Positions 1 through 64,000 of a DNA stretch of 64,000 nt are shown here, piece by piece; the first letter of the stretch is position 1, and each line of letters opens with the position of its first letter. The DNA lies in contig NZ_CADFDK010000016.1 of NCBI RefSeq assembly GCF_902832885.1, positions 62,001 to 126,000 on the forward strand, given 5' to 3'. Below the pieces are notes generated by a model. It worked only from the letters and a program-made list of their open reading frames with translations, was not told the DNA's origin and ran no database searches. A program made the translations under genes and the position numbers. Source of the stretch: Burkholderia seminalis DSM 23518 (GTDB lineage: Bacteria; Pseudomonadota; Gammaproteobacteria; Burkholderiales; Burkholderiaceae).

Positions 1-198
1 AGGATTATGATCGTGGCGTGCAGTCCGTTTGGTAGCATACTCTTGAATTGGATGGATATGTGGTGCTGAGATCGAAGTTCGATGGATTTTATGTGGAACG
101 GAGGTGGGAATAGATTTAAGGAGGTATTTTTTCTACGGAAAACGTTTGAGGGGTGATGTGTTTTCTCGAATGCTACGTTATGGTTAAGTCCAGTTCAC

Positions 199-215
199 TT
201 CAATTGTGAATTGAA
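199..215. promoter_or_regulatory. Palindrome upstream of the exonuclease-like gene
   Basis: Seven-base arms TTCAATT and AATTGAA flank a three-base centre, ending 35 bases before the ATG at 251. The position fits an operator, but no regulator can be assigned. Positions 1-198 hold no gene I can support. Confidence 0.3.
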
Positions 216-250
216 TTGCGAGTTGGACATCTAGGTGACGGAGGGCGTTG

Positions 251-721
251 ATGGGGACCTTGCACCCATGGAAAAGACGAGTCTTCATTGACACGGAGTT
301 CACGAATTTGGACTCTCCGGCGCTTGTAAGCCTCGCGCTAGTTGCGGAGGATGGCCGCGAATTCTACGTCGAGCTGACAGATTATTTAGTTAGTGACTGT
401 ACTGACTTTGTGCGAACGATTGTTGTTCCACAGCTAGGACAATATCCCGATAGAGTGATGTCCAGTGTGGAGGCGGCAAGGGAGTTGAGCAGCTGGATGA
501 ACGAACTTAGACAGCGCCGTGAGAAACCCGTGCTTTGCTACGATCATCCTATCGACGTCGAACTGCTGGTGCGGTTGCTTGGAAAGAGACCAACGGGTTG
601 GCAGTTTCAGAATGTAGCAGCAAGGCTTGATGTGAGCGAGCGTGGCCGATACTTAGAACAATCCGGTAGGCATCATCACGCACTGTTCGATGCACGAGCA
701 AATTGCACTTCGTTTCGTTGA
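251..721 (+). CDS. DEDDh-type 3'-5' exonuclease-like protein
   Basis: A 156-residue protein resembling the small DnaQ-fold 3'-5' exoribonucleases (Rv2179c-like family), which trim RNA or DNA 3' ends with two metal ions. Motif I is FIDTEF, giving D14 and E16. A middle acidic residue lies in YDHPID (D98 or D102). The C-terminal HHALFDA gives the H-x4-D pair H142/D147. All four catalytic positions therefore appear present. The ATG at 251 follows a GACGGAGGG ribosome site; a TTG at 248 is an alternative. The gene converges on the large minus-strand gene at 1006. It is somewhat short at the C-terminus for the family, and a defence or RNA-decay role is only inferred from context. Confidence 0.7.
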   Translation: MGTLHPWKRRVFIDTEFTNLDSPALVSLALVAEDGREFYVELTDYLVSDCTDFVRTIVVPQLGQYPDRVMSSVEAARELSSWMNELRQRREKPVLCYDHPIDVELLVRLLGKRPTGWQFQNVAARLDVSERGRYLEQSGRHHHALFDARANCTSFR

Positions 722-1005
722 GCAAGTTGTACTTCAGTCCGATAGTCATGACTGGCGCCAGCTCAATTTGGTACCTAAGTCCGGCGAGGCAGTGAATATC
801 AAAGACCTGCTTGCGACAGAACAGCCGGTAGACGATCGCGCGAGACCCTCATCGTTTGCGTTCGGGCGAAGATCCAGAACGAACGCAAGCAAGCAGGGAG
901 TACCGGAGCGCCAGATAGATTGTTGGTCCGCGCACACACCTCCGACGTTCGATCGAGAGGGCCATCAAGGCGTTATATAAACTCCTGCTGTTGAATAGGT
1001 CACCC

Positions 1006-4000
1006 TCATTCGGGTACAGAGAAATTCCAAAAAAACGAGAGGCGGATAGTCTCGACCGACTCGGGCGACCATTCAATTCCGATGCACATCGCTTCGTCAA
1101 AGGCCGCGTACGAAAGCTTCGTGAAGTCCTCGAGCTGGGCTATATAGCAGGCGTCAACAGTGACCGGCGCTGCGTGAATTGGTACGTCTCCCAAGTGGCC
1201 GATAACACTTGCGACGTCGTTCTCACGTCGGTAGTTAAACGCAAGTGCATCCGAAGCATTGCCTGGGCCTTCGCGCAACTGACGAAGCCATGCTGGCGCA
1301 CTTTGAATCGGGACGAGGATAGCTGGAGTGCCGCCGTTCCGCTGAATCGATTGTACTTGTTCTGCGAGCCAGCCGAGAAAGACGTCAGTGCTTGTATTGG
1401 GCAAAGAAGCTGGGCGCTTAGCGTGCAGGTATTTTTCGATGATGGTTGAAGCAACTTGCTCTCCAACCAGCTTGTTATACCACTCGATGGAGTGGTCATG
1501 CCCGCTTTCCAGCGGCGGGTCTGTGAAGGGGCCTTTTCTAACGTTCACGACGTTTAACCTCGACAAGTCAGCGGAGCAAGGTTCAGCGATAAACGTTGGA
1601 GCAAGGGAAAGCGGAAAAATGGTGCATTGCTTGTCCAAGATGTAGCGTGAAACCGCGGATGACGCTAGCGCCAATCTGCTATTTGCGACCTGTGCGTTAG
1701 TGAATACCGCCTGCCGCGCTTCGGCGGCGGCAGTAGCCAATGCATTCAAGTCGCCCGCCAAAGCCGTTTGTGCGTCCTCCGAGCTGGTTGCATTGCCTAG
1801 TGCCTTCCGCAGTTTATCGATCAGATCTAGCCGGGATGTGAGGCCTGGTGAATTCAAAGCGTCGCTGAGTTGTCGCGCGAAATGTCGCAACTGTTCAAGT
1901 TGGTTCATGTCTCGAGACCGGTACGGCACAGCCGATACTGCGGTGAAGACACCGAAGGGCGTTCGGCCACCCGCAACGGCAAGGAGTAGCTCGATTTGCG
2001 TGTTGAGGAGCGACTGCATATCGCTGTCACCCCAGCCGGAAAATATTCGTCCGCCGAGTCGGTCAGGCTCAAGGGCGTCAAACATAGCGCGCACGACTCC
2101 GTTGAGCCGATTCTCGTAACGTCGGTCGGCATTTTGCGCGCGAACGAGATGCAGCCAAACCCTGTTGAACTCGGAAATCTCTCGCACCGCTACCGTTCCA
2201 CCTTCTATGTAGCTACGCCCAGTTAGTAGTGCGACTGCCAATTCAAACGAAAACGTAGAATCGCAGCCCGAGGCGTCAGTCCACGAAACGAGTACAAGTG
2301 CAGTGACAAAGCGAATGTCAACCCAGTATCGCCGCAACAATGTCGACGCGAGCGCCTGCGCAATCGCTGGTTCCTCATCCCCTTCTGGGAGGTTCTCCAA
2401 CGACGAGCGTACAACCGACCAATTATCGTCAATGCACGCGAGCGTGTGGATGGGGAACTCATGTTCGGGCAACGGATGACCATCAAACTGTGATTCCTGG
2501 GATGCCCACCACTTTAGGAGCGAGTCCTCGAGATATAGTGCGGCTGTCCGGTCCCCGCGAACGACTGCCCCGGAAAGCATCTTGACCAAGTATCGAAGAT
2601 ACTCCGCAGCGAGCCGTAGTTGCTCTGAGAGCGCCTGCCATGCATTCGCCGCATTGTCGGGGGGCACGCGGATATCCAAATAGCTGCTGGCTTCCCAACC
2701 TTCGATAAAAGTCTTTACCGCGGACTCGTACTGCTTTGCCGATGGGATAGGCAAAACGACTGCGTTTGCAGCACCGCGCATCGTGAGGCCTTTGTCGTCA
2801 GCCTTCGATTGCCACCACAAGCCGAGTCGATGTGACATCAGTGATGACAGGTTCAGCACATACGAAACGACATCTGGGTGCTGGCCATGAAGCCGGTTGA
2901 GCAGGCGGTAAGGTATGTGGCAGCAGCGGCTATAGAACGGCGTTCCAAGATTGACATCTGTAACGGCTGCGATAATGAGTTGCCGGTACCCATTGACCCA
3001 TTCTTGGTGAAGACGCAAACCACTCAGTTGATACGGGTCTGAGAGCAACGCGGCATTGTCCTTCGTTCCATCATCGGCCACGAACGCCCCTGCTTTAATC
3101 AACTCGGCATGGAGATCGACCAGTGCAGATATCGTTTCGGCCGCGGCCTCGAATCGATGTTGCTCGAGCAGCGTGAGCACCTCGGCAGCCAACTCTTCAA
3201 AGATGTCGATTGTGGATGTTGAGGGCTTCCTTTGCCCAAGTACGAGCGAGCGACGAATCAGGAGTGCTGCGATGCGGCTTGGTGGTTCCCCGTCCCGCAC
3301 TGTGCACAAAGTTTCCTCGCCGCTGAGTTGTTCACCAGGCGAGAACGTAAAGGAGAGGCACGGTGACCGGATCGAGACTGAACGTGGATTCCCAGAGGAT
3401 TTTTCGCGGTGAGCACGAATCCATAGTTCCGTTGCGATGCGAAGCAAACGAAGGCGGACGTCGACAACCGTCTTCGAGCCGCGGACCATCACGGTGACAT
3501 AGGGTGTACCGTCGGGGAATGGGAGGTACCGCACGCGAGGTTTGCTCGAACGTCTTCCTTCCTCTTCTACCGTATCCCCGACATGGCCCTCTTGGAGAAA
3601 AATGCTTCCCTCAAGCCGCCCACGGATATCTGCTGGCAAGGCGTTGCTCACGGCGTAGCGCGTGAAAACGCGCATCCTGGTGCTGTCGTCAAGATAGAGG
3701 ACGGTCCGATACAGAAACCATGCAGTGAGCACGGTGTTAGCAAAGAACCAGACACAGTCCCCGGCCGCCCCCATGGCAATCCATTCCGCTGAGACGTAGG
3801 GGACAGCCAGATACTCAGCGCCCATGGTGGCGACCAGCGCTATCGAACTGATGCCAGCTGTAAGCGCCGCAGCGTCACGCAGGTACAACTGCAAGCTAAG
3901 TTTTGCCGTGGCTCGGCGCTGAAGAAGCACTGCCACAAACGCAATGACGATTGGATATACCAGGGCGGCAATTGTTGCCTGTACTGACCAGAGCGTGCCA

Positions 4001-4266
4001 ACATACGCTGCAAATTCCGCGTTGCTCCAGTCGTAGGACGGTACCGTCAGGGCGAGAAATCGAGGGCAGGTCCACCAAAGCAACGCTATGATGAATTTCA
4101 CGGCGACCAGTACCGACAAACAAACGAATGGCCTCCCGAGCGCAAGGGGGACCAGCTGCCGCCAGCTCGCAATATTGAAGGATATGGATACGCTCTGCTG
4201 GCCCAACCACTGGGCGACAATTTTGTTGACCCGGCGTGACAGATTGTCAAATGCGAAGCTGAGCAT
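1006..4266 (-). CDS. Large N-terminally membrane-anchored protein of unknown function
   Basis: A 1086-residue protein with about four hydrophobic segments in its first 190 residues (near 46-67, 88-115, 128-155 and 160-192). An unusually long, mostly soluble remainder of about 890 residues follows, with no motif I recognise. No Walker, nuclease or protease signature was seen. The ATG follows GTGGAGCAACG, a usable ribosome site. It is the last of four minus-strand genes spaced about 100 bases apart, so co-transcription is possible. Codon use is more A+T-rich than the chromosome to the right, which suggests acquisition. A membrane-effector role is a guess from layout only. Confidence 0.75.
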   Translation of the reverse strand: MLSFAFDNLSRRVNKIVAQWLGQQSVSISFNIASWRQLVPLALGRPFVCLSVLVAVKFIIALLWWTCPRFLALTVPSYDWSNAEFAAYVGTLWSVQATIAALVYPIVIAFVAVLLQRRATAKLSLQLYLRDAAALTAGISSIALVATMGAEYLAVPYVSAEWIAMGAAGDCVWFFANTVLTAWFLYRTVLYLDDSTRMRVFTRYAVSNALPADIRGRLEGSIFLQEGHVGDTVEEEGRRSSKPRVRYLPFPDGTPYVTVMVRGSKTVVDVRLRLLRIATELWIRAHREKSSGNPRSVSIRSPCLSFTFSPGEQLSGEETLCTVRDGEPPSRIAALLIRRSLVLGQRKPSTSTIDIFEELAAEVLTLLEQHRFEAAAETISALVDLHAELIKAGAFVADDGTKDNAALLSDPYQLSGLRLHQEWVNGYRQLIIAAVTDVNLGTPFYSRCCHIPYRLLNRLHGQHPDVVSYVLNLSSLMSHRLGLWWQSKADDKGLTMRGAANAVVLPIPSAKQYESAVKTFIEGWEASSYLDIRVPPDNAANAWQALSEQLRLAAEYLRYLVKMLSGAVVRGDRTAALYLEDSLLKWWASQESQFDGHPLPEHEFPIHTLACIDDNWSVVRSSLENLPEGDEEPAIAQALASTLLRRYWVDIRFVTALVLVSWTDASGCDSTFSFELAVALLTGRSYIEGGTVAVREISEFNRVWLHLVRAQNADRRYENRLNGVVRAMFDALEPDRLGGRIFSGWGDSDMQSLLNTQIELLLAVAGGRTPFGVFTAVSAVPYRSRDMNQLEQLRHFARQLSDALNSPGLTSRLDLIDKLRKALGNATSSEDAQTALAGDLNALATAAAEARQAVFTNAQVANSRLALASSAVSRYILDKQCTIFPLSLAPTFIAEPCSADLSRLNVVNVRKGPFTDPPLESGHDHSIEWYNKLVGEQVASTIIEKYLHAKRPASLPNTSTDVFLGWLAEQVQSIQRNGGTPAILVPIQSAPAWLRQLREGPGNASDALAFNYRRENDVASVIGHLGDVPIHAAPVTVDACYIAQLEDFTKLSYAAFDEAMCIGIEWSPESVETIRLSFFWNFSVPE

Positions 4267-4368
4267 CGTTGCTCCACTTAAGCTGTCGGGCTCAACTATC
4301 TTCAGGTAGTTGAGCCGGATATCGTGTGACCGAAAAGGTGCTAGCGCCGCCGTGTCGGCGTCAAACTG

Positions 4369-5142
4369 CTATCTGATGACGCACTGCGAAAAATCCCGAG
4401 CGAATGCAAATCGAGTACAGCCAGCTATTACAGAAAGATTTAAAAACCTGACGCTGCTTGCGTCCGCGCGGGGCATGTCCATATTTCCGAGGAGGGAAAC
4501 CGTCGGGGATAGCGGAACATACAGTGCTTGAGGGCTATCCGGGACGAGAAACTCGCCGGCGCCTGGTTCCGCCTCCGTGACGTACCATCGTATACCCTTT
4601 AACTGAAGGTGCGTGTAGTCAATGGCACGCTGGATGTGCATTCCGGTTAGCTGCCGGCTACCCATCATGCCATTCTCGTCTATGAACAGGTAATGGTTGC
4701 TCTCCAGCCGTTCCTTTTTATCCTTTGTGATTTCATTATCTGGCGTCACACCTTTCAAAATGACTGCAGGTACAGGGTTTGCGCTGTAGTGCACGCGGTG
4801 TTTCCATAGAGCGTAGAAAGCAGTGATCGTATCGTTCTCGAGAGCTAACCATCGACGGTCCCCGTAAAGAACGAGGTTGGCGATTTTCTGAAACCGTTTC
4901 TCAATTTGCGCCATGTATCCTGACTCGGCGCGTTGGTCCCAGACACGTTTCGCACAGAACATTTCATGCTCGGCCGTAACGCGAAGACGACTTTGGGTTT
5001 CACCCAATCGGAGCACGCTTACTTTCCCGTCAAGTCCATAGAAGCGTTCGATAGATTTTCGAGGGAATATATGTTGTCGTTGTACTAAACCGTACGGATT
5101 TCCTTTCTGCACGGGTTCGGGCTTGTGTTTGCGGTATTCCAC
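4369..5142 (-). CDS. DUF4238-like protein
   Basis: A 257-residue protein. Near the N-terminus QRQHIFPRKSIERFY resembles the H-x-x-P-x-x-x-L-x-x-F opening of DUF4238 proteins. A following region with AEHEMFC and an IEKRFQKIA helix matches the general pattern of that family, whose biochemical role is unknown and whose members are often seen in variable islands. There is no signal peptide or membrane segment. It sits 102 bases upstream of the large membrane protein gene on the same strand. The family assignment is by eye and could be wrong. Confidence 0.6.
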   Translation of the reverse strand: MEYRKHKPEPVQKGNPYGLVQRQHIFPRKSIERFYGLDGKVSVLRLGETQSRLRVTAEHEMFCAKRVWDQRAESGYMAQIEKRFQKIANLVLYGDRRWLALENDTITAFYALWKHRVHYSANPVPAVILKGVTPDNEITKDKKERLESNHYLFIDENGMMGSRQLTGMHIQRAIDYTHLQLKGIRWYVTEAEPGAGEFLVPDSPQALYVPLSPTVSLLGNMDMPRADASSVRFLNLSVIAGCTRFAFARDFSQCVIR

Positions 5143-5243
5143 AGGTTCGTCCTCGTGGATATGACTAGGTTTGCCTCGGGTCGCTTGTTAACCTGCGCTT
5201 ATCGAGAGCCTCATGGCGAGCGATGGCACATACAATCCCCATG

Positions 5244-6347
5244 CTACCGTGTCGTCGCTGGCGCTCTGTTCTGAGGCTCACCATTCAAAGAGCCTTCTCT
5301 ATGTACGGCATCATTCATTGCGTCAAGGAAGGAGGAGTTGAACGGGCCTCGCATGAATAGATGCATTCCAGGAACGACAGGTGGAGGAAGCTGGAAGTGC
5401 TGTCGCATGACTTCACTGAATTGCTCGCATACCGCAAGCGTTCGATAGACGACGGAATTGATTGCGGGGCGCAAGGGTACGAGATTGTTAGGTTGACGCT
5501 CCTGATCCCGCCATATCTTCATACTCTCAAACGGTCGCAGGTGCCCTGAGATTAGGAAATCTGCATCGCCGGAAAAAATGATCTGCATCTGCGATCCGTG
5601 ATGCACTAAGTTGTCGCGTATTGTTCGGAGTTGGAGAAAGAACGGCGTCACCGCCACGTAGAAGTCGACAAGGGGCAGTGGCAGACCAAATTTTTCGACC
5701 AATTTTTCAGCAGTCGCAGGCGCCTCTTGGAACAATGCGACGGCAGCGAAAGAACCCTTCATCGGGCGCTTCGTGTTGGCAGTGCCAGTTAGCGTAACCT
5801 TTTGCCATAGCTTATTGATAACCTCTTGCAGCAAGTCGAAGAGGCTCCTGCATACAGACAATACATACTCGACCTCTGTTGCAACCATCCTCGTGATGCC
5901 CGACCCGACATTGTCCCGGGATGTGTGCAGTAGTTGAAGCTTTGCCAGCGATGCCGATAGATTCGAGATGTCATCCATCACGCCGGCAACGGCCAATTTC
6001 AGTTCAGGAAAGGACGCGTGCTGAGCGATGAAGTCCATGAACCGAAAATGTGCATCGGTTGGTGATTGAGGCTTCTCGGCGAAATAGAATCCTTCCGCAA
6101 GTTCCACAATATTCAGTTCAACCAAGGCACCAGTTGCAACGCGGGCCCATGTCCGCCATCGAGTTCCATCGTGAAAGAAGTTGCTCATCACAATGCGCCT
6201 GTCAAGGTTGGCGAGATCTACAAAGGGAATGGGCGCCGACGATGGAGTCTCGAAGACTGGATGTACATCGGGAGTTGGCTGGTTCTCGTCTATCATGGTT
6301 TCTGAAGACATCTTGGGGTTCTTTGGCAGCAAAGGAGACTCTTGCAA
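5244..6347 (-). CDS. Unknown protein with HEPN-type R-x4-H motif
   Basis: A 367-residue protein without a signal peptide or clear membrane span. Residues 244-249 read RDNLVH within a predicted helical stretch (FLQLRTIRDNLVHHG). This fits the R-x4-6-H signature of HEPN RNases, where the polar residue after Arg is commonly N or D. The proline-rich first 40 residues look disordered. HEPN domains are frequent toxins in abortive-infection and toxin-antitoxin systems, so an RNA-cleaving role is possible but unproven. It is the second gene of the four-gene minus-strand series. Confidence 0.65.
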   Translation of the reverse strand: MQESPLLPKNPKMSSETMIDENQPTPDVHPVFETPSSAPIPFVDLANLDRRIVMSNFFHDGTRWRTWARVATGALVELNIVELAEGFYFAEKPQSPTDAHFRFMDFIAQHASFPELKLAVAGVMDDISNLSASLAKLQLLHTSRDNVGSGITRMVATEVEYVLSVCRSLFDLLQEVINKLWQKVTLTGTANTKRPMKGSFAAVALFQEAPATAEKLVEKFGLPLPLVDFYVAVTPFFLQLRTIRDNLVHHGSQMQIIFSGDADFLISGHLRPFESMKIWRDQERQPNNLVPLRPAINSVVYRTLAVCEQFSEVMRQHFQLPPPVVPGMHLFMRGPFNSSFLDAMNDAVHREGSLNGEPQNRAPATTR

Positions 6348-6465
6348 TAGAAGAAGTGGACCGTGTGTCGTTCCTTGAGGAGTGTAGACATCGTCCGAAT
6401 CTCCGGCAACGAAACCGCCGCCGCAATCGATAGATACCCACCCGATGCCACAGCACGGACGGGTA

Positions 6466-7392
6466 TCAGTTTCCCCAGCCGAGTTCGGTTATGAGGAAAC
6501 CCGTTGCGTGCAGGGCAAGTTCGGCGTCCTCCTTTGACACCTCCCGAAGGTCGTAGCGCTCGCGCTCATTATCTTTTCCTCTCGGGTGAAGAAGATTGAC
6601 GGTATCAAGTGCAGCACGGATTAGCCGTTGCTCTTTTTCACCGAAATGCTTCTTGACCGCTGTGATGCAACCTCCGAGGTCTTCCTCAAGTATCGTTTTA
6701 TTTCCAGTCAGAGCATACAGCCATCGAGCGCTGACGACCGCACAAAGATTTCGACACTGGTCAACAACTGAGGTTGGGGAGTCCCTGTACGCTACCTGCA
6801 TGACACGGTCGTAGGCACTTGATATGGATTTCTGATTCTCCTCCGGAATTTTCTCCAACTTGAGAGCTGGCAGAATGCCAAACGCAGACTCTGCCCGAAG
6901 AGTAACCAGCACATCGTGACTGATTGTTTGCTCGGTCTGCAGGATTCGCCAGAGGGAGTGTGCCTGCGTATTGCCTATCGCTAGCTGAAGTCCCTCACCT
7001 CGATTGGGACACCCCAAGAGCTCAGTGCAATGGATGAACACATTTAGGTCTTTCTGTATGCGGCCGTAGTCGTTCCTCAGGCGGCTATCAGATTGTAAAT
7101 TCGGATGCGCCTCTACGAAAACGGACGTGCGATTAGTTTTACCGAATGACTGGAAGATGCGCCCACGCCTCACTCGGGAGACTGGGTCGAACGAGTCCTC
7201 CCGGAAAATCCAACGGAACGGGTCGCCTTGCATTCCGCGAGGCAATTTATCGAAATCAGCAGGTGACTCAATGAGTGTGCATTGAGAAATTATTGGCGCA
7301 GGGACGGTGAGGTGGTTAGGATTGTCGGTACCCTCATAAATGAGGCCATGGTCGTGTTCGACGCCGAGGCTGGACATGATTTTTTCCGTCAA
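6466..7392 (-). CDS. Unknown protein with Abi/HEPN-like helical C-terminus
   Basis: A 308-residue soluble protein. The C-terminal 60 residues (LLHPRGKDN, then SKEDAELALHATGFLI) read like the last helices of abortive-infection C-terminal/HEPN-type domains, but no convincing R-x4-H catalytic pair is visible. It may be a non-catalytic member, or the resemblance may be superficial. It is the first gene of the four-gene minus-strand series (1006-7392). I do not recognise the N-terminal half. Confidence 0.6.
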   Translation of the reverse strand: MTEKIMSSLGVEHDHGLIYEGTDNPNHLTVPAPIISQCTLIESPADFDKLPRGMQGDPFRWIFREDSFDPVSRVRRGRIFQSFGKTNRTSVFVEAHPNLQSDSRLRNDYGRIQKDLNVFIHCTELLGCPNRGEGLQLAIGNTQAHSLWRILQTEQTISHDVLVTLRAESAFGILPALKLEKIPEENQKSISSAYDRVMQVAYRDSPTSVVDQCRNLCAVVSARWLYALTGNKTILEEDLGGCITAVKKHFGEKEQRLIRAALDTVNLLHPRGKDNERERYDLREVSKEDAELALHATGFLITELGWGN

Positions 7393-7564
7393 AGAAACAG
7401 CGCCAATATATCGCAGGTCCGAGCCGAAGCGCGATGCCGTATATCTTCCAAGTGATGACGCAGTACGCCGGCGAGGCGAGGTTGGTCAAAGGGAGACGTC
7501 GAATCAGCTTTCGATCGGTTCCCCGGGCACATCAGCTAAGCTGATGTAATCCAAGAGGGATGAA

Positions 7565-7726
7565 ATGAGCAGAGCAAGAAGGCACTTTACTGACGAATTC
7601 AAACGGGAAGATGTGCGGCCGTGCAGAGAGCCCGGTGCACCGGGCGCAGAGATTGCCCAAGAGAAGGTATCGTCCGGGAAAGCGATGGAGGCCAGTTCGA
7701 TCTTGCTTGAGGCTGGGTCGCTTTAG
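7565..7726 (+). pseudogene. Remnant of an IS3-family transposase orfA
   Basis: The 53-codon frame starts MSRARRHFTDEFKRE and continues CREPGAPGAEIA, the helix-turn-helix opening seen in IS3-family OrfA proteins (RR-FTDEFKREAV, then G-IA). It stops after 53 residues, about half the usual length, and the DDE-encoding orfB is absent. It is therefore a decayed insertion-sequence fragment beside the Tn7-like module. Confidence 0.55.
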
Positions 7727-7915
7727 ATTCTTTCGCGTGCTGCATAGGGCCACAAGACGTCCGGCAAAAAATGTTGCATCATGCTCCTCAATTTTCACCG
7801 GTGAAAGTTGAGGAGTACCACTTCTGATGAACTGTGTAGGCCTCGATGGACATCAATATCCAATATATATCGGACTGCAAAATAAACTTGATGACGAAAA
7901 ACGAGGAGGTGTCTA

Positions 7916-7929
7916 ATGTGACATCACAT
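7916..7929. promoter_or_regulatory. 14-base palindrome ATGTGA-CA-TCACAT
   Basis: A perfect palindrome with a two-base centre in the gap left of tnsA. The half-site resembles that of Crp/Fnr proteins, but their usual six-base spacing is missing. It may be an operator or part of a transposon end. Confidence 0.25.
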
Positions 7930-7999
7930 GGCTCGACACTCAGAGCACATTTTCTCTACTGAAGTTGGTGAACGTAGGAGGCGGTATGTAGAAAAGAAA

Positions 8000-8027
8000 A
8001 AAGCCAATCACGGATGACTGGCTTTGT
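8000..8027 (-). terminator. Rho-independent terminator reading leftward, upstream of tnsA
   Basis: Arms at 8001-8010 and 8015-8024 pair with one mismatch. On the minus strand that mismatch becomes a G-U wobble, and the stem is followed by a T-rich run. This suits a transcript coming from the tnsA side and leaving leftward, although no convincing minus-strand gene lies there. It may insulate the transposon or end an antisense RNA. Confidence 0.5.
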
Positions 8028-8126
8028 TTCTTGGCTCTATGAGAGCGCGGTACTGTGAGACTGGACATCCTCAGTATCGTTCTCGAATTCGGCCGAGTCA
8101 AGCCCTTTTTGCCTCTGCATTTGCGT

Positions 8127-8155
8127 ATCGCACGCAGGTCCATATTGCGTGCGAT
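8127..8155. promoter_or_regulatory. Perfect 10-base inverted repeat upstream of tnsA
   Basis: ATCGCACGCA (8127-8136) and TGCGTGCGAT (8146-8155) are separated by nine bases, 80 bases before the preferred tnsA start. It could be an operator controlling tnsABC or a transposase-binding site. Confidence 0.45.
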
Positions 8156-8234
8156 TGATGCAAGCGCATTGGCCGTCGGCGTGCCTGATCGCCTCCTGGC
8201 GATCTGGTGGGCCGACATCGGCCGGAGACACGAG

Positions 8235-9149
8235 ATGCGAGGAACGATGACGTGGGAGAAGCTGCAGAAGTTGATTGAAGAGGGGGCGGGCCAAGGGCAC
8301 GGGGAAAGTTACAGGCCGTTCATCGAGGTTCGACGGAGGAATTCGTCACCGAATAGCAACCAGACGGTCGGTCCGCTTCCAGGCCAGAAGCGCCCATTTC
8401 ATGGGCTGGCTAGGCTCGAACGTCACATTGGAATGCTGTGCTACTGGTTAGGCGCACAGGACGTACGAGAACAGTTCCCTGTTTGGCCCTTTCCGCATTC
8501 CCACCCCTTGGCTGGCGCTGCGACCGCAGAGCAATATGAAACAGTCGTTGCACCAGGTTTGCTCGAGATTGCTGAGGACGCAGGCATAGACCACGGTGTT
8601 TACGTCGGAACAGGCATTCCCTATGTCGCCACGCTCGATGTGGTGGCGACGGTACTGAGGGAGCACGTGCCTCCGCGACTAGTCGTTTTCTCGTGCAAGC
8701 CCTATGAGGCAGTTGCCAACGCCTGTCCAACATCACGGATCCTGGAGCGACTCGAATTAGAACGACGCTACTGCCGTGCGATATCTGCTCGATATCACAT
8801 CGCGCACGATCTCGCCCTGCCGCGGCAGTTGTTTGCAAATCTCGAAGTATGTGGAACCGGGCTCGCTTGCCGAGACCGAATTTGCTCGGCGCCGCGCTTC
8901 GACGAATTTCGAGATGCCTTGATCAGAGGGATGCTTCGGAGACCACTAAGAGAGGCCGTCCGGATAGCTACGGCAAACACGGGATTTTCGAAATGCTTGG
9001 CGTGGCCGGCGTTCAGGTTGCTCGCGTGGCAGCTCGATATCGATATCGACCTAAGTGAGCCGATTGCAACGTCGAGCTTGATGGTTCGTGGGGGGCGAGC
9101 CATACACGCGCGTCTGCGGGATTCGCTTTTCGAGGGAGGTGGAAAGTGA
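8235..9149 (+). CDS. tnsA: TnsA-like transposon endonuclease
   Basis: A 304-residue restriction-endonuclease-fold protein that, in Tn7, cuts the 5' ends of the element and works in complex with TnsB. The N-terminus W-EKL, then GAGQGHG, and REQFPVWP match the TnsA N-terminal domain. Catalytic candidates in order are E62 (ARLERH), D135 (TLDVVA) and K155 (FSCKP), close to E63-D114-K132 of E. coli TnsA. The ATG at 8235 follows CCGGAGACACGAG; ATG 8247 is an alternative, and a GTG at 8055 would add 60 residues across the inverted repeat, which I consider unlikely. The stop overlaps the tnsB start (GTGA), implying coupled translation. Confidence 0.85.
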   Translation: MRGTMTWEKLQKLIEEGAGQGHGESYRPFIEVRRRNSSPNSNQTVGPLPGQKRPFHGLARLERHIGMLCYWLGAQDVREQFPVWPFPHSHPLAGAATAEQYETVVAPGLLEIAEDAGIDHGVYVGTGIPYVATLDVVATVLREHVPPRLVVFSCKPYEAVANACPTSRILERLELERRYCRAISARYHIAHDLALPRQLFANLEVCGTGLACRDRICSAPRFDEFRDALIRGMLRRPLREAVRIATANTGFSKCLAWPAFRLLAWQLDIDIDLSEPIATSSLMVRGGRAIHARLRDSLFEGGGK

Positions 9150-11416
9150 GCAGAATTCTCGAGAACAGTATTTTTCGCTTCAACGACGCGCCGTCCACAT
9201 CGTGCGGAACGTATCGAGCACTTCTTCTCAATGTCCCATGTAATCGTGTCTGGGCGATTCAAACTGCTCGCGAGGACAACCGCAAGATCACCTATCATCG
9301 CGGCCCCAAGATGTTTTCGCTAGGGCAGATCGAGCTGTCGATTGACGACGGACGTGTGGAAATTGAAACATACATCGCTCCTACCACTTGGTTGCTCTCG
9401 GACGAGCAGATCGAGGCAAGGTACGGCCGAAGCGCTGGAAGCGAAAAGTGTGCTCAACTCAGTCGCCGCGATAGAGCGTGGCACGTGATCGAGCCAATCG
9501 TCTCTCGGTACTGCCTCCACGATTTGCTGGAACTTGGCATGTTGCGAACGGCAGTTGGTGAGCGCGCATCCGAGTTGGGCGTCAAGAACAAGATCATTCT
9601 TGCGATTCTGCATCGATACTGGGCGGGTGCTAGTAATCGCAATGCCTTGTTGGGGAGTCTCAGCAACTGTGGGGGAAAAGGAAAGATCCGTTCGCAGGCT
9701 AGGAAGTTGGGCCGTCCGAACGTCGCGATTCGAAGCGATCCATCGGCGTCACCCGGGTACTTGTTGAGCGACGTTGATCGTGAGCAGTTGCAGTTTGGGT
9801 GGGAGACATTTCTACGCCCGGGAGTATCGGTTCATGCGGCCTATCTTAGAACGATGGAGGCCTTTTATCGTGCCGAGACCGAGAAACGGGGGGATGCATT
9901 GATACCGATGCTGAGACTCCCCGAGAACAGGCCGACGCTGCGCCAGTTTAGATACTGGGGGATGGGCGGTCTGCGGTCGAGAGCAGCCTCTCGGTTGCAA
10001 CTGATGGGAGGTGAGTTTGACCGGAATCTAAGAGCGCTGCCGGGGACAGCGCGAGACGGAATTCAATGTGTCGGGCAGGTGGCGTACTGCGATGCGACAA
10101 CGAACGACGTTTATCTTGTGTCTTCAGCGAGCCCCCTACTCGTTGTGGGCACAGCGAATCGGATCATGATTCGCGACGCATACACCGGAATCATCGCCGG
10201 ATTCTACTGTGGGTTCGATGCGCCGTCTGCGGAGACGGCTATGCAAGCGATCGCTCATGCAGCTCTCGACAAGATGGACTTTTGCTCGCGCTTTGGGCTT
10301 GTCGCTTCCTTCGAGGATTGGCCTGCAATAGCGTTCCAACGATACATCTGCGATAACGGCGAATTTCGAGCACAAGAATCCATACAACGCGTCGCGAATT
10401 TTGGCAGCACCTTGGAGTTTACGCCGGTGGGGCGCGCCGATCTGAAGTCTCCGGTCGAGACATATCATCATGTCCTTCATTCCGCGTTAGATCATAAGAT
10501 CCCGGGCACGACTCGCGGTAAGCGTACCGAGCGCGGGCAAAAATCGCCGGTGCTATCCGCATGTCTGACGTACTTCGAGTACGTGAGGAATTTAGTCAAG
10601 CGGATTCTTCATCACAATAACGAAGAGCGCTGCGAAAATCTACTGACCACCGAAATGCGCCGAGATAACGTCGTTCCTACGCGGATCTCAATTTACAGAT
10701 GGTGCATTGAGAACGGGTACACGGCGGGAGGCCCCCCATCGGCAGACTTGGTGAGATCGCATCTGTATCCAAAGTTGCCGGCCGTATTGACCGGATCAGG
10801 TGTGTACCTTCTACGACCTGATCGCGGACGAAAAGCTGAAGTCGTGAGAAAAGCCCGCTTCGTCGGAAAAATTCTTCTGGAGCGAGGGTTGATGGAGGAG
10901 GCGCGCAGGAATCACGTGCGGCTTGAGGTTCGCGCAGATCCCAACGATCTTCGCAAGATTTGGATAGTCCACGACGGGGTGCACGAACTCACCAACGTTG
11001 ACGATCACGATCGCCTTGCAGTGACGGAGTGGACATTGCAAGACCATCTTGCCGTACAAGATCACGATCTACTTGAGCGGCATCGAAGCAGAGGGATGTG
11101 CGAGCAGCAGGACGTAACCCTCGATGCAGAACTTTTTGCTGACGTGAGCAATGCAAAGGAAGAGAAGAAGGAGCTTATCGAGCGCAGTCGGAAGCGATTT
11201 TCTGAGAGGTCTTTGAAGTCGAACATCAGACAGAATCGAAAGTTCGAAAAGAGTATTCTGGCGAGCGTTGCTGAACCACTTTCTCGAACGGACAGCGTCC
11301 GAGAAGACACGGTGCCGCCGACGACAAGTGCGAATGGGCCCAATACCGCATCGACACAGACGTCACCGGCCTTGGAGGTGATGAGGCGATTCAACAGAAT
11401 GCGAGAAGAATCATGA
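9146..11416 (+). CDS. tnsB: TnsB-like DDE transposase
   Basis: A 756-residue transposase, slightly longer than Tn7 TnsB (702). It binds the transposon ends and performs 3'-end cleavage and strand transfer. The retroviral-integrase-type catalytic triad reads D316 (YCDATT), D403 (ICDNGEF) and E438 (SPVETYHH), with the expected spacing of about 35 residues between the last two. A basic helical N-terminal half precedes the core. The charged C-terminal tail would contact TnsC. The GTG start overlaps the tnsA stop and is preceded by GAGGGAGG. The stop overlaps the next ATG (ATGA). The triad is intact, so the protein is probably active. Confidence 0.93.
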   Translation: MSRILENSIFRFNDAPSTSCGTYRALLLNVPCNRVWAIQTAREDNRKITYHRGPKMFSLGQIELSIDDGRVEIETYIAPTTWLLSDEQIEARYGRSAGSEKCAQLSRRDRAWHVIEPIVSRYCLHDLLELGMLRTAVGERASELGVKNKIILAILHRYWAGASNRNALLGSLSNCGGKGKIRSQARKLGRPNVAIRSDPSASPGYLLSDVDREQLQFGWETFLRPGVSVHAAYLRTMEAFYRAETEKRGDALIPMLRLPENRPTLRQFRYWGMGGLRSRAASRLQLMGGEFDRNLRALPGTARDGIQCVGQVAYCDATTNDVYLVSSASPLLVVGTANRIMIRDAYTGIIAGFYCGFDAPSAETAMQAIAHAALDKMDFCSRFGLVASFEDWPAIAFQRYICDNGEFRAQESIQRVANFGSTLEFTPVGRADLKSPVETYHHVLHSALDHKIPGTTRGKRTERGQKSPVLSACLTYFEYVRNLVKRILHHNNEERCENLLTTEMRRDNVVPTRISIYRWCIENGYTAGGPPSADLVRSHLYPKLPAVLTGSGVYLLRPDRGRKAEVVRKARFVGKILLERGLMEEARRNHVRLEVRADPNDLRKIWIVHDGVHELTNVDDHDRLAVTEWTLQDHLAVQDHDLLERHRSRGMCEQQDVTLDAELFADVSNAKEEKKELIERSRKRFSERSLKSNIRQNRKFEKSILASVAEPLSRTDSVREDTVPPTTSANGPNTASTQTSPALEVMRRFNRMREES

Positions 11417-12945
11417 CTCGAGTTCATGCCGCGTCATCGTCGGAAGGTGCCGTACCTGTGAACCCGCTGTTGGAGGTACTACCGCTTCCAGTACGCTACG
11501 AAGATCTTCCGATGCTCCTGAACCACGAGCCTCTCTTGTCGGTAAGGATGCGGGATTTGCCTCTTGCCGATCGAGAACCATATGCGTCCAAGATCACTAC
11601 ACATTTCGTACCTACACCGGCAGCAGTGGATATTGCAGATGCCATATTTTCGGCAATCTGGGCAGGTTATGAGGATCGAAATCCTGCGACGAAGTCCTTC
11701 CTGAGCGAGCGAATGCAGGTGGCCAAAATGGATCCGCTCAAAGGTCTTTCGCTGCAACTGGGGAACGTAAGAAATGCGCGCGGTCTTACTATCAAAGGTA
11801 TGACGGGACTCGGAAAGTCGACGATCGTTAACCGGGTGCTCAGCCTCCTCCCACAGGTCGTCCAGCACGGTCAGAATCAGCAGTGTGGCTGGGCGTCGCA
11901 ACTGCAGTTGGTCTGGATCAAAGTAGACATGACATCGGACGGAAGCCGGCATGGCTTCCTGATGCAGATATATGCCGCTGTGGACGCTGCGTTGGGAACC
12001 GACTACTTCAGGCAATACTCGGCGAAGAAATGGTCTGTAGAAACGCACATGGTCGTTGTTGCTCAGCTGCTCTTCAATTCGTTCTGTGGTGTCCTGATAG
12101 TTGAGGAAATTCAGCTGCGCAATTTCCAAAGTGACGCGTCTCGCAATCTCATGTTGCTGTTCTTCCTTCGCCTCTGCAATCTTGGTATCCCAATCGTTCT
12201 CATTGGAAACCCGATTGGGTTCGAAGGATTCGAAGACTTCTCACAAGATGTGCGGCGTATGAGCTCCGGCGGTGCATTTGAGCTGTGGCCCGCGCCCTCG
12301 TCGAATGATGTTGAGTGGGTTGAGTTCATCGTCCCGGGCATGCTGAGATTCAATATTCTTCCGAAGCCGCCGCAGCTTGTCGACGCCGCCGAGTTGTTGT
12401 TTAGCTTTACCGGCGGCATTTGCGACTTCCTTGCGAAGCTCTTGATCCAGGCACAACTGCTGGCATTGAGATCTGGAAAGGACCACCTGAGCAATGATGA
12501 GGTGGTGGCAGCGTTTAGAAGTCCAGTGATGCGCTCGTCGCATGCCCTCATTCGCGGGCTTGTTGAGCGAGACGTCAATGCGTTGAGCAGGTTCCTTGAT
12601 GTGCCAGCATTGTCGTTTGCATCAATGTGGGAATCCGAACTTGATCCGATGAGGCCAGTAAAAGGCGGTTCTTCGTCTTTGAGCGCTGCTGCTTCTGCCA
12701 AGATGGCGCTGACACAAGGCGCAGATATCGCAAGCAAAGGTGGGCGCGCGAGATCATCTGCCAAGGCACCTCGGTTTGTGGCCGCAGCAGCGACATTTCA
12801 AGGAAAGAAGACATCGGCTGAGCGCCGCAAGCAAAAAGCGGAGGAGTTGCGAGCATCTCTGTCTCCGGAGGATGTACGAGCGGATGGACGCCAGAATGTG
12901 CTGCTTGGGAATTTCCATGAACTGAAGAAGCGGAAGGGTCCGTAG
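11413..12945 (+). CDS. tnsC: TnsC-like AAA+ transposition regulator
   Basis: A 510-residue ATPase that links the target-selecting TniQ/TnsD protein to the TnsAB transposase. Walker A is GMTGLGKST with K135. Walker B is LIVEEIQ (residues 228-234), where the usual aspartate before the glutamate is itself a glutamate (E231). A sensor-like IVLIGNP follows near residue 262. The C-terminal 120 residues are basic and Ser/Ala-rich, suited to partner binding. The ATG overlaps the tnsB stop. The protein is slightly shorter than Tn7 TnsC (555). Confidence 0.9.
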   Translation: MTRVHAASSSEGAVPVNPLLEVLPLPVRYEDLPMLLNHEPLLSVRMRDLPLADREPYASKITTHFVPTPAAVDIADAIFSAIWAGYEDRNPATKSFLSERMQVAKMDPLKGLSLQLGNVRNARGLTIKGMTGLGKSTIVNRVLSLLPQVVQHGQNQQCGWASQLQLVWIKVDMTSDGSRHGFLMQIYAAVDAALGTDYFRQYSAKKWSVETHMVVVAQLLFNSFCGVLIVEEIQLRNFQSDASRNLMLLFFLRLCNLGIPIVLIGNPIGFEGFEDFSQDVRRMSSGGAFELWPAPSSNDVEWVEFIVPGMLRFNILPKPPQLVDAAELLFSFTGGICDFLAKLLIQAQLLALRSGKDHLSNDEVVAAFRSPVMRSSHALIRGLVERDVNALSRFLDVPALSFASMWESELDPMRPVKGGSSSLSAAASAKMALTQGADIASKGGRARSSAKAPRFVAAAATFQGKKTSAERRKQKAEELRASLSPEDVRADGRQNVLLGNFHELKKRKGP

Positions 12946-12994
12946 GTTTTTGGTTTCCCGGGAAGCCAGATATGAGATTGCAAACCAAGCAGAG

Positions 12995-14443
12995 CTACAT
13001 ACGTTGTCTGCGCATTTCTTCGACGATATCGTTGAGAAGTGCTGCGGTGCGTGGCATTTTGGCTAGCTGGACAGCAAAAGGAAGTGGGCCCAGCTCGCGG
13101 AGAACCGTGCTCACAGTGATGCGTCGACCTGCGGAAAGGCTGATGCGATCGCGCTGTTCCATTGCTAGTGCATGCAACCGCGCGTCACGTTGAGGCCAAT
13201 TGACCCACGTGTCGTAGCGACGATTGGGTGGTAGCGGTTTACGACAATTCTTTTCGAGCCAATCCGGATCGTGGCGATATAGCCACCGCCATGGTCCGCC
13301 AACATCTCGAGCTATCTGCGATCGTGATGCGCCGGGATGTTCAGTGAGGTAGCGGAGCACGGATGTGACGGCTTCTTGCCGGCGACGGTGTCTTTCCGAT
13401 GGCGATACTAGCCGCCTTTGTATCGATGACGGACGATAGGTGGCTGACGGAGGTTGTGTCTCGCATTGTTGTGTTGGGGACATGGTGCTCTCCCACTCAT
13501 ATACCGATATGAAATGCTCCCACGTGCCAAACAGCATTCCAATGAGAACGAGGTTTGGCAATGTGTTAGACGTTTCTCGCTTTGAGCGCAGTATGTCGAC
13601 AAGCGAGACTATTTCTCGTGATAGTTCGGGGCGACAGAGTTGGACACCACGAGGTAGCGAACTCACATGTAGTCTTAGCTTCGATTCGAGTTCGGCGAGC
13701 CGCAGTCGTCCGGATCTTGAGAGCAACTGCCTCTCTTTGAGAGCATGCCGGTACGTGTGATACAGAACATGCTGGTCGAACTGCCCGGGAAGCCGGCATT
13801 GAAGCGCGGCAGCGGCTAGCTTCGCAAACTGCAGTGTGCTGCTGCTGGATTTGTTCTGGGTGTCGGCAGAGCGCGTCCACGTCAAATCACTCGGTAGAAA
13901 AAGCGTTGTTTGCTTACCTTGTCGCATCGACTTCGCAGTTATCAACCCGACTCGATGTGCCGGGCAAACAGCAACTCCTGGAAGTTGCGGTGTCCGGTGC
14001 CAATATGCGGCGCCTGCTGATCCAACATCTTCCTCCATGCATTCTGGGCAGGCCTTGATCGGAAGGCTCGCCCCAACCGCGCACGCCTGCAATCCCAATC
14101 GCCGCTTCAGCGACGCAACCGTTCCGCTGCAAATCTGTTCGACAGCGCTTTGTGCGAATTTCGGTTCGCGAAATCGAACAAAAAAGGGCAAGCAAGTTGC
14201 AGCGATCGCGATGTCCACGGGGCTCGATAGAGGCGGTGGCATCAGCCTTGCCAGGGTGGACAGTCCGTGAGGGTAATCGAAGATCAGTGCCGCTCTTCTG
14301 TTGCCAAGTAGTAAGCGACTCAGATCCGTTGACGTTGCTTGAGAAGTCAGCAGCATTGTGCGCGAGAGCAAGCTGAACAACGTCTCGTCATATTGGAGAA
14401 GCGGCAGATTTAGGACATGACCAGAATCTTGATAGAGGCGCAT
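12995..14443 (-). CDS. tnsD: TnsD-like target-site selector (TniQ domain plus C-terminal DNA-binding region)
   Basis: A 482-residue TniQ-family protein. The N-terminal zinc knuckle reads C132-x2-C135 and C160-x2-H163, around AAYWHRTPQLPG. The C-terminal part (SQIARDVGGPWRWLYRHD, then DTWVNWPQRD) matches the extra region of TnsD proteins that recognises a fixed chromosomal attachment site. It converges on tnsC, with 49 bases between stops, and is divergent from the xre gene. Tn7 TnsD has 508 residues. The chromosomal site it recognises cannot be deduced here. Confidence 0.88.
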   Translation of the reverse strand: MRLYQDSGHVLNLPLLQYDETLFSLLSRTMLLTSQATSTDLSRLLLGNRRAALIFDYPHGLSTLARLMPPPLSSPVDIAIAATCLPFFVRFREPKFAQSAVEQICSGTVASLKRRLGLQACAVGASLPIKACPECMEEDVGSAGAAYWHRTPQLPGVAVCPAHRVGLITAKSMRQGKQTTLFLPSDLTWTRSADTQNKSSSSTLQFAKLAAAALQCRLPGQFDQHVLYHTYRHALKERQLLSRSGRLRLAELESKLRLHVSSLPRGVQLCRPELSREIVSLVDILRSKRETSNTLPNLVLIGMLFGTWEHFISVYEWESTMSPTQQCETQPPSATYRPSSIQRRLVSPSERHRRRQEAVTSVLRYLTEHPGASRSQIARDVGGPWRWLYRHDPDWLEKNCRKPLPPNRRYDTWVNWPQRDARLHALAMEQRDRISLSAGRRITVSTVLRELGPLPFAVQLAKMPRTAALLNDIVEEMRRQRM

Positions 14444-14506
14444 AACGCACTCCTGCGTTGAACTCAGATGCTCGCGCTATCTGCCGCAACAAGCAACGCT
14501 AGGAGC

Positions 14507-14524
14507 TTGCATAAAAATATGCAA
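14507..14524. promoter_or_regulatory. Palindromic operator candidate between tnsD-like and xre
   Basis: Perfect seven-base arms TTGCATA and TATGCAA surround AAAA, 17 bases before the xre start and 63 bases before the divergent tnsD-like start. It is the obvious candidate site for the adjacent Xre protein, which would let it control both target selectors. Confidence 0.6.
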
Positions 14525-14541
14525 AAGCGCATAGTCGTTCA

Positions 14542-14898
14542 ATGGACTCCGAAACTGAACAGTTACTTACATGGTTACGTACTGCCGTAGCGGATCGCCG
14601 ATTGACGCAAGCGGATGTTGCCCAGAAGACCGGCGTCAACCAGTCTCAAATCAGTCGGATATTGCGTGGTCACAACAAGCGAACCTCTGAAAACGTCGCC
14701 GTACTGTGCTCGTTCGCGCGGCACGAGATTCAGTCGATGCTTGGCGCGGGAGAGGTGGGTTTGGAGGCCGAAGCGCAAGGGATACTTCGGAATTTAATGA
14801 ACGGAAGCGATCACGAGCGCCGGCTCGTCGTCGACGTTTTGAGACGACTCAAGGTGCTGCGTGATACCTGGAGGGCTGCTGATGATTCCTCAAAGTGA
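14542..14898 (+). CDS. Xre-family helix-turn-helix regulator
   Basis: A 118-residue Cro/C1-type DNA-binding protein. Residues about 20-42 (LTQADVAQKTG-VNQSQISRIL) form the helix-turn-helix. A C-terminal helical part probably dimerises. The gene overlaps the following tniQ by 17 bases and is divergent from the tnsD-like gene. A palindrome directly upstream suggests autoregulation. In type I-F3 CRISPR-associated transposons an Xre gene stands before tniQ; here the pair occurs without cas genes. Function as a repressor of target selection is inferred. Confidence 0.85.
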   Translation: MDSETEQLLTWLRTAVADRRLTQADVAQKTGVNQSQISRILRGHNKRTSENVAVLCSFARHEIQSMLGAGEVGLEAEAQGILRNLMNGSDHERRLVVDVLRRLKVLRDTWRAADDSSK

Positions 14899-15805
14899 CC
14901 GACCGCTGTTTGTGCCGACCATCCCGGATGGCGTGACCTTCTTTTCGCTTGTTGCTGTTACGCATGCTCTGTCGGGCAATACGTCAAAATCCGTAACGAG
15001 CTTCCAGCTGTTCGGCTGCGCGACTCCGTTTCCTGCGGCACCCTTCGCGCAGTGCCTTTACCGAGCGCAAGCAAAAAGATGTATCCCAGAGAGCAACTCG
15101 TTGCTCGAGCGTGGAACGTTGTTCGGCTTCTACTCATCGGCGATGTCGATGCGCCAAGCGCACGAGTGGCGAATGACGATACGGCCGAAGCGGTTTCAAG
15201 GACGTAATACGAGGAGTTTCATCCCGACTTCTTCTCAGAGAAACTTGGCCAAGTACAACATGTATCGTTGTACGGCGTGCATGGAAGTGGATGTGTGCAG
15301 ATACGGCCTGGCGTATTGGCATACGATCCACCAGGTTCCGGGGATACATCATTGTCCAATCCACGGCCTTCCTCTCCTGGGAGCCTGTAACGCTTGCGGC
15401 CGAAGTCAGGGATCTAACAGTGACTGGCATCTCCCTCAACCGAGTTGCCCGCACTGCGGTAATGGCCAGTTCGATTCACGATCTACCATCCTGACGCGCG
15501 GTTATCTACGTCACTTGGACTTAACTTCTGAGCTCTTTTCGAGTAACCGCCGGGCGATATCGCCTACCCGGCGGATGGCGTTGTACCGTCGAGCATTTGC
15601 GACGGAGCGAAAACGTTATCCGGAACGCATAATTCGGTCGCTGCTGCGAGATTGGGAGTGCACGTCACTGCGTCAACTTTCGAACGTGGTTGGGGCTGAG
15701 ATTACACCCGCGTTCGTAGAGCGGGCGATAACTGGCAATGACGGTGGTGTGAATCCGATTGGTCAGTTGGTGCTGGTGGCATTAGCCCGTGCGTCCGTTT
15801 CTTGA
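14882..15805 (+). CDS. tniQ: Second, shorter TniQ-family protein
   Basis: A 307-residue TniQ protein with two zinc knuckles: C130-x2-C133 with C158-x2-H161, and C169-x2-C172 with C189-x2-C192. Between them lies the family core RYGLAYWHTIHQVPGIHHCP. It lacks the long TnsD-type C-terminal region of the convergent gene, so it may select targets together with a partner rather than by binding a fixed site. The ATG at 14882 follows GGAGGG; a GTG at 14861 is less likely. It overlaps xre, so both are co-expressed. No cas gene follows: the next 180 bases are non-coding. Confidence 0.87.
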   Translation: MIPQSDRPLFVPTIPDGVTFFSLVAVTHALSGNTSKSVTSFQLFGCATPFPAAPFAQCLYRAQAKRCIPESNSLLERGTLFGFYSSAMSMRQAHEWRMTIRPKRFQGRNTRSFIPTSSQRNLAKYNMYRCTACMEVDVCRYGLAYWHTIHQVPGIHHCPIHGLPLLGACNACGRSQGSNSDWHLPQPSCPHCGNGQFDSRSTILTRGYLRHLDLTSELFSSNRRAISPTRRMALYRRAFATERKRYPERIIRSLLRDWECTSLRQLSNVVGAEITPAFVERAITGNDGGVNPIGQLVLVALARASVS

Positions 15806-15889
15806 CAGGAGTGAGAAGTAGAGCTGAATGGACGTCGCCCCATTGGGCTTTTGAGTGCGGATCTCATGTGCTAACTGTGACGTTGACCG

Positions 15890-15912
15890 ATAGTACCTGA
15901 CCACAATAGTAC
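15890..15912. repeat. Pair of ATAGTAC direct repeats after tniQ
   Basis: Copies start at 15890 and 15906, 16 bases apart, followed by further short repeated pieces (ACTGAGCA, ACTCAGTGAGCA). They could be protein-binding sites or part of a transposon end, but the copy number is too small to be sure. Confidence 0.25.
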
Positions 15913-15982
15913 TGAGCAGGTTGTAGCAGTTACAACTCAGTGAGCACGAGATGGCAAGATCTGAGTAGACTATGGTGGATAC

Positions 15983-16267
15983 ATGCGACTAGCCGCGGAC
16001 CGCGGAGCATGCTTCGATATTTCTCGCAATTACAGATTTGGCTACCCCATCACCGACAGTTTTCATGACGCTCACTGGAGCGATGAGCCTGTCTTGCTAT
16101 CAGAGTTGCCTGATCTCTACCATGTGTATGTCATCTGTGACGCGGCCGGGCAACTCAGCGTCGCTATCGATAAGTCGCGAGAGATTACTGGCGCGGCTCG
16201 CCCAGTGGACGCTCAGGTTCCGTCATTTCCACCGTGGAGACAGTTCCGCGCGCGGTCACGACCTTGA
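15983..16267 (+). CDS. Small hypothetical protein
   Basis: A possible 94-residue protein (MRLAADRG start) with a plausible mixed composition, including ELPDLYHVYVICDA. The ribosome site is weak (GGTGG). It overlaps the convergent 16185-16877 gene by 83 bases, so one of the two frames may be spurious at its end. I do not recognise it. Confidence 0.35.
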   Translation: MRLAADRGACFDISRNYRFGYPITDSFHDAHWSDEPVLLSELPDLYHVYVICDAAGQLSVAIDKSREITGAARPVDAQVPSFPPWRQFRARSRP

Positions 16268-16877
16268 ATAAGGTGTCTGCGTAGCTAATCGGGTTTCGGT
16301 AGGCCCAGGCATCGACACCGTTCGCAATTGGTTCAAGGTCGTTGCCCATTAGGTCGGTTCGCTCTTGGCGCAATTCCTGAAGGAGTTCACTGACCTTTAA
16401 GGTTTTGGGCTTTTGTTCCCCGCCCTGTGCAGTCAGTAGCTTCCAGACCAAAGGGGCAACCTTTTCGCTAATCATTGTTGGGGCGCGCACGATGACAGTT
16501 CGTGCCTCACCCCCGTCAAGCATGATCGGCAGGGAGATGTGTTGGCCGTCTACGGTTTCAAGGTTATCAAACTTACCGCCAACGAAGGTGCGCTTACCGT
16601 GCACAATGTTAGATAAGTCCTGGTTCACAATAGAGAGACGGTCCTCGCTCTGATTGGCAATCGTGACTTTCCAGCACAGACCGATTATCCCCATTTTGGG
16701 GCCGCCGCTATATTGCACGGCACACTCACCGGTTGGGATGGCTGTCATGGTGAGTGCTTCGCGCTTTGCTTCGTTAGCCTGCCACGAAAAGAACGCGGAT
16801 GCGCTACCGACAATTAACGCGAGCGAAGCGACGATCGAGTTGATCCATTCGTGCAGGTTTGTGCTTTTTGATGCCAT
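16185..16877 (-). CDS. Membrane-anchored protein of unknown function
   Basis: A 230-residue protein with one N-terminal hydrophobic segment (about residues 12-35, IVASLALIVGSASAFFSW) followed by a soluble domain with beta-rich character. No catalytic motif is evident. The ATG has no clear ribosome site. Base composition is close to the Tn7-like module rather than to the chromosome on the right. It is probably cargo of the island. Confidence 0.6.
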   Translation of the reverse strand: MASKSTNLHEWINSIVASLALIVGSASAFFSWQANEAKREALTMTAIPTGECAVQYSGGPKMGIIGLCWKVTIANQSEDRLSIVNQDLSNIVHGKRTFVGGKFDNLETVDGQHISLPIMLDGGEARTVIVRAPTMISEKVAPLVWKLLTAQGGEQKPKTLKVSELLQELRQERTDLMGNDLEPIANGVDAWAYRNPISYADTLFKVVTARGTVSTVEMTEPERPLGEPRQ

Positions 16878-17689
16878 TTATATAGACGGCGCATGAGCCG
16901 CTTGTCTAGAACGTTGAGAGATTGTATCGGCAAGAAGAAACCCGCTCGATATCTTCGCTGCTCGAACGCCGGGCTGGCACTGTGGCGTTGACCGAGACGC
17001 CGGGAGGGCGGTGACGGCCATCAACGGTCGTTCAGAGCGATGGTGCCGGCGACCAGTCTTAGACTGGCGGCTGTCCGTCCCACGATGCTTGCGAGCGCCA
17101 GCAGACGAATTCTGCGGTCATTGCGATTGCGCTCTGAACGGGACCGTCGATTCGGAATCGCGAAGCGTCTGGGGCGGGACGCCGGGATGGTTGCCGGAAG
17201 ACGCCACTGGCGACGTCTACCCAAAGTCGGCTGAAAGGTTACCGCCATTCTTTTCCACGAACAGGTGGCGGGCGCGGCGGAGAGTTCGTCAGATGGTGCA
17301 TGGTGTTGGTCGAACTCACGGCGTCTTGAGGCCGCTGTCCAGCGAGACAGTCGCGTTGGCGCAAGGCCGTTTTCGTTACTGTCCCTTAGTACGCAGCGCA
17401 AAGGGGCGAGGCCGCCAGGCCGTGCAAAATTCGAACAAAACCCCCGGTACTCTGTATAGACGGTCGCATTCGCTTCCCGAAGGTGACTTCAGTTCACGGA
17501 GGCGCAGGATAGCCCCTCCCGTGAACTAAGCTAAGCATCGCATGAACGGCGCGCGACGAGCATAAGTTATTGCTGCATAAAGCTTTTCAAGATATTCTGG
17601 CTTGTAGATCCTGCACCTATATCTAGATACACTTTCCTAAAGTCGATAAATTCCGGTTCATCAGCTCAACGTCCGAAAGGAAGGACCAG
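16878..17689. other. Long non-coding stretch with inverted repeats before the Gabija-like operon
   Basis: About 810 bases where I see no convincing gene. It contains CCAGTCT-T-AGACTGG (17053-17067) and a nine-base inverted repeat AGTTCACGG/CCGTGAACT (17491-17499 and 17519-17527). The G+C rises here relative to the left, so this may be a junction between two pieces of the island. Confidence 0.5.
17570..17598 (+). promoter_or_regulatory. Possible sigma-70 promoter of the Gabija-like operon
   Basis: TTGCTG (17570-17575) and TATTCT (17593-17598) with a 17-base spacer, about 90 bases upstream of the first start codon. No other pair in the gap fits as well. Confidence 0.4.
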
Positions 17690-17842
17690 ATGAACAAGGA
17701 GTTGCTGCTTTTCTGCTTGGATTGGTTGTCGGCAAACGCGCCGTCGCTGGTCCAGTTGCTCACCGCGCTGGTGCCCGTCATGGCGCTTGGGGTCGCCGGG
17801 TACGCGCTTTACCTCGCGTCGAAGAAGGGGGGCCAGAAGTGA
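17690..17842 (+). CDS. Small single-span membrane peptide, 50 residues
   Basis: The reading frame gives a 50-residue peptide beginning MNKELLLFCLDWL. It has one hydrophobic span of about 24 residues (LVQLLTALVPVMALGVAGYA and onward) and a basic end SKKGGQK. A strong ribosome site (AAAGGAAGG) precedes the ATG. Its stop overlaps the GTG start of the next gene (GTGA), so it should be translated with it. Small one-span proteins can act as toxins, sensors or effectors; which applies here is unknown. Confidence 0.6.
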   Translation: MNKELLLFCLDWLSANAPSLVQLLTALVPVMALGVAGYALYLASKKGGQK

Positions 17843-18579
17843 TCCGATCCTCGCAATGGCATCGACTGCCCTCCGCACCTGTGCTCGCGGCTCTGCCTGA
17901 GATGAAATGGAGCACTGCTGACAATGCGAGGCCTGCAGCTGAAACGTCGGCGCTGATGTTGTTTGTTGCGCTCAACTTCATGGCGACGGCATGGCTCGAC
18001 GAGCAAGGGCGGTACGTGGCAGTCGCCGAAGGGACGTACGTTGATCTTGGCGAGGCGACCGGCTTATCGCGTGCGCTGATCTCGGCAGGACTGCAACGCC
18101 TGGTGGCGCTCGGTCTGATTGCGCCTGAGGGTTCGCATCAGAAGCGCCGCTATAAGATCAATTGGCCGGAGGAGCACCGCTTCTTCAAGTTGCCCTGCCA
18201 TGCGATCGTGGCGGGCAATGTGATCAAGCCGTTCGCGCATTTCACAATGCGCTCGAAGCACGAACTGCACGCTATGAAGCTTTACCTCTACTTCGCGGCG
18301 GTTCGTAGCAACCACGCCTATTTTTCGATGGCATCGTACGAAACCATCTCCGAGCGGACTGGCATCTCCGAGCGGGACATCCGCAAGGCGATCAGTCTGC
18401 TGATCGGCACCGGGCTGCTGGTCGGAATCAACCGCGACCACAGCCACGTCTCGACTGTGAATGAGCCAAACAAGTACTACCTGACGGGCTATCAGGCGCT
18501 GGTGCAACAGAAGAGCGGCACCCCCGACGGAGGGACCGCCGTCACGCCGCCATCGACGGTCGCAGTTGCCATTACCTAG
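17839..18579 (+). CDS. Double winged-helix DNA-binding protein
   Basis: A 246-residue protein with two winged-helix-like regions. One lies near YVDLGEATGLSRALISAGLQ, the other near SYETISERTGISERDIRKAI. Each is followed by a wing-like strand pair. The layout resembles replication-initiator or plasmid-type regulators. The GTG start at 17839 overlaps the stop of the membrane peptide, which decides against a longer frame beginning at 17722. It lies 106 bases upstream of the nuclease gene and probably controls or serves the operon; its actual role is not known. Confidence 0.65.
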   Translation: MIRSSQWHRLPSAPVLAALPEMKWSTADNARPAAETSALMLFVALNFMATAWLDEQGRYVAVAEGTYVDLGEATGLSRALISAGLQRLVALGLIAPEGSHQKRRYKINWPEEHRFFKLPCHAIVAGNVIKPFAHFTMRSKHELHAMKLYLYFAAVRSNHAYFSMASYETISERTGISERDIRKAISLLIGTGLLVGINRDHSHVSTVNEPNKYYLTGYQALVQQKSGTPDGGTAVTPPSTVAVAIT

Positions 18580-18685
18580 CGTGAGTGGGTGCACCGAGCA
18601 GGATTCCCGCGGCGGCTTCGTTCTGCCAACAGAAGAAGGAAACATCGCGGGCATGGCGTGCATGGCGGACAGGACGGAGTATGGG

Positions 18686-20413
18686 ATGCAGGTAAGACAA
18701 CTGAAGATCAGCAACTTTCGTGGGATCGGTGCACTCGACTGGAAACCGCAGTCTCCGCTCTGCTGTCTCATCGGCGTGGGCGATACCGGTAAATCCACGG
18801 TCCTCGACGCCATCGAGGCAGCCCTGTCCTCACGCTGGCTCACCTTCAGCGAAGTTGATTTCCTCGATGGAGATACGGCGACGCCAATCTGCGTCGAGGT
18901 CACGGTCGGAGAATTGTCGAAGGCACTGAAGTCAGACGAGCGCTTTGGCCTGTACATCGGCGGCTGGTCGGTAACTGGGACGCTGAACGACGAGCCGGAA
19001 GACGGCGATGAACCGGTGCTCACCGTGCGACTAACTGTCGACGCCACGATGGAACCAATATGGGAGCTAGTCCGCGACTCTGCCACCCACCCGCGCACAC
19101 TCTCGAACAGGGACCGAGCGTTGTTCGGCCTGGTGCGGCTGGCAGGTGACGACGCCCGACACCTGACTTGGGGCCAAGGCTCGGTGCTTGCCAAGCTGAC
19201 GGGTGATGCCGACGACGCCGCTCGCAACCTCGCCGATGCCTACCGCACGGCGCGCAGCAGCGCGAAGCTCGACAAGGTGACGGCACTTGCGGATGCCGCG
19301 AAAGTGGCGCAGGCGCAGGCCTCCTCCCTCGGCGCTTACGTGCAGGATGAGTACGGCCCCGGCCTAGAGCTGCTGCGAGGTGGGTTCTCCACCAGTTCGA
19401 TCGCACTCCATGACGGCAGCGTCCCTTTGCGGCTCGCGGGCCTAGGAACTCGGCGGCTGGCGACGCTGGCAATTCAGCGTTCCGCCATCACGGAAGGTGC
19501 CATCGTCCTTATCGACGAAATCGAACATGGCCTTGAACCGCACCGTGTGATCGGCGCGATTGCACGCCTCAAGGAGGCACAGGCGGCCGCCGCGACGGAG
19601 AAGAGGGCGGTGGGACAGCTTCTCATGACCACGCATTCCGATGTCGCTATCGGCGAGATCGAGGCGCGCAGCCTCTATGTCGGGCATCGCGACAGGGCCA
19701 GCAAGTGCGTCGAATTCCACGCACCTTCGATGCTCTCATCCTTTGCGAAGTTGATGAAGAAAACGCCGCGGGCTCTGTTCGCGCGCCGCATCGTCATCTG
19801 CGAGGGCGTGACAGAGGTGGGTCTGTTGCTTGGCTTTCGCGATCCCTTGTGCTCACGCAATAGGGGTGTCCCCGTCGAACAGCGCGGCGTCGCTTTTGCA
19901 GATGGCGAAGGAGCGCAAGCCCCGCAACTGGCAATAGCGCTTGCGGCGCTCGGCTACCCCGTCGCCTTGTATCGGGACTCCGACCGTCCGATGACACCGG
20001 ACGAGACGCGCGACATCGTAGCCGCCGGCGTCGTAGTCTTCCAGTACGACGGCGCGATGGATACGGAGACGTCGCTGTTCACAGCAGCGAGCGATGCGCA
20101 GGTGCAGGCGCTGCTAGACTACGCTCGCGCCGAGAAGACCGAAGAATCGGTCGCTGCGACCCTGAAGGCCAGGGACGCCGAGCTGACGCCTGAGACGACG
20201 AGCCTTGCCTTCGACACGTGGCAACTGTTTGTTACCGCAGACGGGGCTGCCCTTCGCGCGACTCTGGCGGAAATTGCATCAAAGAAAAACTGGTTCAAGG
20301 AACTGCATTCGGGGCGCGCCATCGCGCCCATCGCATGGGAGATTGTCGAGCAAGCGCCCGCATCGGCTTTCTCGAGGTGCGTACGAGCGCTGGAGGCTTG
20401 GCTCTATGCCTGA
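18686..20413 (+). CDS. gajA: OLD-family ATPase/TOPRIM nuclease, GajA-like
   Basis: A 575-residue class 2 OLD protein, nearly the length of Bacillus cereus GajA (578). The N-terminal ABC-type ATPase has Walker A GVGDTGKST (K36) and Walker B with IVLIDEIEHGLEP. The TOPRIM nuclease follows with E373 (ICEGVTE) and the D-x-D pair D431/D433 (YRDSDRP). A conserved lysine may lie in KKNWFK near the end. In Gabija, GajA nicks DNA and is released from inhibition when phage replication depletes nucleotides. The ATG at 18686 follows AGGACGGAG and starts right at the ATPase strand MQVRQLKISNFRG. Upstream ATGs at 18653 and 18662 are possible. It overlaps gajB by 8 bases. Confidence 0.85.
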   Translation: MQVRQLKISNFRGIGALDWKPQSPLCCLIGVGDTGKSTVLDAIEAALSSRWLTFSEVDFLDGDTATPICVEVTVGELSKALKSDERFGLYIGGWSVTGTLNDEPEDGDEPVLTVRLTVDATMEPIWELVRDSATHPRTLSNRDRALFGLVRLAGDDARHLTWGQGSVLAKLTGDADDAARNLADAYRTARSSAKLDKVTALADAAKVAQAQASSLGAYVQDEYGPGLELLRGGFSTSSIALHDGSVPLRLAGLGTRRLATLAIQRSAITEGAIVLIDEIEHGLEPHRVIGAIARLKEAQAAAATEKRAVGQLLMTTHSDVAIGEIEARSLYVGHRDRASKCVEFHAPSMLSSFAKLMKKTPRALFARRIVICEGVTEVGLLLGFRDPLCSRNRGVPVEQRGVAFADGEGAQAPQLAIALAALGYPVALYRDSDRPMTPDETRDIVAAGVVVFQYDGAMDTETSLFTAASDAQVQALLDYARAEKTEESVAATLKARDAELTPETTSLAFDTWQLFVTADGAALRATLAEIASKKNWFKELHSGRAIAPIAWEIVEQAPASAFSRCVRALEAWLYA

Positions 20414-21800
20414 GGCCCGCATCTTGGCCGAGCTTCCCGTCGGCTCTCTAATCGCACCGGCGGGCCACGGAAAGACCGAAGCCATCGCGAAGACGGCGGC
20501 GCTAGGTATCCGGACGCTTATCCTCACACATACACATGCAGGCGTAAACGCGTTGCGCAGCAGGCTGAAGCGTCTCGGCATACCTGCAGGTGCGGCGAAC
20601 GTGGACACCATCGATGGATGGTGCATGCGCTATGTGCGCGCCTTCCCCAAGCGCGGCCACCCGCCAGCGGGCATGCCCACCGGGGCCGAATGGAGCGCGC
20701 TTCGGCAGAACGCCCTCAACGTGCTGAAGATCTCGGCGGTCCGCGACGTGGTGCGATCCTCGTATGACCGTATCCTGATTGACGAGTATCAGGACTGCGA
20801 TCCCGGCCAGCATGCGCTTGCCATCGCGCTCTCCGAGATTGTTCCTACGATCGTATTCGGCGATCCGATGCAGGGCATCTTCGAATTCGCGAACGCCAGG
20901 CTGCGCTGGCAGCGCGATGTTTATCCGATCTTCCCGCTCGCGCTCGAATTGGAAGAGCCGCGCCGCTGGCAGAAGAAAAACCCGGCCCTTGGTGCTTGGA
21001 TCGCCGAGACGCGCCAGCGCCTCATCCGCGGCGAGCGCATCGATCTGGACTCCGGTCCGGTCACGTTTCGGTACACCGACGAAGCCTTCGACATGGGCGC
21101 GTTTTTCGAAGGTATCGGGGATCGCGAGGGAACATCCGCTGCGATCCATTGCCGCCGGGGCATGTGTGACAACCTGGCCCGCGCAACGCGAGGCATGTAC
21201 CAGTCCATCGAGGAGGTTGCTGCTAGGCGGCTGACGAGATTCGCTTCCGACTGGGATGGCAGCGCAGACGCACAGCAGCGTCTGGACACCGTCTTGGCCC
21301 TGAGCAAAGATTGCTTCCATAAGCGCGAGAAGCAACCCAACGAGGAGTTGTCGCCCGACCAAACGCAGGTCATCGACGAAATGAAGACTGCCGCGCGACA
21401 ACTGGGAGGCGCTGACTGTGCCGAAGCGGCTCGCGAGTTCATGCGGCTCGCGCGGCGTCACCCGCGCTGGCGGTTATTCCGGGGGGAACTATGGCGCGAC
21501 GCCGAGCGTGCACTGGGCGAACTGGCTGCCGATCGGGCGGCTAACCTCGCCGAAGCCGTGCTGAAGATCCGACTGCGTGTGAGTGCTGCGGGCCGCTCTC
21601 TGCAGCGACGGACGATCTCGACGCCCCTGCTGCTCAAGGGCCTGGAGTTCGATCACGTGCTGATTCCCGACGCCTCGCACTTCGGCAACGAGGAGTACGC
21701 GCAGGCGAAGCTCTTCTACGTCGCAATCTCCCGAGCGACGCAGAGCCTGACTATCACCGCACCGGGTCGGTATGTTCAATTTCCACGGCCCGATCTATGA
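20406..21800 (+). CDS. gajB: UvrD/PcrA-like helicase, GajB-like
   Basis: A 464-residue superfamily 1A helicase, close to GajB of Bacillus cereus (494). Motif I is APAGHGKT (K23), motif II IDEYQD (D126-D130), motif III FGDPMQGIF. Late motifs are LLKGLEFDHVLIPDA and FYVAISRATQSL. GajB partners GajA in a large complex and senses DNA termini produced during phage infection. The ATG overlaps the gajA stop by eight bases, so the two are translationally coupled. Assignment as Gabija rather than another OLD-helicase pair rests on this fixed two-gene order and lengths. Confidence 0.83.
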   Translation: MPEARILAELPVGSLIAPAGHGKTEAIAKTAALGIRTLILTHTHAGVNALRSRLKRLGIPAGAANVDTIDGWCMRYVRAFPKRGHPPAGMPTGAEWSALRQNALNVLKISAVRDVVRSSYDRILIDEYQDCDPGQHALAIALSEIVPTIVFGDPMQGIFEFANARLRWQRDVYPIFPLALELEEPRRWQKKNPALGAWIAETRQRLIRGERIDLDSGPVTFRYTDEAFDMGAFFEGIGDREGTSAAIHCRRGMCDNLARATRGMYQSIEEVAARRLTRFASDWDGSADAQQRLDTVLALSKDCFHKREKQPNEELSPDQTQVIDEMKTAARQLGGADCAEAAREFMRLARRHPRWRLFRGELWRDAERALGELAADRAANLAEAVLKIRLRVSAAGRSLQRRTISTPLLLKGLEFDHVLIPDASHFGNEEYAQAKLFYVAISRATQSLTITAPGRYVQFPRPDL

Positions 21801-22239
21801 GGGGGATGCTCTTTAGGTGGGGCAATCGGGACACCGCGCGCACGACCTTGATGGCCGCTGTTCGTGCCTCGACGGCGGGGTTCTTGTACGGCGGCGGTGG
21901 AAGTCGTCGACAACCCAGAGTCTTCCGCAATTAACGCTGGCGGTGTGATCGTCTTTACCCGCCCACTGCGATTGCACAGATGAACAAAAAAGCTAGGAAA
22001 TATGCTTTCAATGAGATTTCATGTCGGGCTGAAAACGCAGATGACATAGGAAACATACGCAATTTTTTATGATTGAATAGAATTTCATGCGAAATTTGAT
22101 ATAAGGAGCCGATGATTTCCTGTTCCAACCGCGCATGCGCGAGGTTGGTGCGTTCCAAACTTAATTGCGAAACATTCCAGACTTTATTGTCACGGGACAC
22201 CGGCGCCGGCGTGCCGCCACGGCGCGCAGCACCCCGAAA
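21801..22239. other. A+T-rich intergenic gap at the island/chromosome junction
   Basis: No convincing gene. Base composition drops between about 21,950 and 22,120 and then rises to the chromosomal level. It holds a palindrome AATTTC-ATGC-GAAATT (22081-22096) and a larger imperfect one (22125-22148). The right boundary of the island is probably here. No tRNA or duplicated attachment site was seen. Confidence 0.5.
22125..22148. repeat. Imperfect inverted repeat near the island boundary
   Basis: CCAACC and GGTTGG flank a core GCGCATGCGC that is itself palindromic. It could be a recombination or protein-binding site at the island edge, or a remnant terminator. Confidence 0.3.
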
Positions 22240-22265
22240 AAGCCCTCGTTTCGAGGGCTTTTTTG
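22238..22265. terminator. Bidirectional rho-independent terminator
   Basis: Nine-base arms AAGCCCTCG and CGAGGGCTT around TTT, with A-run before and T-run after. It ends chrA on the minus strand and blocks read-through from the island on the plus strand. Confidence 0.85.
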
Positions 22266-22301
22266 TTTTTTGTCGCGCGGGCAGGCGGCGCGCGTGCCGG
22301 A

Positions 22302-23546
22302 TCAGGCGGCCAGCCCGAGCGCCCAGCCGAGTGCCGCGCTCGCAAGCACGACGGCCCATGGCGGCACGCGCCAGAACACCAGCGCGACGTAGGCGACGAG
22401 CGCGGCGGCCAGGTCGCGCGGTGCGACGATCGTGTCGGTCCAGACCGGGTGATAGAGCGCGGCGAGCAGCAGCCCGACGACGGCCGCGTTCACGCCCGCG
22501 AGCGCGGCCTGCATGCGCGTGCTGCGGCGCAGGCGCTCCCAGAACGGTGCGGTGCCGGCAATCAGCAGGAACGACGGCGCGAAGATCGAGACCAGCGCGA
22601 GCGTGCCGCCGAGCCAGCCGTTCGGCGCGTCGCGCAGCGAGGCGCCGAGGAACGCCGAGAACGTGAACAGCGGTCCCGGCACGGCCTGCGCGACGCCGTA
22701 CCCGGCAAGGAACGTCGAATCGCCGACCCAGCCGGGCGCGACCACGGCCGCCTGCAGCAGCGGCAACACCACGTGCCCGCCGCCGAACACGAGGGCGCCG
22801 GTGCGGAAGAACGCATCGACGACGGCGAGCGTATCGGAGTGGAGCGCGCGGGCCGCGAACGGCAGCGCGACGAGCAGCGCCGCGAACAGCGCGAGCCACA
22901 GCATGCCCGCGCGGTGCGACACGTGAAGCGGCAACGGTTCGTGCGCGTCGCGTGCCGGTTGCGGCAACAGTGCGAGGCCGGCGGCACCGGCCGCGGCGAT
23001 CACCGCGATTTGCGTCCACGCGGCCGGCGCGAGCAGTGCGACGCACGCGGCCGCGGCCATCAGCGTGACGCGGCGCGCATCGGGGCACAGCGTGCGCGCC
23101 ATCCCCCAGACGGCTTGCGCGATCACCGCGACCGACACGATGCGCAGCCCGTGCAGCGCGCCGGCTTCGATCGGTGCGCCCGTCGCGTGAACGCCGAGCG
23201 CGAACAGCATCATCAGCAGCGCCGACGGCAACGTGAAGCCGAGCCACGCGGCGAACATGCCCGCATAGCCGGCGCGCGCGAGGCCGATCGCCATCCCGAC
23301 CTGGCTGCTCGCGGGCCCCGGCAGGAACTGGCACAGCCCGACGAGATCCGCATATGTGCGTTCGCTGAGCCAGCCGCGCCGCGTGACGAATTCGGCGCGG
23401 AAGTAGCCGAGATGCGCGACCGGGCCGCCGAACGACGTGAGGCCGAGCCGCAGGAACGCGACGAAGACGGGCCACGGATGACGGTGCGGGGCGGCGGCGG
23501 TCGATGGATTCAAGATGGGGCGCGGGGAGATCGGACGAGCCGACAC
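22302..23546 (-). CDS. chrA: Chromate transporter ChrA (CHR family, two-domain form)
   Basis: A 414-residue inner-membrane protein exporting chromate. The two homologous halves are visible: FLRLGLTSFGGPVAHLGYF near the N-terminus and FFRTGALVFGGGHVVLPLL in the second half. Each is followed by a conserved proline-rich stretch (FLPGPASSQ and VPGPLFTF). About ten to twelve hydrophobic segments are present. It is the first gene to the right of the island. The start is a GTG at 23546 and may lie slightly further in. A Crp/Fnr gene directly upstream on the same strand might control it. Confidence 0.9.
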   Translation of the reverse strand: MSARPISPRPILNPSTAAAPHRHPWPVFVAFLRLGLTSFGGPVAHLGYFRAEFVTRRGWLSERTYADLVGLCQFLPGPASSQVGMAIGLARAGYAGMFAAWLGFTLPSALLMMLFALGVHATGAPIEAGALHGLRIVSVAVIAQAVWGMARTLCPDARRVTLMAAAACVALLAPAAWTQIAVIAAAGAAGLALLPQPARDAHEPLPLHVSHRAGMLWLALFAALLVALPFAARALHSDTLAVVDAFFRTGALVFGGGHVVLPLLQAAVVAPGWVGDSTFLAGYGVAQAVPGPLFTFSAFLGASLRDAPNGWLGGTLALVSIFAPSFLLIAGTAPFWERLRRSTRMQAALAGVNAAVVGLLLAALYHPVWTDTIVAPRDLAAALVAYVALVFWRVPPWAVVLASAALGWALGLAA

Positions 23547-23600
23547 GATAGCGCAACGCGGCGGCGGCGGGGCGGCGTGCGACAGCGCGGTACGCGCTGC

Positions 23601-24308
23601 TCAGCGCGTGCCGTCGCCCAGCCCGCTCGCGCGGCGCAGCGCGTCGATGTCGACCAGCTCGATCTCGCCGACATGCAGCCGCACGACGCCGTCGGCCTGC
23701 AGCGCCTTCAGCAACTGGTTGGTGGTCTGCCGCGTCAGCGACAGCATCGACGCGAGCGTTTCCTGCGACAGCCGCACGCGCGTGCGCCCGGCGCTGATGC
23801 CGCCGTAGCCTTCGGCGATCATCAGCAGGCGCGCGGCGAGCCGCTGCGCGGCCGGCATCACGCTCATCGCCTCGACGGTCAGGAAGCTCAGGCGCAGCTT
23901 CTGCGCCATCAGCAGCGCGAACTGCCGCCAGTATTGCGGCGTCGCATCGAGGATCGCGAGCAGCGCGGCCTGCGGGACGTGCAGCAGCAGCGCGTCGTCG
24001 AGCGCGATGGCGTCGTGCGTGCGCGGCTGGCCGTCGAACAGTGCGATTTCGCCGAACCACGTGACGGGCTCGGCCACCGTCAGCAGCGCTTCCTTGCCCT
24101 GCGGGTCGACCGCACCTATCGTGAGTGAACCGGCCAGGACCGCGTACAGCCCGCACGGCGGGTCGCCGCGCCGGAACAGCGCGTGGCCGGCCGGCAGGCG
24201 GCGCAGCGCCGCGCCGGCGAGCAGGTCCGCGCGCAACGCGGGCGGCAGCGCGGCGAACCACGGGTTCGCTTCGATCTGCGGCAGGTATGGGGCGAGCAGA
24301 GCTGGCAT
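23601..24308 (-). CDS. Crp/Fnr-family transcriptional regulator
   Basis: A 235-residue regulator. The N-terminal cyclic-nucleotide-binding-type beta-roll spans roughly residues 20-130 (LFRRGDPPCGLYAVLAG, GEIALFDGQPRTHDA). The C-terminal winged helix has RVRLSQETLASMLSLTRQTT. No cysteine cluster for an Fnr-type iron-sulfur centre is visible, so it is not a classical oxygen sensor. The ATG at 24308 places the start directly before the sensing domain; longer frames upstream are not needed. It is 54 bases from chrA and divergent from the Mpo1-like gene. Confidence 0.85.
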   Translation of the reverse strand: MPALLAPYLPQIEANPWFAALPPALRADLLAGAALRRLPAGHALFRRGDPPCGLYAVLAGSLTIGAVDPQGKEALLTVAEPVTWFGEIALFDGQPRTHDAIALDDALLLHVPQAALLAILDATPQYWRQFALLMAQKLRLSFLTVEAMSVMPAAQRLAARLLMIAEGYGGISAGRTRVRLSQETLASMLSLTRQTTNQLLKALQADGVVRLHVGEIELVDIDALRRASGLGDGTR

Positions 24309-24389
24309 GGGCACGCGATGTCGGGTAGCTGACAGAGGTTGTCGGGCGTGACGCGCATCATAGCGCTCAATAACCGACCAGGAGACGCG

Positions 24390-24914
24390 ATGAAGACGCT
24401 CGAAGACCATCTTTCGCAGTATGCGGCCTACCATCGCGACGCGCGCAACATCGCGACGCATCTGGTCGGCATCCCGATGATCGTGTTCGCGGTCGAGGTG
24501 CTGCTGTCGCGGCCGGCGGTCGGGATGCTGGCCGGCGTCGCGCTGTCGCCGGCGCTGCTGCTCGCGGTCGCGTTCGTCGTGTTCTACCTGCGCCTCGACC
24601 TGCGGTTCGGGATCATGATGACCGCGCTGTTCGCGCTCGGCCTGTGGGCCGCGCAGTCGCTCGCGTTGCTGCCGACCGCGCAATGGCTCGCGATCGGCAT
24701 CGGCGCGTTCGTCGTCGGCTGGATCGTGCAATTCGTCGGGCACTGGTTCGAAGGGCGCAAGCCCGCGTTCGTCGACGACCTCGTCGGCCTGATGGTCGGG
24801 CCGCTGTTCGTCGTCGCCGAAGTCGCGTTCTTCGCGGGGCTGCGCGCCGAGGTGCGCCGCGAAGTCGAGCGGCGCGCGGGCCCCGTGCACGGCGGCGCGC
24901 ACTCGCATGTCTGA
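24390..24914 (+). CDS. Mpo1-like (DUF962) membrane protein
   Basis: A 174-residue protein of the DUF962/YGL010w family. Yeast Mpo1 is an iron-dependent dioxygenase for 2-hydroxy fatty acids. Family histidines appear in YHRDARNIATHLVGIP and FVGHWFEGRKPA. Four or so hydrophobic segments indicate a membrane location. The ATG follows AGGAGACGCG. It overlaps the start of the PanE-like gene by eight bases, so the two are an operon. The substrate in this organism is unknown. Confidence 0.85.
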   Translation: MKTLEDHLSQYAAYHRDARNIATHLVGIPMIVFAVEVLLSRPAVGMLAGVALSPALLLAVAFVVFYLRLDLRFGIMMTALFALGLWAAQSLALLPTAQWLAIGIGAFVVGWIVQFVGHWFEGRKPAFVDDLVGLMVGPLFVVAEVAFFAGLRAEVRREVERRAGPVHGGAHSHV

Positions 24915-25953
24915 TGCGCCGGTCTGCGTGTTCGGCGCAGGTGCCGTCGGCTGTTATCTCGGCGGCCGGCTCGCGGCGGGCGGCGCGCACGTGACGCTCG
25001 TCGGCCGCGCGCGGATCGGCGATGCGATTCACCGGCACGGGCTCACGCTGACCGACCGGCGGGGCTATCGCGCGACGCTCGCGGCGGCCGATGTCGCGTT
25101 CGCGACCGATCCGGCCGCCGCGGCCGACGCACGGCTCGTGCTGGTCGCGGTGAAGTCGGCCGCCACGCGGGAGGCAGCCGGGCAACTGGCCGGCGTGCTG
25201 CGGCCCGGCACGGTCGTGATCAGCTTCCAGAACGGCCTGCACCATGCCGACACGTTGCGCGACGCGCTGCCGCAAGCGACCGTGCTGGCCGGCATGGTGC
25301 CGTTCAATGTGATCGAGCGCGGGCCCGGTGCGTTTCACCAGGGTTCGGCCGGCGCGCTCGCGGCCGACGCGTCGTCCGCGCTGCAGCCGTTCGTCGGCGC
25401 ATTCGCGCGTGCCGGGCTGCCACTCTCGCTGCATCGCGACATGCGAGCCGTGCAGTGGGCGAAGCTGCTGCTCAACCTGAACAATGCGGTCAATGCGCTC
25501 GCGAACCTGTCGCTGCGCGACGAGCTTGCGCAACGCGCGTACCGTCGCTGCGTCGCGCTGGCCCAGCGCGAGGCGCTGCACTGGCTGGCACGCGCCGCGA
25601 TCCGGCCGGCGCGGCTCACGCCGCTGCCGGCCGGCTGGGTCCCTGCCATGCTCGATCTGCCCGACGCGGCTTTCCGTGTGCTCGGCGGCCGGATGCTGGC
25701 GATCGACCCGCTTGCGCGCTCGTCGATGTCCGACGATCTTGCGGCGCGCCGTGCGACGGAGGTCGAGTGGATCAACGGCGAGATCGTGCGGCTGGCCGCG
25801 CGCTTCGGCGCGCAGGCGCCCGTCAATGCGCGCCTGTGCGCGCTCGTCCACGACGCGGAAGGCGCGGTCGTGCGCCCGGCGTGGCGCGGCGACGCGCTGT
25901 GGGCCGAACTGATCGCGCGGGCGCCACGCGCGGGCGACGTGCGGGCCGCGTAG
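24907..25953 (+). CDS. panE: 2-dehydropantoate 2-reductase-like (ketopantoate reductase family)
   Basis: A 348-residue NADPH-dependent reductase. The N-terminal Rossmann fold shows CVFGAGAVGCYLGGRLAAGG. The conserved ISFQNGLHHAD stretch and a helical C-terminal domain with a lysine (AVQWAKLLLNLNNAVNAL) match ketopantoate reductase, which makes pantoate for coenzyme A. Paralogues of this family are common in Burkholderia, so it may act on another 2-keto acid. It overlaps the upstream DUF962 gene. Confidence 0.85.
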   Translation: MSDAPVCVFGAGAVGCYLGGRLAAGGAHVTLVGRARIGDAIHRHGLTLTDRRGYRATLAAADVAFATDPAAAADARLVLVAVKSAATREAAGQLAGVLRPGTVVISFQNGLHHADTLRDALPQATVLAGMVPFNVIERGPGAFHQGSAGALAADASSALQPFVGAFARAGLPLSLHRDMRAVQWAKLLLNLNNAVNALANLSLRDELAQRAYRRCVALAQREALHWLARAAIRPARLTPLPAGWVPAMLDLPDAAFRVLGGRMLAIDPLARSSMSDDLAARRATEVEWINGEIVRLAARFGAQAPVNARLCALVHDAEGAVVRPAWRGDALWAELIARAPRAGDVRAA

Positions 25954-26037
25954 GCCGGGTCGCGCGCGGCGCCGCAGGCCACGCGCAACGGCTAAGATGC
26001 GGGGTGCGTCATACGACGCCCTTGCGGAGCACTCACC

Positions 26038-26643
26038 ATGGTGGATCGCCCGACGCTCGACGCGTACGACGCCCATGCCGCGCGATATGCGCAGGACTGG
26101 CTCGACCAGGCCGCGCCCGACGACATGTACGCGCTGCTCGAGCAATATTTCTCGCCGGGGCCGACCGCGGACGTTGGCTGCGGCGCCGGCCGCGACACGG
26201 CCTGGCTCGCGTCGTGCGGTTTCGACGTCCGCGGCTACGACGCGAGCGCCGCGCTGCTCGACGAGGCGCGCCGGCACCATCCGGACCTGCGCTTCGAGCT
26301 TGCCGCGCTGCCGGCGCTGGCCGGTGTGCCGTCCGGCGCGTTTCGCAACGTCCTGTGCGAGACGGTCGTCATGCACCTCGAACAGGCCGATGCGGCAGCG
26401 GCGGCCGCGCGGCTGGCCGATCTGCTGATGCCGGGCGGCACGTTGTACCTGAGCTGGCGGGTGGCGGGACACGGCACGTCGCGCGACGAGCGCGGCCGAC
26501 TCTATACGGCACTGGATTCGGCGCGGATGCATGCGGCACTCGGCGCCGACGTGCAGGTGATCGACGAGCACGAGGTCGTCGGCGCGTCGTCCGGCAAGCG
26601 CGTACACCGGCTGATCGTGCGCAAGGCGGGCGGCGCCGCGTGA
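26038..26643 (+). CDS. Class I SAM-dependent methyltransferase
   Basis: A 201-residue protein with the SAM-binding motif TADVGCGAGRDTAWLAS and the acidic end of strand 2 (VRGYDASAALLD). Motif IV-like VLCETVVMHL follows. It has the size of small-molecule methyltransferases; the substrate cannot be read from sequence. It lies 84 bases after the PanE-like gene on the same strand and faces the EAL gene. Confidence 0.85.
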   Translation: MVDRPTLDAYDAHAARYAQDWLDQAAPDDMYALLEQYFSPGPTADVGCGAGRDTAWLASCGFDVRGYDASAALLDEARRHHPDLRFELAALPALAGVPSGAFRNVLCETVVMHLEQADAAAAAARLADLLMPGGTLYLSWRVAGHGTSRDERGRLYTALDSARMHAALGADVQVIDEHEVVGASSGKRVHRLIVRKAGGAA

Positions 26644-26662
26644 CGGCGGCGCGCCGTCGCGC

Positions 26663-27937
26663 TTACTCGCGGTTGAGCGCCGCTTCCCAGTTGATGTCGA
26701 CGCAGAGCACCTGCATGCCGGTCGCCGCGGGCGCGGCGATCGACGCGGTCACGCACAGGTGCGCCTCGTTGATCGACAGGTAGGGCGCCGTCAGGTGCAC
26801 GCGGCCCGGCGCCCGCATCGCGTCGATGAAGTACGGGCGGCGCTCCCAGCTGGCCCCTTCGGAATGCAGCAGCGGACGGAAGCGCTTCGCGCGTTGCGAC
26901 ACGCTGCCGCGCGCGAGCACGTTGTCGCCGATCTGGCGCCCCGATGCATCGAGCAGGAAGCAGCGCGCGGTTTCCGGCAGCCCGAGCACGGCGGCGGCCG
27001 CGTCGGTGAGCGGCGCGTCCGCGCCGAGCTTCTGGCTCGCTTCCTCGAGCGCGGCGACGTACGGCGCGAGCCGTTCCGCCTGCGTGCGTTCGCGTTGCGC
27101 GACGCGCAGCCGCAGTGCGGCCGACAGCGTATCCATGCAGCCCGCGGCGGCCTGCGGCTGCACGGGGTCGACGCTCGGCCCCGCGAAATACTGGCCCTGC
27201 ACGAAATCGACGTCGCATTCGAGTGCGATCAGCGCGTCGCGTTCGGTCGACAGGCCGCCCATCAGCACGAGCTGGCCGGATTCGTGCAGCAGCGACACGA
27301 GCCCCGGCAGCACGCGTTCGAGGTGCGAGTGCTCGCTCGCCTGCGCGAGGATGCCGCGGTCGAGCGTGACGATGTCGGGATGCAGGTGCCACACGCGGTC
27401 GATGTTCGAATGCTTCGCGCCGAACCCGCCCAGCGCGATCAGGAAGCCGGCCTTGCGCAGCCCGTCGACGATCGCCGCGTAGCGCGGCGTTTCGCCGCCG
27501 GCCTGCTCGGGTACCTCGAGCACCACGCGGTGCGGCGGCAGCCCGAGTGCCTTCAGGTTCGCGAGCAGCGCGTCGCCGTAGACGGTGTCCATCAGCGCGG
27601 CCGGATGCAGGCTCAGGAAGAGCCATTCGTCGTGACTGTCGAACGCGTGGAAGTTACCGAGATGCAACGATTCGGCGAGCCGGCCGAGTTCGAGGAGGTC
27701 GCCGCGCCGCGCCGCCTGCGTGAAAACCTCGTGCGACGCCACCTGGCGGCTTTCCTCGTCGTGCGCACGCAGCGACGCGTGATAGCCGATCGCGCGGCGG
27801 TGCGACACCGAGAAAACGGGCTGGAACACGCTGAACACGGTGTATCCGCCGTACAGCACGGTGCGCCGGTTCCCGTCGTCGCCGGCGACGGGGCGGGGCG
27901 GCTGAAAGCCGGGGGGATCGATTTCGATCATGCTCAT
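26663..27937 (-). CDS. Degenerate EAL-domain protein with C-terminal sensor-like domain
   Basis: A 424-residue protein related to cyclic-di-GMP phosphodiesterases. The EAL position reads GYHASLRAH rather than EALLR, and the metal-binding DDFG stretch reads LGGFGAKHSN, so key glutamate and aspartates are missing and catalysis is unlikely. The rest of the TIM barrel is recognisable (VVLEVPEQ, PDIVTLDRGIL, VDFVQGQYF). The C-terminal 100 residues (RPYFIDAM, LTAPYLSINEAHLCVT) resemble the PAS/Cache-like domain of YkuI-type EAL proteins. It probably acts as a nucleotide-binding or protein-binding regulator. Confidence 0.85.
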   Translation of the reverse strand: MSMIEIDPPGFQPPRPVAGDDGNRRTVLYGGYTVFSVFQPVFSVSHRRAIGYHASLRAHDEESRQVASHEVFTQAARRGDLLELGRLAESLHLGNFHAFDSHDEWLFLSLHPAALMDTVYGDALLANLKALGLPPHRVVLEVPEQAGGETPRYAAIVDGLRKAGFLIALGGFGAKHSNIDRVWHLHPDIVTLDRGILAQASEHSHLERVLPGLVSLLHESGQLVLMGGLSTERDALIALECDVDFVQGQYFAGPSVDPVQPQAAAGCMDTLSAALRLRVAQRERTQAERLAPYVAALEEASQKLGADAPLTDAAAAVLGLPETARCFLLDASGRQIGDNVLARGSVSQRAKRFRPLLHSEGASWERRPYFIDAMRAPGRVHLTAPYLSINEAHLCVTASIAAPAATGMQVLCVDINWEAALNRE

Positions 27938-28130
27938 GATGTCGGCCGATGGAAGACTGCCAGTTTACCTAGAGAATAGGCCAGCAAGAAGCATGCACGG
28001 CATCGCGCCGCGTGCGGCCGCCCGTCGCGGCCGGGACGGGGCGCATCGGCGCGTGCGTTGCCGGGGGCGGTCTGCACCGTCCTGGTGCGCGCGGCGGCGG
28101 CGCGGCCCCCGAAACGGCGCGCGCCGCGCG

Positions 28131-29567
28131 TCACGCGCGCTCGGACGGGTCGGTCTTGCGCGCGGTGCTGCGGATCTCGGGGGCGAGCTGCGCGAAGATC
28201 CACGCCGACGCGGCCGTGATGATCCCGACGCAGATGAAGGTCGCGTGGAACGCCGGCAGCGTATTGCTCGGCGTCACGGTGCGCAGCATGCCCGTGAACG
28301 TCGCGAGCAGCGCGCCGGCGACCGTCACGCCGAGGCTCATCGACAGCATCTGCACGAGCGAGAACAGGCTGTTGCCGCTGCTCGCGCCGCCCGTGCCGAG
28401 ATCCTTCAGCGTCAGCGTGTTCATCGCGGTGAACTGCATCGAGTTGAAGCCGCCGAACAGCGCGAGATGCACGACCTTCACCCACACCGGCACCGAGTCG
28501 CGCATCAGCGCGAAGCTTGCCATCATCACGCCGACCATGATCGTGTTCGCGAGCAGCACCTTGCGGTAGCCGTGCTGCGTGATCAGCCGCGTGATGATCC
28601 GCTTGGAGAACATCCCGGCCGCCGCGACCGGCAGCATCATCAGCCCCGCCTCGAACGCCGAGTAGCCGAGGCTCACCTGCAGCAGCAGCGGGATCAGGTA
28701 CGGCATCGCGCCGCTGCCGATCCGCGCGAACAGGTTGCCGAGCAGCCCGACGCTGAACGTGTGGATCCGGAACAGGTCGAGCGAGAAGATCGGTTGCGGC
28801 GCACGCACCGCGTACAGCCCGTACGCGACGAAGCACGCGAGGCTCAGGATCAGCAGCACCAGCACGGCGGCGTGCTGCATGCCGAGATCGGCGAGCCCGT
28901 CGAGCGACAGCGAGATCGCGACCATGCCGATCGTCAGCAGCAGATAGCCCTTCAGGTCGAAGCGGCCGACGGCCGGGTTGCGTGAATCGGGCATCGAGTA
29001 GAAGGTCGCGATGCAGCCCGCGACGCCGACCGGCACGTTGATCAGGAAGATCCAGTGCCACGACGCGATCTTCACGAGCCAGCCGCCGAGGGTCGGTCCG
29101 ATCAGCGGGCCGATCAGGCCCGGGATCGCGACGAACGACAGCGCGGGCAGATAACGCTCGGCCGGAAAGGTGCGCAGCACCGCGAGCCGCCCGACCGGCA
29201 ACAGCATCGCGCCGCCGACTCCCTGCACGACGCGGAACGCGACGAGCTGCGAGAGCGTATGCGCATTCGCGCACAGCAGCGAACCGAGCGAGAACACCAG
29301 GATCGCGCTGAAGAACACGCGTCGCGTGCCGAAGGTATCGGCGAGCCAGCCCGACACGGGGATCATCACCGCCATCGTCAGCGAGTACGCGATCACGACC
29401 GACTGCATCCGCAGCGGCGATTCCCCGAGGCTCGCGGCCATCGACGGCAGCGCCGTGTTGACGATCGTCGAATCGAGGGTCTGCATGAAGAAGCCCGTCG
29501 CAACGAGCCAGAGCATCACGGTGAGATTTTTTTCGCCGGGGGCGGCGGCAGGCGGGCGCTGGAACAT
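28131..29567 (-). CDS. MFS drug transporter, DHA2 family (MdtD-like)
   Basis: A 478-residue, probably 14-segment, proton-driven efflux protein. Diagnostic stretches are LDSTIVNTALPSMA, GWLADTFGTRRVFF (motif A) and the antiporter motif C-like region with GPLIGPTLGGWL. E. coli MdtD has 471 residues. An ATG at 29600 would add eleven residues; the start at 29567 fits the family length better. Substrate unknown. It is a single-gene unit between the EAL gene and DUF2917 gene. Confidence 0.88.
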   Translation of the reverse strand: MFQRPPAAAPGEKNLTVMLWLVATGFFMQTLDSTIVNTALPSMAASLGESPLRMQSVVIAYSLTMAVMIPVSGWLADTFGTRRVFFSAILVFSLGSLLCANAHTLSQLVAFRVVQGVGGAMLLPVGRLAVLRTFPAERYLPALSFVAIPGLIGPLIGPTLGGWLVKIASWHWIFLINVPVGVAGCIATFYSMPDSRNPAVGRFDLKGYLLLTIGMVAISLSLDGLADLGMQHAAVLVLLILSLACFVAYGLYAVRAPQPIFSLDLFRIHTFSVGLLGNLFARIGSGAMPYLIPLLLQVSLGYSAFEAGLMMLPVAAAGMFSKRIITRLITQHGYRKVLLANTIMVGVMMASFALMRDSVPVWVKVVHLALFGGFNSMQFTAMNTLTLKDLGTGGASSGNSLFSLVQMLSMSLGVTVAGALLATFTGMLRTVTPSNTLPAFHATFICVGIITAASAWIFAQLAPEIRSTARKTDPSERA

Positions 29568-29785
29568 GGGAGCGGGGCGGTGGCGCGGGACAGCCGACAT
29601 TGTAGGGAAACCCGATGGGCCGTGCAGGTTCGGCACCCGGCGTGACGCGAAATCCGGCGGTCGGATGCCGTCCTCGTCGCTCGACCAGTACAGTTCAGCT
29701 AAAAGTGTCTGCAGCCGTATCTGTCCGCGTGCTGTCACTGTCCGAAATACTGGTGCCATCGAAACCGTGCGACCAGGAGGCTGCC

Positions 29786-30109
29786 ATGCGCGAACTGCGA
29801 CTTTACGTGATCGACGGCGACGAGCCGGCCGCACGGTGGCGGATCGTCGATCGCACCGCACTGCAGGTGGCGGACGGCGACGTGTGGGTGACCGTCGAGG
29901 GCCGGCTCGACGACCACTGGCTGCGCGCCGGCGATTCGCTGACGTTCGAGCCCGGCGTGCGCGTATGGGTCAGCGCGGGGCCACGCGGCGCGACGTTCGC
30001 GTTCGGGCCGCACGCGGCACCGGCCGCGCGTGTTGTGCATGCGTGGTGGCGGCCGCTCGTCGCGTGGCGGGACGGCCGGCGCCACGCGGCCGCGTCGCTG
30101 CCGATGTAG
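29786..30109 (+). CDS. DUF2917 protein
   Basis: A 107-residue small soluble protein of the DUF2917 type. It has a cupin-like strand series (WRIVDRTALQVADGDVWVTV, then GDSLTFEPG). The function of the family is unknown. A CCAGGAGG ribosome site precedes the ATG. It stands alone, 185 bases before the CoA-transferase gene. Confidence 0.75.
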   Translation: MRELRLYVIDGDEPAARWRIVDRTALQVADGDVWVTVEGRLDDHWLRAGDSLTFEPGVRVWVSAGPRGATFAFGPHAAPAARVVHAWWRPLVAWRDGRRHAAASLPM

Positions 30110-30294
30110 CGTGCGCGGGGCGCTTGCGCGAACGCGGCGGATGGCGGAGGTACCCGGCGCCGCGGACGGATCTGGCGCCGATCGCGCTTGCCGGCCTCCC
30201 GAAGCGCGCCCGCGCATCGATTCGCGCGATCGGGATTGATTGCGCCGGGCGCGAATTCTAGACTCGATTCCGTGTCCTCCATCGCCCCTTCACC

Positions 30295-31686
30295 ATGACG
30301 CCGGAACTCGCATTGACGCATCTGTGGCAAAGCGCACACGGCGATCGCGACGCGCTCGCCCGCGTGACCGTGACGGGGCGGGACCCGACGTTGCCGTCGA
30401 CGTTTCATGTCGGCACGCTCGCGGCAGCGACGATCGCGGCAACCGGGCTCGCGGCGGCCGAATGTCACCGGCTTCGCACGGGCGTCGCGCAATCCGTCGA
30501 CGTGTCGGTGCGCGATGCGCTGGTCGCGTTCCGCAGCGAACGCTACCTGCGTGTGGACGACGGCCCGCCGCCGGAGTTGCGTCATCCGGTGACGGGCTTC
30601 TTCGAGACGGGCGACGGGCGCTGGATCCAGCTGCATGCGAACTTCCCGCATCACCTGCGCGGGATCCTCGCCGTACTCGGTTGCGGCGCGCAGCGCGCCG
30701 ACGTCGCCGCGGCGATCCGCAGATGGGACGGCGCGGCGCTCGACACCGCGCTGGCCGAGGCCAGCCTGTGCGCGGCATTGATCAGAACCCCTGACGAATG
30801 GGCGGCGCACGAGCAGGCGCGCGCGATCGCGTCGCTGCCGTTGTTCGACATCGAGCGGATCGGCGATGCGCCGCTCGAACCGATCGGCCGCGGCGAAGCC
30901 GGGCCGCCGCTCGCGGGCGTGCGCGTGCTCGATCTCACGCGCATCATCGCGGGCCCGGTCGCGGGCCGCACGCTCGCGTCGCACGGCGCGCAGACGCTGC
31001 TCGTCAACGGGCCGCACCTGCCGAACATCGCGCCGCTCGTGATCGACAACGGGCGCGGCAAACGTTCGACATGGATCGACCTGCGCGATACGGCGGGTGT
31101 CGAGACGCTGCACGCGCTCGTGCGCGACGCGGACGTGTTCCTGCAGTCTTACCGGCCCGGCTCGCTCGCCGCCCGCGGTTTCGCGCCGCAGGCGCTGGCG
31201 CAGCGGCGGCCCGGCATCGTGTGCGTGTCGATCTCGGCATACGGGCATGCGGGGCCGTGGGCGGGGCGGCGCGGCTTCGACAGTCTCGTGCAGTCGGCGA
31301 GCGGGATCGCATGGCGGGAGCAGCAGGCCGCCCATGCGGATGCGCCGCGCCCTCTGCCTTGCCAGGCGCTCGATCATGCGACCGGCTATCTCGCGGCGTT
31401 CGGCGCGATGATCGCGCTCGCGCGGCGATCGTGCGAAGGGGGAAGCTGGCACGTGCGGATGTCGCTCGCGCAGACGGGGCGCTGGCTGCAGTCGTTCGGC
31501 AATGTGCAGGACGGCCTGCATGCGCCCGATCTCGCGGCTGCCGACGTGCGCGCCCGGATCGATCGCGTCGCGTCGCCGTTCGGCATGCTCGACACCGTGC
31601 GCCCGGCCGAGCGGTTGTCGGCCACGCCGCCGGCGTTCGCGCGGCCGCCCGTGCCGCCCGGCACCGACGATGCGCGCTGGCTGTAG
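30295..31686 (+). CDS. Family III (CaiB/BaiF-type) CoA-transferase
   Basis: A 463-residue protein. The usual N-terminal start of the family (LAGVRVLDLTRIIAGP) lies near residue 204, preceded by a roughly 200-residue region that itself looks like a partial family member (VDVSVRDALVAF, HPVTGFFETGDGRWIQLH). The catalytic aspartate is probably the one in QALDHATGYLAAFG. It transfers CoA between carboxylic acids; substrates are unknown. The protein is likely a permuted or tandem arrangement, typical of a subset of Burkholderia enzymes. Confidence 0.82.
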   Translation: MTPELALTHLWQSAHGDRDALARVTVTGRDPTLPSTFHVGTLAAATIAATGLAAAECHRLRTGVAQSVDVSVRDALVAFRSERYLRVDDGPPPELRHPVTGFFETGDGRWIQLHANFPHHLRGILAVLGCGAQRADVAAAIRRWDGAALDTALAEASLCAALIRTPDEWAAHEQARAIASLPLFDIERIGDAPLEPIGRGEAGPPLAGVRVLDLTRIIAGPVAGRTLASHGAQTLLVNGPHLPNIAPLVIDNGRGKRSTWIDLRDTAGVETLHALVRDADVFLQSYRPGSLAARGFAPQALAQRRPGIVCVSISAYGHAGPWAGRRGFDSLVQSASGIAWREQQAAHADAPRPLPCQALDHATGYLAAFGAMIALARRSCEGGSWHVRMSLAQTGRWLQSFGNVQDGLHAPDLAAADVRARIDRVASPFGMLDTVRPAERLSATPPAFARPPVPPGTDDARWL

Positions 31687-31707
31687 ATGCCGGCTGCGCG
31701 GCCGGCG

Positions 31708-32454
31708 TTACTTGCGCAGTTCGACGACGAAGTCGTAGTAGTCGTTGCGGCAGTAGGTATCGGTCAGTTCGATGGCGCGCTGGTCCGACGTATAGCCGAT
31801 CCGCGTGATCAGCAGCAGCGCGTCGTGCGGCGCGATGCCCATCTGTTCGGCGATCTCGTCGGTCGCGTTGACCGCGCGGAAATGCTGCAGCGCGCGCACG
31901 ATCGGCGTGCCGCGCGCTTCGAGATAGCTGTACAGCGAGCCGGCGATCGCCTGCGGATCGGGAATCAGCGTGGCGGGGAACGTCGAGTTCTCGACGGCCA
32001 TCACGATGCCGTCGGCGAGACGCAGGCGTTTCAGGCGTGTCACCGATGCGGCCGGCGACAGTCCGAGCTGGATCACTTCGTCGCGGTTCGCCGGCTGGAT
32101 TTCGCGCGCGAGCCATTGCGAGCTCGGCTTGAAGCCGCGGCGCTCGAGCATTTCGCTGAAGCTCGACAGTCGCGACAGCGGATCCTCGTAGCGCGGCTGG
32201 ATGAAGTTGCCCGCGCCCTGCGTGCGGCGGATCAAGCCCTGCTCGACGAGCAGCGCGATCGCCTTGCGCGCGGTGATGCGCGATACGCCGAGCGCATCGG
32301 ACAGCACGCGCTCCGAAGGCAGGGCCTCGCCGGCCGTCCAGCGGTTGTCGTGGATCGCATCGCCGAGCTTGCGGGCGAGCTGCAGGTACAGCGGCGTGTC
32401 GTTGTCGGGGTCGGGGCGCAGGTCTTGCCACCGGTCGTCCGTGGGTGCCTTCAT
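31708..32454 (-). CDS. GntR-family regulator with UTRA domain (HutC subfamily)
   Basis: A 248-residue repressor-type protein. The N-terminal winged helix shows LPSERVLSDALGVSRITARKAI. The C-terminal UTRA ligand domain runs from about residue 95 (LTRIGYTSDQRAIELTDTYC near the end). It resembles regulators of amino-sugar or histidine use such as NagR/DasR, but the ligand cannot be fixed. It is convergent with the CoA-transferase gene and divergent from the aldo/keto reductase gene. Confidence 0.88.
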   Translation of the reverse strand: MKAPTDDRWQDLRPDPDNDTPLYLQLARKLGDAIHDNRWTAGEALPSERVLSDALGVSRITARKAIALLVEQGLIRRTQGAGNFIQPRYEDPLSRLSSFSEMLERRGFKPSSQWLAREIQPANRDEVIQLGLSPAASVTRLKRLRLADGIVMAVENSTFPATLIPDPQAIAGSLYSYLEARGTPIVRALQHFRAVNATDEIAEQMGIAPHDALLLITRIGYTSDQRAIELTDTYCRNDYYDFVVELRK

Positions 32455-32620
32455 GGAATGGGTATCGATCAGGTTGCGGCCATTCTAAGTCATCATGCGG
32501 CACCGTTATAGCCGGTTTTTGCCGTGCAATAGGCCGACGCCGCGCCGATTGACTACACTGACACGTCGTATTCCATGCTTCGGCCGCGGTGCGCGGCCAC
32601 GAATCCGCAACGAGGAACGC

Positions 32621-33466
32621 ATGACAGACACGATCGCCACGGTCGTCCTGCCGGACGGCGAGACGATTCCGAAGCTCGGCCAGGGCACCTGGGAAATGGG
32701 CGAGCGGCCGGCCCGCCGGGCGGACGAGATCGCCGCGCTGCGTGAAGGTGTCGAACTCGGGATGACGCTGGTCGATACGGCCGAGATGTACGGCGACGGC
32801 GCGACCGAGGCACTCGTCGGCGAGGCGCTCGCGGGCCTGCGCGATGACGTCTTTCTCGTCAGCAAGGTCTATCCGCATCATGCGAGCCGGCGCGGCGTCG
32901 TCGCCGCGTGCGACGCGAGCCTCAAGCGATTGCGCACCGATCGCCTCGACTTGTACTTGCTGCACTGGCGGGGCTCGGTGCCGCTCGAGGAGACGGTCGA
33001 GGGTTTCGAGACGCTGCGGCGCGCGGGCAAGATTCGTCACTGGGGCGTGAGCAACTTCGATACGGCCGATATGGAGGAGCTCGTCGGCGGGGCGGGCGGC
33101 GGCGCCTGCGCGACCAACCAGATCCTCTACAACATTGCGCGGCGCGGCCCGGAATTCGACCTGCTGCCGTGGCTCGCCGACCACCGGATCCCGGCGATGG
33201 CATACAGCCCGGTCGACCACGGACGGTTGCCGAAGCGTTCGCCGCTCGACGAGATCGCGCGGCTGCGCGGCGTATCGGTGATGCGCGTCGCGCTGGCTTG
33301 GGTGCTCGCGCAGCCGGGCGTATTCGCGATCCCGAAGGCGTCGAGGATCGAGCACGTGCGCGACAATCGCGCCGCGCTCGATCTCGAATTGAGCGAGGAC
33401 GAGCGCGCGCAGCTTGACGCGTACTTCCGTCCGCCTCGCAGCAAGCGCGCGCTCGAGATGCTCTGA
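32621..33466 (+). CDS. Aldo/keto reductase
   Basis: A 281-residue NADPH-dependent oxidoreductase. Catalytic residues of the family are in place: D and Y in VDTAEMYGDG, K in FLVSKVYPHH, and H in YLLHWRG. The C-terminal cofactor motif is IPKASRIEHVRDN. Upstream GAGGAACGC is a good ribosome site. It resembles E. coli YeaE-type reductases (methylglyoxal and similar aldehydes). It is divergent from the GntR gene, which could regulate it. Confidence 0.88.
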   Translation: MTDTIATVVLPDGETIPKLGQGTWEMGERPARRADEIAALREGVELGMTLVDTAEMYGDGATEALVGEALAGLRDDVFLVSKVYPHHASRRGVVAACDASLKRLRTDRLDLYLLHWRGSVPLEETVEGFETLRRAGKIRHWGVSNFDTADMEELVGGAGGGACATNQILYNIARRGPEFDLLPWLADHRIPAMAYSPVDHGRLPKRSPLDEIARLRGVSVMRVALAWVLAQPGVFAIPKASRIEHVRDNRAALDLELSEDERAQLDAYFRPPRSKRALEML

Positions 33467-33493
33467 CGGCACCCGGCCGGGTAACGCTTCCGG

Positions 33494-35011
33494 TCAGTGG
33501 TTGCCGCCGGACGATCCGCCGTTGCCGTGACCGCCGCCATTGCCGTTGCCGGTACCGTGGCCATTGCCGACACCGTTGGCTCCGCCATTGCCGGCCCCAC
33601 CACTGCCGTTACCGTTGCCATTGCCGCCGCCGTTACCGTGGCCACCATTGCCGTTGCCTTGGCCACCGTTGCTGCCGGCCCCATTGCCGTTGCCGCCGCC
33701 GTTGCCCGAACCGCCGCCGCTGCCATGGCCGCCGTTACCGCCAGCGCCAGCGCCATTGCCGTTGCCAACGCCGTTGGCACCACCGTTGCCAGCGCCGCCA
33801 CTGCCGTTGCCATTGCCATTGCCGCCGCCGTTACCGTGGCCACCGTTGCCGTTGCCCGAACCGCCATTGCCGCTGCCACTGCCATGGCCGCCGTTACCGC
33901 CAGCGCCATTGCCGTTGCCGGCGCCGTTACCGTGGCCACCGTTGCCGTTGCCCGAACCGCCATTGCCGCTGCCACTGCCATGGCCGCCGTTACCGCCAGC
34001 GCCATTGCCGTTGCCGCCGCCGTTACCGTGACCACCGTTGCCGTTGCCCGAACCGCCATTACCGCTACCACTGCCATGGCCGCCATTGCCGCCGGCACCA
34101 TTGCCGTTGCCTGAGCCGCCACTGCCGTTGCCATTGCCGTGACCACCACCGTCACCGTTGCCGTGGCCGCCACCATCGCCGTGACCACCGCCATCGCCGT
34201 GGCCGCCACCATTACCGTGGCCACCGCCGTCACCGTGACCACCGCCGTCACCGTGGCCGCCACCGTCGCCGTGGCCGCCGCCGTCACCATGGCCGCCACC
34301 ATTGCCGTGACCACCACCGTCTCCGTCGCCTCCACCTCCGTGTCCGCCATGGCCTCCGCTTCCAGAAGTACCGCCGCCCGAAGTGCCGCCGCCCGAAGTG
34401 CCGCCACCCGAAGTGCCGCCACCCGAAGTGCCGCCACCCGAAGTGCCGCCACCCGAAGTACCGCCACCCGAAGTACCGCCGCCCGAAGTGCCGCCACCCG
34501 AAGTACCGCCACCCGAAGTACCGCCGCCCGAAGTACCGCTGCCCGAAGTACCGCTGCCCGAAGTGCCTCCACCTGAACCACCGTTACCGGACGCGTTGCC
34601 TCCGCGACCCGTGCCGCTCGTACCGCCGGATGTGCCGCCTGTCGCTCCACCGACACCGGCAGGCCCGACGGCGCCGTTCCCGTTATTTGCACCGCTGCCG
34701 CCGCCATTGCCGTTACCCGGCCCGGGACTGCCGCCGCCGCTGCCACTCGGGCCGGCACCTTTACCGCCGCCGATCCCATGACCGGCATGAACCTGCCCCG
34801 CACACGCGGCCGGATTGGCGGCGCATGACGAAGCGTCCGCGACCAGCGTCATGATGGTGTCCGCGCTGGCGCTCGCGTCGGGCCCGGAGTCGGGCGTGGT
34901 GGTTTGTGCGACGGCATACGAGCAGCAGCACGCCAACGCGGCTGCGGCCAGCAAGGTTGCACGAGGGCGCCGTCCCGCCGGGCGGGACGGTTGTTTCGTC
35001 TTATGCATCAT
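33494..35011 (-). CDS. Secreted glycine-rich repeat protein
   Basis: A 505-residue protein with a signal peptide (PRATLLAAAALACCCSYAVAQ). A 14-fold GTS-glycine pentapeptide block follows, then a long Gly/Asn/His/Ser region with HGDGG and NGNGGHG units. The cysteines CCC and those in SCAANPAACAG are the only ones. Low complexity and secretion suggest a surface or matrix protein, but no homologue is recognised. The ATG at 35011 follows GGGGAGG. Repeat-driven length variation between strains is likely. Confidence 0.75.
   Translation of the reverse strand: MMHKTKQPSRPAGRRPRATLLAAAALACCCSYAVAQTTTPDSGPDASASADTIMTLVADASSCAANPAACAGQVHAGHGIGGGKGAGPSGSGGGSPGPGNGNGGGSGANNGNGAVGPAGVGGATGGTSGGTSGTGRGGNASGNGGSGGGTSGSGTSGSGTSGGGTSGGGTSGGGTSGGGTSGGGTSGGGTSGGGTSGGGTSGGGTSGGGTSGGGTSGSGGHGGHGGGGDGDGGGHGNGGGHGDGGGHGDGGGHGDGGGHGDGGGHGNGGGHGDGGGHGDGGGHGNGDGGGHGNGNGSGGSGNGNGAGGNGGHGSGSGNGGSGNGNGGHGNGGGNGNGAGGNGGHGSGSGNGGSGNGNGGHGNGAGNGNGAGGNGGHGSGSGNGGSGNGNGGHGNGGGNGNGNGSGGAGNGGANGVGNGNGAGAGGNGGHGSGGGSGNGGGNGNGAGSNGGQGNGNGGHGNGGGNGNGNGSGGAGNGGANGVGNGHGTGNGNGGGHGNGGSSGGNH
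33855..34142. repeat. 96-base tandem repeat within the glycine-rich gene
   Basis: The block beginning CCCGAACCGCCATT recurs at 33855, 33951 and 34047, exactly 96 bases (32 codons) apart, with few differences. Degenerate 9- and 18-base sub-repeats fill the surrounding 33,530-34,365. Confidence 0.8.
34366..34575. repeat. 15-base tandem repeat, 14 copies
   Basis: Fourteen contiguous copies of a unit AAGTRCCGCCRCCCG encode the GTS-glycine pentapeptides. Third-position variation is slight. A typical variable-number repeat. Confidence 0.9.
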
Positions 35012-35206
35012 GGCCTCCCCTTGCGCGCGATGCCTCGTTGCCGCGCGACTATCTACGTGTGGTGCAGGGGGCCAGCAAGGATTCGTTGTCCGGTCGGCGG
35101 CCGATTGCGTTCGGGCCGACGCTTGACGCCAGCCGCGAACGCGGATCGGCACGCGGGCCCGCCGTGCGAATCCCTCTCTGCGAGATTCGTGCCATCGGCC
35201 GCTTGT

Positions 35207-35243
35207 GCCCGTCGCGCAACGCGCACGCGGGCACGCGACGGGC
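35207..35243. repeat. Perfect 10-base inverted repeat after the NiCoT gene
   Basis: GCCCGTCGCG and CGCGACGGGC are 17 bases apart in the 294-base gap between the NiCoT stop and the glycine-rich gene. There is no T-run, so it is not a canonical terminator. Confidence 0.35.
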
Positions 35244-35305
35244 GCATGCAACGTCGTGGGGGTGTTTTGTTTCCGGATTGAAACGTCTGAGCGTTCGCGG
35301 GCGGC

Positions 35306-36349
35306 TCAGCGTGCGGGCGTGTCGGCTGCGCGCTGCCAGCGATGGAACAGGATCGACGCGATCCAGCAGACGAGGAACAGCGCGATGATGCCGTAGCCGA
35401 TCGAGCCGAAGCGATCGCCGAGCGCATCGAGCGTATCGCGCACGGGGCCCGTCAGCGACAGCTTGTCGGCCAGGAGTCCGGCCGCCTCGATCCCGCCGAT
35501 CGCCAGTGCAACGGCCGCCGACACGAACGTGATGCTCGCGTTGTAGAGCAGCTTGCGCTGCGGATCGTCCATCGCCCAGCCGTATGCCTGAATCATCAGC
35601 ACATTGTCGGTCGAGTCGATCAGCGTCATGCCGGCGGTGAACAGCGCGGGAAACAGCATGACCGTGTAGACCGGCAGCCCCTGGCTCGCCTGCGCGGCGG
35701 CGATCGCGAGCAGGCCGATTTCGGTTGCAGTATCGAAACCGAGCCCGAACAGCACGCCGACCGGATACATGTGCCAGCTCTTCGACACGAACCGGAACAG
35801 CGGCCGCAGCAGTCGCGAGACGAGCCCGGCGGGGCGGTGTACATGCGCATCGTCGTGCGCGTGACCGGATGCGCCGCGATAGCGTCGCCAGACGTCGCGC
35901 AGGATCAGCAGGTTCACGCACGCGAGCACGAGCAGGAAGGTGGCCGATACGGCCGTGCCGATCGTGCCGCCGATTTCACGGAACGCATCGAACCGGTCGC
36001 GCAGCGCGAACGCGGTCAGCGCGATGCCGAGCGTCGCGGCGATCACGATGGTCGAATGGCCGAGCGAGAAGAACAAACCGACGCTCACCGGACGCTGGCC
36101 ATCCTGCATCAGCTTGCGCGTCGCGACGTCGATCGCGGCGATGTGATCGGCGTCGACCGCGTGACGCAGCCCGAGCCCGTACGCGATTGCCGCGGTGCCG
36201 AGCAGCAGCGGATGGTCGCGCAGCACCGCGAGCGCCCACAGCCAGACCGCGACGTTCGCGGTGATCAGGCCGGCATAAAGGATCAGCAGGCGGCGCAGGG
36301 CAGGGGTGGGCGGCATCGGGCGGGTTCCATCTGACAATTCGCCATCCAT
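35306..36349 (-). CDS. Nickel/cobalt permease, NiCoT family
   Basis: A 347-residue high-affinity nickel/cobalt uptake protein with about eight hydrophobic segments. The family signature RHAVDADHIAAID is in the second segment, with FFSLGHST and LGFDTATEI also intact. A histidine-rich cytoplasmic loop (HAHDDAHVH) probably gathers metal. It resembles HoxN/NixA; metal preference cannot be decided. The ATG at 36349 or M12 at 36316 may start it. Confidence 0.9.
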   Translation of the reverse strand: MDGELSDGTRPMPPTPALRRLLILYAGLITANVAVWLWALAVLRDHPLLLGTAAIAYGLGLRHAVDADHIAAIDVATRKLMQDGQRPVSVGLFFSLGHSTIVIAATLGIALTAFALRDRFDAFREIGGTIGTAVSATFLLVLACVNLLILRDVWRRYRGASGHAHDDAHVHRPAGLVSRLLRPLFRFVSKSWHMYPVGVLFGLGFDTATEIGLLAIAAAQASQGLPVYTVMLFPALFTAGMTLIDSTDNVLMIQAYGWAMDDPQRKLLYNASITFVSAAVALAIGGIEAAGLLADKLSLTGPVRDTLDALGDRFGSIGYGIIALFLVCWIASILFHRWQRAADTPAR

Positions 36350-36415
36350 TGTGGCACGCGAAAAAAATGCCTGGCGTGCCGATCAAAAAGCCGCGAACCC
36401 CGCGCGCGCCGGATG

Positions 36416-36447
36416 AAAAAAAAGCCCGTCCGGAACCGGACGGGCCT
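36416..36447 (-). terminator. Terminator of the EF-G gene
   Basis: Ten-base arms GCCCGTCCGG and CCGGACGGGC around two bases, followed on the minus strand by eight T. It lies directly after the fusA stop. Confidence 0.9.
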
Positions 36448-36481
36448 TGCGCGCATGCGACGGGGCGCGCGCGCCCGGCGC

Positions 36482-38593
36482 TTACTTCGTTTTCGCGCTG
36501 ATCACGCCTTCCGACACGTTGGCCGGCGTTTCCGCGTACTGCTTGAACTCCATCGTGTAGGTCGCGCGGCCCTGCGTGGCCGAACGCAGCGACGTCGAAT
36601 AGCCGAACATCTCCGCGAGCGGCACTTCGGCGCGCACGAGCTTGCCGCCGCCGCCCGCGATGTCTTCCATCCCCTGCACGATGCCGCGACGGCTCGACAG
36701 GTCGCCCATCACGTTGCCCATGAATTCCTCGGGCGTCTCGACTTCGACGGCCATCATCGGCTCGAGCAGCACGGGCTTCGCCTTGCGCATCGCTTCCTTG
36801 AACGCCATCGAGCCGGCCATCCGGAACGCGTTTTCGTTCGAGTCGACGTCGTGGTACGAGCCGAACGTCAGGTGCACCTTCACGTCGACGACCGGGTAGC
36901 CCGCGAGCACGCCGCTCTTCAGCGTTTCGGTGATGCCCTTGTCGACGGCCGGGATGAACTCGCGCGGAATCACGCCGCCCTTGATCTCGTCGAGGAACTC
37001 GTAGCCCTTGCCCGGGTTCGGCTCCAGCGTGATCACCGCATGGCCGTACTGGCCGCGGCCGCCCGACTGCTTGACGAACTTGCCCTCGACGTCGGCGGCC
37101 GTCGTGCGCACCGTCTCGCGATACGCGACCTGCGGCTTGCCGACCGTCGCTTCGACGCCGAATTCGCGCTTCATCCGGTCGACCAGGATTTCGAGGTGGA
37201 GCTCGCCCATCCCCGAGATGATCGTCTGGCCGGACTCTTCGTCGGTCTGCACGCGGAACGAAGGATCTTCCTGCGCGAGACGGTTCAGCGCGAGGCCCAT
37301 CTTTTCCTGGTCGGCCTTCGTCTTCGGCTCGACGGCCTGCGAGATCACCGGCTCGGGGAATTCCATCTTCTCGAGGATGATCGGCTTGGCCGGATCGCAC
37401 AGCGTGTCGCCCGTCGTCGCTTCCTTCAGCCCGACGGCCGCCGCGATGTCGCCCGCGCGCACTTCCTTGATTTCCTTGCGCTCGTTCGCGTGCATCTGCA
37501 GGATCCGGCCGAGCCGTTCCTTCTTGTCCTTCGTCGCGTTGAGCACCGTGTCGCCCGACTCGACGACGCCCGAATACACGCGGAAGAAGATCAGCTGGCC
37601 GACGAACGGGTCGGTCATGATCTTGAACGCGAGCGACGAGAACGGCTCGTCATCGCTCGGATGACGTTCCGCCGGTTTTTCCGGATCGGCGAAGTCGTGG
37701 CCGAGAATCGCGGGCACGTCGACCGGCGACGGCAGGTAGTCGATCACCGCGTCGAGCATGGCCTGCACGCCCTTGTTCTTGAACGCGCTGCCGCACAGCA
37801 TCGGCACGATCTCGTTCGCGATCGTGCGCTTGCGCAACGCGGCCTTGATCTCGTCCTCGGTCAGCGACTCGTGGTCGTGCAGGTACTTCTCGAGCAATTC
37901 CTCGCTCGCTTCGGCCGCCGCCTCGACCATCTTCTCGCGCCATTCGTGCGCGAGCTCGACGAGGTTCGCGGGGATCTCCTCGTACGAGAACTTCACGCCC
38001 TGGCTTTCGTCGTCCCACACGATCGCCTTCATCTTCACGAGATCGACGACGCCCTGGAAATGATCTTCGGCGCCGATCGGAATCTGGATCGGCACGGCGA
38101 CACCCTTCAGGCGCTCGCCGATCTGCTTCTGCACGCGGAAGAAGTCGGCGCCGATGCGGTCCATCTTGTTGACGAACGCGATGCGCGGCACCTTGTACTT
38201 GTTCGCCTGGCGCCATACGGTTTCGGACTGCGGCTGCACGCCGCCGACCGAGTCGTAGACCATGCACGCGCCGTCGAGCACGCGCATCGAGCGCTCGACT
38301 TCGATCGTGAAGTCGACGTGCCCGGGCGTGTCGATGATGTTGATGCGGTGTTCCGGATAGTTGCCGGCCATGCCCTTCCAGAAGGCCGTGGTCGCCGCCG
38401 ACGTGATCGTGATGCCGCGTTCCTGCTCCTGCTCCATCCAGTCCATCGTGGCCGCGCCGTCGTGCACTTCACCGATCTTGTGGCTCACGCCGGTGTAAAA
38501 CAGGATGCGCTCGGTCGTCGTGGTCTTGCCGGCATCGATGTGAGCGCTGATCCCGATATTGCGATAGCGCTCGATGGGGGTTTTGCGGGGCAC
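36482..38593 (-). CDS. fusA: Elongation factor G, stand-alone second copy
   Basis: A 703-residue GTPase that moves the ribosome during translation. G1 is [16 protein letters not shown]2 within [13 protein letters not shown]3 DTPGHVDF, G4 NKMDR, G5 GSAFKNKG. Domain IV ends are intact and length is normal. It stands alone here, not with rpsL-rpsG-tufA, so it is probably the extra fusA copy known in Burkholderia rather than the str-operon gene. A strong terminator follows. The upstream gap of about 220 bases contains its ribosome site (CCAGGAGGT). Confidence 0.95.
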
Positions 38594-38812
38594 GTGAACC
38601 TCCTGGTGGTTCGGATCTTAAGCGGGCCGACTGGGCCGGCCCGGGCTGGAACAAGCGAGACTTCAAGCATAGCGCTTGCGCGTGGCTTTTGCAGATGCGG
38701 CCAGCAGCGGCGGAATCAAGCGGGGCGTTGCCGCCGGCAGGCGAAAAAAAACCGGCGCGCAGCGGGCGGCCGGCTTCGGTCGGTGCGCGGCGCGCCGCCG
38801 CGGAAAAGACCG

Positions 38813-39313
38813 TTACTGGGCCTTCGGCAGGCCGTCGAGCTTCATGCCGGGCTTGATGCCCTTGGCCGCGAACCAGCCCTTGCCCATTTCGAGCGCGTAG
38901 ACGCCGTTGTTGCGCGGGCAGTGGTTGTCGGTCGTCTCCGCCCGCATCTCGTCGATGTCGGTGATCGTGCCGTCCGCGCGGATGAACGCGATCGACAGCG
39001 GGATCAGCGTGTTCTTCATCCAGAAGCAGTGCACGGCGTTCTCGTTGAAGACGAACAGCATGCCTTCGTTGGGCGCGAGCTGCGAACGGTACATCAGCCC
39101 CTGTTCGCGGTCGGCGTCGTTCGCGGCGACGGCCGCGTCGATCACGTACATGCCGGCGCGCAGCTTCACGCGCGGGAACTCGCTCGGCTGCTTGGCGCCG
39201 GGCGGCACCTGCGCGGCGGCGGCCTGCATGCCGAGCGCGAGGACGGCGAGCGCGGCGGGAAAGACGGCGGCGCGCGCTAGGCGGCCGAGCGACGAGCGCA
39301 GGGAGAATTGCAC
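38813..39313 (-). CDS. DUF192 exported protein
   Basis: A 166-residue protein with a signal peptide (RAAVFPAALAVLALGMQAAAA) and a DUF192 domain: REQGLMYRSQL, GMLFVF, CFWMKNTLIPLSIAFI, and ALEMGKGW. The function is unknown. The start is a GTG at 39313 with an AGGAG site; an out-of-frame ATG lies nearby. It is upstream of fusA on the same strand. Confidence 0.85.
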   Translation of the reverse strand: MQFSLRSSLGRLARAAVFPAALAVLALGMQAAAAQVPPGAKQPSEFPRVKLRAGMYVIDAAVAANDADREQGLMYRSQLAPNEGMLFVFNENAVHCFWMKNTLIPLSIAFIRADGTITDIDEMRAETTDNHCPRNNGVYALEMGKGWFAAKGIKPGMKLDGLPKAQ

Positions 39314-39383
39314 AGCATGGCTCCTGTCTGGAAAACGAGACCCGCATGGTACGCGATGCGCGCCGGCGGGCACAAAAAAGAAA

Positions 39384-39413
39384 AAGGCAGATCGCCTTGC
39401 GGTGATCTGCCTT
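39384..39413 (-). terminator. Terminator of the small alanine/histidine-rich gene
   Basis: Ten-base perfect arms AAGGCAGATC and GATCTGCCTT; T-rich run follows on the minus strand. Confidence 0.85.
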
Positions 39414-39473
39414 TCAACGCCGTAAGAACGGCAAGACTGCGTGTTCTTGACTGCGTTATTACAGCTTGCTTAC

Positions 39474-39689
39474 TTAGTTCGAAGCAGCTGCCGGTGCTGC
39501 TGCGTCGCTTGCTGCAGCCTTCTTCGATGCCTTGTGGTGCTTCTTGGCAGCGTGGTGCTTCTTGGCAGCGTGCTTAGCCGGTGCCGAAGCAGCTTCTGCT
39601 GCTGCCGGAGCAGCTTCCGGAGCCGAAGCTTGTGCGAAAGCAGCCGTTGCGAAGAGGCCAGCGACCAGAGCGGCGATCAGTTTGTTCAT
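39474..39689 (-). CDS. Small exported alanine/lysine/histidine-rich (acid-shock-like) protein
   Basis: A 71-residue protein with a clear signal peptide (MNKLIAALVAGLFATAAFAQ). The mature part is made of Ala, Lys and His, with AKKHH repeated twice. Composition resembles periplasmic acid-shock proteins of the Asr type, which buffer or shield proteins at low pH; identity is not proven. It has its own strong terminator and ribosome site (GAGGAACAC). It is followed to the right by a 281-base gap with no gene. Confidence 0.7.
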   Translation of the reverse strand: MNKLIAALVAGLFATAAFAQASAPEAAPAAAEAASAPAKHAAKKHHAAKKHHKASKKAAASDAAAPAAASN

Positions 39690-39970
39690 GTTGTGTTCCT
39701 CAGCTTTAGTTAATTAACCAAATGACCCGGCAATAGGAGTCATGTCGTCTAACGGTGCCATCCACCTTTCGGTTGACAGACGCTTCGAGAAATTTCTCAT
39801 TGCGCTGCGGGCGCCGAATCGTATTCGAGAAAAACGTCGCTTTCGTGACGCAAACACGGGTTCGGCTGCCAATGCCGGATAGCTAAGGTTGGCATCTGCG
39901 TGGTTTAACGCGCGATCTTCGCGGGCGGTTGACGAAAAAGATGACGAAAAATGCGCGCCTCCCGAATTCG

Positions 39971-40549
39971 TCATCCGGCGGGCGCGAAACCGTCCCATGG
40001 CGCGCGCGGCGGCAGTGCGATTGTTTCGCCCGGCGCAATGCCGAGCGCAAATATGTCCAGCGCGCCGATGCCGACACGCACCAGGCGCAACGTCGGGAAG
40101 CCGACGGCCGCGGTCATCCGGCGCACCTGCCGGTTCTTGCCCTCGGTGATCGCGAGTTCGATCCACGTGGTCGGGATCGCTGCGCGATAGCGGATCGGCG
40201 GCGTGCGCGGCCACAGCGTGTCGGGCGGCTCGATGAATTCGGCGCGGCACGGCCGCGTCACGTAGTCGCCGAGGTCGACGCCGCGCGCGAGCGCCTTCAG
40301 GTCGGCCGGGCCGGGCGCGCCCTCGACCTGCGCCCAGTAGCGTTTCACGAGCTTGTGGCGCGGCTCCGCGATGCGCGCCTGCAGCGCGCCGTCGTCGGTG
40401 AGCAGCAGCAAGCCTTCGCTGTCCGCGTCCAGCCGGCCGGCCGCATACACGCCGGGCGTTTTTACCCAGTCGCCGAGCGACGGGCGCGTCTCGTGCGCGG
40501 AAAACTGGCAAATCGTGCCGAACGGCTTGTTGAGGGCGATCAGGTTCAT
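39971..40549 (-). CDS. rluE: 23S rRNA pseudouridine synthase of the RsuA/RluE type
   Basis: A 192-residue enzyme without the N-terminal S4 domain, as in RluE (U2457 of 23S rRNA). The catalytic aspartate is in GRLDADSEGLLLLT. LNKPFGTICQFS at the N-terminus and EGKNRQVRRM toward the C-terminus match the family. It is divergent from icd. Confidence 0.9.
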   Translation of the reverse strand: MNLIALNKPFGTICQFSAHETRPSLGDWVKTPGVYAAGRLDADSEGLLLLTDDGALQARIAEPRHKLVKRYWAQVEGAPGPADLKALARGVDLGDYVTRPCRAEFIEPPDTLWPRTPPIRYRAAIPTTWIELAITEGKNRQVRRMTAAVGFPTLRLVRVGIGALDIFALGIAPGETIALPPRAPWDGFAPAG

Positions 40550-40645
40550 GGCGGGGCGCCCGCCCGGCGCGCCGCGGGACGCGGAGGCGGGCGGTCTATG
40601 GCAAATGGCGGAATCTTAATGCATAATACGGAACGGCAAGTCCTC

Positions 40646-40661
40646 TGTCTTATATAAGACA
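40646..40661. promoter_or_regulatory. Perfect 16-base palindrome upstream of icd
   Basis: TGTCTTATATAAGACA lies 167 bases before the icd start and 97 bases before the rluE-like start. A perfect palindrome in the divergent promoter suggests an operator, possibly of a regulator of central metabolism. Confidence 0.5.
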
Positions 40662-40827
40662 TAAGTGAGGTCTTGATACGCAGTGCCGCGGTTCATGCCG
40701 AAGTGCCCGGTTGGGGCGCTAGAATAGCGGCTCGCTGTTGCCCGTCACGGGGTGGCCATGCCGCGCCCCCGCCGCGCGCGCAGCTTCGACCAGCATCACC
40801 TGCTCAGCCACGTCACTGGAGTCGATC

Positions 40828-44590
<3,763 letters not shown>

Positions 44591-44668
44591 CGCGGGCCGC
44601 GCGATCGCGCGAGCCGATGCGTATGTCGACGCGGCGCGGTTAGCCGTTCGCCGTCCGACATCCAATGA

Positions 44669-44696
44669 AAACGCCCCGGTCGCCCGGGGCGTTTTT
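44669..44696 (+). terminator. Terminator of the monomeric isocitrate dehydrogenase gene
   Basis: Nine-base arms ACGCCCCGG and CCGGGGCGT with a T-run directly after. Confidence 0.9.
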
Positions 44697-44713
44697 CGTT
44701 GCAGGCTTGCCAT

Positions 44714-44938
44714 TCAGACGTGAACGATTTCCCATTCGGCGATTTCGTGCGGCACCTCGAGCGTGGCCGTGTCCAGTTCGGACAGGTGTTCGCAGTCGCC
44801 GCGGGAGATGTGGTCGGCCGCGACTTCGGGGCACGAGAATGCGCCGAGCAGGGCGTTGCCGAACGTCGCTTCCCAGCCGCCGTTACCCGGCAGGATGTAG
44901 AACGACCCGAGCGCTGAACCAAAGCGAAATCCCTTCAT
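44714..44938 (-). CDS. Small hypothetical protein
   Basis: A 74-residue acidic soluble protein (MKGFRFGSALGSFYI start) of unknown function. It converges on the isocitrate dehydrogenase terminator. The ATG at 44938 follows AGGGAGAACGG; a longer frame to 45124 has no better ribosome site. I recognise no domain. Confidence 0.6.
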   Translation of the reverse strand: MKGFRFGSALGSFYILPGNGGWEATFGNALLGAFSCPEVAADHISRGDCEHLSELDTATLEVPHEIAEWEIVHV

Positions 44939-45559
44939 TTCCGTTCTCCCTTTCTGATCACAAGCGATTCTGGTGTGCCGCCTGCCGGCTCGGCCGGCTG
45001 TGGCCCGACTGGCTGCTTGCGCCGGGTTCCGTATCGAACGTCGTGGCGAAGCGTCAGTGCATGGAACAAAGTCTACGTCCGCGACCCGGTTGGATGGTGC
45101 AACTAGAACGGCTTCTCGAAACAAAAATTCATGTTTAAAAACAACGGATTATTTTCCATGTTCCATATTGCGGAACGTTTTTTGCCATCGCGAAACGGGA
45201 AATTTGTGCCCTGCACCACGAATTTTTACAACGCAGGGACTTGTTCCGCATCGTGAAAAATTGGCGGTTTCGTGGAGGGGTGGCGCGACACGCGCCGACC
45301 GGGTGGCCGACGGTAGGGGCGAAACGGGCGGCTGGATGCGGCGGCGGGCATGGTTCAGGGCAGGGGCGATCGCTGCCGAAGGGCCGTAAGCAGCAGCGCT
45401 GCGGCGTATCGCCGCCCGGCCGGGGCGGCGCCGTTCGAGCGGAGCCAGCGGTTATGATGACGCGGGCATCAGGTTTCGCGTCGCGCACCGGCGGTCCGGC
45501 CGGCCGGCGCGTGCGTCGCGGCGGTCGTGCGACGCTGCATGGATAACGAGGATCGATTG
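44939..45559. other. Intergenic gap with IclR-like sites
   Basis: No gene seen in about 620 bases. The A+T-rich part (45,120-45,260) holds GTTCC-N7-GGAAC and a nearby related half-site TTCCGCATCGTGAAA, described separately. Confidence 0.4.
45160..45176. promoter_or_regulatory. Inverted repeat GTTCC-N7-GGAAC, IclR-like
   Basis: Five-base arms with a seven-base centre (ATATTGC). A related sequence TTCCGCATCGTGAAA lies at about 45,246-45,260. The pattern resembles sites of IclR-type regulators, but no such gene is adjacent. Confidence 0.3.
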
Positions 45560-47158
45560 ATGAGACGGAGAACCTTCCTGTCGCGCGCCATCGGCGTCGC
45601 AGCCGCGTCGCTGTTCGCGCGCACCGCGTGGGCGCAGCATGCCGGTCATGCGGGCATGGCCGGCATGGATTCGATGGACGACATGCCGGGCATGTCGGGG
45701 ATGGCGGACCATGCGGGGCACGGCAAGCCCGCGCCGGCCGCGCTCGCGGCCGCCGACGCGCTGCCGGCCGGCGCGCCGCTCGCGACGTTGCGCACGCTCG
45801 CGAACGAAAGCCGCGAACCCGGTACGTTCCGGGCGACGCTGGTCGCGCAACCCGTCGCGCGCCCGATGCTGCGCGGCACGCGGCCGACCACGTTCTGGCA
45901 GTTCGGCGCGGGCGCGCAAGGCCCCGTCGTCGGCCCGCTGATCGACGTGCGCGAGGGCGACACCGTCGAAATCAAGTTCGTGAACCGGCTGCCGCAACCG
46001 TCGACGATCCACTGGCACGGCCTGCCCGTGCCGCCCGACCAGGACGGCAATCCGTCCGATCCCGTCGCACCCGGCGCGTCGCGCGTGTACCGTTTCACGC
46101 TACCGAAGGGCAGCGCCGGCACTTACTGGTACCACCCGCATCCGCACATGATGACGGCCGAGCAGGTATTTCGCGGGCTGGCCGGCCCGTTCATCGTGCG
46201 CGCCGCGGACGATCCGCTCGCCGGCTGGCCCGAGCGCAACCTGTTCGTGTCGGACCTGAAGCTTGCGCGCGACGGCACGATTGCGCCGAACGACATGATG
46301 GACTGGATGAACGGCCGCGAAGGTCAGTTCGTCCTGGTCAACGGCGCGCGCCGGCCGCGCATCGACATCGCGGGCGACGAGCGCTGGCGCGTGTGGAACG
46401 CGTGCAGCGCGCGCTACCTGCGCGTCGCGTTCGACGACGGCCGTGCGTTCGAGCACGTGGGTACCGACGGCGGGCTGTTCGATGCGCCGCGCCGCGTGAC
46501 GTCGTTGCTGATCGCGCCCGGCGAGCGTGCGGAGCTGCTCGTGCGCGCGGGCGACCGCGCATCGCGCGCGGTGCTGCAGGCGGCCGAATACGACCGCCGC
46601 AAGATGGCGATGTCGCACGACGACGGCCACGGCAGCCTGCCGCCCGATCCGGCGCTGGCACTGGCCGATGTCGCGTTCGCGCCCGCCGCCGCGCGCGCGT
46701 TGCCGGCCACGCTGCGCACGGTACCGCCGCTGGGCGAACCGGTTGCGCGCAAGACGGTCGAGTTCGGAGAGGAAATGGACATGGACGCGATGATGAAGGG
46801 CGCGGCGCACGGCCGGCCGGCCGGCATGCGCTTCATGATCAACGGCGAAACCTATGCGGCGCACCGTGCAACGCTGACGAGCCGCCGCGGCGACGTCGAG
46901 CGCTGGGAGATCCGCAACGGCACCGACATGGATCACCCGTTCCACCTGCACGGCACGCAGTTCCAGGTGATCGAGCGCGCGTCGGGCGGCGCGCGCACGA
47001 CCGAACCGTTGCGCGCATGGCGCGATACCGTGAACGTGCGCAGCGGTGAAACCGTGTCGATTCTCGTCACGCAAGACATGCCCGGAGAGCGCATGTTTCA
47101 TTGCCACATTCTCGAACACGAGGATCTCGGCATGATGGGCACGCTGAAGGTCGTGTAA
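45560..47158 (+). CDS. Multicopper oxidase (CopA/CueO-like), Tat-exported
   Basis: A 532-residue periplasmic enzyme oxidising substrates such as Cu(I) and reducing oxygen to water. The N-terminus MRRRTFLSRAIGVAAAS is a twin-arginine signal. It is followed by a Met/His-rich stretch (GMAGMDSMDDMPGMSGM) that likely binds copper. The four copper-ligand motifs are present: HWHG, WYHPHPH, HPFHLHG and FHCHILEHEDLGMM. It is probably part of copper tolerance. The start at 45560 agrees with the Tat motif. A 181-base gap follows. Confidence 0.93.
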   Translation: MRRRTFLSRAIGVAAASLFARTAWAQHAGHAGMAGMDSMDDMPGMSGMADHAGHGKPAPAALAAADALPAGAPLATLRTLANESREPGTFRATLVAQPVARPMLRGTRPTTFWQFGAGAQGPVVGPLIDVREGDTVEIKFVNRLPQPSTIHWHGLPVPPDQDGNPSDPVAPGASRVYRFTLPKGSAGTYWYHPHPHMMTAEQVFRGLAGPFIVRAADDPLAGWPERNLFVSDLKLARDGTIAPNDMMDWMNGREGQFVLVNGARRPRIDIAGDERWRVWNACSARYLRVAFDDGRAFEHVGTDGGLFDAPRRVTSLLIAPGERAELLVRAGDRASRAVLQAAEYDRRKMAMSHDDGHGSLPPDPALALADVAFAPAAARALPATLRTVPPLGEPVARKTVEFGEEMDMDAMMKGAAHGRPAGMRFMINGETYAAHRATLTSRRGDVERWEIRNGTDMDHPFHLHGTQFQVIERASGGARTTEPLRAWRDTVNVRSGETVSILVTQDMPGERMFHCHILEHEDLGMMGTLKVV

Positions 47159-47250
47159 CGAAGTCGTGAATATGTTTCACGTGCGGGATCGATATCCGAT
47201 CTGCATGTGTGACAAGACAATGTGTGTTCAATTATCGGGATTGAACGAAA

Positions 47251-47283
47251 AGGCCGGCCAATCGATTATCGAATGGCCGGCCT
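47251..47283 (-). terminator. Second terminator hairpin downstream of the cold-shock gene
   Basis: Perfect ten-base arms AGGCCGGCCA and TGGCCGGCCT with a short T-run on the minus strand. It sits behind the 47292-47320 hairpin and may also end the oxidase transcript. Confidence 0.6.
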
Positions 47284-47291
47284 CCAAAAAA

Positions 47292-47320
47292 AGAAACCCG
47301 GCGCAATGCGCCGGGTTTCT
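47292..47320 (-). terminator. Terminator of the cold-shock gene
   Basis: Thirteen-base perfect arms AGAAACCCGGCGC and its complement around AAT; T-run follows on the minus strand. Confidence 0.9.
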
Positions 47321-47339
47321 TCGTCAGATATCCGATGCC

Positions 47340-47543
47340 TTATACGGCCTGGATGTTCGACGCTTGCTTGCCCTTCGGCCCTTGGACGACGTCAAAGCTC
47401 ACCTTCTGGCCTTCCTTCAGCGTCTTGAAGCCATTCATGGTGATAGCCGAGAAGTGCGCAAACAGATCCTCACCGCCCTCGTCGGGAGTGATGAAACCGA
47501 AGCCCTTCGCGTCGTTGAACCATTTAACGATACCAGTTGCCAT
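47340..47543 (-). CDS. cspA: Cold-shock domain protein (CspA family)
   Basis: A 67-residue single-domain RNA chaperone. RNP1 is KGFGFITP and RNP2 DLFAHFSA. It melts RNA structure at low temperature or in general growth. Two terminators follow. Its leader lies in the 546-base gap toward clpS. Confidence 0.95.
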
Positions 47544-48089
47544 TTCCTACTTCCCCTGTCACACAGTCGCTGCTACTTACCACGAGCACGCTCGAAAAGC
47601 TAAACGACCGGAAAATGCAGCCGTTCCCCCCTCACAAGCTCACCTCGGCCTCATTCATTTCGCCAACCGGCGAATTGAAAAAAGTGCCAGCTTGATTGTT
47701 GGCGCTCTTTATTGGAGTGTCAAGAGGAATTTTTAGACGTTTAGAGGGTCGTTGTAAAGAACCCATTTTCAGGGTTTTTCCGGCTTTGCTTTGCAGCATG
47801 CCGCCGAGCGCCGGGGCTTGAAAAGCCGCATAATCGGCTCATATACCAGGCTCGAGTGACACGCGTTCGAGTCGTCCCGGCTTGTGGGATACTGGATGCG
47901 GACACGACGCTCCGGTGCAGTTGCCCCCTGACGGTTCGTGTTCCGCGCCACGCGTGAAAGCCGGCACCGCAGCCGGCTTTCGTATGGCACGAAGACGATA
48001 GCGTGTTCCGGGATACCGGGGAGGGCGCCGGCCGGTCGGTCGGGTTATGGCAGGATTGCGGGCCTGTCCGAGTTGTTTAGAATGGGTGT
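47544..48089. other. Gap between cspA and clpS
   Basis: No supported gene. It contains the cspA leader and a hairpin of nine-base arms AAAGCCGGC/GCCGGCTTT (47957-47980), possibly the end of an unrecognised small RNA or a leftover terminator. Confidence 0.4.
47957..47980. terminator. Terminator-like hairpin without an assigned gene
   Basis: Arms AAAGCCGGC and GCCGGCTTT with a six-base loop. The T-run is short, so termination strength is uncertain. Confidence 0.4.
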
Positions 48090-48404
48090 ATGGCGATTAT
48101 CCCGGACAAGCAGGACAGTACCGTCCTGGAACGCAAGCAGCAGAAGCTCAAGCCGCCTTCGATGTACAAGGTGGTGCTGCTGAACGACGACTTCACGCCG
48201 ATGGAATTCGTTGTGATGGTGGTCCAGGAGTATTTCAAGAAGGATCGCGAGACGGCCACGCAGATCATGCTGAAGGTCCATCGCGAAGGGCGAGGGGTAT
48301 GTGGGGTCTATACGCGGGACATCGCGTCGACCAAGGTTGAGCAAGTCGTTACCCATGCGCGGCAGGCCGGGCATCCGCTGCAGTGCGTGATGGAGGAAGC
48401 ATGA
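48090..48404 (+). CDS. clpS: ATP-dependent protease adaptor ClpS
   Basis: A 104-residue adaptor that delivers N-end-rule substrates to ClpAP. The disordered N-terminus is followed by the folded core ([34 protein letters not shown]). Its stop overlaps the clpA start (ATGA), so adaptor and unfoldase are made together. Confidence 0.96.
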
Positions 48405-50701
48405 TTGCCCAGGAATTGGAAGTCAGCCTGCACATGGCGTTCATGGAAGCACGCCAGGCGCGCCATGAGTTCATCACGGTCGAGCACCTGCTGCTGGCCC
48501 TGCTGGATAATCCGACGGCAGCCGAGGTGTTGCGCGCGTGCGCGGCAAACATCGAGGACTTGCGTCAGAACCTGCGCAATTTCATCCACGACAACACACC
48601 GACCGTCCCGGGTACCGACGATGTCGATACCCAGCCGACGCTCGGTTTCCAGCGGGTGATCCAGCGCGCGATCATGCACGTCCAGTCGACGTCGAACGGC
48701 AAGAAGGAAGTCACCGGCGCGAACGTGCTGGTCGCGATCTTCGGCGAGAAGGATTCGCACGCCGTGTACTACCTGCAGCAGCAGGGCGTCACGCGCCTCG
48801 ACGTGGTGAACTTCATTTCGCACGGCATCGCGAAGACGAACAACGGCGAAGCCGCGAAGTCGACCGACGCGAACGCGGAAAGCGAAGACGCGAACGCGCA
48901 GAAGGAAACGCCGCTCGCGCAGTTCACGCAGAACCTGAACCAGATGGCGAAGGACGGCCGCATCGATCCGCTGATCGGGCGCGAGCCCGAAGTCGAGCGC
49001 GTCGTGCAGGTGCTGTGCCGTCGCCGCAAGAACAATCCGCTGCTCGTCGGCGAAGCCGGCGTGGGCAAGACCGCGATCGCCGAAGGGCTCGCGTATCGCA
49101 TCACGCGCGGCGAAGTGCCGGACATCCTCGCGAACGCGCAGGTGTACTCGCTCGACATGGGCGCGCTGCTCGCGGGCACCAAGTACCGCGGCGATTTCGA
49201 GCAGCGTCTGAAGACGGTGCTGAAGGAACTGAAGGAGCGCCCGCACGCGATCCTGTTCATCGACGAAATCCATACGCTGATCGGCGCGGGCGCCGCGTCG
49301 GGCGGCACGCTCGATGCGTCGAACCTGCTGAAGCCGGCGTTGTCGTCGGGCACGCTCAAGTGCATCGGCGCGACGACGTTCACCGAGTATCGCGGCATCT
49401 TTGAGAAGGATGCGGCGCTGTCGCGGCGCTTCCAGAAGGTCGACGTGACGGAGCCGAGCGTCGAGCAGACGGTCGCGATCCTGCGCGGGCTGAAATCGCG
49501 CTTCGAGGAGCATCACGGCGTCAAGTATTCGTCGGGTGCCTTGTCGGCCGCGGCCGAACTGTCGGCGCGCTTCATCACCGATCGTCACCTGCCGGACAAG
49601 GCGATCGACGTGATCGACGAGGCCGGCGCCGCGCAGCGCATCCTGCCGAAGTCGAAGCAGAAGAAGACGATCGGCAAGAGCGAGATCGAGGAAATCATCT
49701 CGAAGATCGCACGCGTGCCGGCGCAAAGCGTGTCGCAGGACGATCGCAGCAAGCTGCAGACGCTCGACCGCGACCTGAAGAGCGTCGTGTTCGGCCAGGA
49801 TCCGGCGATCGACGCGCTCGCGGCCTCGATCAAGATGGCGCGCGCGGGGCTCGGCAAGATGGACAAGCCGATCGGTGCGTTCCTGTTCTCCGGCCCGACG
49901 GGCGTCGGCAAGACCGAAGTGGCGCGCCAGCTCGCGTTCACGCTCGGCATCGAGCTGATCCGTTTCGACATGTCGGAATACATGGAGCGTCACGCGGTGA
50001 GCCGCCTGATCGGCGCGCCGCCGGGTTACGTCGGGTTCGACCAGGGTGGCCTGCTGACCGAAGCCGTCACGAAGAAGCCGCATTGCGTGCTGCTGCTCGA
50101 CGAAATCGAGAAGGCGCATCCGGACATCTTCAACGTGCTGCTGCAGGTGATGGACCACGGCACGCTGACGGACAACAACGGCCGCAAGGCGGATTTCCGC
50201 AACGTCATCATCATCATGACGACGAACGCGGGCGCCGAGTCGATGCAGAAGGCGACGATCGGCTTCACGACGCGCCGCGAAACGGGCGACGAGATGACCG
50301 ACATCAAGCGCCTGTTCACGCCGGAGTTCCGCAACCGCCTGGATTCGATCATCAGCTTCCGCTCGCTCGATGAGGAAATCATCATGCGCGTGGTCGACAA
50401 GTTCCTGATCCAGCTCGAGGAACAGCTGCACGAGAAGAAGGTCGACGCGCTCTTCACCGACGCGTTGCGCAAGCATCTCGCGAAGCACGGCTTCGACCCG
50501 CTGATGGGCGCGCGGCCGATGCAACGGCTGATCCAGGACACGATCCGGCGCGCGCTGGCCGACGAGCTGCTGTTCGGCAAGCTCCTCAACGGCGGTCACG
50601 TGACGGTCGACGTCGACGAAAACGACAAGGTGCAGTTGTCGTTCGACAAGCTGGCGAATCCGCCGCACAAGCCGAACGAAGAGACGGTCGAAGTCGAGTA
50701 A
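48401..50701 (+). CDS. clpA: ClpA, ATPase subunit of the ClpAP protease
   Basis: A 766-residue unfoldase. The Clp N domain is in the first 145 residues; the first AAA module has GEAGVGKT and the second GPTGVGKTE. The ClpP-docking loop reads IGFTTRRE. Length is close to E. coli ClpA (758). It forms a two-gene operon with clpS. A short gap precedes the permease gene. Confidence 0.96.
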
Positions 50702-50777
50702 GCGATAATTCGTTGTTCATGCGAACGGCGCGGGAAGTTCTCCGCGCCGTTTCGTTTTATCCGGCGCCGGCGGCGCG

Positions 50778-52184
50778 ATGGTGGTGCAGGGGAGTGGTAA
50801 CGCAGTGACACAACAACAACGGTCGTTCGACGATATCGTCGCGCGCGAACAAGGGTTGCGCCACGCGCTGACGTCGGGGCAGATGGCGATGATCGCGATC
50901 GGCGGTGCGATCGGCACGGGGCTGTTCCTCGGCAGCGGATTCGCGATCGGGCTCGCGGGCCCGAGCGTGCTCGTGTCCTATGCGATCGGCGCGCTGATCG
51001 CGCTGCTGCTGATGGGCGCGCTCGCGGAAATGACGGTCGCGCACCCGACGGCCGGCTCGTTCGGCGCGTATGCCGAGCACTACGTCGGCCCGCTCGCGGG
51101 CTTTCTGGTGCGCTATGCGTACTGGTTCGCGGTCGTATTCGCGATCGGTACCGAAATCAGCGCGATCGCCGTGTTCATGAAGTACTGGTTCCCCGCCGTA
51201 CCCGGCTGGTACTGGGTGATCGGCTTCTCCGCGCTGCTGATCGCCGTGAATCTCGCCAGCGTCACGCTGTACGGCACGGTCGAATACGCGTTCTCGCTGC
51301 TGAAGATCGCGGCGATCGTCGTGTTCATCGTGCTCGGCGCGTATCTGGTCTGGTCGGCGCCGGCCGCATCGGGCATCGGTTTCGCCAACTACACCGCGCA
51401 CGGCGGCTTCATGCCGAAGGGGCCGTGGGGCACCTGGGTCGCGGTGATCGTCGCGATCTTCAGCTACATGAGCATCGAAGCCGTCGCGATCGCAGCCGGC
51501 GAGGCGCGCGATCCGCAGCACGCGGTCACGCGCGCGTTCCGCTCGACGGTGTTCCGGCTCGTGCTGTTCTACCTGCTGACGCTGTCGCTGATGCTTGCGA
51601 TCGTGCCGTGGACGGCGGCCGGTACCGACGAGAGCCCGTTCGTGAAGGTGATGGCCGCGACGCATGTGCCGTACGCGGCCGGCGTGATCAACTTCGTGCT
51701 GCTGGTCGCGGCGCTGTCGGCGATGAACAGCCAGCTCTACGTGACGACGCGGATGATGTTCAGCCTGTCGCGCGCACGGCTCGCGCCCGCGGTGTTTGGC
51801 CGGCTCGGCGCGAACGGCGTGCCGCGCGCGGCGCTGTGGATCTCGACCAGCGGCGTCGCGGTCGCGGCCGTGCTGGTCGCGCTCGCGCCCGACACCGCGT
51901 TCACGGTGATGATGGCGATCGCGATGTTCGGCGCGCTGTTCACGTGGCTGATGATCTTCATCACGCACCTGCGCTTCCGTGCGCGGTATCGCGGCCCCGT
52001 GCTCGCGTTCCGGATGTGGGGCCACCCGTTCGGCAGCCTGCTCGGCGCGGCGCTCGTCGCGGCGATCCTGCTCACCACCGCGTTCACGCGCGAATTCCGG
52101 ATGACGATGGTGGTCGGCGTCGTGTTCGCCGTGCTGCTGACGCTCGCGTACGCGCTGCATTACCGGCACGAACACGCGCGCTGA
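50778..52184 (+). CDS. Amino acid permease, APC superfamily
   Basis: A 468-residue inner-membrane transporter with about twelve segments. The N-terminal GGAIGTGLFLGSGFAIGLAG and EMTVAHPTAGSFGAYA stretches are typical of the amino-acid transporter (AAT) group (LysP, ProY, GabP). The substrate is not decided. The start may be ATG 50778 or a slightly later codon. Confidence 0.9.
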   Translation: MVVQGSGNAVTQQQRSFDDIVAREQGLRHALTSGQMAMIAIGGAIGTGLFLGSGFAIGLAGPSVLVSYAIGALIALLLMGALAEMTVAHPTAGSFGAYAEHYVGPLAGFLVRYAYWFAVVFAIGTEISAIAVFMKYWFPAVPGWYWVIGFSALLIAVNLASVTLYGTVEYAFSLLKIAAIVVFIVLGAYLVWSAPAASGIGFANYTAHGGFMPKGPWGTWVAVIVAIFSYMSIEAVAIAAGEARDPQHAVTRAFRSTVFRLVLFYLLTLSLMLAIVPWTAAGTDESPFVKVMAATHVPYAAGVINFVLLVAALSAMNSQLYVTTRMMFSLSRARLAPAVFGRLGANGVPRAALWISTSGVAVAAVLVALAPDTAFTVMMAIAMFGALFTWLMIFITHLRFRARYRGPVLAFRMWGHPFGSLLGAALVAAILLTTAFTREFRMTMVVGVVFAVLLTLAYALHYRHEHAR

Positions 52185-52316
52185 CGGCGCCGGCGTACTC
52201 GTGCACCGGCTTCACGTTCGCTAAGGTTCCGTTAAGCCGGCGGCGACTACATTCGATCCTGTCCGCAAGGCGGGCCGGCACGCGCCGGCTCGCCGCTTCC
52301 TGCAAATGGGGTTCGA

Positions 52317-53087
52317 ATGAACAAACTTCCCGAAATCACGCTCGCGTTCTGGATCATGAAGATCTGCGCGACGACGCTCGGCGAAACCGGCGGCGACCTG
52401 CTGTCGATGACGCTGAACGTCGGCTACGCGGTGAGCTCGATCCTGCTGTTCGGTTTCTTTCTCGTGACGCTGGGCGCCCAGCTCCGGACGACGCGCTATC
52501 GCCCGGCGGTCTACTGGGCCGTGATCGTCGCGACGAGCACGGCCGGCACGACGATGTCCGACTTCATGGACCGCACGCTCGGCCTCGGCTACGCAGCCGG
52601 TTCGTCGATCCTCGTCGCGATCCTGCTGGCGATCTTCGCGGTCTGGCGCCTGAGCGGCGAATCGCTGTCGGTCGACCTGATCCGCACGCGCAAGGTCGAA
52701 CTGCTGTACTGGAGCGCGATCCTGTTCTCGAACACGCTCGGCACCGCGCTCGGCGATTTCCTCGCGGACAGCTCGGGGCTCGGCTTCGGCGGCGGCGCGC
52801 TGCTGATCGGCGGGCTGCTGGCGGTGATCGTGCTCGCGCACTACGTCACGCGGATCTCCGGCGTGCTGCTGTTCTGGGCCGCGTTCGTGCTCACGCGTCC
52901 GTTCGGCGCGACGGTCGGCGACCTGCTGACGAAGCCGGTCGCGAAGGGCGGCCTCGCGCTCGGGACGGTCGGCTCGTCGGCCGTGTTGCTCGGCGTGCTG
53001 GTCGCGATGGTGATCTATGCGAGCATCGCGCAGGCGCGGCGGCGCGAACCGGTGCCCGCGCGGATCGCGCAGCCGGCCGGCGAGTGA
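52317..53087 (+). CDS. Membrane protein with four internal repeats (COG4705/DUF347-like)
   Basis: A 256-residue protein with about eight hydrophobic segments. A motif of the type T-x-G-x-x-x-G-D appears four times: TTLGETGGDLL, GTTMSDFMD, NTLGTALGDFL and RPFGATVGDLL. This repetition marks DUF347-type membrane proteins of unknown function; some may handle manganese or other small solutes, but this is not certain. The ATG follows GCAAATGGGG. Confidence 0.8.
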   Translation: MNKLPEITLAFWIMKICATTLGETGGDLLSMTLNVGYAVSSILLFGFFLVTLGAQLRTTRYRPAVYWAVIVATSTAGTTMSDFMDRTLGLGYAAGSSILVAILLAIFAVWRLSGESLSVDLIRTRKVELLYWSAILFSNTLGTALGDFLADSSGLGFGGGALLIGGLLAVIVLAHYVTRISGVLLFWAAFVLTRPFGATVGDLLTKPVAKGGLALGTVGSSAVLLGVLVAMVIYASIAQARRREPVPARIAQPAGE

Positions 53088-53100
53088 CGATGAACGGAAA

Positions 53101-53130
53101 AGAAAAAGGGGCCGCGCGGCCCCTTTTTCG
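53101..53130. terminator. Bidirectional terminator between the DUF347-like gene and dut
   Basis: Perfect 26-base palindrome-like stem AAAAAGGGGCCGC/GCGGCCCCTTTTT (53103-53128) serves both converging genes. Confidence 0.9.
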
Positions 53131-53141
53131 TGTGATGCCGA

Positions 53142-53588
53142 TCAGTGGCGGCCGGTGCTGCCGAAGCCGCCTTCGCCGCGATCGCTCTCGGCGAAATCGT
53201 CGACGATGTTGAACTGCGCCTGCACGACCGGCACGATCACGAGCTGCGCGAGCCGTTCGAACGGGTTCAGCACGAACTCGGTCTGGCCGCGGTTCCACGT
53301 CGAGACCATCAACTGGCCCTGGTAGTCGGAGTCGATCAGGCCGACCAGGTTGCCGAGCACGATCCCGTGCTTGTGGCCGAGGCCCGAGCGCGGCAGGATC
53401 AGCGCCGCATAGCCGGGATCGGCGAGGTGGATCGCGAGGCCCGTCGGGACGAGCGTCGTTTCGCCCGGCCGCAGCGTGACCGGGGCGTCGAGGCACGCGC
53501 GCAGGTCGAGGCCCGCGCTGCCGGTGGTCGCGTAGGCGGGCAGGTAGTCGCGCATGCGCGCGTCGAGAATCTTCAGGTCGAGTTTCAT
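53142..53588 (-). CDS. dut: dUTP diphosphatase
   Basis: A 148-residue trimeric enzyme removing dUTP. All five motifs are visible: [32 protein letters not shown] and [10 protein letters not shown]. It ends the minus-strand run after coaBC, 55 bases away, and is followed by the strong bidirectional terminator. Confidence 0.96.
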
Positions 53589-53643
53589 GCGGTCGTCGAA
53601 TCGGTCGGGAAGGGCGCGGCGGCCAGCGCCGCCGCGCGGGTGA

Positions 53644-54855
53644 TCAGATCAGGCGGTTGTCGGGCAGGCGCTTCGCGATTTCCGCGACGAGCGCATGCGC
53701 GAGTTCGTCCTTCGGGGCGCGCGGCAGGCGCGTGAGGCCGGCCGCTTCGAACAGCACGACTTCGTTGTCGTCGCGGCCGAACGTCAGCGGGCCGAGATTG
53801 CCGACGAGCAGCGGCACGTTCTTGCGCTTGCGCTTTTCGTCGCCGTGCACGTCGAGGTCGCCGCTTTCGGCCGCGAAACCGACGCAGAACGGCGGATCGG
53901 GCAGCGCCGCGACCGACGCGAGGATGTCGGGGTTCTCGACGAACGCGAGCGCCGGCATCTTGCGGTCGGCCGTCTTCTTCATCTTGTGCTCGGCCGGCTG
54001 ATCGACGCGCCAGTCGGCCACCGCGGCCACCGCGATGAAGATGTCGGCATCGGCGACCGCATGCATCACCGCGTCGTACATCTGCTGCGCGGTCTGCACG
54101 TCCTGGCGGTACACGCCCCACGGCGTGTCGAGCACGACCGGCCCCGCGACGAGATGCACGTCGGCGCCGGCCTGCTGCGCGGCGCGCGCGAGCGCGAAGC
54201 CCATCTTGCCGCTCGAGCGGTTCGTCAGGCCACGCACGGGATCGAGCGGTTCGAACGTCGGCCCGGCCGTGATCAGCACGCGCCGGTGCGCGAGCACCTT
54301 CGGCGCGAAGTGCGCGACGATGGCTTCATAGATCGCCTCGGGCTCGAGCATGCGGCCGTCGCCGACTTCCCCGCATGCCTGCGCACCCGAATCCGGGCCG
54401 AGCACCGACACGCCGTCCGCGCGCAGTTGCGCGGCGTTGCGCTGCGTGGCCGGGTTCTGCCACATCTGGCGGTTCATCGCGGGCACGACGAGCAGCGGAC
54501 AGTCGCGTGCGACGCACAGCGTCGACAGGAGGTCATCGGCAAACCCGTGCGCGAGCTTCGCGAGGAAGTCCGTCGATGCTGGCGCGATCACGATCGCGTC
54601 GGCCTCGCGCGACAGGTCGATGTGCGCCATGTTGTTGTCGACGCGCGCATCCCACTGGCTCGTGTAGACGGGCCGGCCCGACAGCGCCTGCATCGTGACG
54701 GGCGTGATGAACTGGGTGGCCGCTTCGGTCATCGCGACCTGCACGGTCGCGCCGGCCTTCACGAGCAGCCGCGTGAGCTCGGCGATCTTGTAGCAGGCGA
54801 TGCCGCCCGTCAGGCCGAGAACGAGGTGTTTTCCTGCGAGTTCTGCGTGTGCCAA
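53644..54855 (-). CDS. coaBC: CoaBC, phosphopantothenoylcysteine decarboxylase/synthetase
   Basis: A 403-residue two-domain enzyme of coenzyme A synthesis. The N-terminal decarboxylase (CoaC) has [16 protein letters not shown] with the catalytic histidine, PAMN, and the [10 protein letters not shown] cysteine. The C-terminal synthetase (CoaB) starts near [21 protein letters not shown]. It lies 67 bases from lspA. Confidence 0.96.
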
Positions 54856-54922
54856 CTCAGGCCTCCAAGGGTCAAACGGAACGGCCGGCGCGAAGCCGGC
54901 CGTCGACGCCGAGTATGCGCGT

Positions 54923-55423
54923 TTAGCGCGAGCCGCGCACGCGACGCAGCTCGTCGTAGATCAGCAGCACCGCGCCGACCGTGATCGCGGAATCGGCGAG
55001 GTTGAACGCCGGGAAGTGCCAGGCGCCGAGGTGGAAATCGAGGAAGTCGATCACGTGGCCGTAGACGAGCCGGTCGATCACGTTGCCGAGCGCGCCGCCG
55101 AGGATCAGCGCGAGCGACAGGCTGAACAGCCGCTGCTGGCCGTGGCGCTTCAGCAGGAAGCAGATCACGAGCGTCGCGCCGATGCCGAGCGCGGTGAACG
55201 CCCAGCGCTGCCAGCCGCCGGCGGTCGACAGGAAGCCGAACGCGGCGCCGCGGTTGTACACCAGCACGAGGTTGAAGAACGACGTCAGCGCGTGCTGCGC
55301 GCCGTACGCGAACGTTTTCAGGATCGCGATCTTCGACAGCTGGTCGAACAGGATCACGATCAGCGAAATGCCGAGCCAGGGCGCAAGCGCGCCGCTGGCC
55401 GGTTTCGACAGGGTTTTCGCCAT
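54923..55423 (-). CDS. lspA: Lipoprotein signal peptidase II
   Basis: A 166-residue inner-membrane aspartyl protease with four segments. The active-site aspartates are in [11 protein letters not shown] and FNLADSAIT. It cleaves prolipoprotein signal peptides after diacylglyceryl transfer. The ATG at 55423 lies two bases after the ileS stop, so the genes are co-transcribed. Confidence 0.96.
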
Positions 55424-55425
55424 AT

Positions 55426-58263
55426 TCAAGCAGCGCTCCGGATTTCGCCGTTTTCGAACAGGTTGGAGAAGCAGCGGCCGCACAGCGTCGGATGATCGGC
55501 GTGCGCGCCGACATCTTCGCGGTAGTGCCAGCAGCGTTCGCACTTCTGGTACTTCGAGGCGGCCACGTCGACGCTTTCCTGCGCTTCGTCGTCGACCTTG
55601 ACGACCGTCGCGGCCGACGTGATCAGCACGAACTTCAGGTCGTCGCCGAGGCTCGTGAGCGCGTCGTAACGCGCGCCGCTCGCGTGCACGGCGACTTCGG
55701 CCTGCAGCGACGAGCCGATGCGGTTCGCGGTGCGCGCTTCCTCGAGTGCCTTCGTCACGTTGCCGCGCACCTCGCGCAGCAGCGCCCACTTCTCGATCAG
55801 CGCGGCCGAGCCGGCGACGTCCGGATACGCATAGTAGGTTTCCGTGAAGATCGTGTCGCTGGCCGGCTGGAACACCTTCCACGCTTCTTCCGCCGTGAAC
55901 GACAGGAACGGCGCGAGCACGCGCAGCAGGCCGTGCGTCAGGTGGTACAGCGCCGTTTGTGCCGAGCGGCGCGCGCGCGAGTCGGCCGCGCTCGTGTACA
56001 GGCGGTCCTTCAGCACGTCGAGGTAGAAGCCGCCGAGATCTTCCGAGCAGTACGTCTGCAGCTTGGCGACGACCGGATGGAATTCGTACTTCTCGTAGTG
56101 GCCGAGCAGCTCCGTCTGCAACTGCTGCGAGAACGCGACCGCATAGCGGTCGATCTCGAGCCATTCGTCGACCGGCACCGCGTGCTGCGCGAAGTCGAAG
56201 TCCGACAGGTTCGCGAGCAGGAAGCGCAGCGTGTTGCGGATGCGGCGATAACCTTCGGTCACGCGCTTCAGGATTTCCTCGGAGATCGCGAGTTCGCCCG
56301 AGTAGTCGGTCGACGCGATCCACAGACGGATGATTTCCGCGCCGAGGCGGTTCGCGACTTCATGCGGGTCGATCCCGTTGCCGAGCGACTTGCTCATCTT
56401 GCGGCCTTCGCCGTCGACCGTGAAACCGTGCGTGAGCAGGCCCTTGTACGGCGCGCGGCCGTCGATCATCGACGCGGTCAGCAGCGACGAGTGGAACCAG
56501 CCGCGATGCTGGTCCGAGCCTTCGAGGTACAGGTCGGCCGGGAATTGCAGCTGATCCTTGTGCGAGCCGCGCAGCACGTGCCAGTGCGTCGTGCCCGAGT
56601 CGAACCACACGTCGAGCGTGTCGCGGTTCTTTTCGTACAGGTTCGCATCGTCGCCGATCAGCTCGCGCGGGTCGAGCGACTGCCACGCCTCGATGCCCGA
56701 CTGCTCGACGCGCTTCGCGACTTCCTCGAGCAGCTCCAGCGTGCGCGGATGCAGCTCGCCGGTTTCCTTGTGCACGAAGAATGCCATCGGCACGCCCCAC
56801 TGGCGCTGGCGCGACAGCGTCCAGTCGGGACGGTTCGCGATCATGCTGAACAGGCGCTGCTTGCCCCACGACGGGTAGAACGCGGTTGCGTCGACGCCTT
56901 CGAGCGCCGTTTCACGCAGCGTCTTGCCGCCGTCGCGCGGGGTGACGTCCATGCCGGCGAACCACTGCGACGTGGCGCGGTAGATGATCGGCGTCTTGTG
57001 GCGCCAGCAGTGCATGTAGCTGTGCGTGTACTTCTCGCTGCGCAGCAGCGAGCCGGCCGCGTTCAGCGCGTCGACGATCTTCGGGTTCGCGTCCCAGATC
57101 GACAGGCCGCCGAACAGCGGCAGCGATTCGATGTAGCGGCCGTCGCCCATCACCGGGTTGATGAAGTCCGAATCGGTCATCCCGTGCGCCTTGCACGACA
57201 TGAAGTCCTCGATGCCGTACGCGGGCGACGAGTGCACGACGCCGGTACCCGTGTCGGTCGTCACGTAGTCGCCGAGGTAGACGGGGGCCGTACGCTTGTA
57301 GCCGGGGTGGGCCGATGCGAGCGGGTGGTGGAAGCGCAGGTTGGCGAGCTTCACGCCCGGCGCGGTCGCGACGACGCGGCCCGTCAGCTTGAAGTCGGCC
57401 ATGCAGGCTTCGACGCGCTCCTGCGCGATGATCAGCAGCCCGCGCTCGGTGTCGACCAGCGCGTAGACGATTTCCGGATGGAGGTTCAGCGCCTGGTTGG
57501 CGGGGATCGTCCACGGCGTGGTGGTCCAGATCACGATGCCGCCCTCGGCGCGCGGCAGTGCCGGCAGGCCGAACGCCTGCGCGGTCTTTTCCGGTTCCGC
57601 GAACGCGAACATCACGTCGATCGTCGGATCGGTGCGGTCCTTGTACTCGACTTCCGCCTCGGCGAGCGCCGAGCCGCAGTCGAAGCACCAGTTCACCGGC
57701 TTCAGCCCGCGGTACACGTAGCCTTTCTCGATGATCTTGCCGAGCGCGCGGATCTCTTCCGCCTCGTTCACGAAGTTCATCGTCTTGTACGGGTTCGCCC
57801 AGTCGCCGAGCACGCCGAGGCGCTTGAAGCCGACCTTCTGCTTCTCGATCTGCTCGGTCGCGTACGCACGCGCCTTGCTCATCACTTCGGCTGCCGGCAG
57901 CGACTTGCCGAACTGCTTCTCGATCTGGATTTCGATCGGCATGCCGTGGCAATCCCAGCCCGGCACGTACGGCGCGTCGAAGCCGGCCATGTTGCGCGAC
58001 TTGACGACGATGTCCTTCAGGATCTTGTTGACCGCGTGGCCGAGGTGGATGTCGCCGTTCGCATACGGCGGGCCGTCGTGCAGGATGAACTTCGGCCGGC
58101 CCTTGCTGGCCGCGCGGATCTTCTCGTAGAGGCCGCGCTCCTCCCATTCCTTGACCCACTGCGGCTCGCGCTTGGGCAGGTCGCCGCGCATCGGGAACGG
58201 CGTGTCGAGCAGGTTGACCGGATACTTGGCCTGCGGTTTCGAATCGGCTTTCTTGTTGCTCAT
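55426..58263 (-). CDS. ileS: Isoleucyl-tRNA synthetase
   Basis: A 945-residue class I synthetase. The HIGH-type motif is [11 protein letters not shown], and the KMSKS loop is [11 protein letters not shown]. The CP1 editing domain lies between. The C-terminal zinc site is [11 protein letters not shown] and LCGRC. It is of the bacterial type, normal length. It continues into lspA. Confidence 0.97.
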
Positions 58264-58365
58264 GATGGGATCGCTATCTAAATCGGGAGACGCTCGGGCG
58301 TCGTGAATCGGGGATGCGCGCGAGTGGGCGGCGCGAGGGTGCGGCGCCGGGCGCCGCCGTCCGGA

Positions 58366-59358
58366 TCAGCTAATTCGGTCGGTTGCCGACGTCGAGAAGC
58401 CCGTGGCGCGGCTGCCCGGCGCACGGTCGCGTTCGATGAAGTACGCGCGCGCGTTCGCGACGTCCAGGGCGATCGCGCGCGACAGCGCCTCGAGGTCGTC
58501 GAATTTCGCCTCGTCGCGCAGCTTCTTCAGGAATTCGACGCGGATGAGCTTGCCGTACGCGTCGCCATGCCAGTCGAGCAGGTGCACTTCGAGCAGCACG
58601 CGGCCGGAATCGTCGACGGTCGGGCGCAGGCCCAGGCTCGCGACGCCCGGCAGCGGGTCGGGGCCGAGGCCGTGCACTTGCACGACGAAGATGCCCGCGA
58701 GCGCCGGCCGCTTGTGCGCGATCGGCAGGTTCAGCGTCGGGAAACCGAGGTCGCGGCCGAGCTTCAGCCCGTGCGCGACGTGGCCGCTGATCGCGTAGCC
58801 GTGGCCGAGCGCCTGCGCGGCCGCGTCGAGATCGCCGGCCGCGAGCGCGGCGCGCACACCCGAGCTGGAAATGCGCGTGCCGTCGCTGCCGGCTACCGTG
58901 CCCATCTGCTCGACCTCGAAGCCGTACTGCTCGCCGGCCGCCTTCAGCGTGTCGAAGGTGCCCGCGCGTTTCGCGCCGTAGCAGAAATCGTCGCCGACCA
59001 TCATCCAGCGCGTGTGCAGCCCGTTCACCAGCGTGCGTTCGACGAACGCCTGCGGCGACTGGCTCGCGAAGGTATGGTTGAAGTGCTCGACGACGACGCG
59101 GTCGACACCGTGATCGCGCAGCGCCTCGAGCTTGTCGCGCAGCATCGCGATGCGCGGCGGCGCGCCGGCCGGATTGAAGAATTCGCGCGGGTGCGGCTCG
59201 AACGTCATCACGCACACGGGCAGGCCGCGCGCGTCCGCTGCCGCGCGCACGCGCGCGAGCAGGGCCTGGTGGCCGCGATGGACACCGTCGAAGTTGCCGA
59301 TCGTCAGCGCGCACGGGGCACGGCTCTCGGCGTTGGGCAGGCCGCGGAAGACTTTCAC
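58366..59358 (-). CDS. ribF: Bifunctional riboflavin kinase/FAD synthetase
   Basis: A 330-residue enzyme making FMN and FAD. The N-terminal adenylyltransferase shows LTIGNFDGVHRGHQALL and MTFEPHPREFF; the C-terminal kinase shows LGRDLGFPTLNL and the GxxxLGLRPTV core. I prefer the GTG at 59358 (KVFRGLP start) because a TATAAT on this strand lies just beyond 59,403, where a longer ATG start would fall on the transcript end. It heads the ileS-lspA-coaBC-dut run. Confidence 0.93.
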   Translation of the reverse strand: MKVFRGLPNAESRAPCALTIGNFDGVHRGHQALLARVRAAADARGLPVCVMTFEPHPREFFNPAGAPPRIAMLRDKLEALRDHGVDRVVVEHFNHTFASQSPQAFVERTLVNGLHTRWMMVGDDFCYGAKRAGTFDTLKAAGEQYGFEVEQMGTVAGSDGTRISSSGVRAALAAGDLDAAAQALGHGYAISGHVAHGLKLGRDLGFPTLNLPIAHKRPALAGIFVVQVHGLGPDPLPGVASLGLRPTVDDSGRVLLEVHLLDWHGDAYGKLIRVEFLKKLRDEAKFDDLEALSRAIALDVANARAYFIERDRAPGSRATGFSTSATDRIS

Positions 59359-59481
59359 GATAGCGGATGCAGCGGTCGGGGAATGGGCGGTGGGATGCCG
59401 CAAAGCAGAAGATTATAAACGTTCGGACGGGCCGGCGGCCGAGAAGGCGGGAAACGCGGGGGCGAATGGTAAAATTCGCGG

Positions 59482-60144
59482 ATGAAAAAACTCGTGATCC
59501 TGATTTCCGGTCGCGGCAGCAACATGGAGGCCATCGTCCGCGCGTGCGCGCAGGAACGCTGGCCGGCCGAGATTGCCGCCGTGATCGCCAACCGGCCCGA
59601 TGCGGCCGGCCTGGCTTTTGCCGCGTCGCACGGGGTGGCGACGGCGGTGGTCGACCACCGGTCGTTCGACGGCCGCGACAGCTTTGACGCGGCGCTCGCC
59701 GCCGAGATCGACCGTTTCGCCCCCGATCTCGTCGTTCTCGCCGGCTTCATGCGCATCCTCACGCCCGCATTCGTCAGACGATACGAGGGCCGGCTGCTGA
59801 ACATCCATCCGTCGCTGCTGCCGAGCTTCAAGGGTATCCATACGCATCAGCAGGCGCTCGACGCGGGCGTCGCGCTGCATGGCGCGAGCGTGCATTTCGT
59901 CATTCCCGAGCTCGACAGCGGCGCGATCGTCGCGCAGGGCGCGGTGCCCGTGCGCGCCGGCGACGACGCGGCCGCGCTCGCGCGGCGCGTGCTGAGCGTC
60001 GAGCATGTGCTGTATCCGCGCGCGGTGCGCTGGTTCGTCGAGGGGCGTCTGCGCCTCGAGAACGGCCGTGCAGTGGTCGCGCCGGAAGAGGCGCGCTGGA
60101 TTTTCGCGGATCAACCGCATACCGAAACGAGCGAGGGCGTATGA
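59482..60144 (+). CDS. purN: Phosphoribosylglycinamide formyltransferase
   Basis: A 220-residue purine-synthesis enzyme using 10-formyltetrahydrofolate. The catalytic Asn-His pair is in LLNIHPSLLPSFKG and the aspartate in PELDSG. ILISGRGSNMEA is the phosphate-binding loop. A TAAAAT-like -10 lies just upstream. It overlaps the next gene by four bases. Confidence 0.96.
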   Translation: MKKLVILISGRGSNMEAIVRACAQERWPAEIAAVIANRPDAAGLAFAASHGVATAVVDHRSFDGRDSFDAALAAEIDRFAPDLVVLAGFMRILTPAFVRRYEGRLLNIHPSLLPSFKGIHTHQQALDAGVALHGASVHFVIPELDSGAIVAQGAVPVRAGDDAAALARRVLSVEHVLYPRAVRWFVEGRLRLENGRAVVAPEEARWIFADQPHTETSEGV

Positions 60145-61406
60145 AGCTGCACGGATTCCTGATTGGCCAGACCGAGACTTTGCTGGCCGAGGTGCTGAAA
60201 TTCGCCGGCCCCGCCGATGCGACGACGAGCCGGTTCTTCCGCGCGCACCCGAAGCTCGGGCACGCCGAGCGCGGCGTGATCGCCGAGGCCGTGTTCGCGG
60301 TGCTGCGCCGGAAAATGGAGTTTTCGCACCTCGCCGAAAGCGGCACGGGTACGCCGGCGCGGCGCCTGACGCTGCTCGGCCTGATGCAGACGGTCGGCCG
60401 CAATGCGCTGAAGCCGTTCCTGTCCGACACCGAGTCCGCCTGGCTCGAGCACGTGTCGAAGATCGATCCGGCGAGCCTGCCGGTGCGCATTCGCTCGAAC
60501 CTGCCCGACTGGATCCATCAGGCGCTGTCGGCCCGTTTCGATGGCGAGGAGCTCGCGCAGCTTGCCGCCGCGCTGAACTACCCGGCGCCGCTCGACCTGC
60601 GTGCCAACGCGCAGAAGGCGACGCGCGACCAGGTGATCGAAGCGCTGCGCGTGAGCGGCATCGAGGCGGGCGCGACGCCGTTCGCGCCGTTCGGCGTGCG
60701 GGTGGTCGGCAAGCCGGCGCTGACGCGCCTGAAGCTGTTCGAGGAAGGCGCGATCGAGGTGCAGGACGAAGGCAGCCAGCTGCTGTGCTCGCTGGTCGCG
60801 CCGCGCCGCGGCGAAATGGTCGTCGACTTCTGCGCCGGTGCGGGCGGCAAGACGCTCGCGCTGGGCGCGATGATGCGCTCGACCGGGCGGCTCTATGCGT
60901 TCGACGTGTCGGAGAAGCGCCTCGCGAAGCTGAAGCCGCGCCTCGCGCGCAGCGGGCTGTCGAACGTGAACCCGGTGCTGATCGACAGCGAGCACGACGC
61001 GAAGATCAAGCGGCTCGCCGGCAAGATCGACCGCGTGCTGGTCGACGCGCCGTGCAGCGGCCTCGGCACGCTGCGCCGCAATCCGGACCTGAAGTGGCGC
61101 CAGTCGCGCACGGCGATCGACGAGCTGACACCGAAGCAGGCGTCGATCCTCGCGAGCGCCGCGCGTCTCGTGAAGAAGGGCGGGCGGCTCGTCTATGCGA
61201 CCTGCAGCGTGCTCGACGCCGAGAACGAGCGCATCGTCGAACAGTTCCTGGCCGATCATCCCGAGTTCGTGCTGGTGCCGGCGCAGAAGGTGCTGGCCGA
61301 CCAGCGCATCGAACTGGAGACGGGCGACTACCTGTCGCTGTGGCCGCATCGTCACGCGACCGACGGCTTCTTCGCCGCGGTGCTCGAACGGCGCGCCGCG
61401 CAGTAA
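60141..61406 (+). CDS. RsmB/NOP-family RNA cytosine-C5 methyltransferase
   Basis: A 421-residue SAM-dependent RNA methyltransferase. The SAM motif is VDFCAGAGGKTLALG; the two cysteines of the family are in DAPCSGLGTLRRNP and YATCSVLD. The N-terminal helical part resembles the NusB-like region of RsmB. It is smaller than a full RsmB and may be a paralogue. Overlaps purN (ATGA) and precedes the channel gene by 18 bases. Confidence 0.9.
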   Translation: MKLHGFLIGQTETLLAEVLKFAGPADATTSRFFRAHPKLGHAERGVIAEAVFAVLRRKMEFSHLAESGTGTPARRLTLLGLMQTVGRNALKPFLSDTESAWLEHVSKIDPASLPVRIRSNLPDWIHQALSARFDGEELAQLAAALNYPAPLDLRANAQKATRDQVIEALRVSGIEAGATPFAPFGVRVVGKPALTRLKLFEEGAIEVQDEGSQLLCSLVAPRRGEMVVDFCAGAGGKTLALGAMMRSTGRLYAFDVSEKRLAKLKPRLARSGLSNVNPVLIDSEHDAKIKRLAGKIDRVLVDAPCSGLGTLRRNPDLKWRQSRTAIDELTPKQASILASAARLVKKGGRLVYATCSVLDAENERIVEQFLADHPEFVLVPAQKVLADQRIELETGDYLSLWPHRHATDGFFAAVLERRAAQ

Positions 61407-61424
61407 CGACTGCCCGGACGGACG

Positions 61425-62807
61425 ATGGAAAATCTGCAGAGCCGCCTGCTGTCGCACCGGCTGGAATCGGTCATTCGTGACTTCCACCAGCCGGTGATGA
61501 TCTGGCAGGCGGCGATTCTCGTCGGCGCGTTGTGCTTCGCGTGGGTGACCGCGCGCTTCGTGCACGGCCGCATCGATGCGCGCCGCCGGGCGGCCGGACG
61601 TGCGCCCGGCGCGGGCGCGCAAAGCCTGAAGCGCGCGTTGTTCCCGTTGTTCGGCAGCGTCTTCGTCGGCGCCGCGCAACTCGCGTTCGACCCGTTCATG
61701 TCGACGTCGCTGCTGCAGCTCGCGCTCGTGCCGCTGTTCGGCATCGGGTTGATCTACGTGCTGTTCTTCTTCGCGCGGCGCGTGTTCGCGCGCGACGGCC
61801 ACACGCATGCGTGGCTGTCGATCGTCGAGAAGGTGGTGTCGACCGTCGTGTGGGCCGCGATGGTGCTGACCGTGCTCGGGATCCAGCGCGACGTGCTCGG
61901 CTGGCTCGACAGCGTGCAGTTCCGCGTCGCCAATGCGCATCTCACGCTGCTGTCGGTGATCTCGGGCGCGCTGTGGGTGTGCGTGACGCTGATGGTCGCG
62001 ATGTGGCTCGGCTCGGTGCTCGAGGATCGCCTCACGCGCGCGAGCACGCTCGACGCGAACCTGAAGGTCGTGCTGTCGCGGGTCGGCCGCGCGCTGCTCG
62101 TGTTCGCGGCGATCCTGATCGGGCTGTCGCTGGTCGGCATCGACGTGACCGTGCTCGGCGTGTTCGGCGGCGCGGTGGGCGTCGGTCTCGGCTTCGGGCT
62201 GCAGAAGATCGCGAGCAACTACGTGTCGGGCTTCATCATCCTGCTCGACCGCTCGCTGCGGCTCGGCGACGCGATCAGCGTCGGCGGGCTGCAGGGCGTC
62301 GTCACGCAGATCCGCACGCGCTACACGGTCGTGCGCGGCCTCGACGGTAACGAGACACTGATCCCGAACGAGAAGCTGATCACCGACGTCGTGCAGAACC
62401 AGTCGTCTTACCTGACGCGCGGTTATGCGAAGGTCGCGGTGCAGGTCGCGTACACGAGCGACGTCGAGCACGCGCTCGCGCTGCTCGCCGACGCGGCGAA
62501 GGACGTGCCGCGCGTGCTGGCGGAGCCCGCGCCGACGCCGTATCTGGTGAGTTTCGGTGCGGACGGGATCGACCTGGAGCTTGGTTTCTGGATCGAGGAT
62601 TCCGCGAAAGGCACGTCGGGCGTGCGTTCGAGCGTGAACCGCAACATCTGGCGGTTGTTCAGCGAGCACGGGATCTCGATTCCGTTTCCGCAGCGCGAGG
62701 TGCGCGTGGTCGGATTGCCGGACGGTTTTCCCGCCGCCGGTACGACGGCCGGGCCCGATCCGGCGGCCGCGAACGGCGCGGCGAACGGGCGCGCACCGGC
62801 TGCATAG
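61425..62807 (+). CDS. Mechanosensitive ion channel, MscS family
   Basis: A 460-residue membrane protein with about five N-terminal segments before the pore helix (GVFGGAVGVGLGFGLQKIASN) and the MscS beta domain (LIPNEKLIT, QNQSSYLTRGYAKV). It would open under membrane tension and release solutes. It is the third gene of purN-rsmB-like-mscS, all overlapping or close. Confidence 0.92.
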   Translation: MENLQSRLLSHRLESVIRDFHQPVMIWQAAILVGALCFAWVTARFVHGRIDARRRAAGRAPGAGAQSLKRALFPLFGSVFVGAAQLAFDPFMSTSLLQLALVPLFGIGLIYVLFFFARRVFARDGHTHAWLSIVEKVVSTVVWAAMVLTVLGIQRDVLGWLDSVQFRVANAHLTLLSVISGALWVCVTLMVAMWLGSVLEDRLTRASTLDANLKVVLSRVGRALLVFAAILIGLSLVGIDVTVLGVFGGAVGVGLGFGLQKIASNYVSGFIILLDRSLRLGDAISVGGLQGVVTQIRTRYTVVRGLDGNETLIPNEKLITDVVQNQSSYLTRGYAKVAVQVAYTSDVEHALALLADAAKDVPRVLAEPAPTPYLVSFGADGIDLELGFWIEDSAKGTSGVRSSVNRNIWRLFSEHGISIPFPQREVRVVGLPDGFPAAGTTAGPDPAAANGAANGRAPAA

Positions 62808-62925
62808 CGCGCGCCGGCCGTCAAATGCTTTGACCCCGCGGCCGGAACCGGATCGCACGCCCGTCCAAGTCCGCCCGTGGACTGCTCCGGTTGCGCCAGG
62901 GCAAGAAAATATTCATTTTTTACAA

Positions 62926-62958
62926 AGACTTGGAACGGTTGAAGTAGAATCCAAGTCT
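62926..62958. promoter_or_regulatory. Inverted repeat upstream of the desaturase
   Basis: AGACTTGG (62926-62933) and CCAAGTCT (62951-62958) are perfect arms with 17 bases between, about 70 bases before the desaturase start. It could be the operator of a lipid-responsive regulator. Confidence 0.4.
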
Positions 62959-63027
62959 ATACGCGGTATGCTTTCATTTTTCTGACGCCTGCGCGAGCCG
63001 GCGTCGCTCTCATCACAGGTAACTGCC

Positions 63028-64000
63028 TTGTTGAATTCCCTGCTCGATTTTCTTTCCCACGGGCTCCTGCGTTTTTCGTGGTGGCAGGTCGCGCTGTTCG
63101 CGCTCGCCGTCACGCACGTCACGATCATCGGCGTGACGGTCTATCTGCACCGCTGCCAGGCGCATCGTGCGCTGGAACTGCATCCGATCGCGAGCCACTT
63201 CTTCCGGCTGTGGCTGTGGATGACGACCGGCATGCTGACGGGCCAGTGGGCCGCGATTCACCGCAAGCACCATGCGAAGTGCGAGACCGAGGAAGATCCG
63301 CACAGCCCGCAGACGCGCGGGATCTGGAAGGTGTTCCTCGAGGGCGCGGAACTGTATCGCGCGGAAGCGAAGAACGAAGAGACGATGCGCAAGTTCAGCC
63401 ACGGCACGCCGAACGACTGGGTCGAGCGCAATGTCTATTCGAAGTACCCGATTCTCGGCATCAGCCTGATGATGGTGATCGACGTCGCGCTGTTCGGCGT
63501 GATCGGCCTGACCGTGTGGGCCGTGCAGATGGTCTGGATCCCGTTCTGGGCGGCTGGCGTCGTCAACGGCTTCGGTCACTTCTGGGGCTATCGCAACTTC
63601 AACTCGGCCGACGCGAGCACGAACCTGTTCCCGTGGGGCATCGTGATCGGCGGTGAAGAACTGCACAACAACCACCACACGTTCGCGACGTCGGCGAAGC
63701 TGTCGAACAAGTGGTACGAGTTCGACATCGGCTGGATGTACATCCGCATCATGTCGGCGTTCGGTCTCGCGAAGGTGAAGAAGGTTGCGCCCACGCCGCG
63801 CCTGAACAAGCCGAAGACGGTGCTCGACCAGGAAACGCTGCAGGCCGTGCTGTCGAACCGCTACGAAGTGATGGCGCGCTACGGCAAGGCCGTGAAGCGT
63901 GCGTACCGCCAGGAGCTCGCGCACCTGAAGGAACTCGGCTCGAGCGAGAAGTACCAGCTGATGCGCGGTGCGCGCAAGTGGTTCCACAAGGACGCCGACG
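63028..64000 (+). CDS. Fatty acid desaturase (acyl-CoA/phospholipid type), 3' end outside window
   Basis: A membrane di-iron desaturase, truncated by the window end after about 324 residues. The three histidine boxes are present: HRCQAHR, HRKHHAK and HNNHH. At least three membrane segments are visible. The start is probably TTG at 63028 or 63031 (reading LLNSLLDF), because no ATG or GTG precedes the first segment in frame. An inverted repeat lies in the promoter region. It probably introduces cis double bonds into membrane acyl chains. Confidence 0.88.
   Translation, partial: MLNSLLDFLSHGLLRFSWWQVALFALAVTHVTIIGVTVYLHRCQAHRALELHPIASHFFRLWLWMTTGMLTGQWAAIHRKHHAKCETEEDPHSPQTRGIWKVFLEGAELYRAEAKNEETMRKFSHGTPNDWVERNVYSKYPILGISLMMVIDVALFGVIGLTVWAVQMVWIPFWAAGVVNGFGHFWGYRNFNSADASTNLFPWGIVIGGEELHNNHHTFATSAKLSNKWYEFDIGWMYIRIMSAFGLAKVKKVAPTPRLNKPKTVLDQETLQAVLSNRYEVMARYGKAVKRAYRQELAHLKELGSSEKYQLMRGARKWFHKDAD

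What the first reader, a model, noticed from the sequence alone, without database searches (positions are those of the whole stretch)
8235..15805. Tn7-like transposon core with two different TniQ proteins and an Xre regulator but no CRISPR
Tn7 has one TnsD for a fixed site and TnsE for other DNA. Here a TnsD-like TniQ (482 residues) and a short TniQ (307 residues) coexist, the second in an overlapping operon with Xre. Xre-TniQ order is known from type I-F3 CRISPR-associated transposons and TnsD plus TniQ from type I-B ones, yet no cas gene or repeat array is visible. The short TniQ may use another partner, or it may represent a form before or after loss of a CRISPR system.
Basis: partly seen in the sequence, partly recalled or inferred. 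Interest (0 to 1): 0.8.

Follow-up and report, generated by a model that had tools for sequence, protein, structure and literature searches.

The report
sodB-homing Tn7-like transposon, two TniQ selectors
This is a complete Tn7-like jumping element parked just behind the host gene sodB; its puzzling short TniQ protein is most likely a second target-finding protein that has lost its DNA-binding tail, and nothing found here ties it to CRISPR.

Summary
The genes are as described: TnsA-TnsB-TnsC, a divergent 482-aa TnsD, and an overlapping Xre-TniQ pair (307 aa). I found both ends: a 23,156-bp element with TGT/ACA termini, TnsB-site repeats and a 5-bp duplication (CCGGC), starting 957 bp before the window, 7 bp after the sodB stop codon, and ending at 22199. 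No cas gene or repeat array was found in the element; Cas1, Csy3 and DevR models find nothing in the genome. In both relatives where the second TniQ is readable it is full length (514 and 498 aa) with a conserved C-terminal half; the window protein stops about where the TniQ core ends. The TnsABC tree makes this a loss, moderately supported. A palindrome between tnsD and xre is nearly unchanged in all three, so Xre looks like a repressor of both selectors. Verdict: a non-CRISPR dual TniQ-TnsD transposon with an apparently unreported attachment site and a second selector reduced to its core. Whether that core still works, with a partner or as a modulator, is open.

The parts
1..22199 (.). Tn7-like element: the part inside the window. 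The sodB-side end lies 957 bp before the window (contig C16:61044); whole element 23,156 bp
   Evidence: Termini TGTTCCGTCACAATAAAG ... CTTTATTGTCACGGGACA, 5-bp duplication CCGGC on both sides; uninterrupted sodB sites in two genomes of the genus
8235..9149 (+). TnsA endonuclease-like (304 aa)
   Evidence: Pfam Tn7_TnsA-like_N E=0.0014, below cut-off; 53-61% identity to relatives in the same position
9146..11416 (+). TnsB transposase (756 aa)
   Evidence: PADLOC TnsB E=5.3e-7; D316, D403, E438; 53-54% to two relatives
11413..12945 (+). TnsC AAA+ regulator (510 aa)
   Evidence: Pfam AAA_22 E=9.3e-9, TniB below cut-off; Walker A; 54-57% to two relatives
12995..14443 (-). TnsD, target selector inferred to home to sodB (482 aa)
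   Evidence: Pfam TnsD 69.8 bits and TniQ 37.5 bits; 46-47% identity to the TnsD of the two sodB-inserted relatives in which it is readable
14507..14524 (.). Palindrome TTGCATA-N4-TATGCAA between tnsD and xre: probable Xre operator
   Evidence: The conserved block of an otherwise poorly conserved ~100-bp gap in 3 of 3 elements; 0 mismatches in window and P. fynbosensis, 1 in G051
14542..14898 (+). Xre/Cro-type HTH regulator (118 aa)
   Evidence: Pfam HTH_3 E=1.4e-6; 45-47% identity to Xre at the same place in two relatives
14882..15805 (+). TniQ2: core-only second TniQ (307 aa), start overlaps xre by 17 bp; the C-terminal ~190 aa of its relatives are absent
   Evidence: Alignment with 514- and 498-aa relatives; C-terminal part not found elsewhere in the genome; CxxC/CPxH and two further CxxC kept
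18566..20413 (+). Cargo: GajA of a Gabija-type anti-phage system (ORF limits)
   Evidence: PADLOC GajA E=1.6e-155
20205..21800 (+). Cargo: GajB helicase of Gabija (ORF limits; true start probably further downstream)
   Evidence: PADLOC GajB E=9.5e-119, match from residue 74
22152..22199 (-). Left end: two TnsB-site repeats (22152-22168, 22174-22190) and terminus ...GGGACA at 22199
   Evidence: 3 matches with up to 3 mismatches in the window against 0.01 expected, two of them here; terminus
22200..22204 (.). Target-site duplication CCGGC, followed by the displaced native sodB terminator

Best explanation
A complete Tn7-like transposon that homes to the 3' end of sodB. TnsD recognises sodB and, through TnsC, directs TnsA+TnsB to insert the element 6-7 bp after the stop codon (position shown; the role of TnsD inferred). 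The end nearest sodB carries TnsB sites and then its own terminator-like hairpin, so sodB transcription would still be ended (anatomy shown; function inferred). Xre binds the palindrome between tnsD and xre and represses both selectors, perhaps until the element enters a new cell (inferred). TniQ2 was originally a second selector with its own DNA-binding tail, for an unknown other target (inferred). In this copy it lacks that C-terminal half (shown by comparison) and keeps only the core that in Tn7-like elements contacts TnsC, so it can probably no longer choose a target alone and is a vestige or a weak modulator (inferred).
For: Ends and duplications: own element CCGGC, G051 CCCAG, P. fynbosensis ATTGC. 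Distance from the sodB stop 7, 6, 6 and 7 bp in 4 of 4 elements (own, G051, P. fynbosensis, R. pickettii; of R. pickettii only the sodB-side end is readable) and 11 bp in a distant one. sodB followed directly by its terminator in G118 and G669. Counterparts of TniQ2 are 514 and 498 aa and 45.6% identical to each other over 489 residues; the window protein matches them over the core only. The C-terminal domain is not elsewhere in the genome (best E 0.65). The TnsABC tree joins the window with P. fynbosensis (92/93) and G051 with R. pickettii (100/99), so a long ancestor with one loss is simplest. The modelled P. fynbosensis TniQ2 is helical beyond residue 317 (mean pLDDT 65.7), with a weak HTH_23 match at 340-369 (E 0.013, below cut-off). 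Window-only changes: 45 of 104 sites in the TniQ2 core against 216 of 686 in the other five proteins (Fisher p=0.019), as under relaxed constraint. Palindrome.
Against: The window TniQ2 is an open frame with its CxxC/CPxH motifs kept, so it is not obviously dead. A more distant sodB element (G798) has a 327-aa TniQ in the same Xre-coupled place, so a core-sized TniQ may be useful there; that TniQ is not in the TniQ2 clade (long branch). The window-P. fynbosensis join is below the starred threshold, and R. pickettii's TniQ2 is unread. Similarity may run a few codons past the stop. At up to 3 mismatches the palindrome alone is not rare (68 of 200 shuffles of the G051 locus have a match); its weight rests on its conserved place, and it was not found in G798. 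TnsD's role, the operator and any second target are untested.
Confidence: 0.72

Rival explanations
1. The short TniQ2 is a working adaptor: its core contacts TnsC while a separate protein (Xre itself, a cargo protein or a host factor) supplies DNA binding, in the way TnsF or Cascade do for other small TniQ proteins.
For: It is core-sized, which Faure et al. (PMC10293859, section 11 read) suggest is a hallmark of elements with additional selectors; its start overlaps the gene of an HTH protein; zinc-ligand-like motifs are kept; a second, distant sodB element pairs a related Xre with a 327-aa TniQ. In PMC11406308 the legend of a figure of TniQ domain organisations has XRE among its abbreviations (passage only).
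Against: No gene other than Xre is shared beside it. Xre is also present where TniQ2 has its own C-terminal part, and the palindrome lies in a divergent promoter gap, as for a repressor. The core has more window-only changes than its neighbours.
Confidence: 0.17
2. The short TniQ2 is a modulator without targeting function: it competes with TnsD for TnsC and damps sodB insertion or blocks further elements.
For: A TnsC-contacting core without a DNA-binding tail could do this; the frame is intact and lies across a shared promoter gap from tnsD.
Against: No direct evidence; I know of no such role for a TniQ (recalled).
Confidence: 0.08
3. CRISPR relic or precursor: TniQ2 derives from, or led to, a CRISPR-associated TniQ, and cas genes were lost or not yet gained.
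For: TniQ2 matches PADLOC's TniQ_IB model (36.2 bits), somewhat better than the resident TnsD does (31.7 bits), and the I-F TniQ model (29 bits).
Against: TnsD scores higher than TniQ2 on the I-F model (42.1 bits), and the full-length TniQ2 proteins of the relatives match both models at 26-32 bits, so the matches show only TniQ kinship. No cas gene or array was found in the own element or in the scanned parts of two relatives; no Cas1, Csy3 or DevR in the genome. The full-length counterparts carry a long C-terminal part that CAST TniQ proteins largely lack (Faure et al., section 10).
Confidence: 0.03

Closest known systems
Dual TniQ-TnsD Tn7-like transposons (Faure et al. 2023, PMC10293859; sections 8, 10 and 11 read)
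   Same: TnsABC core with one TnsD-like protein over 400 aa and a second TniQ-family protein; 998 dual loci are reported there, and the branch of Tn7017 is said mostly to lack Cascade
   Different: Here the second selector gene is divergent from tnsD and coupled to Xre with a conserved palindrome, is long in two relatives but core-only in the window, and is only distantly related to its TnsD, which that paper says is seen in only a few dual loci
Tn7 (TnsABCDE, glmS)
   Same: TGT/ACA ends, 5-bp duplication, TnsB-site repeats, end next to tnsA facing the target gene, insertion behind a conserved gene (Tn7 features partly recalled); the closest solved relative of TnsD and TniQ2 by profile is Tn7 TnsD (E 4.7e-16 and 0.0056)
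   Different: Target is sodB, not glmS; no TnsE recognised among the scanned ORFs; a second TniQ with Xre instead
[quoted passage not shown]
   Same: An Xre-family regulator goes with the transposition genes
   Different: No Cascade genes or array found here; the review says the two I-F3 branches co-opted their Xre proteins independently; full-length TniQ2 counterparts have their own C-terminal part
Tn6022 with TniQ-TnsF (PMC10293859, section 11)
   Same: A small TniQ next to another gene in an operon
   Different: No further gene shared beside TniQ2; target sodB instead of comM

Membership tests
Tn7-like transposon | TnsA + TnsB (DDE) + TnsC (AAA+) operon | tested here: met
   (TnsA Pfam match below cut-off)
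Tn7-like transposon | TGT...ACA termini, repeated TnsB sites, 5-bp target duplication | tested here: met
   the repeats are called TnsB sites by likeness and place, binding untested
Tn7-like transposon | TniQ/TnsD protein and insertion behind a conserved gene | tested here: met
   TnsD; sodB insertion
Dual TniQ-TnsD transposon (non-CRISPR) | Two TniQ-family proteins in one element | tested here: met
CRISPR-associated transposon (I-F3, I-B, V-K) | Cas effector genes in the element | tested here: not met
   17 main ORFs of the element without a cas match; Csy3, DevR and Cas1 absent from the genome (they ring in 1, 2 and 9 of 14 control genomes); Cas12k was covered only by the PADLOC scans
CRISPR-associated transposon (I-F3, I-B, V-K) | CRISPR array | tested here: not met
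   a lone or very diverged repeat could be missed
CRISPR-associated transposon (I-F3, I-B, V-K) | TniQ falls in a CAST TniQ clade | not tested
   No sequence recognised as a CAST TniQ was obtained
Tn6022-type TniQ-TnsF | TnsF next to TniQ | tested here: not met
   No shared neighbour beside TniQ2 in the relatives; no recombinase match among the ORFs scanned with Pfam; no TnsF sequence was compared directly
Xre as transcriptional repressor of the selectors | Conserved operator at the regulated promoter | tested here: inconclusive
   Conserved palindrome found; binding and promoters not tested

The most novel reading that the evidence does not exclude
A Tn7-like transposon converted a DNA-binding second selector into a core-only TniQ that now works with a protein partner in trans (Xre or a host factor). 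This would be the partner-dependent state from which CRISPR-guided TniQ could evolve, caught without any CRISPR found. A core-sized TniQ stands in the same Xre-coupled position in a second, distant sodB element (G798), so the state may have arisen more than once.
Probability: 0.15. Interest if true: 0.75.

Novelty: new variant of a known kind. Interest (0 to 1): 0.42.

Why it matters
It adds sodB as an apparently unreported attachment site, with a terminator-like hairpin carried in the transposon end. It also gives a within-family case of a long TniQ/TnsD-type selector next to a core-only form of the same gene, with no CRISPR found. That makes one step testable: whether core-only TniQ arises by loss of DNA-binding domains and can then recruit a partner. 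Faure et al. describe TniQ and TnsD as two ends of a continuum and infer that most dual loci arose by duplication in place; here the two selectors are only distantly related.

Tried and rejected
Tried without result: a genome-contig scan with TniQ2 (no relative); viral contigs with TnsC (one weak hit, not used); plasmid blastn of 15600-17800 (none); Rfam on window 1-22600 (none); PHROGs for the two selectors (none); an AlphaFold model of the window TniQ2 (mean pLDDT 40.7, not used). The Foldseek search with the P. fynbosensis TniQ2 model has best hits to Tn7 TnsD (E 0.0067) and then an I-B CAST TniQ; no match reached E 0.001, so it decides nothing. CAST TniQ references were sought through plasmid records and class-wide genomes; what came back was read, from gene order and by eye, as other Tn7-like elements.

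Rejected: TniQ2 as a recent duplicate of the resident TnsD (separate 100/100 clades); a simple frameshift or base error as the cause of the short TniQ2 (the C-terminal ~190 aa are not found behind it or elsewhere; similarity runs at most about 16 weak codons past the stop and 4); G798's TniQ as a direct counterpart of TniQ2 (not in its clade, though on a long branch); the 94-aa and 230-aa ORFs behind TniQ2 as conserved partners (no match in three relatives). A conserved ~115-bp block upstream of tnsA was first taken for the end of the element; the end lies at sodB.

Rows dropped: R. pickettii was left out of the TniQ2, TnsD, Xre and rate comparisons because its contig ends in tnsC; the second part of the G1147 TniQ was left out of the tree because the gene is frameshifted; of the TniQ-like hits only some were put into the trees (7 loci, none apart from the own genome's second element).
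Full report
1. Observation. The window is contig C16:62001-126000 of an unnamed 7.97-Mb genome. Pfam, PADLOC and motif checks support the assignments, TnsA only weakly. Xre and TniQ overlap by 17 bp.

2. The element. Comparing the stretch upstream of tnsA with relatives led to sodB, 1 kb before the window. Directly behind the sodB stop codon lie a TGT terminus and three repeats like CAATAAAGTTTGGAAA; at window 22152-22199 are inverted copies ending in ACA. The five bases CCGGC flank both ends. The element is C16:61044-84199, 23,156 bp. In two genomes of the same genus, G118 and G669, sodB is followed directly by its terminator and then by sequence that, by eye, matches what lies beyond window 22204 here.

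3. Relatives. TnsC searched in 299 genomes of the family matched 20 at E<=1e-20, the own genome included; two others are close: G051 (54%) and G121 (57%, contig ends in the gene). Of 65 genomes of the genus, three matched TnsB at E<=1e-30: the own and two at 29-30% identity. Of 369 genomes of the class none but the own matched TnsC at E<=1e-40. A TnsB profile in 399 genomes of the order matched two others at E<=1e-100, G798 and G1147. A TniQ2 profile matched 14 of 398 family genomes at E<=1e-10, but only the own genome and G051 better than 1e-21; in the own genome that match runs four codons past the stop, over two TGA.

4. Attachment site. G051 (47,116 bp, duplication CCCAG) and P. fynbosensis (30,861 bp, ATTGC) are delimited on both sides; R. 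pickettii only at the sodB side. The element starts 7, 6, 6 and 7 bp after the sodB stop in the own genome, G051, P. fynbosensis and R. pickettii. G798 also starts behind sodB, 11 bp after the stop (its other end was not found). G1147 showed no sodB match in the 36 kb fetched. All five sodB-side ends carry a terminator-like hairpin right after the TnsB sites; in the three elements whose far end is known it resembles the native sodB terminator that the insertion pushes away. The conserved TnsD (46-47% identical between window and two relatives) is the natural candidate for sodB recognition; that is inference.

5. The second TniQ. G051 and P. fynbosensis have the same order: TnsABC, divergent TnsD, Xre, TniQ2. 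Their TniQ2 proteins are 514 and 498 aa and align with each other over 489 residues at 45.6%. The window protein aligns with them at 39-41%, over about the first 300 residues. Behind its stop at most about 16 weakly similar codons can be aligned, and the best match of the C-terminal part in the whole genome has E 0.65. The missing part is helical in a model of the P. fynbosensis protein (mean pLDDT 65.7), with a weak HTH_23 match below cut-off. So the window protein ends about where the TniQ core ends. In a tree of 22 TniQ-family cores, TniQ2 and TnsD of these elements form two separate 100/100 clades and are not recent duplicates (same in the 18-row tree).

6. Direction of change. On TnsABC the window joins P. 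fynbosensis (92/93) and G051 joins R. pickettii (100/99). With a homologous C-terminus in both P. fynbosensis and G051, one loss in the window lineage is simplest. The first join is below the starred level, and R. pickettii's TniQ2 is unread. Window-only changes are 45 of 104 sites (sites where exactly one of three sequences differs) in TniQ2 and 216 of 686 in TnsA, B, C, D and Xre pooled (Fisher p=0.019), which hints at relaxed constraint; it is one modest test on three sequences. Against a dead gene: the frame is open and the CxxC, CPxH and two more CxxC motifs are kept.

7. Xre. In the ~100-bp gap between tnsD and xre the one clearly conserved block is TTGCATAnnAATATGCAAA. As TTGCATA-N4-TATGCAA it is perfect in the window and P. 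fynbosensis and has one mismatch in G051. By itself a match with up to 3 mismatches is not rare (0.4-0.7 expected per locus in those calls); the weight rests on its place and conservation. A palindrome at a divergent promoter next to an HTH gene is what a repressor's operator looks like (general knowledge), and Xre would then control both selectors. The review PMC11406308 (passages) says the I-F3 branches co-opted Xre regulators independently, so an Xre beside TniQ need not be a CRISPR signature. G798 has a related Xre (53% over 62 aa to that of P. fynbosensis) but no such palindrome near it.

8. CRISPR. No cas gene was seen among 17 main ORFs of the own element (PADLOC; 16 of them also Pfam), in 10 scanned P. 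fynbosensis cargo proteins or in 9 scanned G051 cargo proteins (one is a reverse transcriptase whose third-best model is an RT-type Cas1_IIIb, its best a defence RT). Repeat searches show no array in the own element, in the G051 element or in most of the P. fynbosensis element, only two-copy pairs and the TnsB sites; the last 3.7 kb of P. fynbosensis was not covered. G798 was checked for repeats only. Cas1, Csy3 and DevR models found nothing in the genome. PADLOC's CAST TniQ models match TniQ2 at 36.2 (I-B) and 29 bits (I-F) and the resident TnsD at 31.7 and 42.1 bits: general TniQ kinship. A tree with CAST TniQ sequences could not be made because none was obtained.

9. Partner search. Translated comparison of the window element's ORFs of 50 aa or more with the G051, P. 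fynbosensis and (incomplete) G798 elements at E<=1e-4 finds only TnsA, B, C, D, Xre and TniQ shared by all. Window and P. fynbosensis also share an exoribonuclease-like cargo gene. So no partner other than Xre travels with TniQ2.

10. Print. Searches for Tn7-like + sodB (2 papers), Tn7-like + superoxide dismutase + attachment site, TnsD + superoxide dismutase + transposon and TniQ + Xre + transposon gave no paper that, from its listing, describes this. The held texts of PMC8649781, PMC11406308 and PMC10702557 do not contain 'superoxide' (passages, and section 5 of the first). The text of PMC10293859 has no 'Xre' or 'Burkholderia'. The library is open-access only and supplements were not readable, so 'unreported' is provisional.

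11. Verdict. An ordinary Tn7-like core, an apparently new home (sodB), two old and only distantly related selectors, and a second selector trimmed to its core in this copy. The CRISPR reading is not supported; the partner reading stays open at low probability.

Noticed in passing
L005:19044-19160 (just before the window) and the sodB-side ends of four relatives: All five sodB-side ends carry a terminator-like hairpin directly after the TnsB sites; in the three elements with a known far end it resembles the sodB terminator displaced by the insertion.
   Followed up: partly
window 248-721; L037:7946-8416; G1147:C7:346788-347303 (L108): An exoribonuclease-like (Rv2179c-like) cargo gene in the window element and next to tnsA in P. 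fynbosensis (59% identical); a similar-looking ORF lies beside TnsD in G1147 (by eye).
   Followed up: partly
G000:C22:35699-38315 (L007:14699-17315): A second Tn7-like element in the same genome with two adjacent TniQ proteins (464 and 419 aa), of a different Tn7-like branch.
   Followed up: partly
L110 (G798:C27:26399-34637): A distant sodB-inserted element with the same layout (HTH, TnsABC, divergent TnsD, Xre) but a 327-aa TniQ from outside the TniQ2 clade.
   Followed up: partly
L038:10127-11131 (Azonexus hydrophilus plasmid): A 334-aa unnamed protein overlaps the start of tnsD by 4 bp in a more distant Tn7-like element; by eye it is not TniQ-like.
   Followed up: no
L029:4709-5905 and 7276-9129 (G051 element): Cargo of the G051 relative includes a defence-type reverse transcriptase and an OLD/Gabija-like ATPase.
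   Followed up: no
window 17722-18579: Cargo ORF (285 aa) with winged-helix matches to replication initiation proteins, just upstream of Gabija.
   Followed up: no
window 1006-4266, 4369-5142, 5244-6347, 6466-7392: Four cargo ORFs (1086, 257, 367, 308 aa) without any Pfam match or PADLOC match.
   Followed up: no
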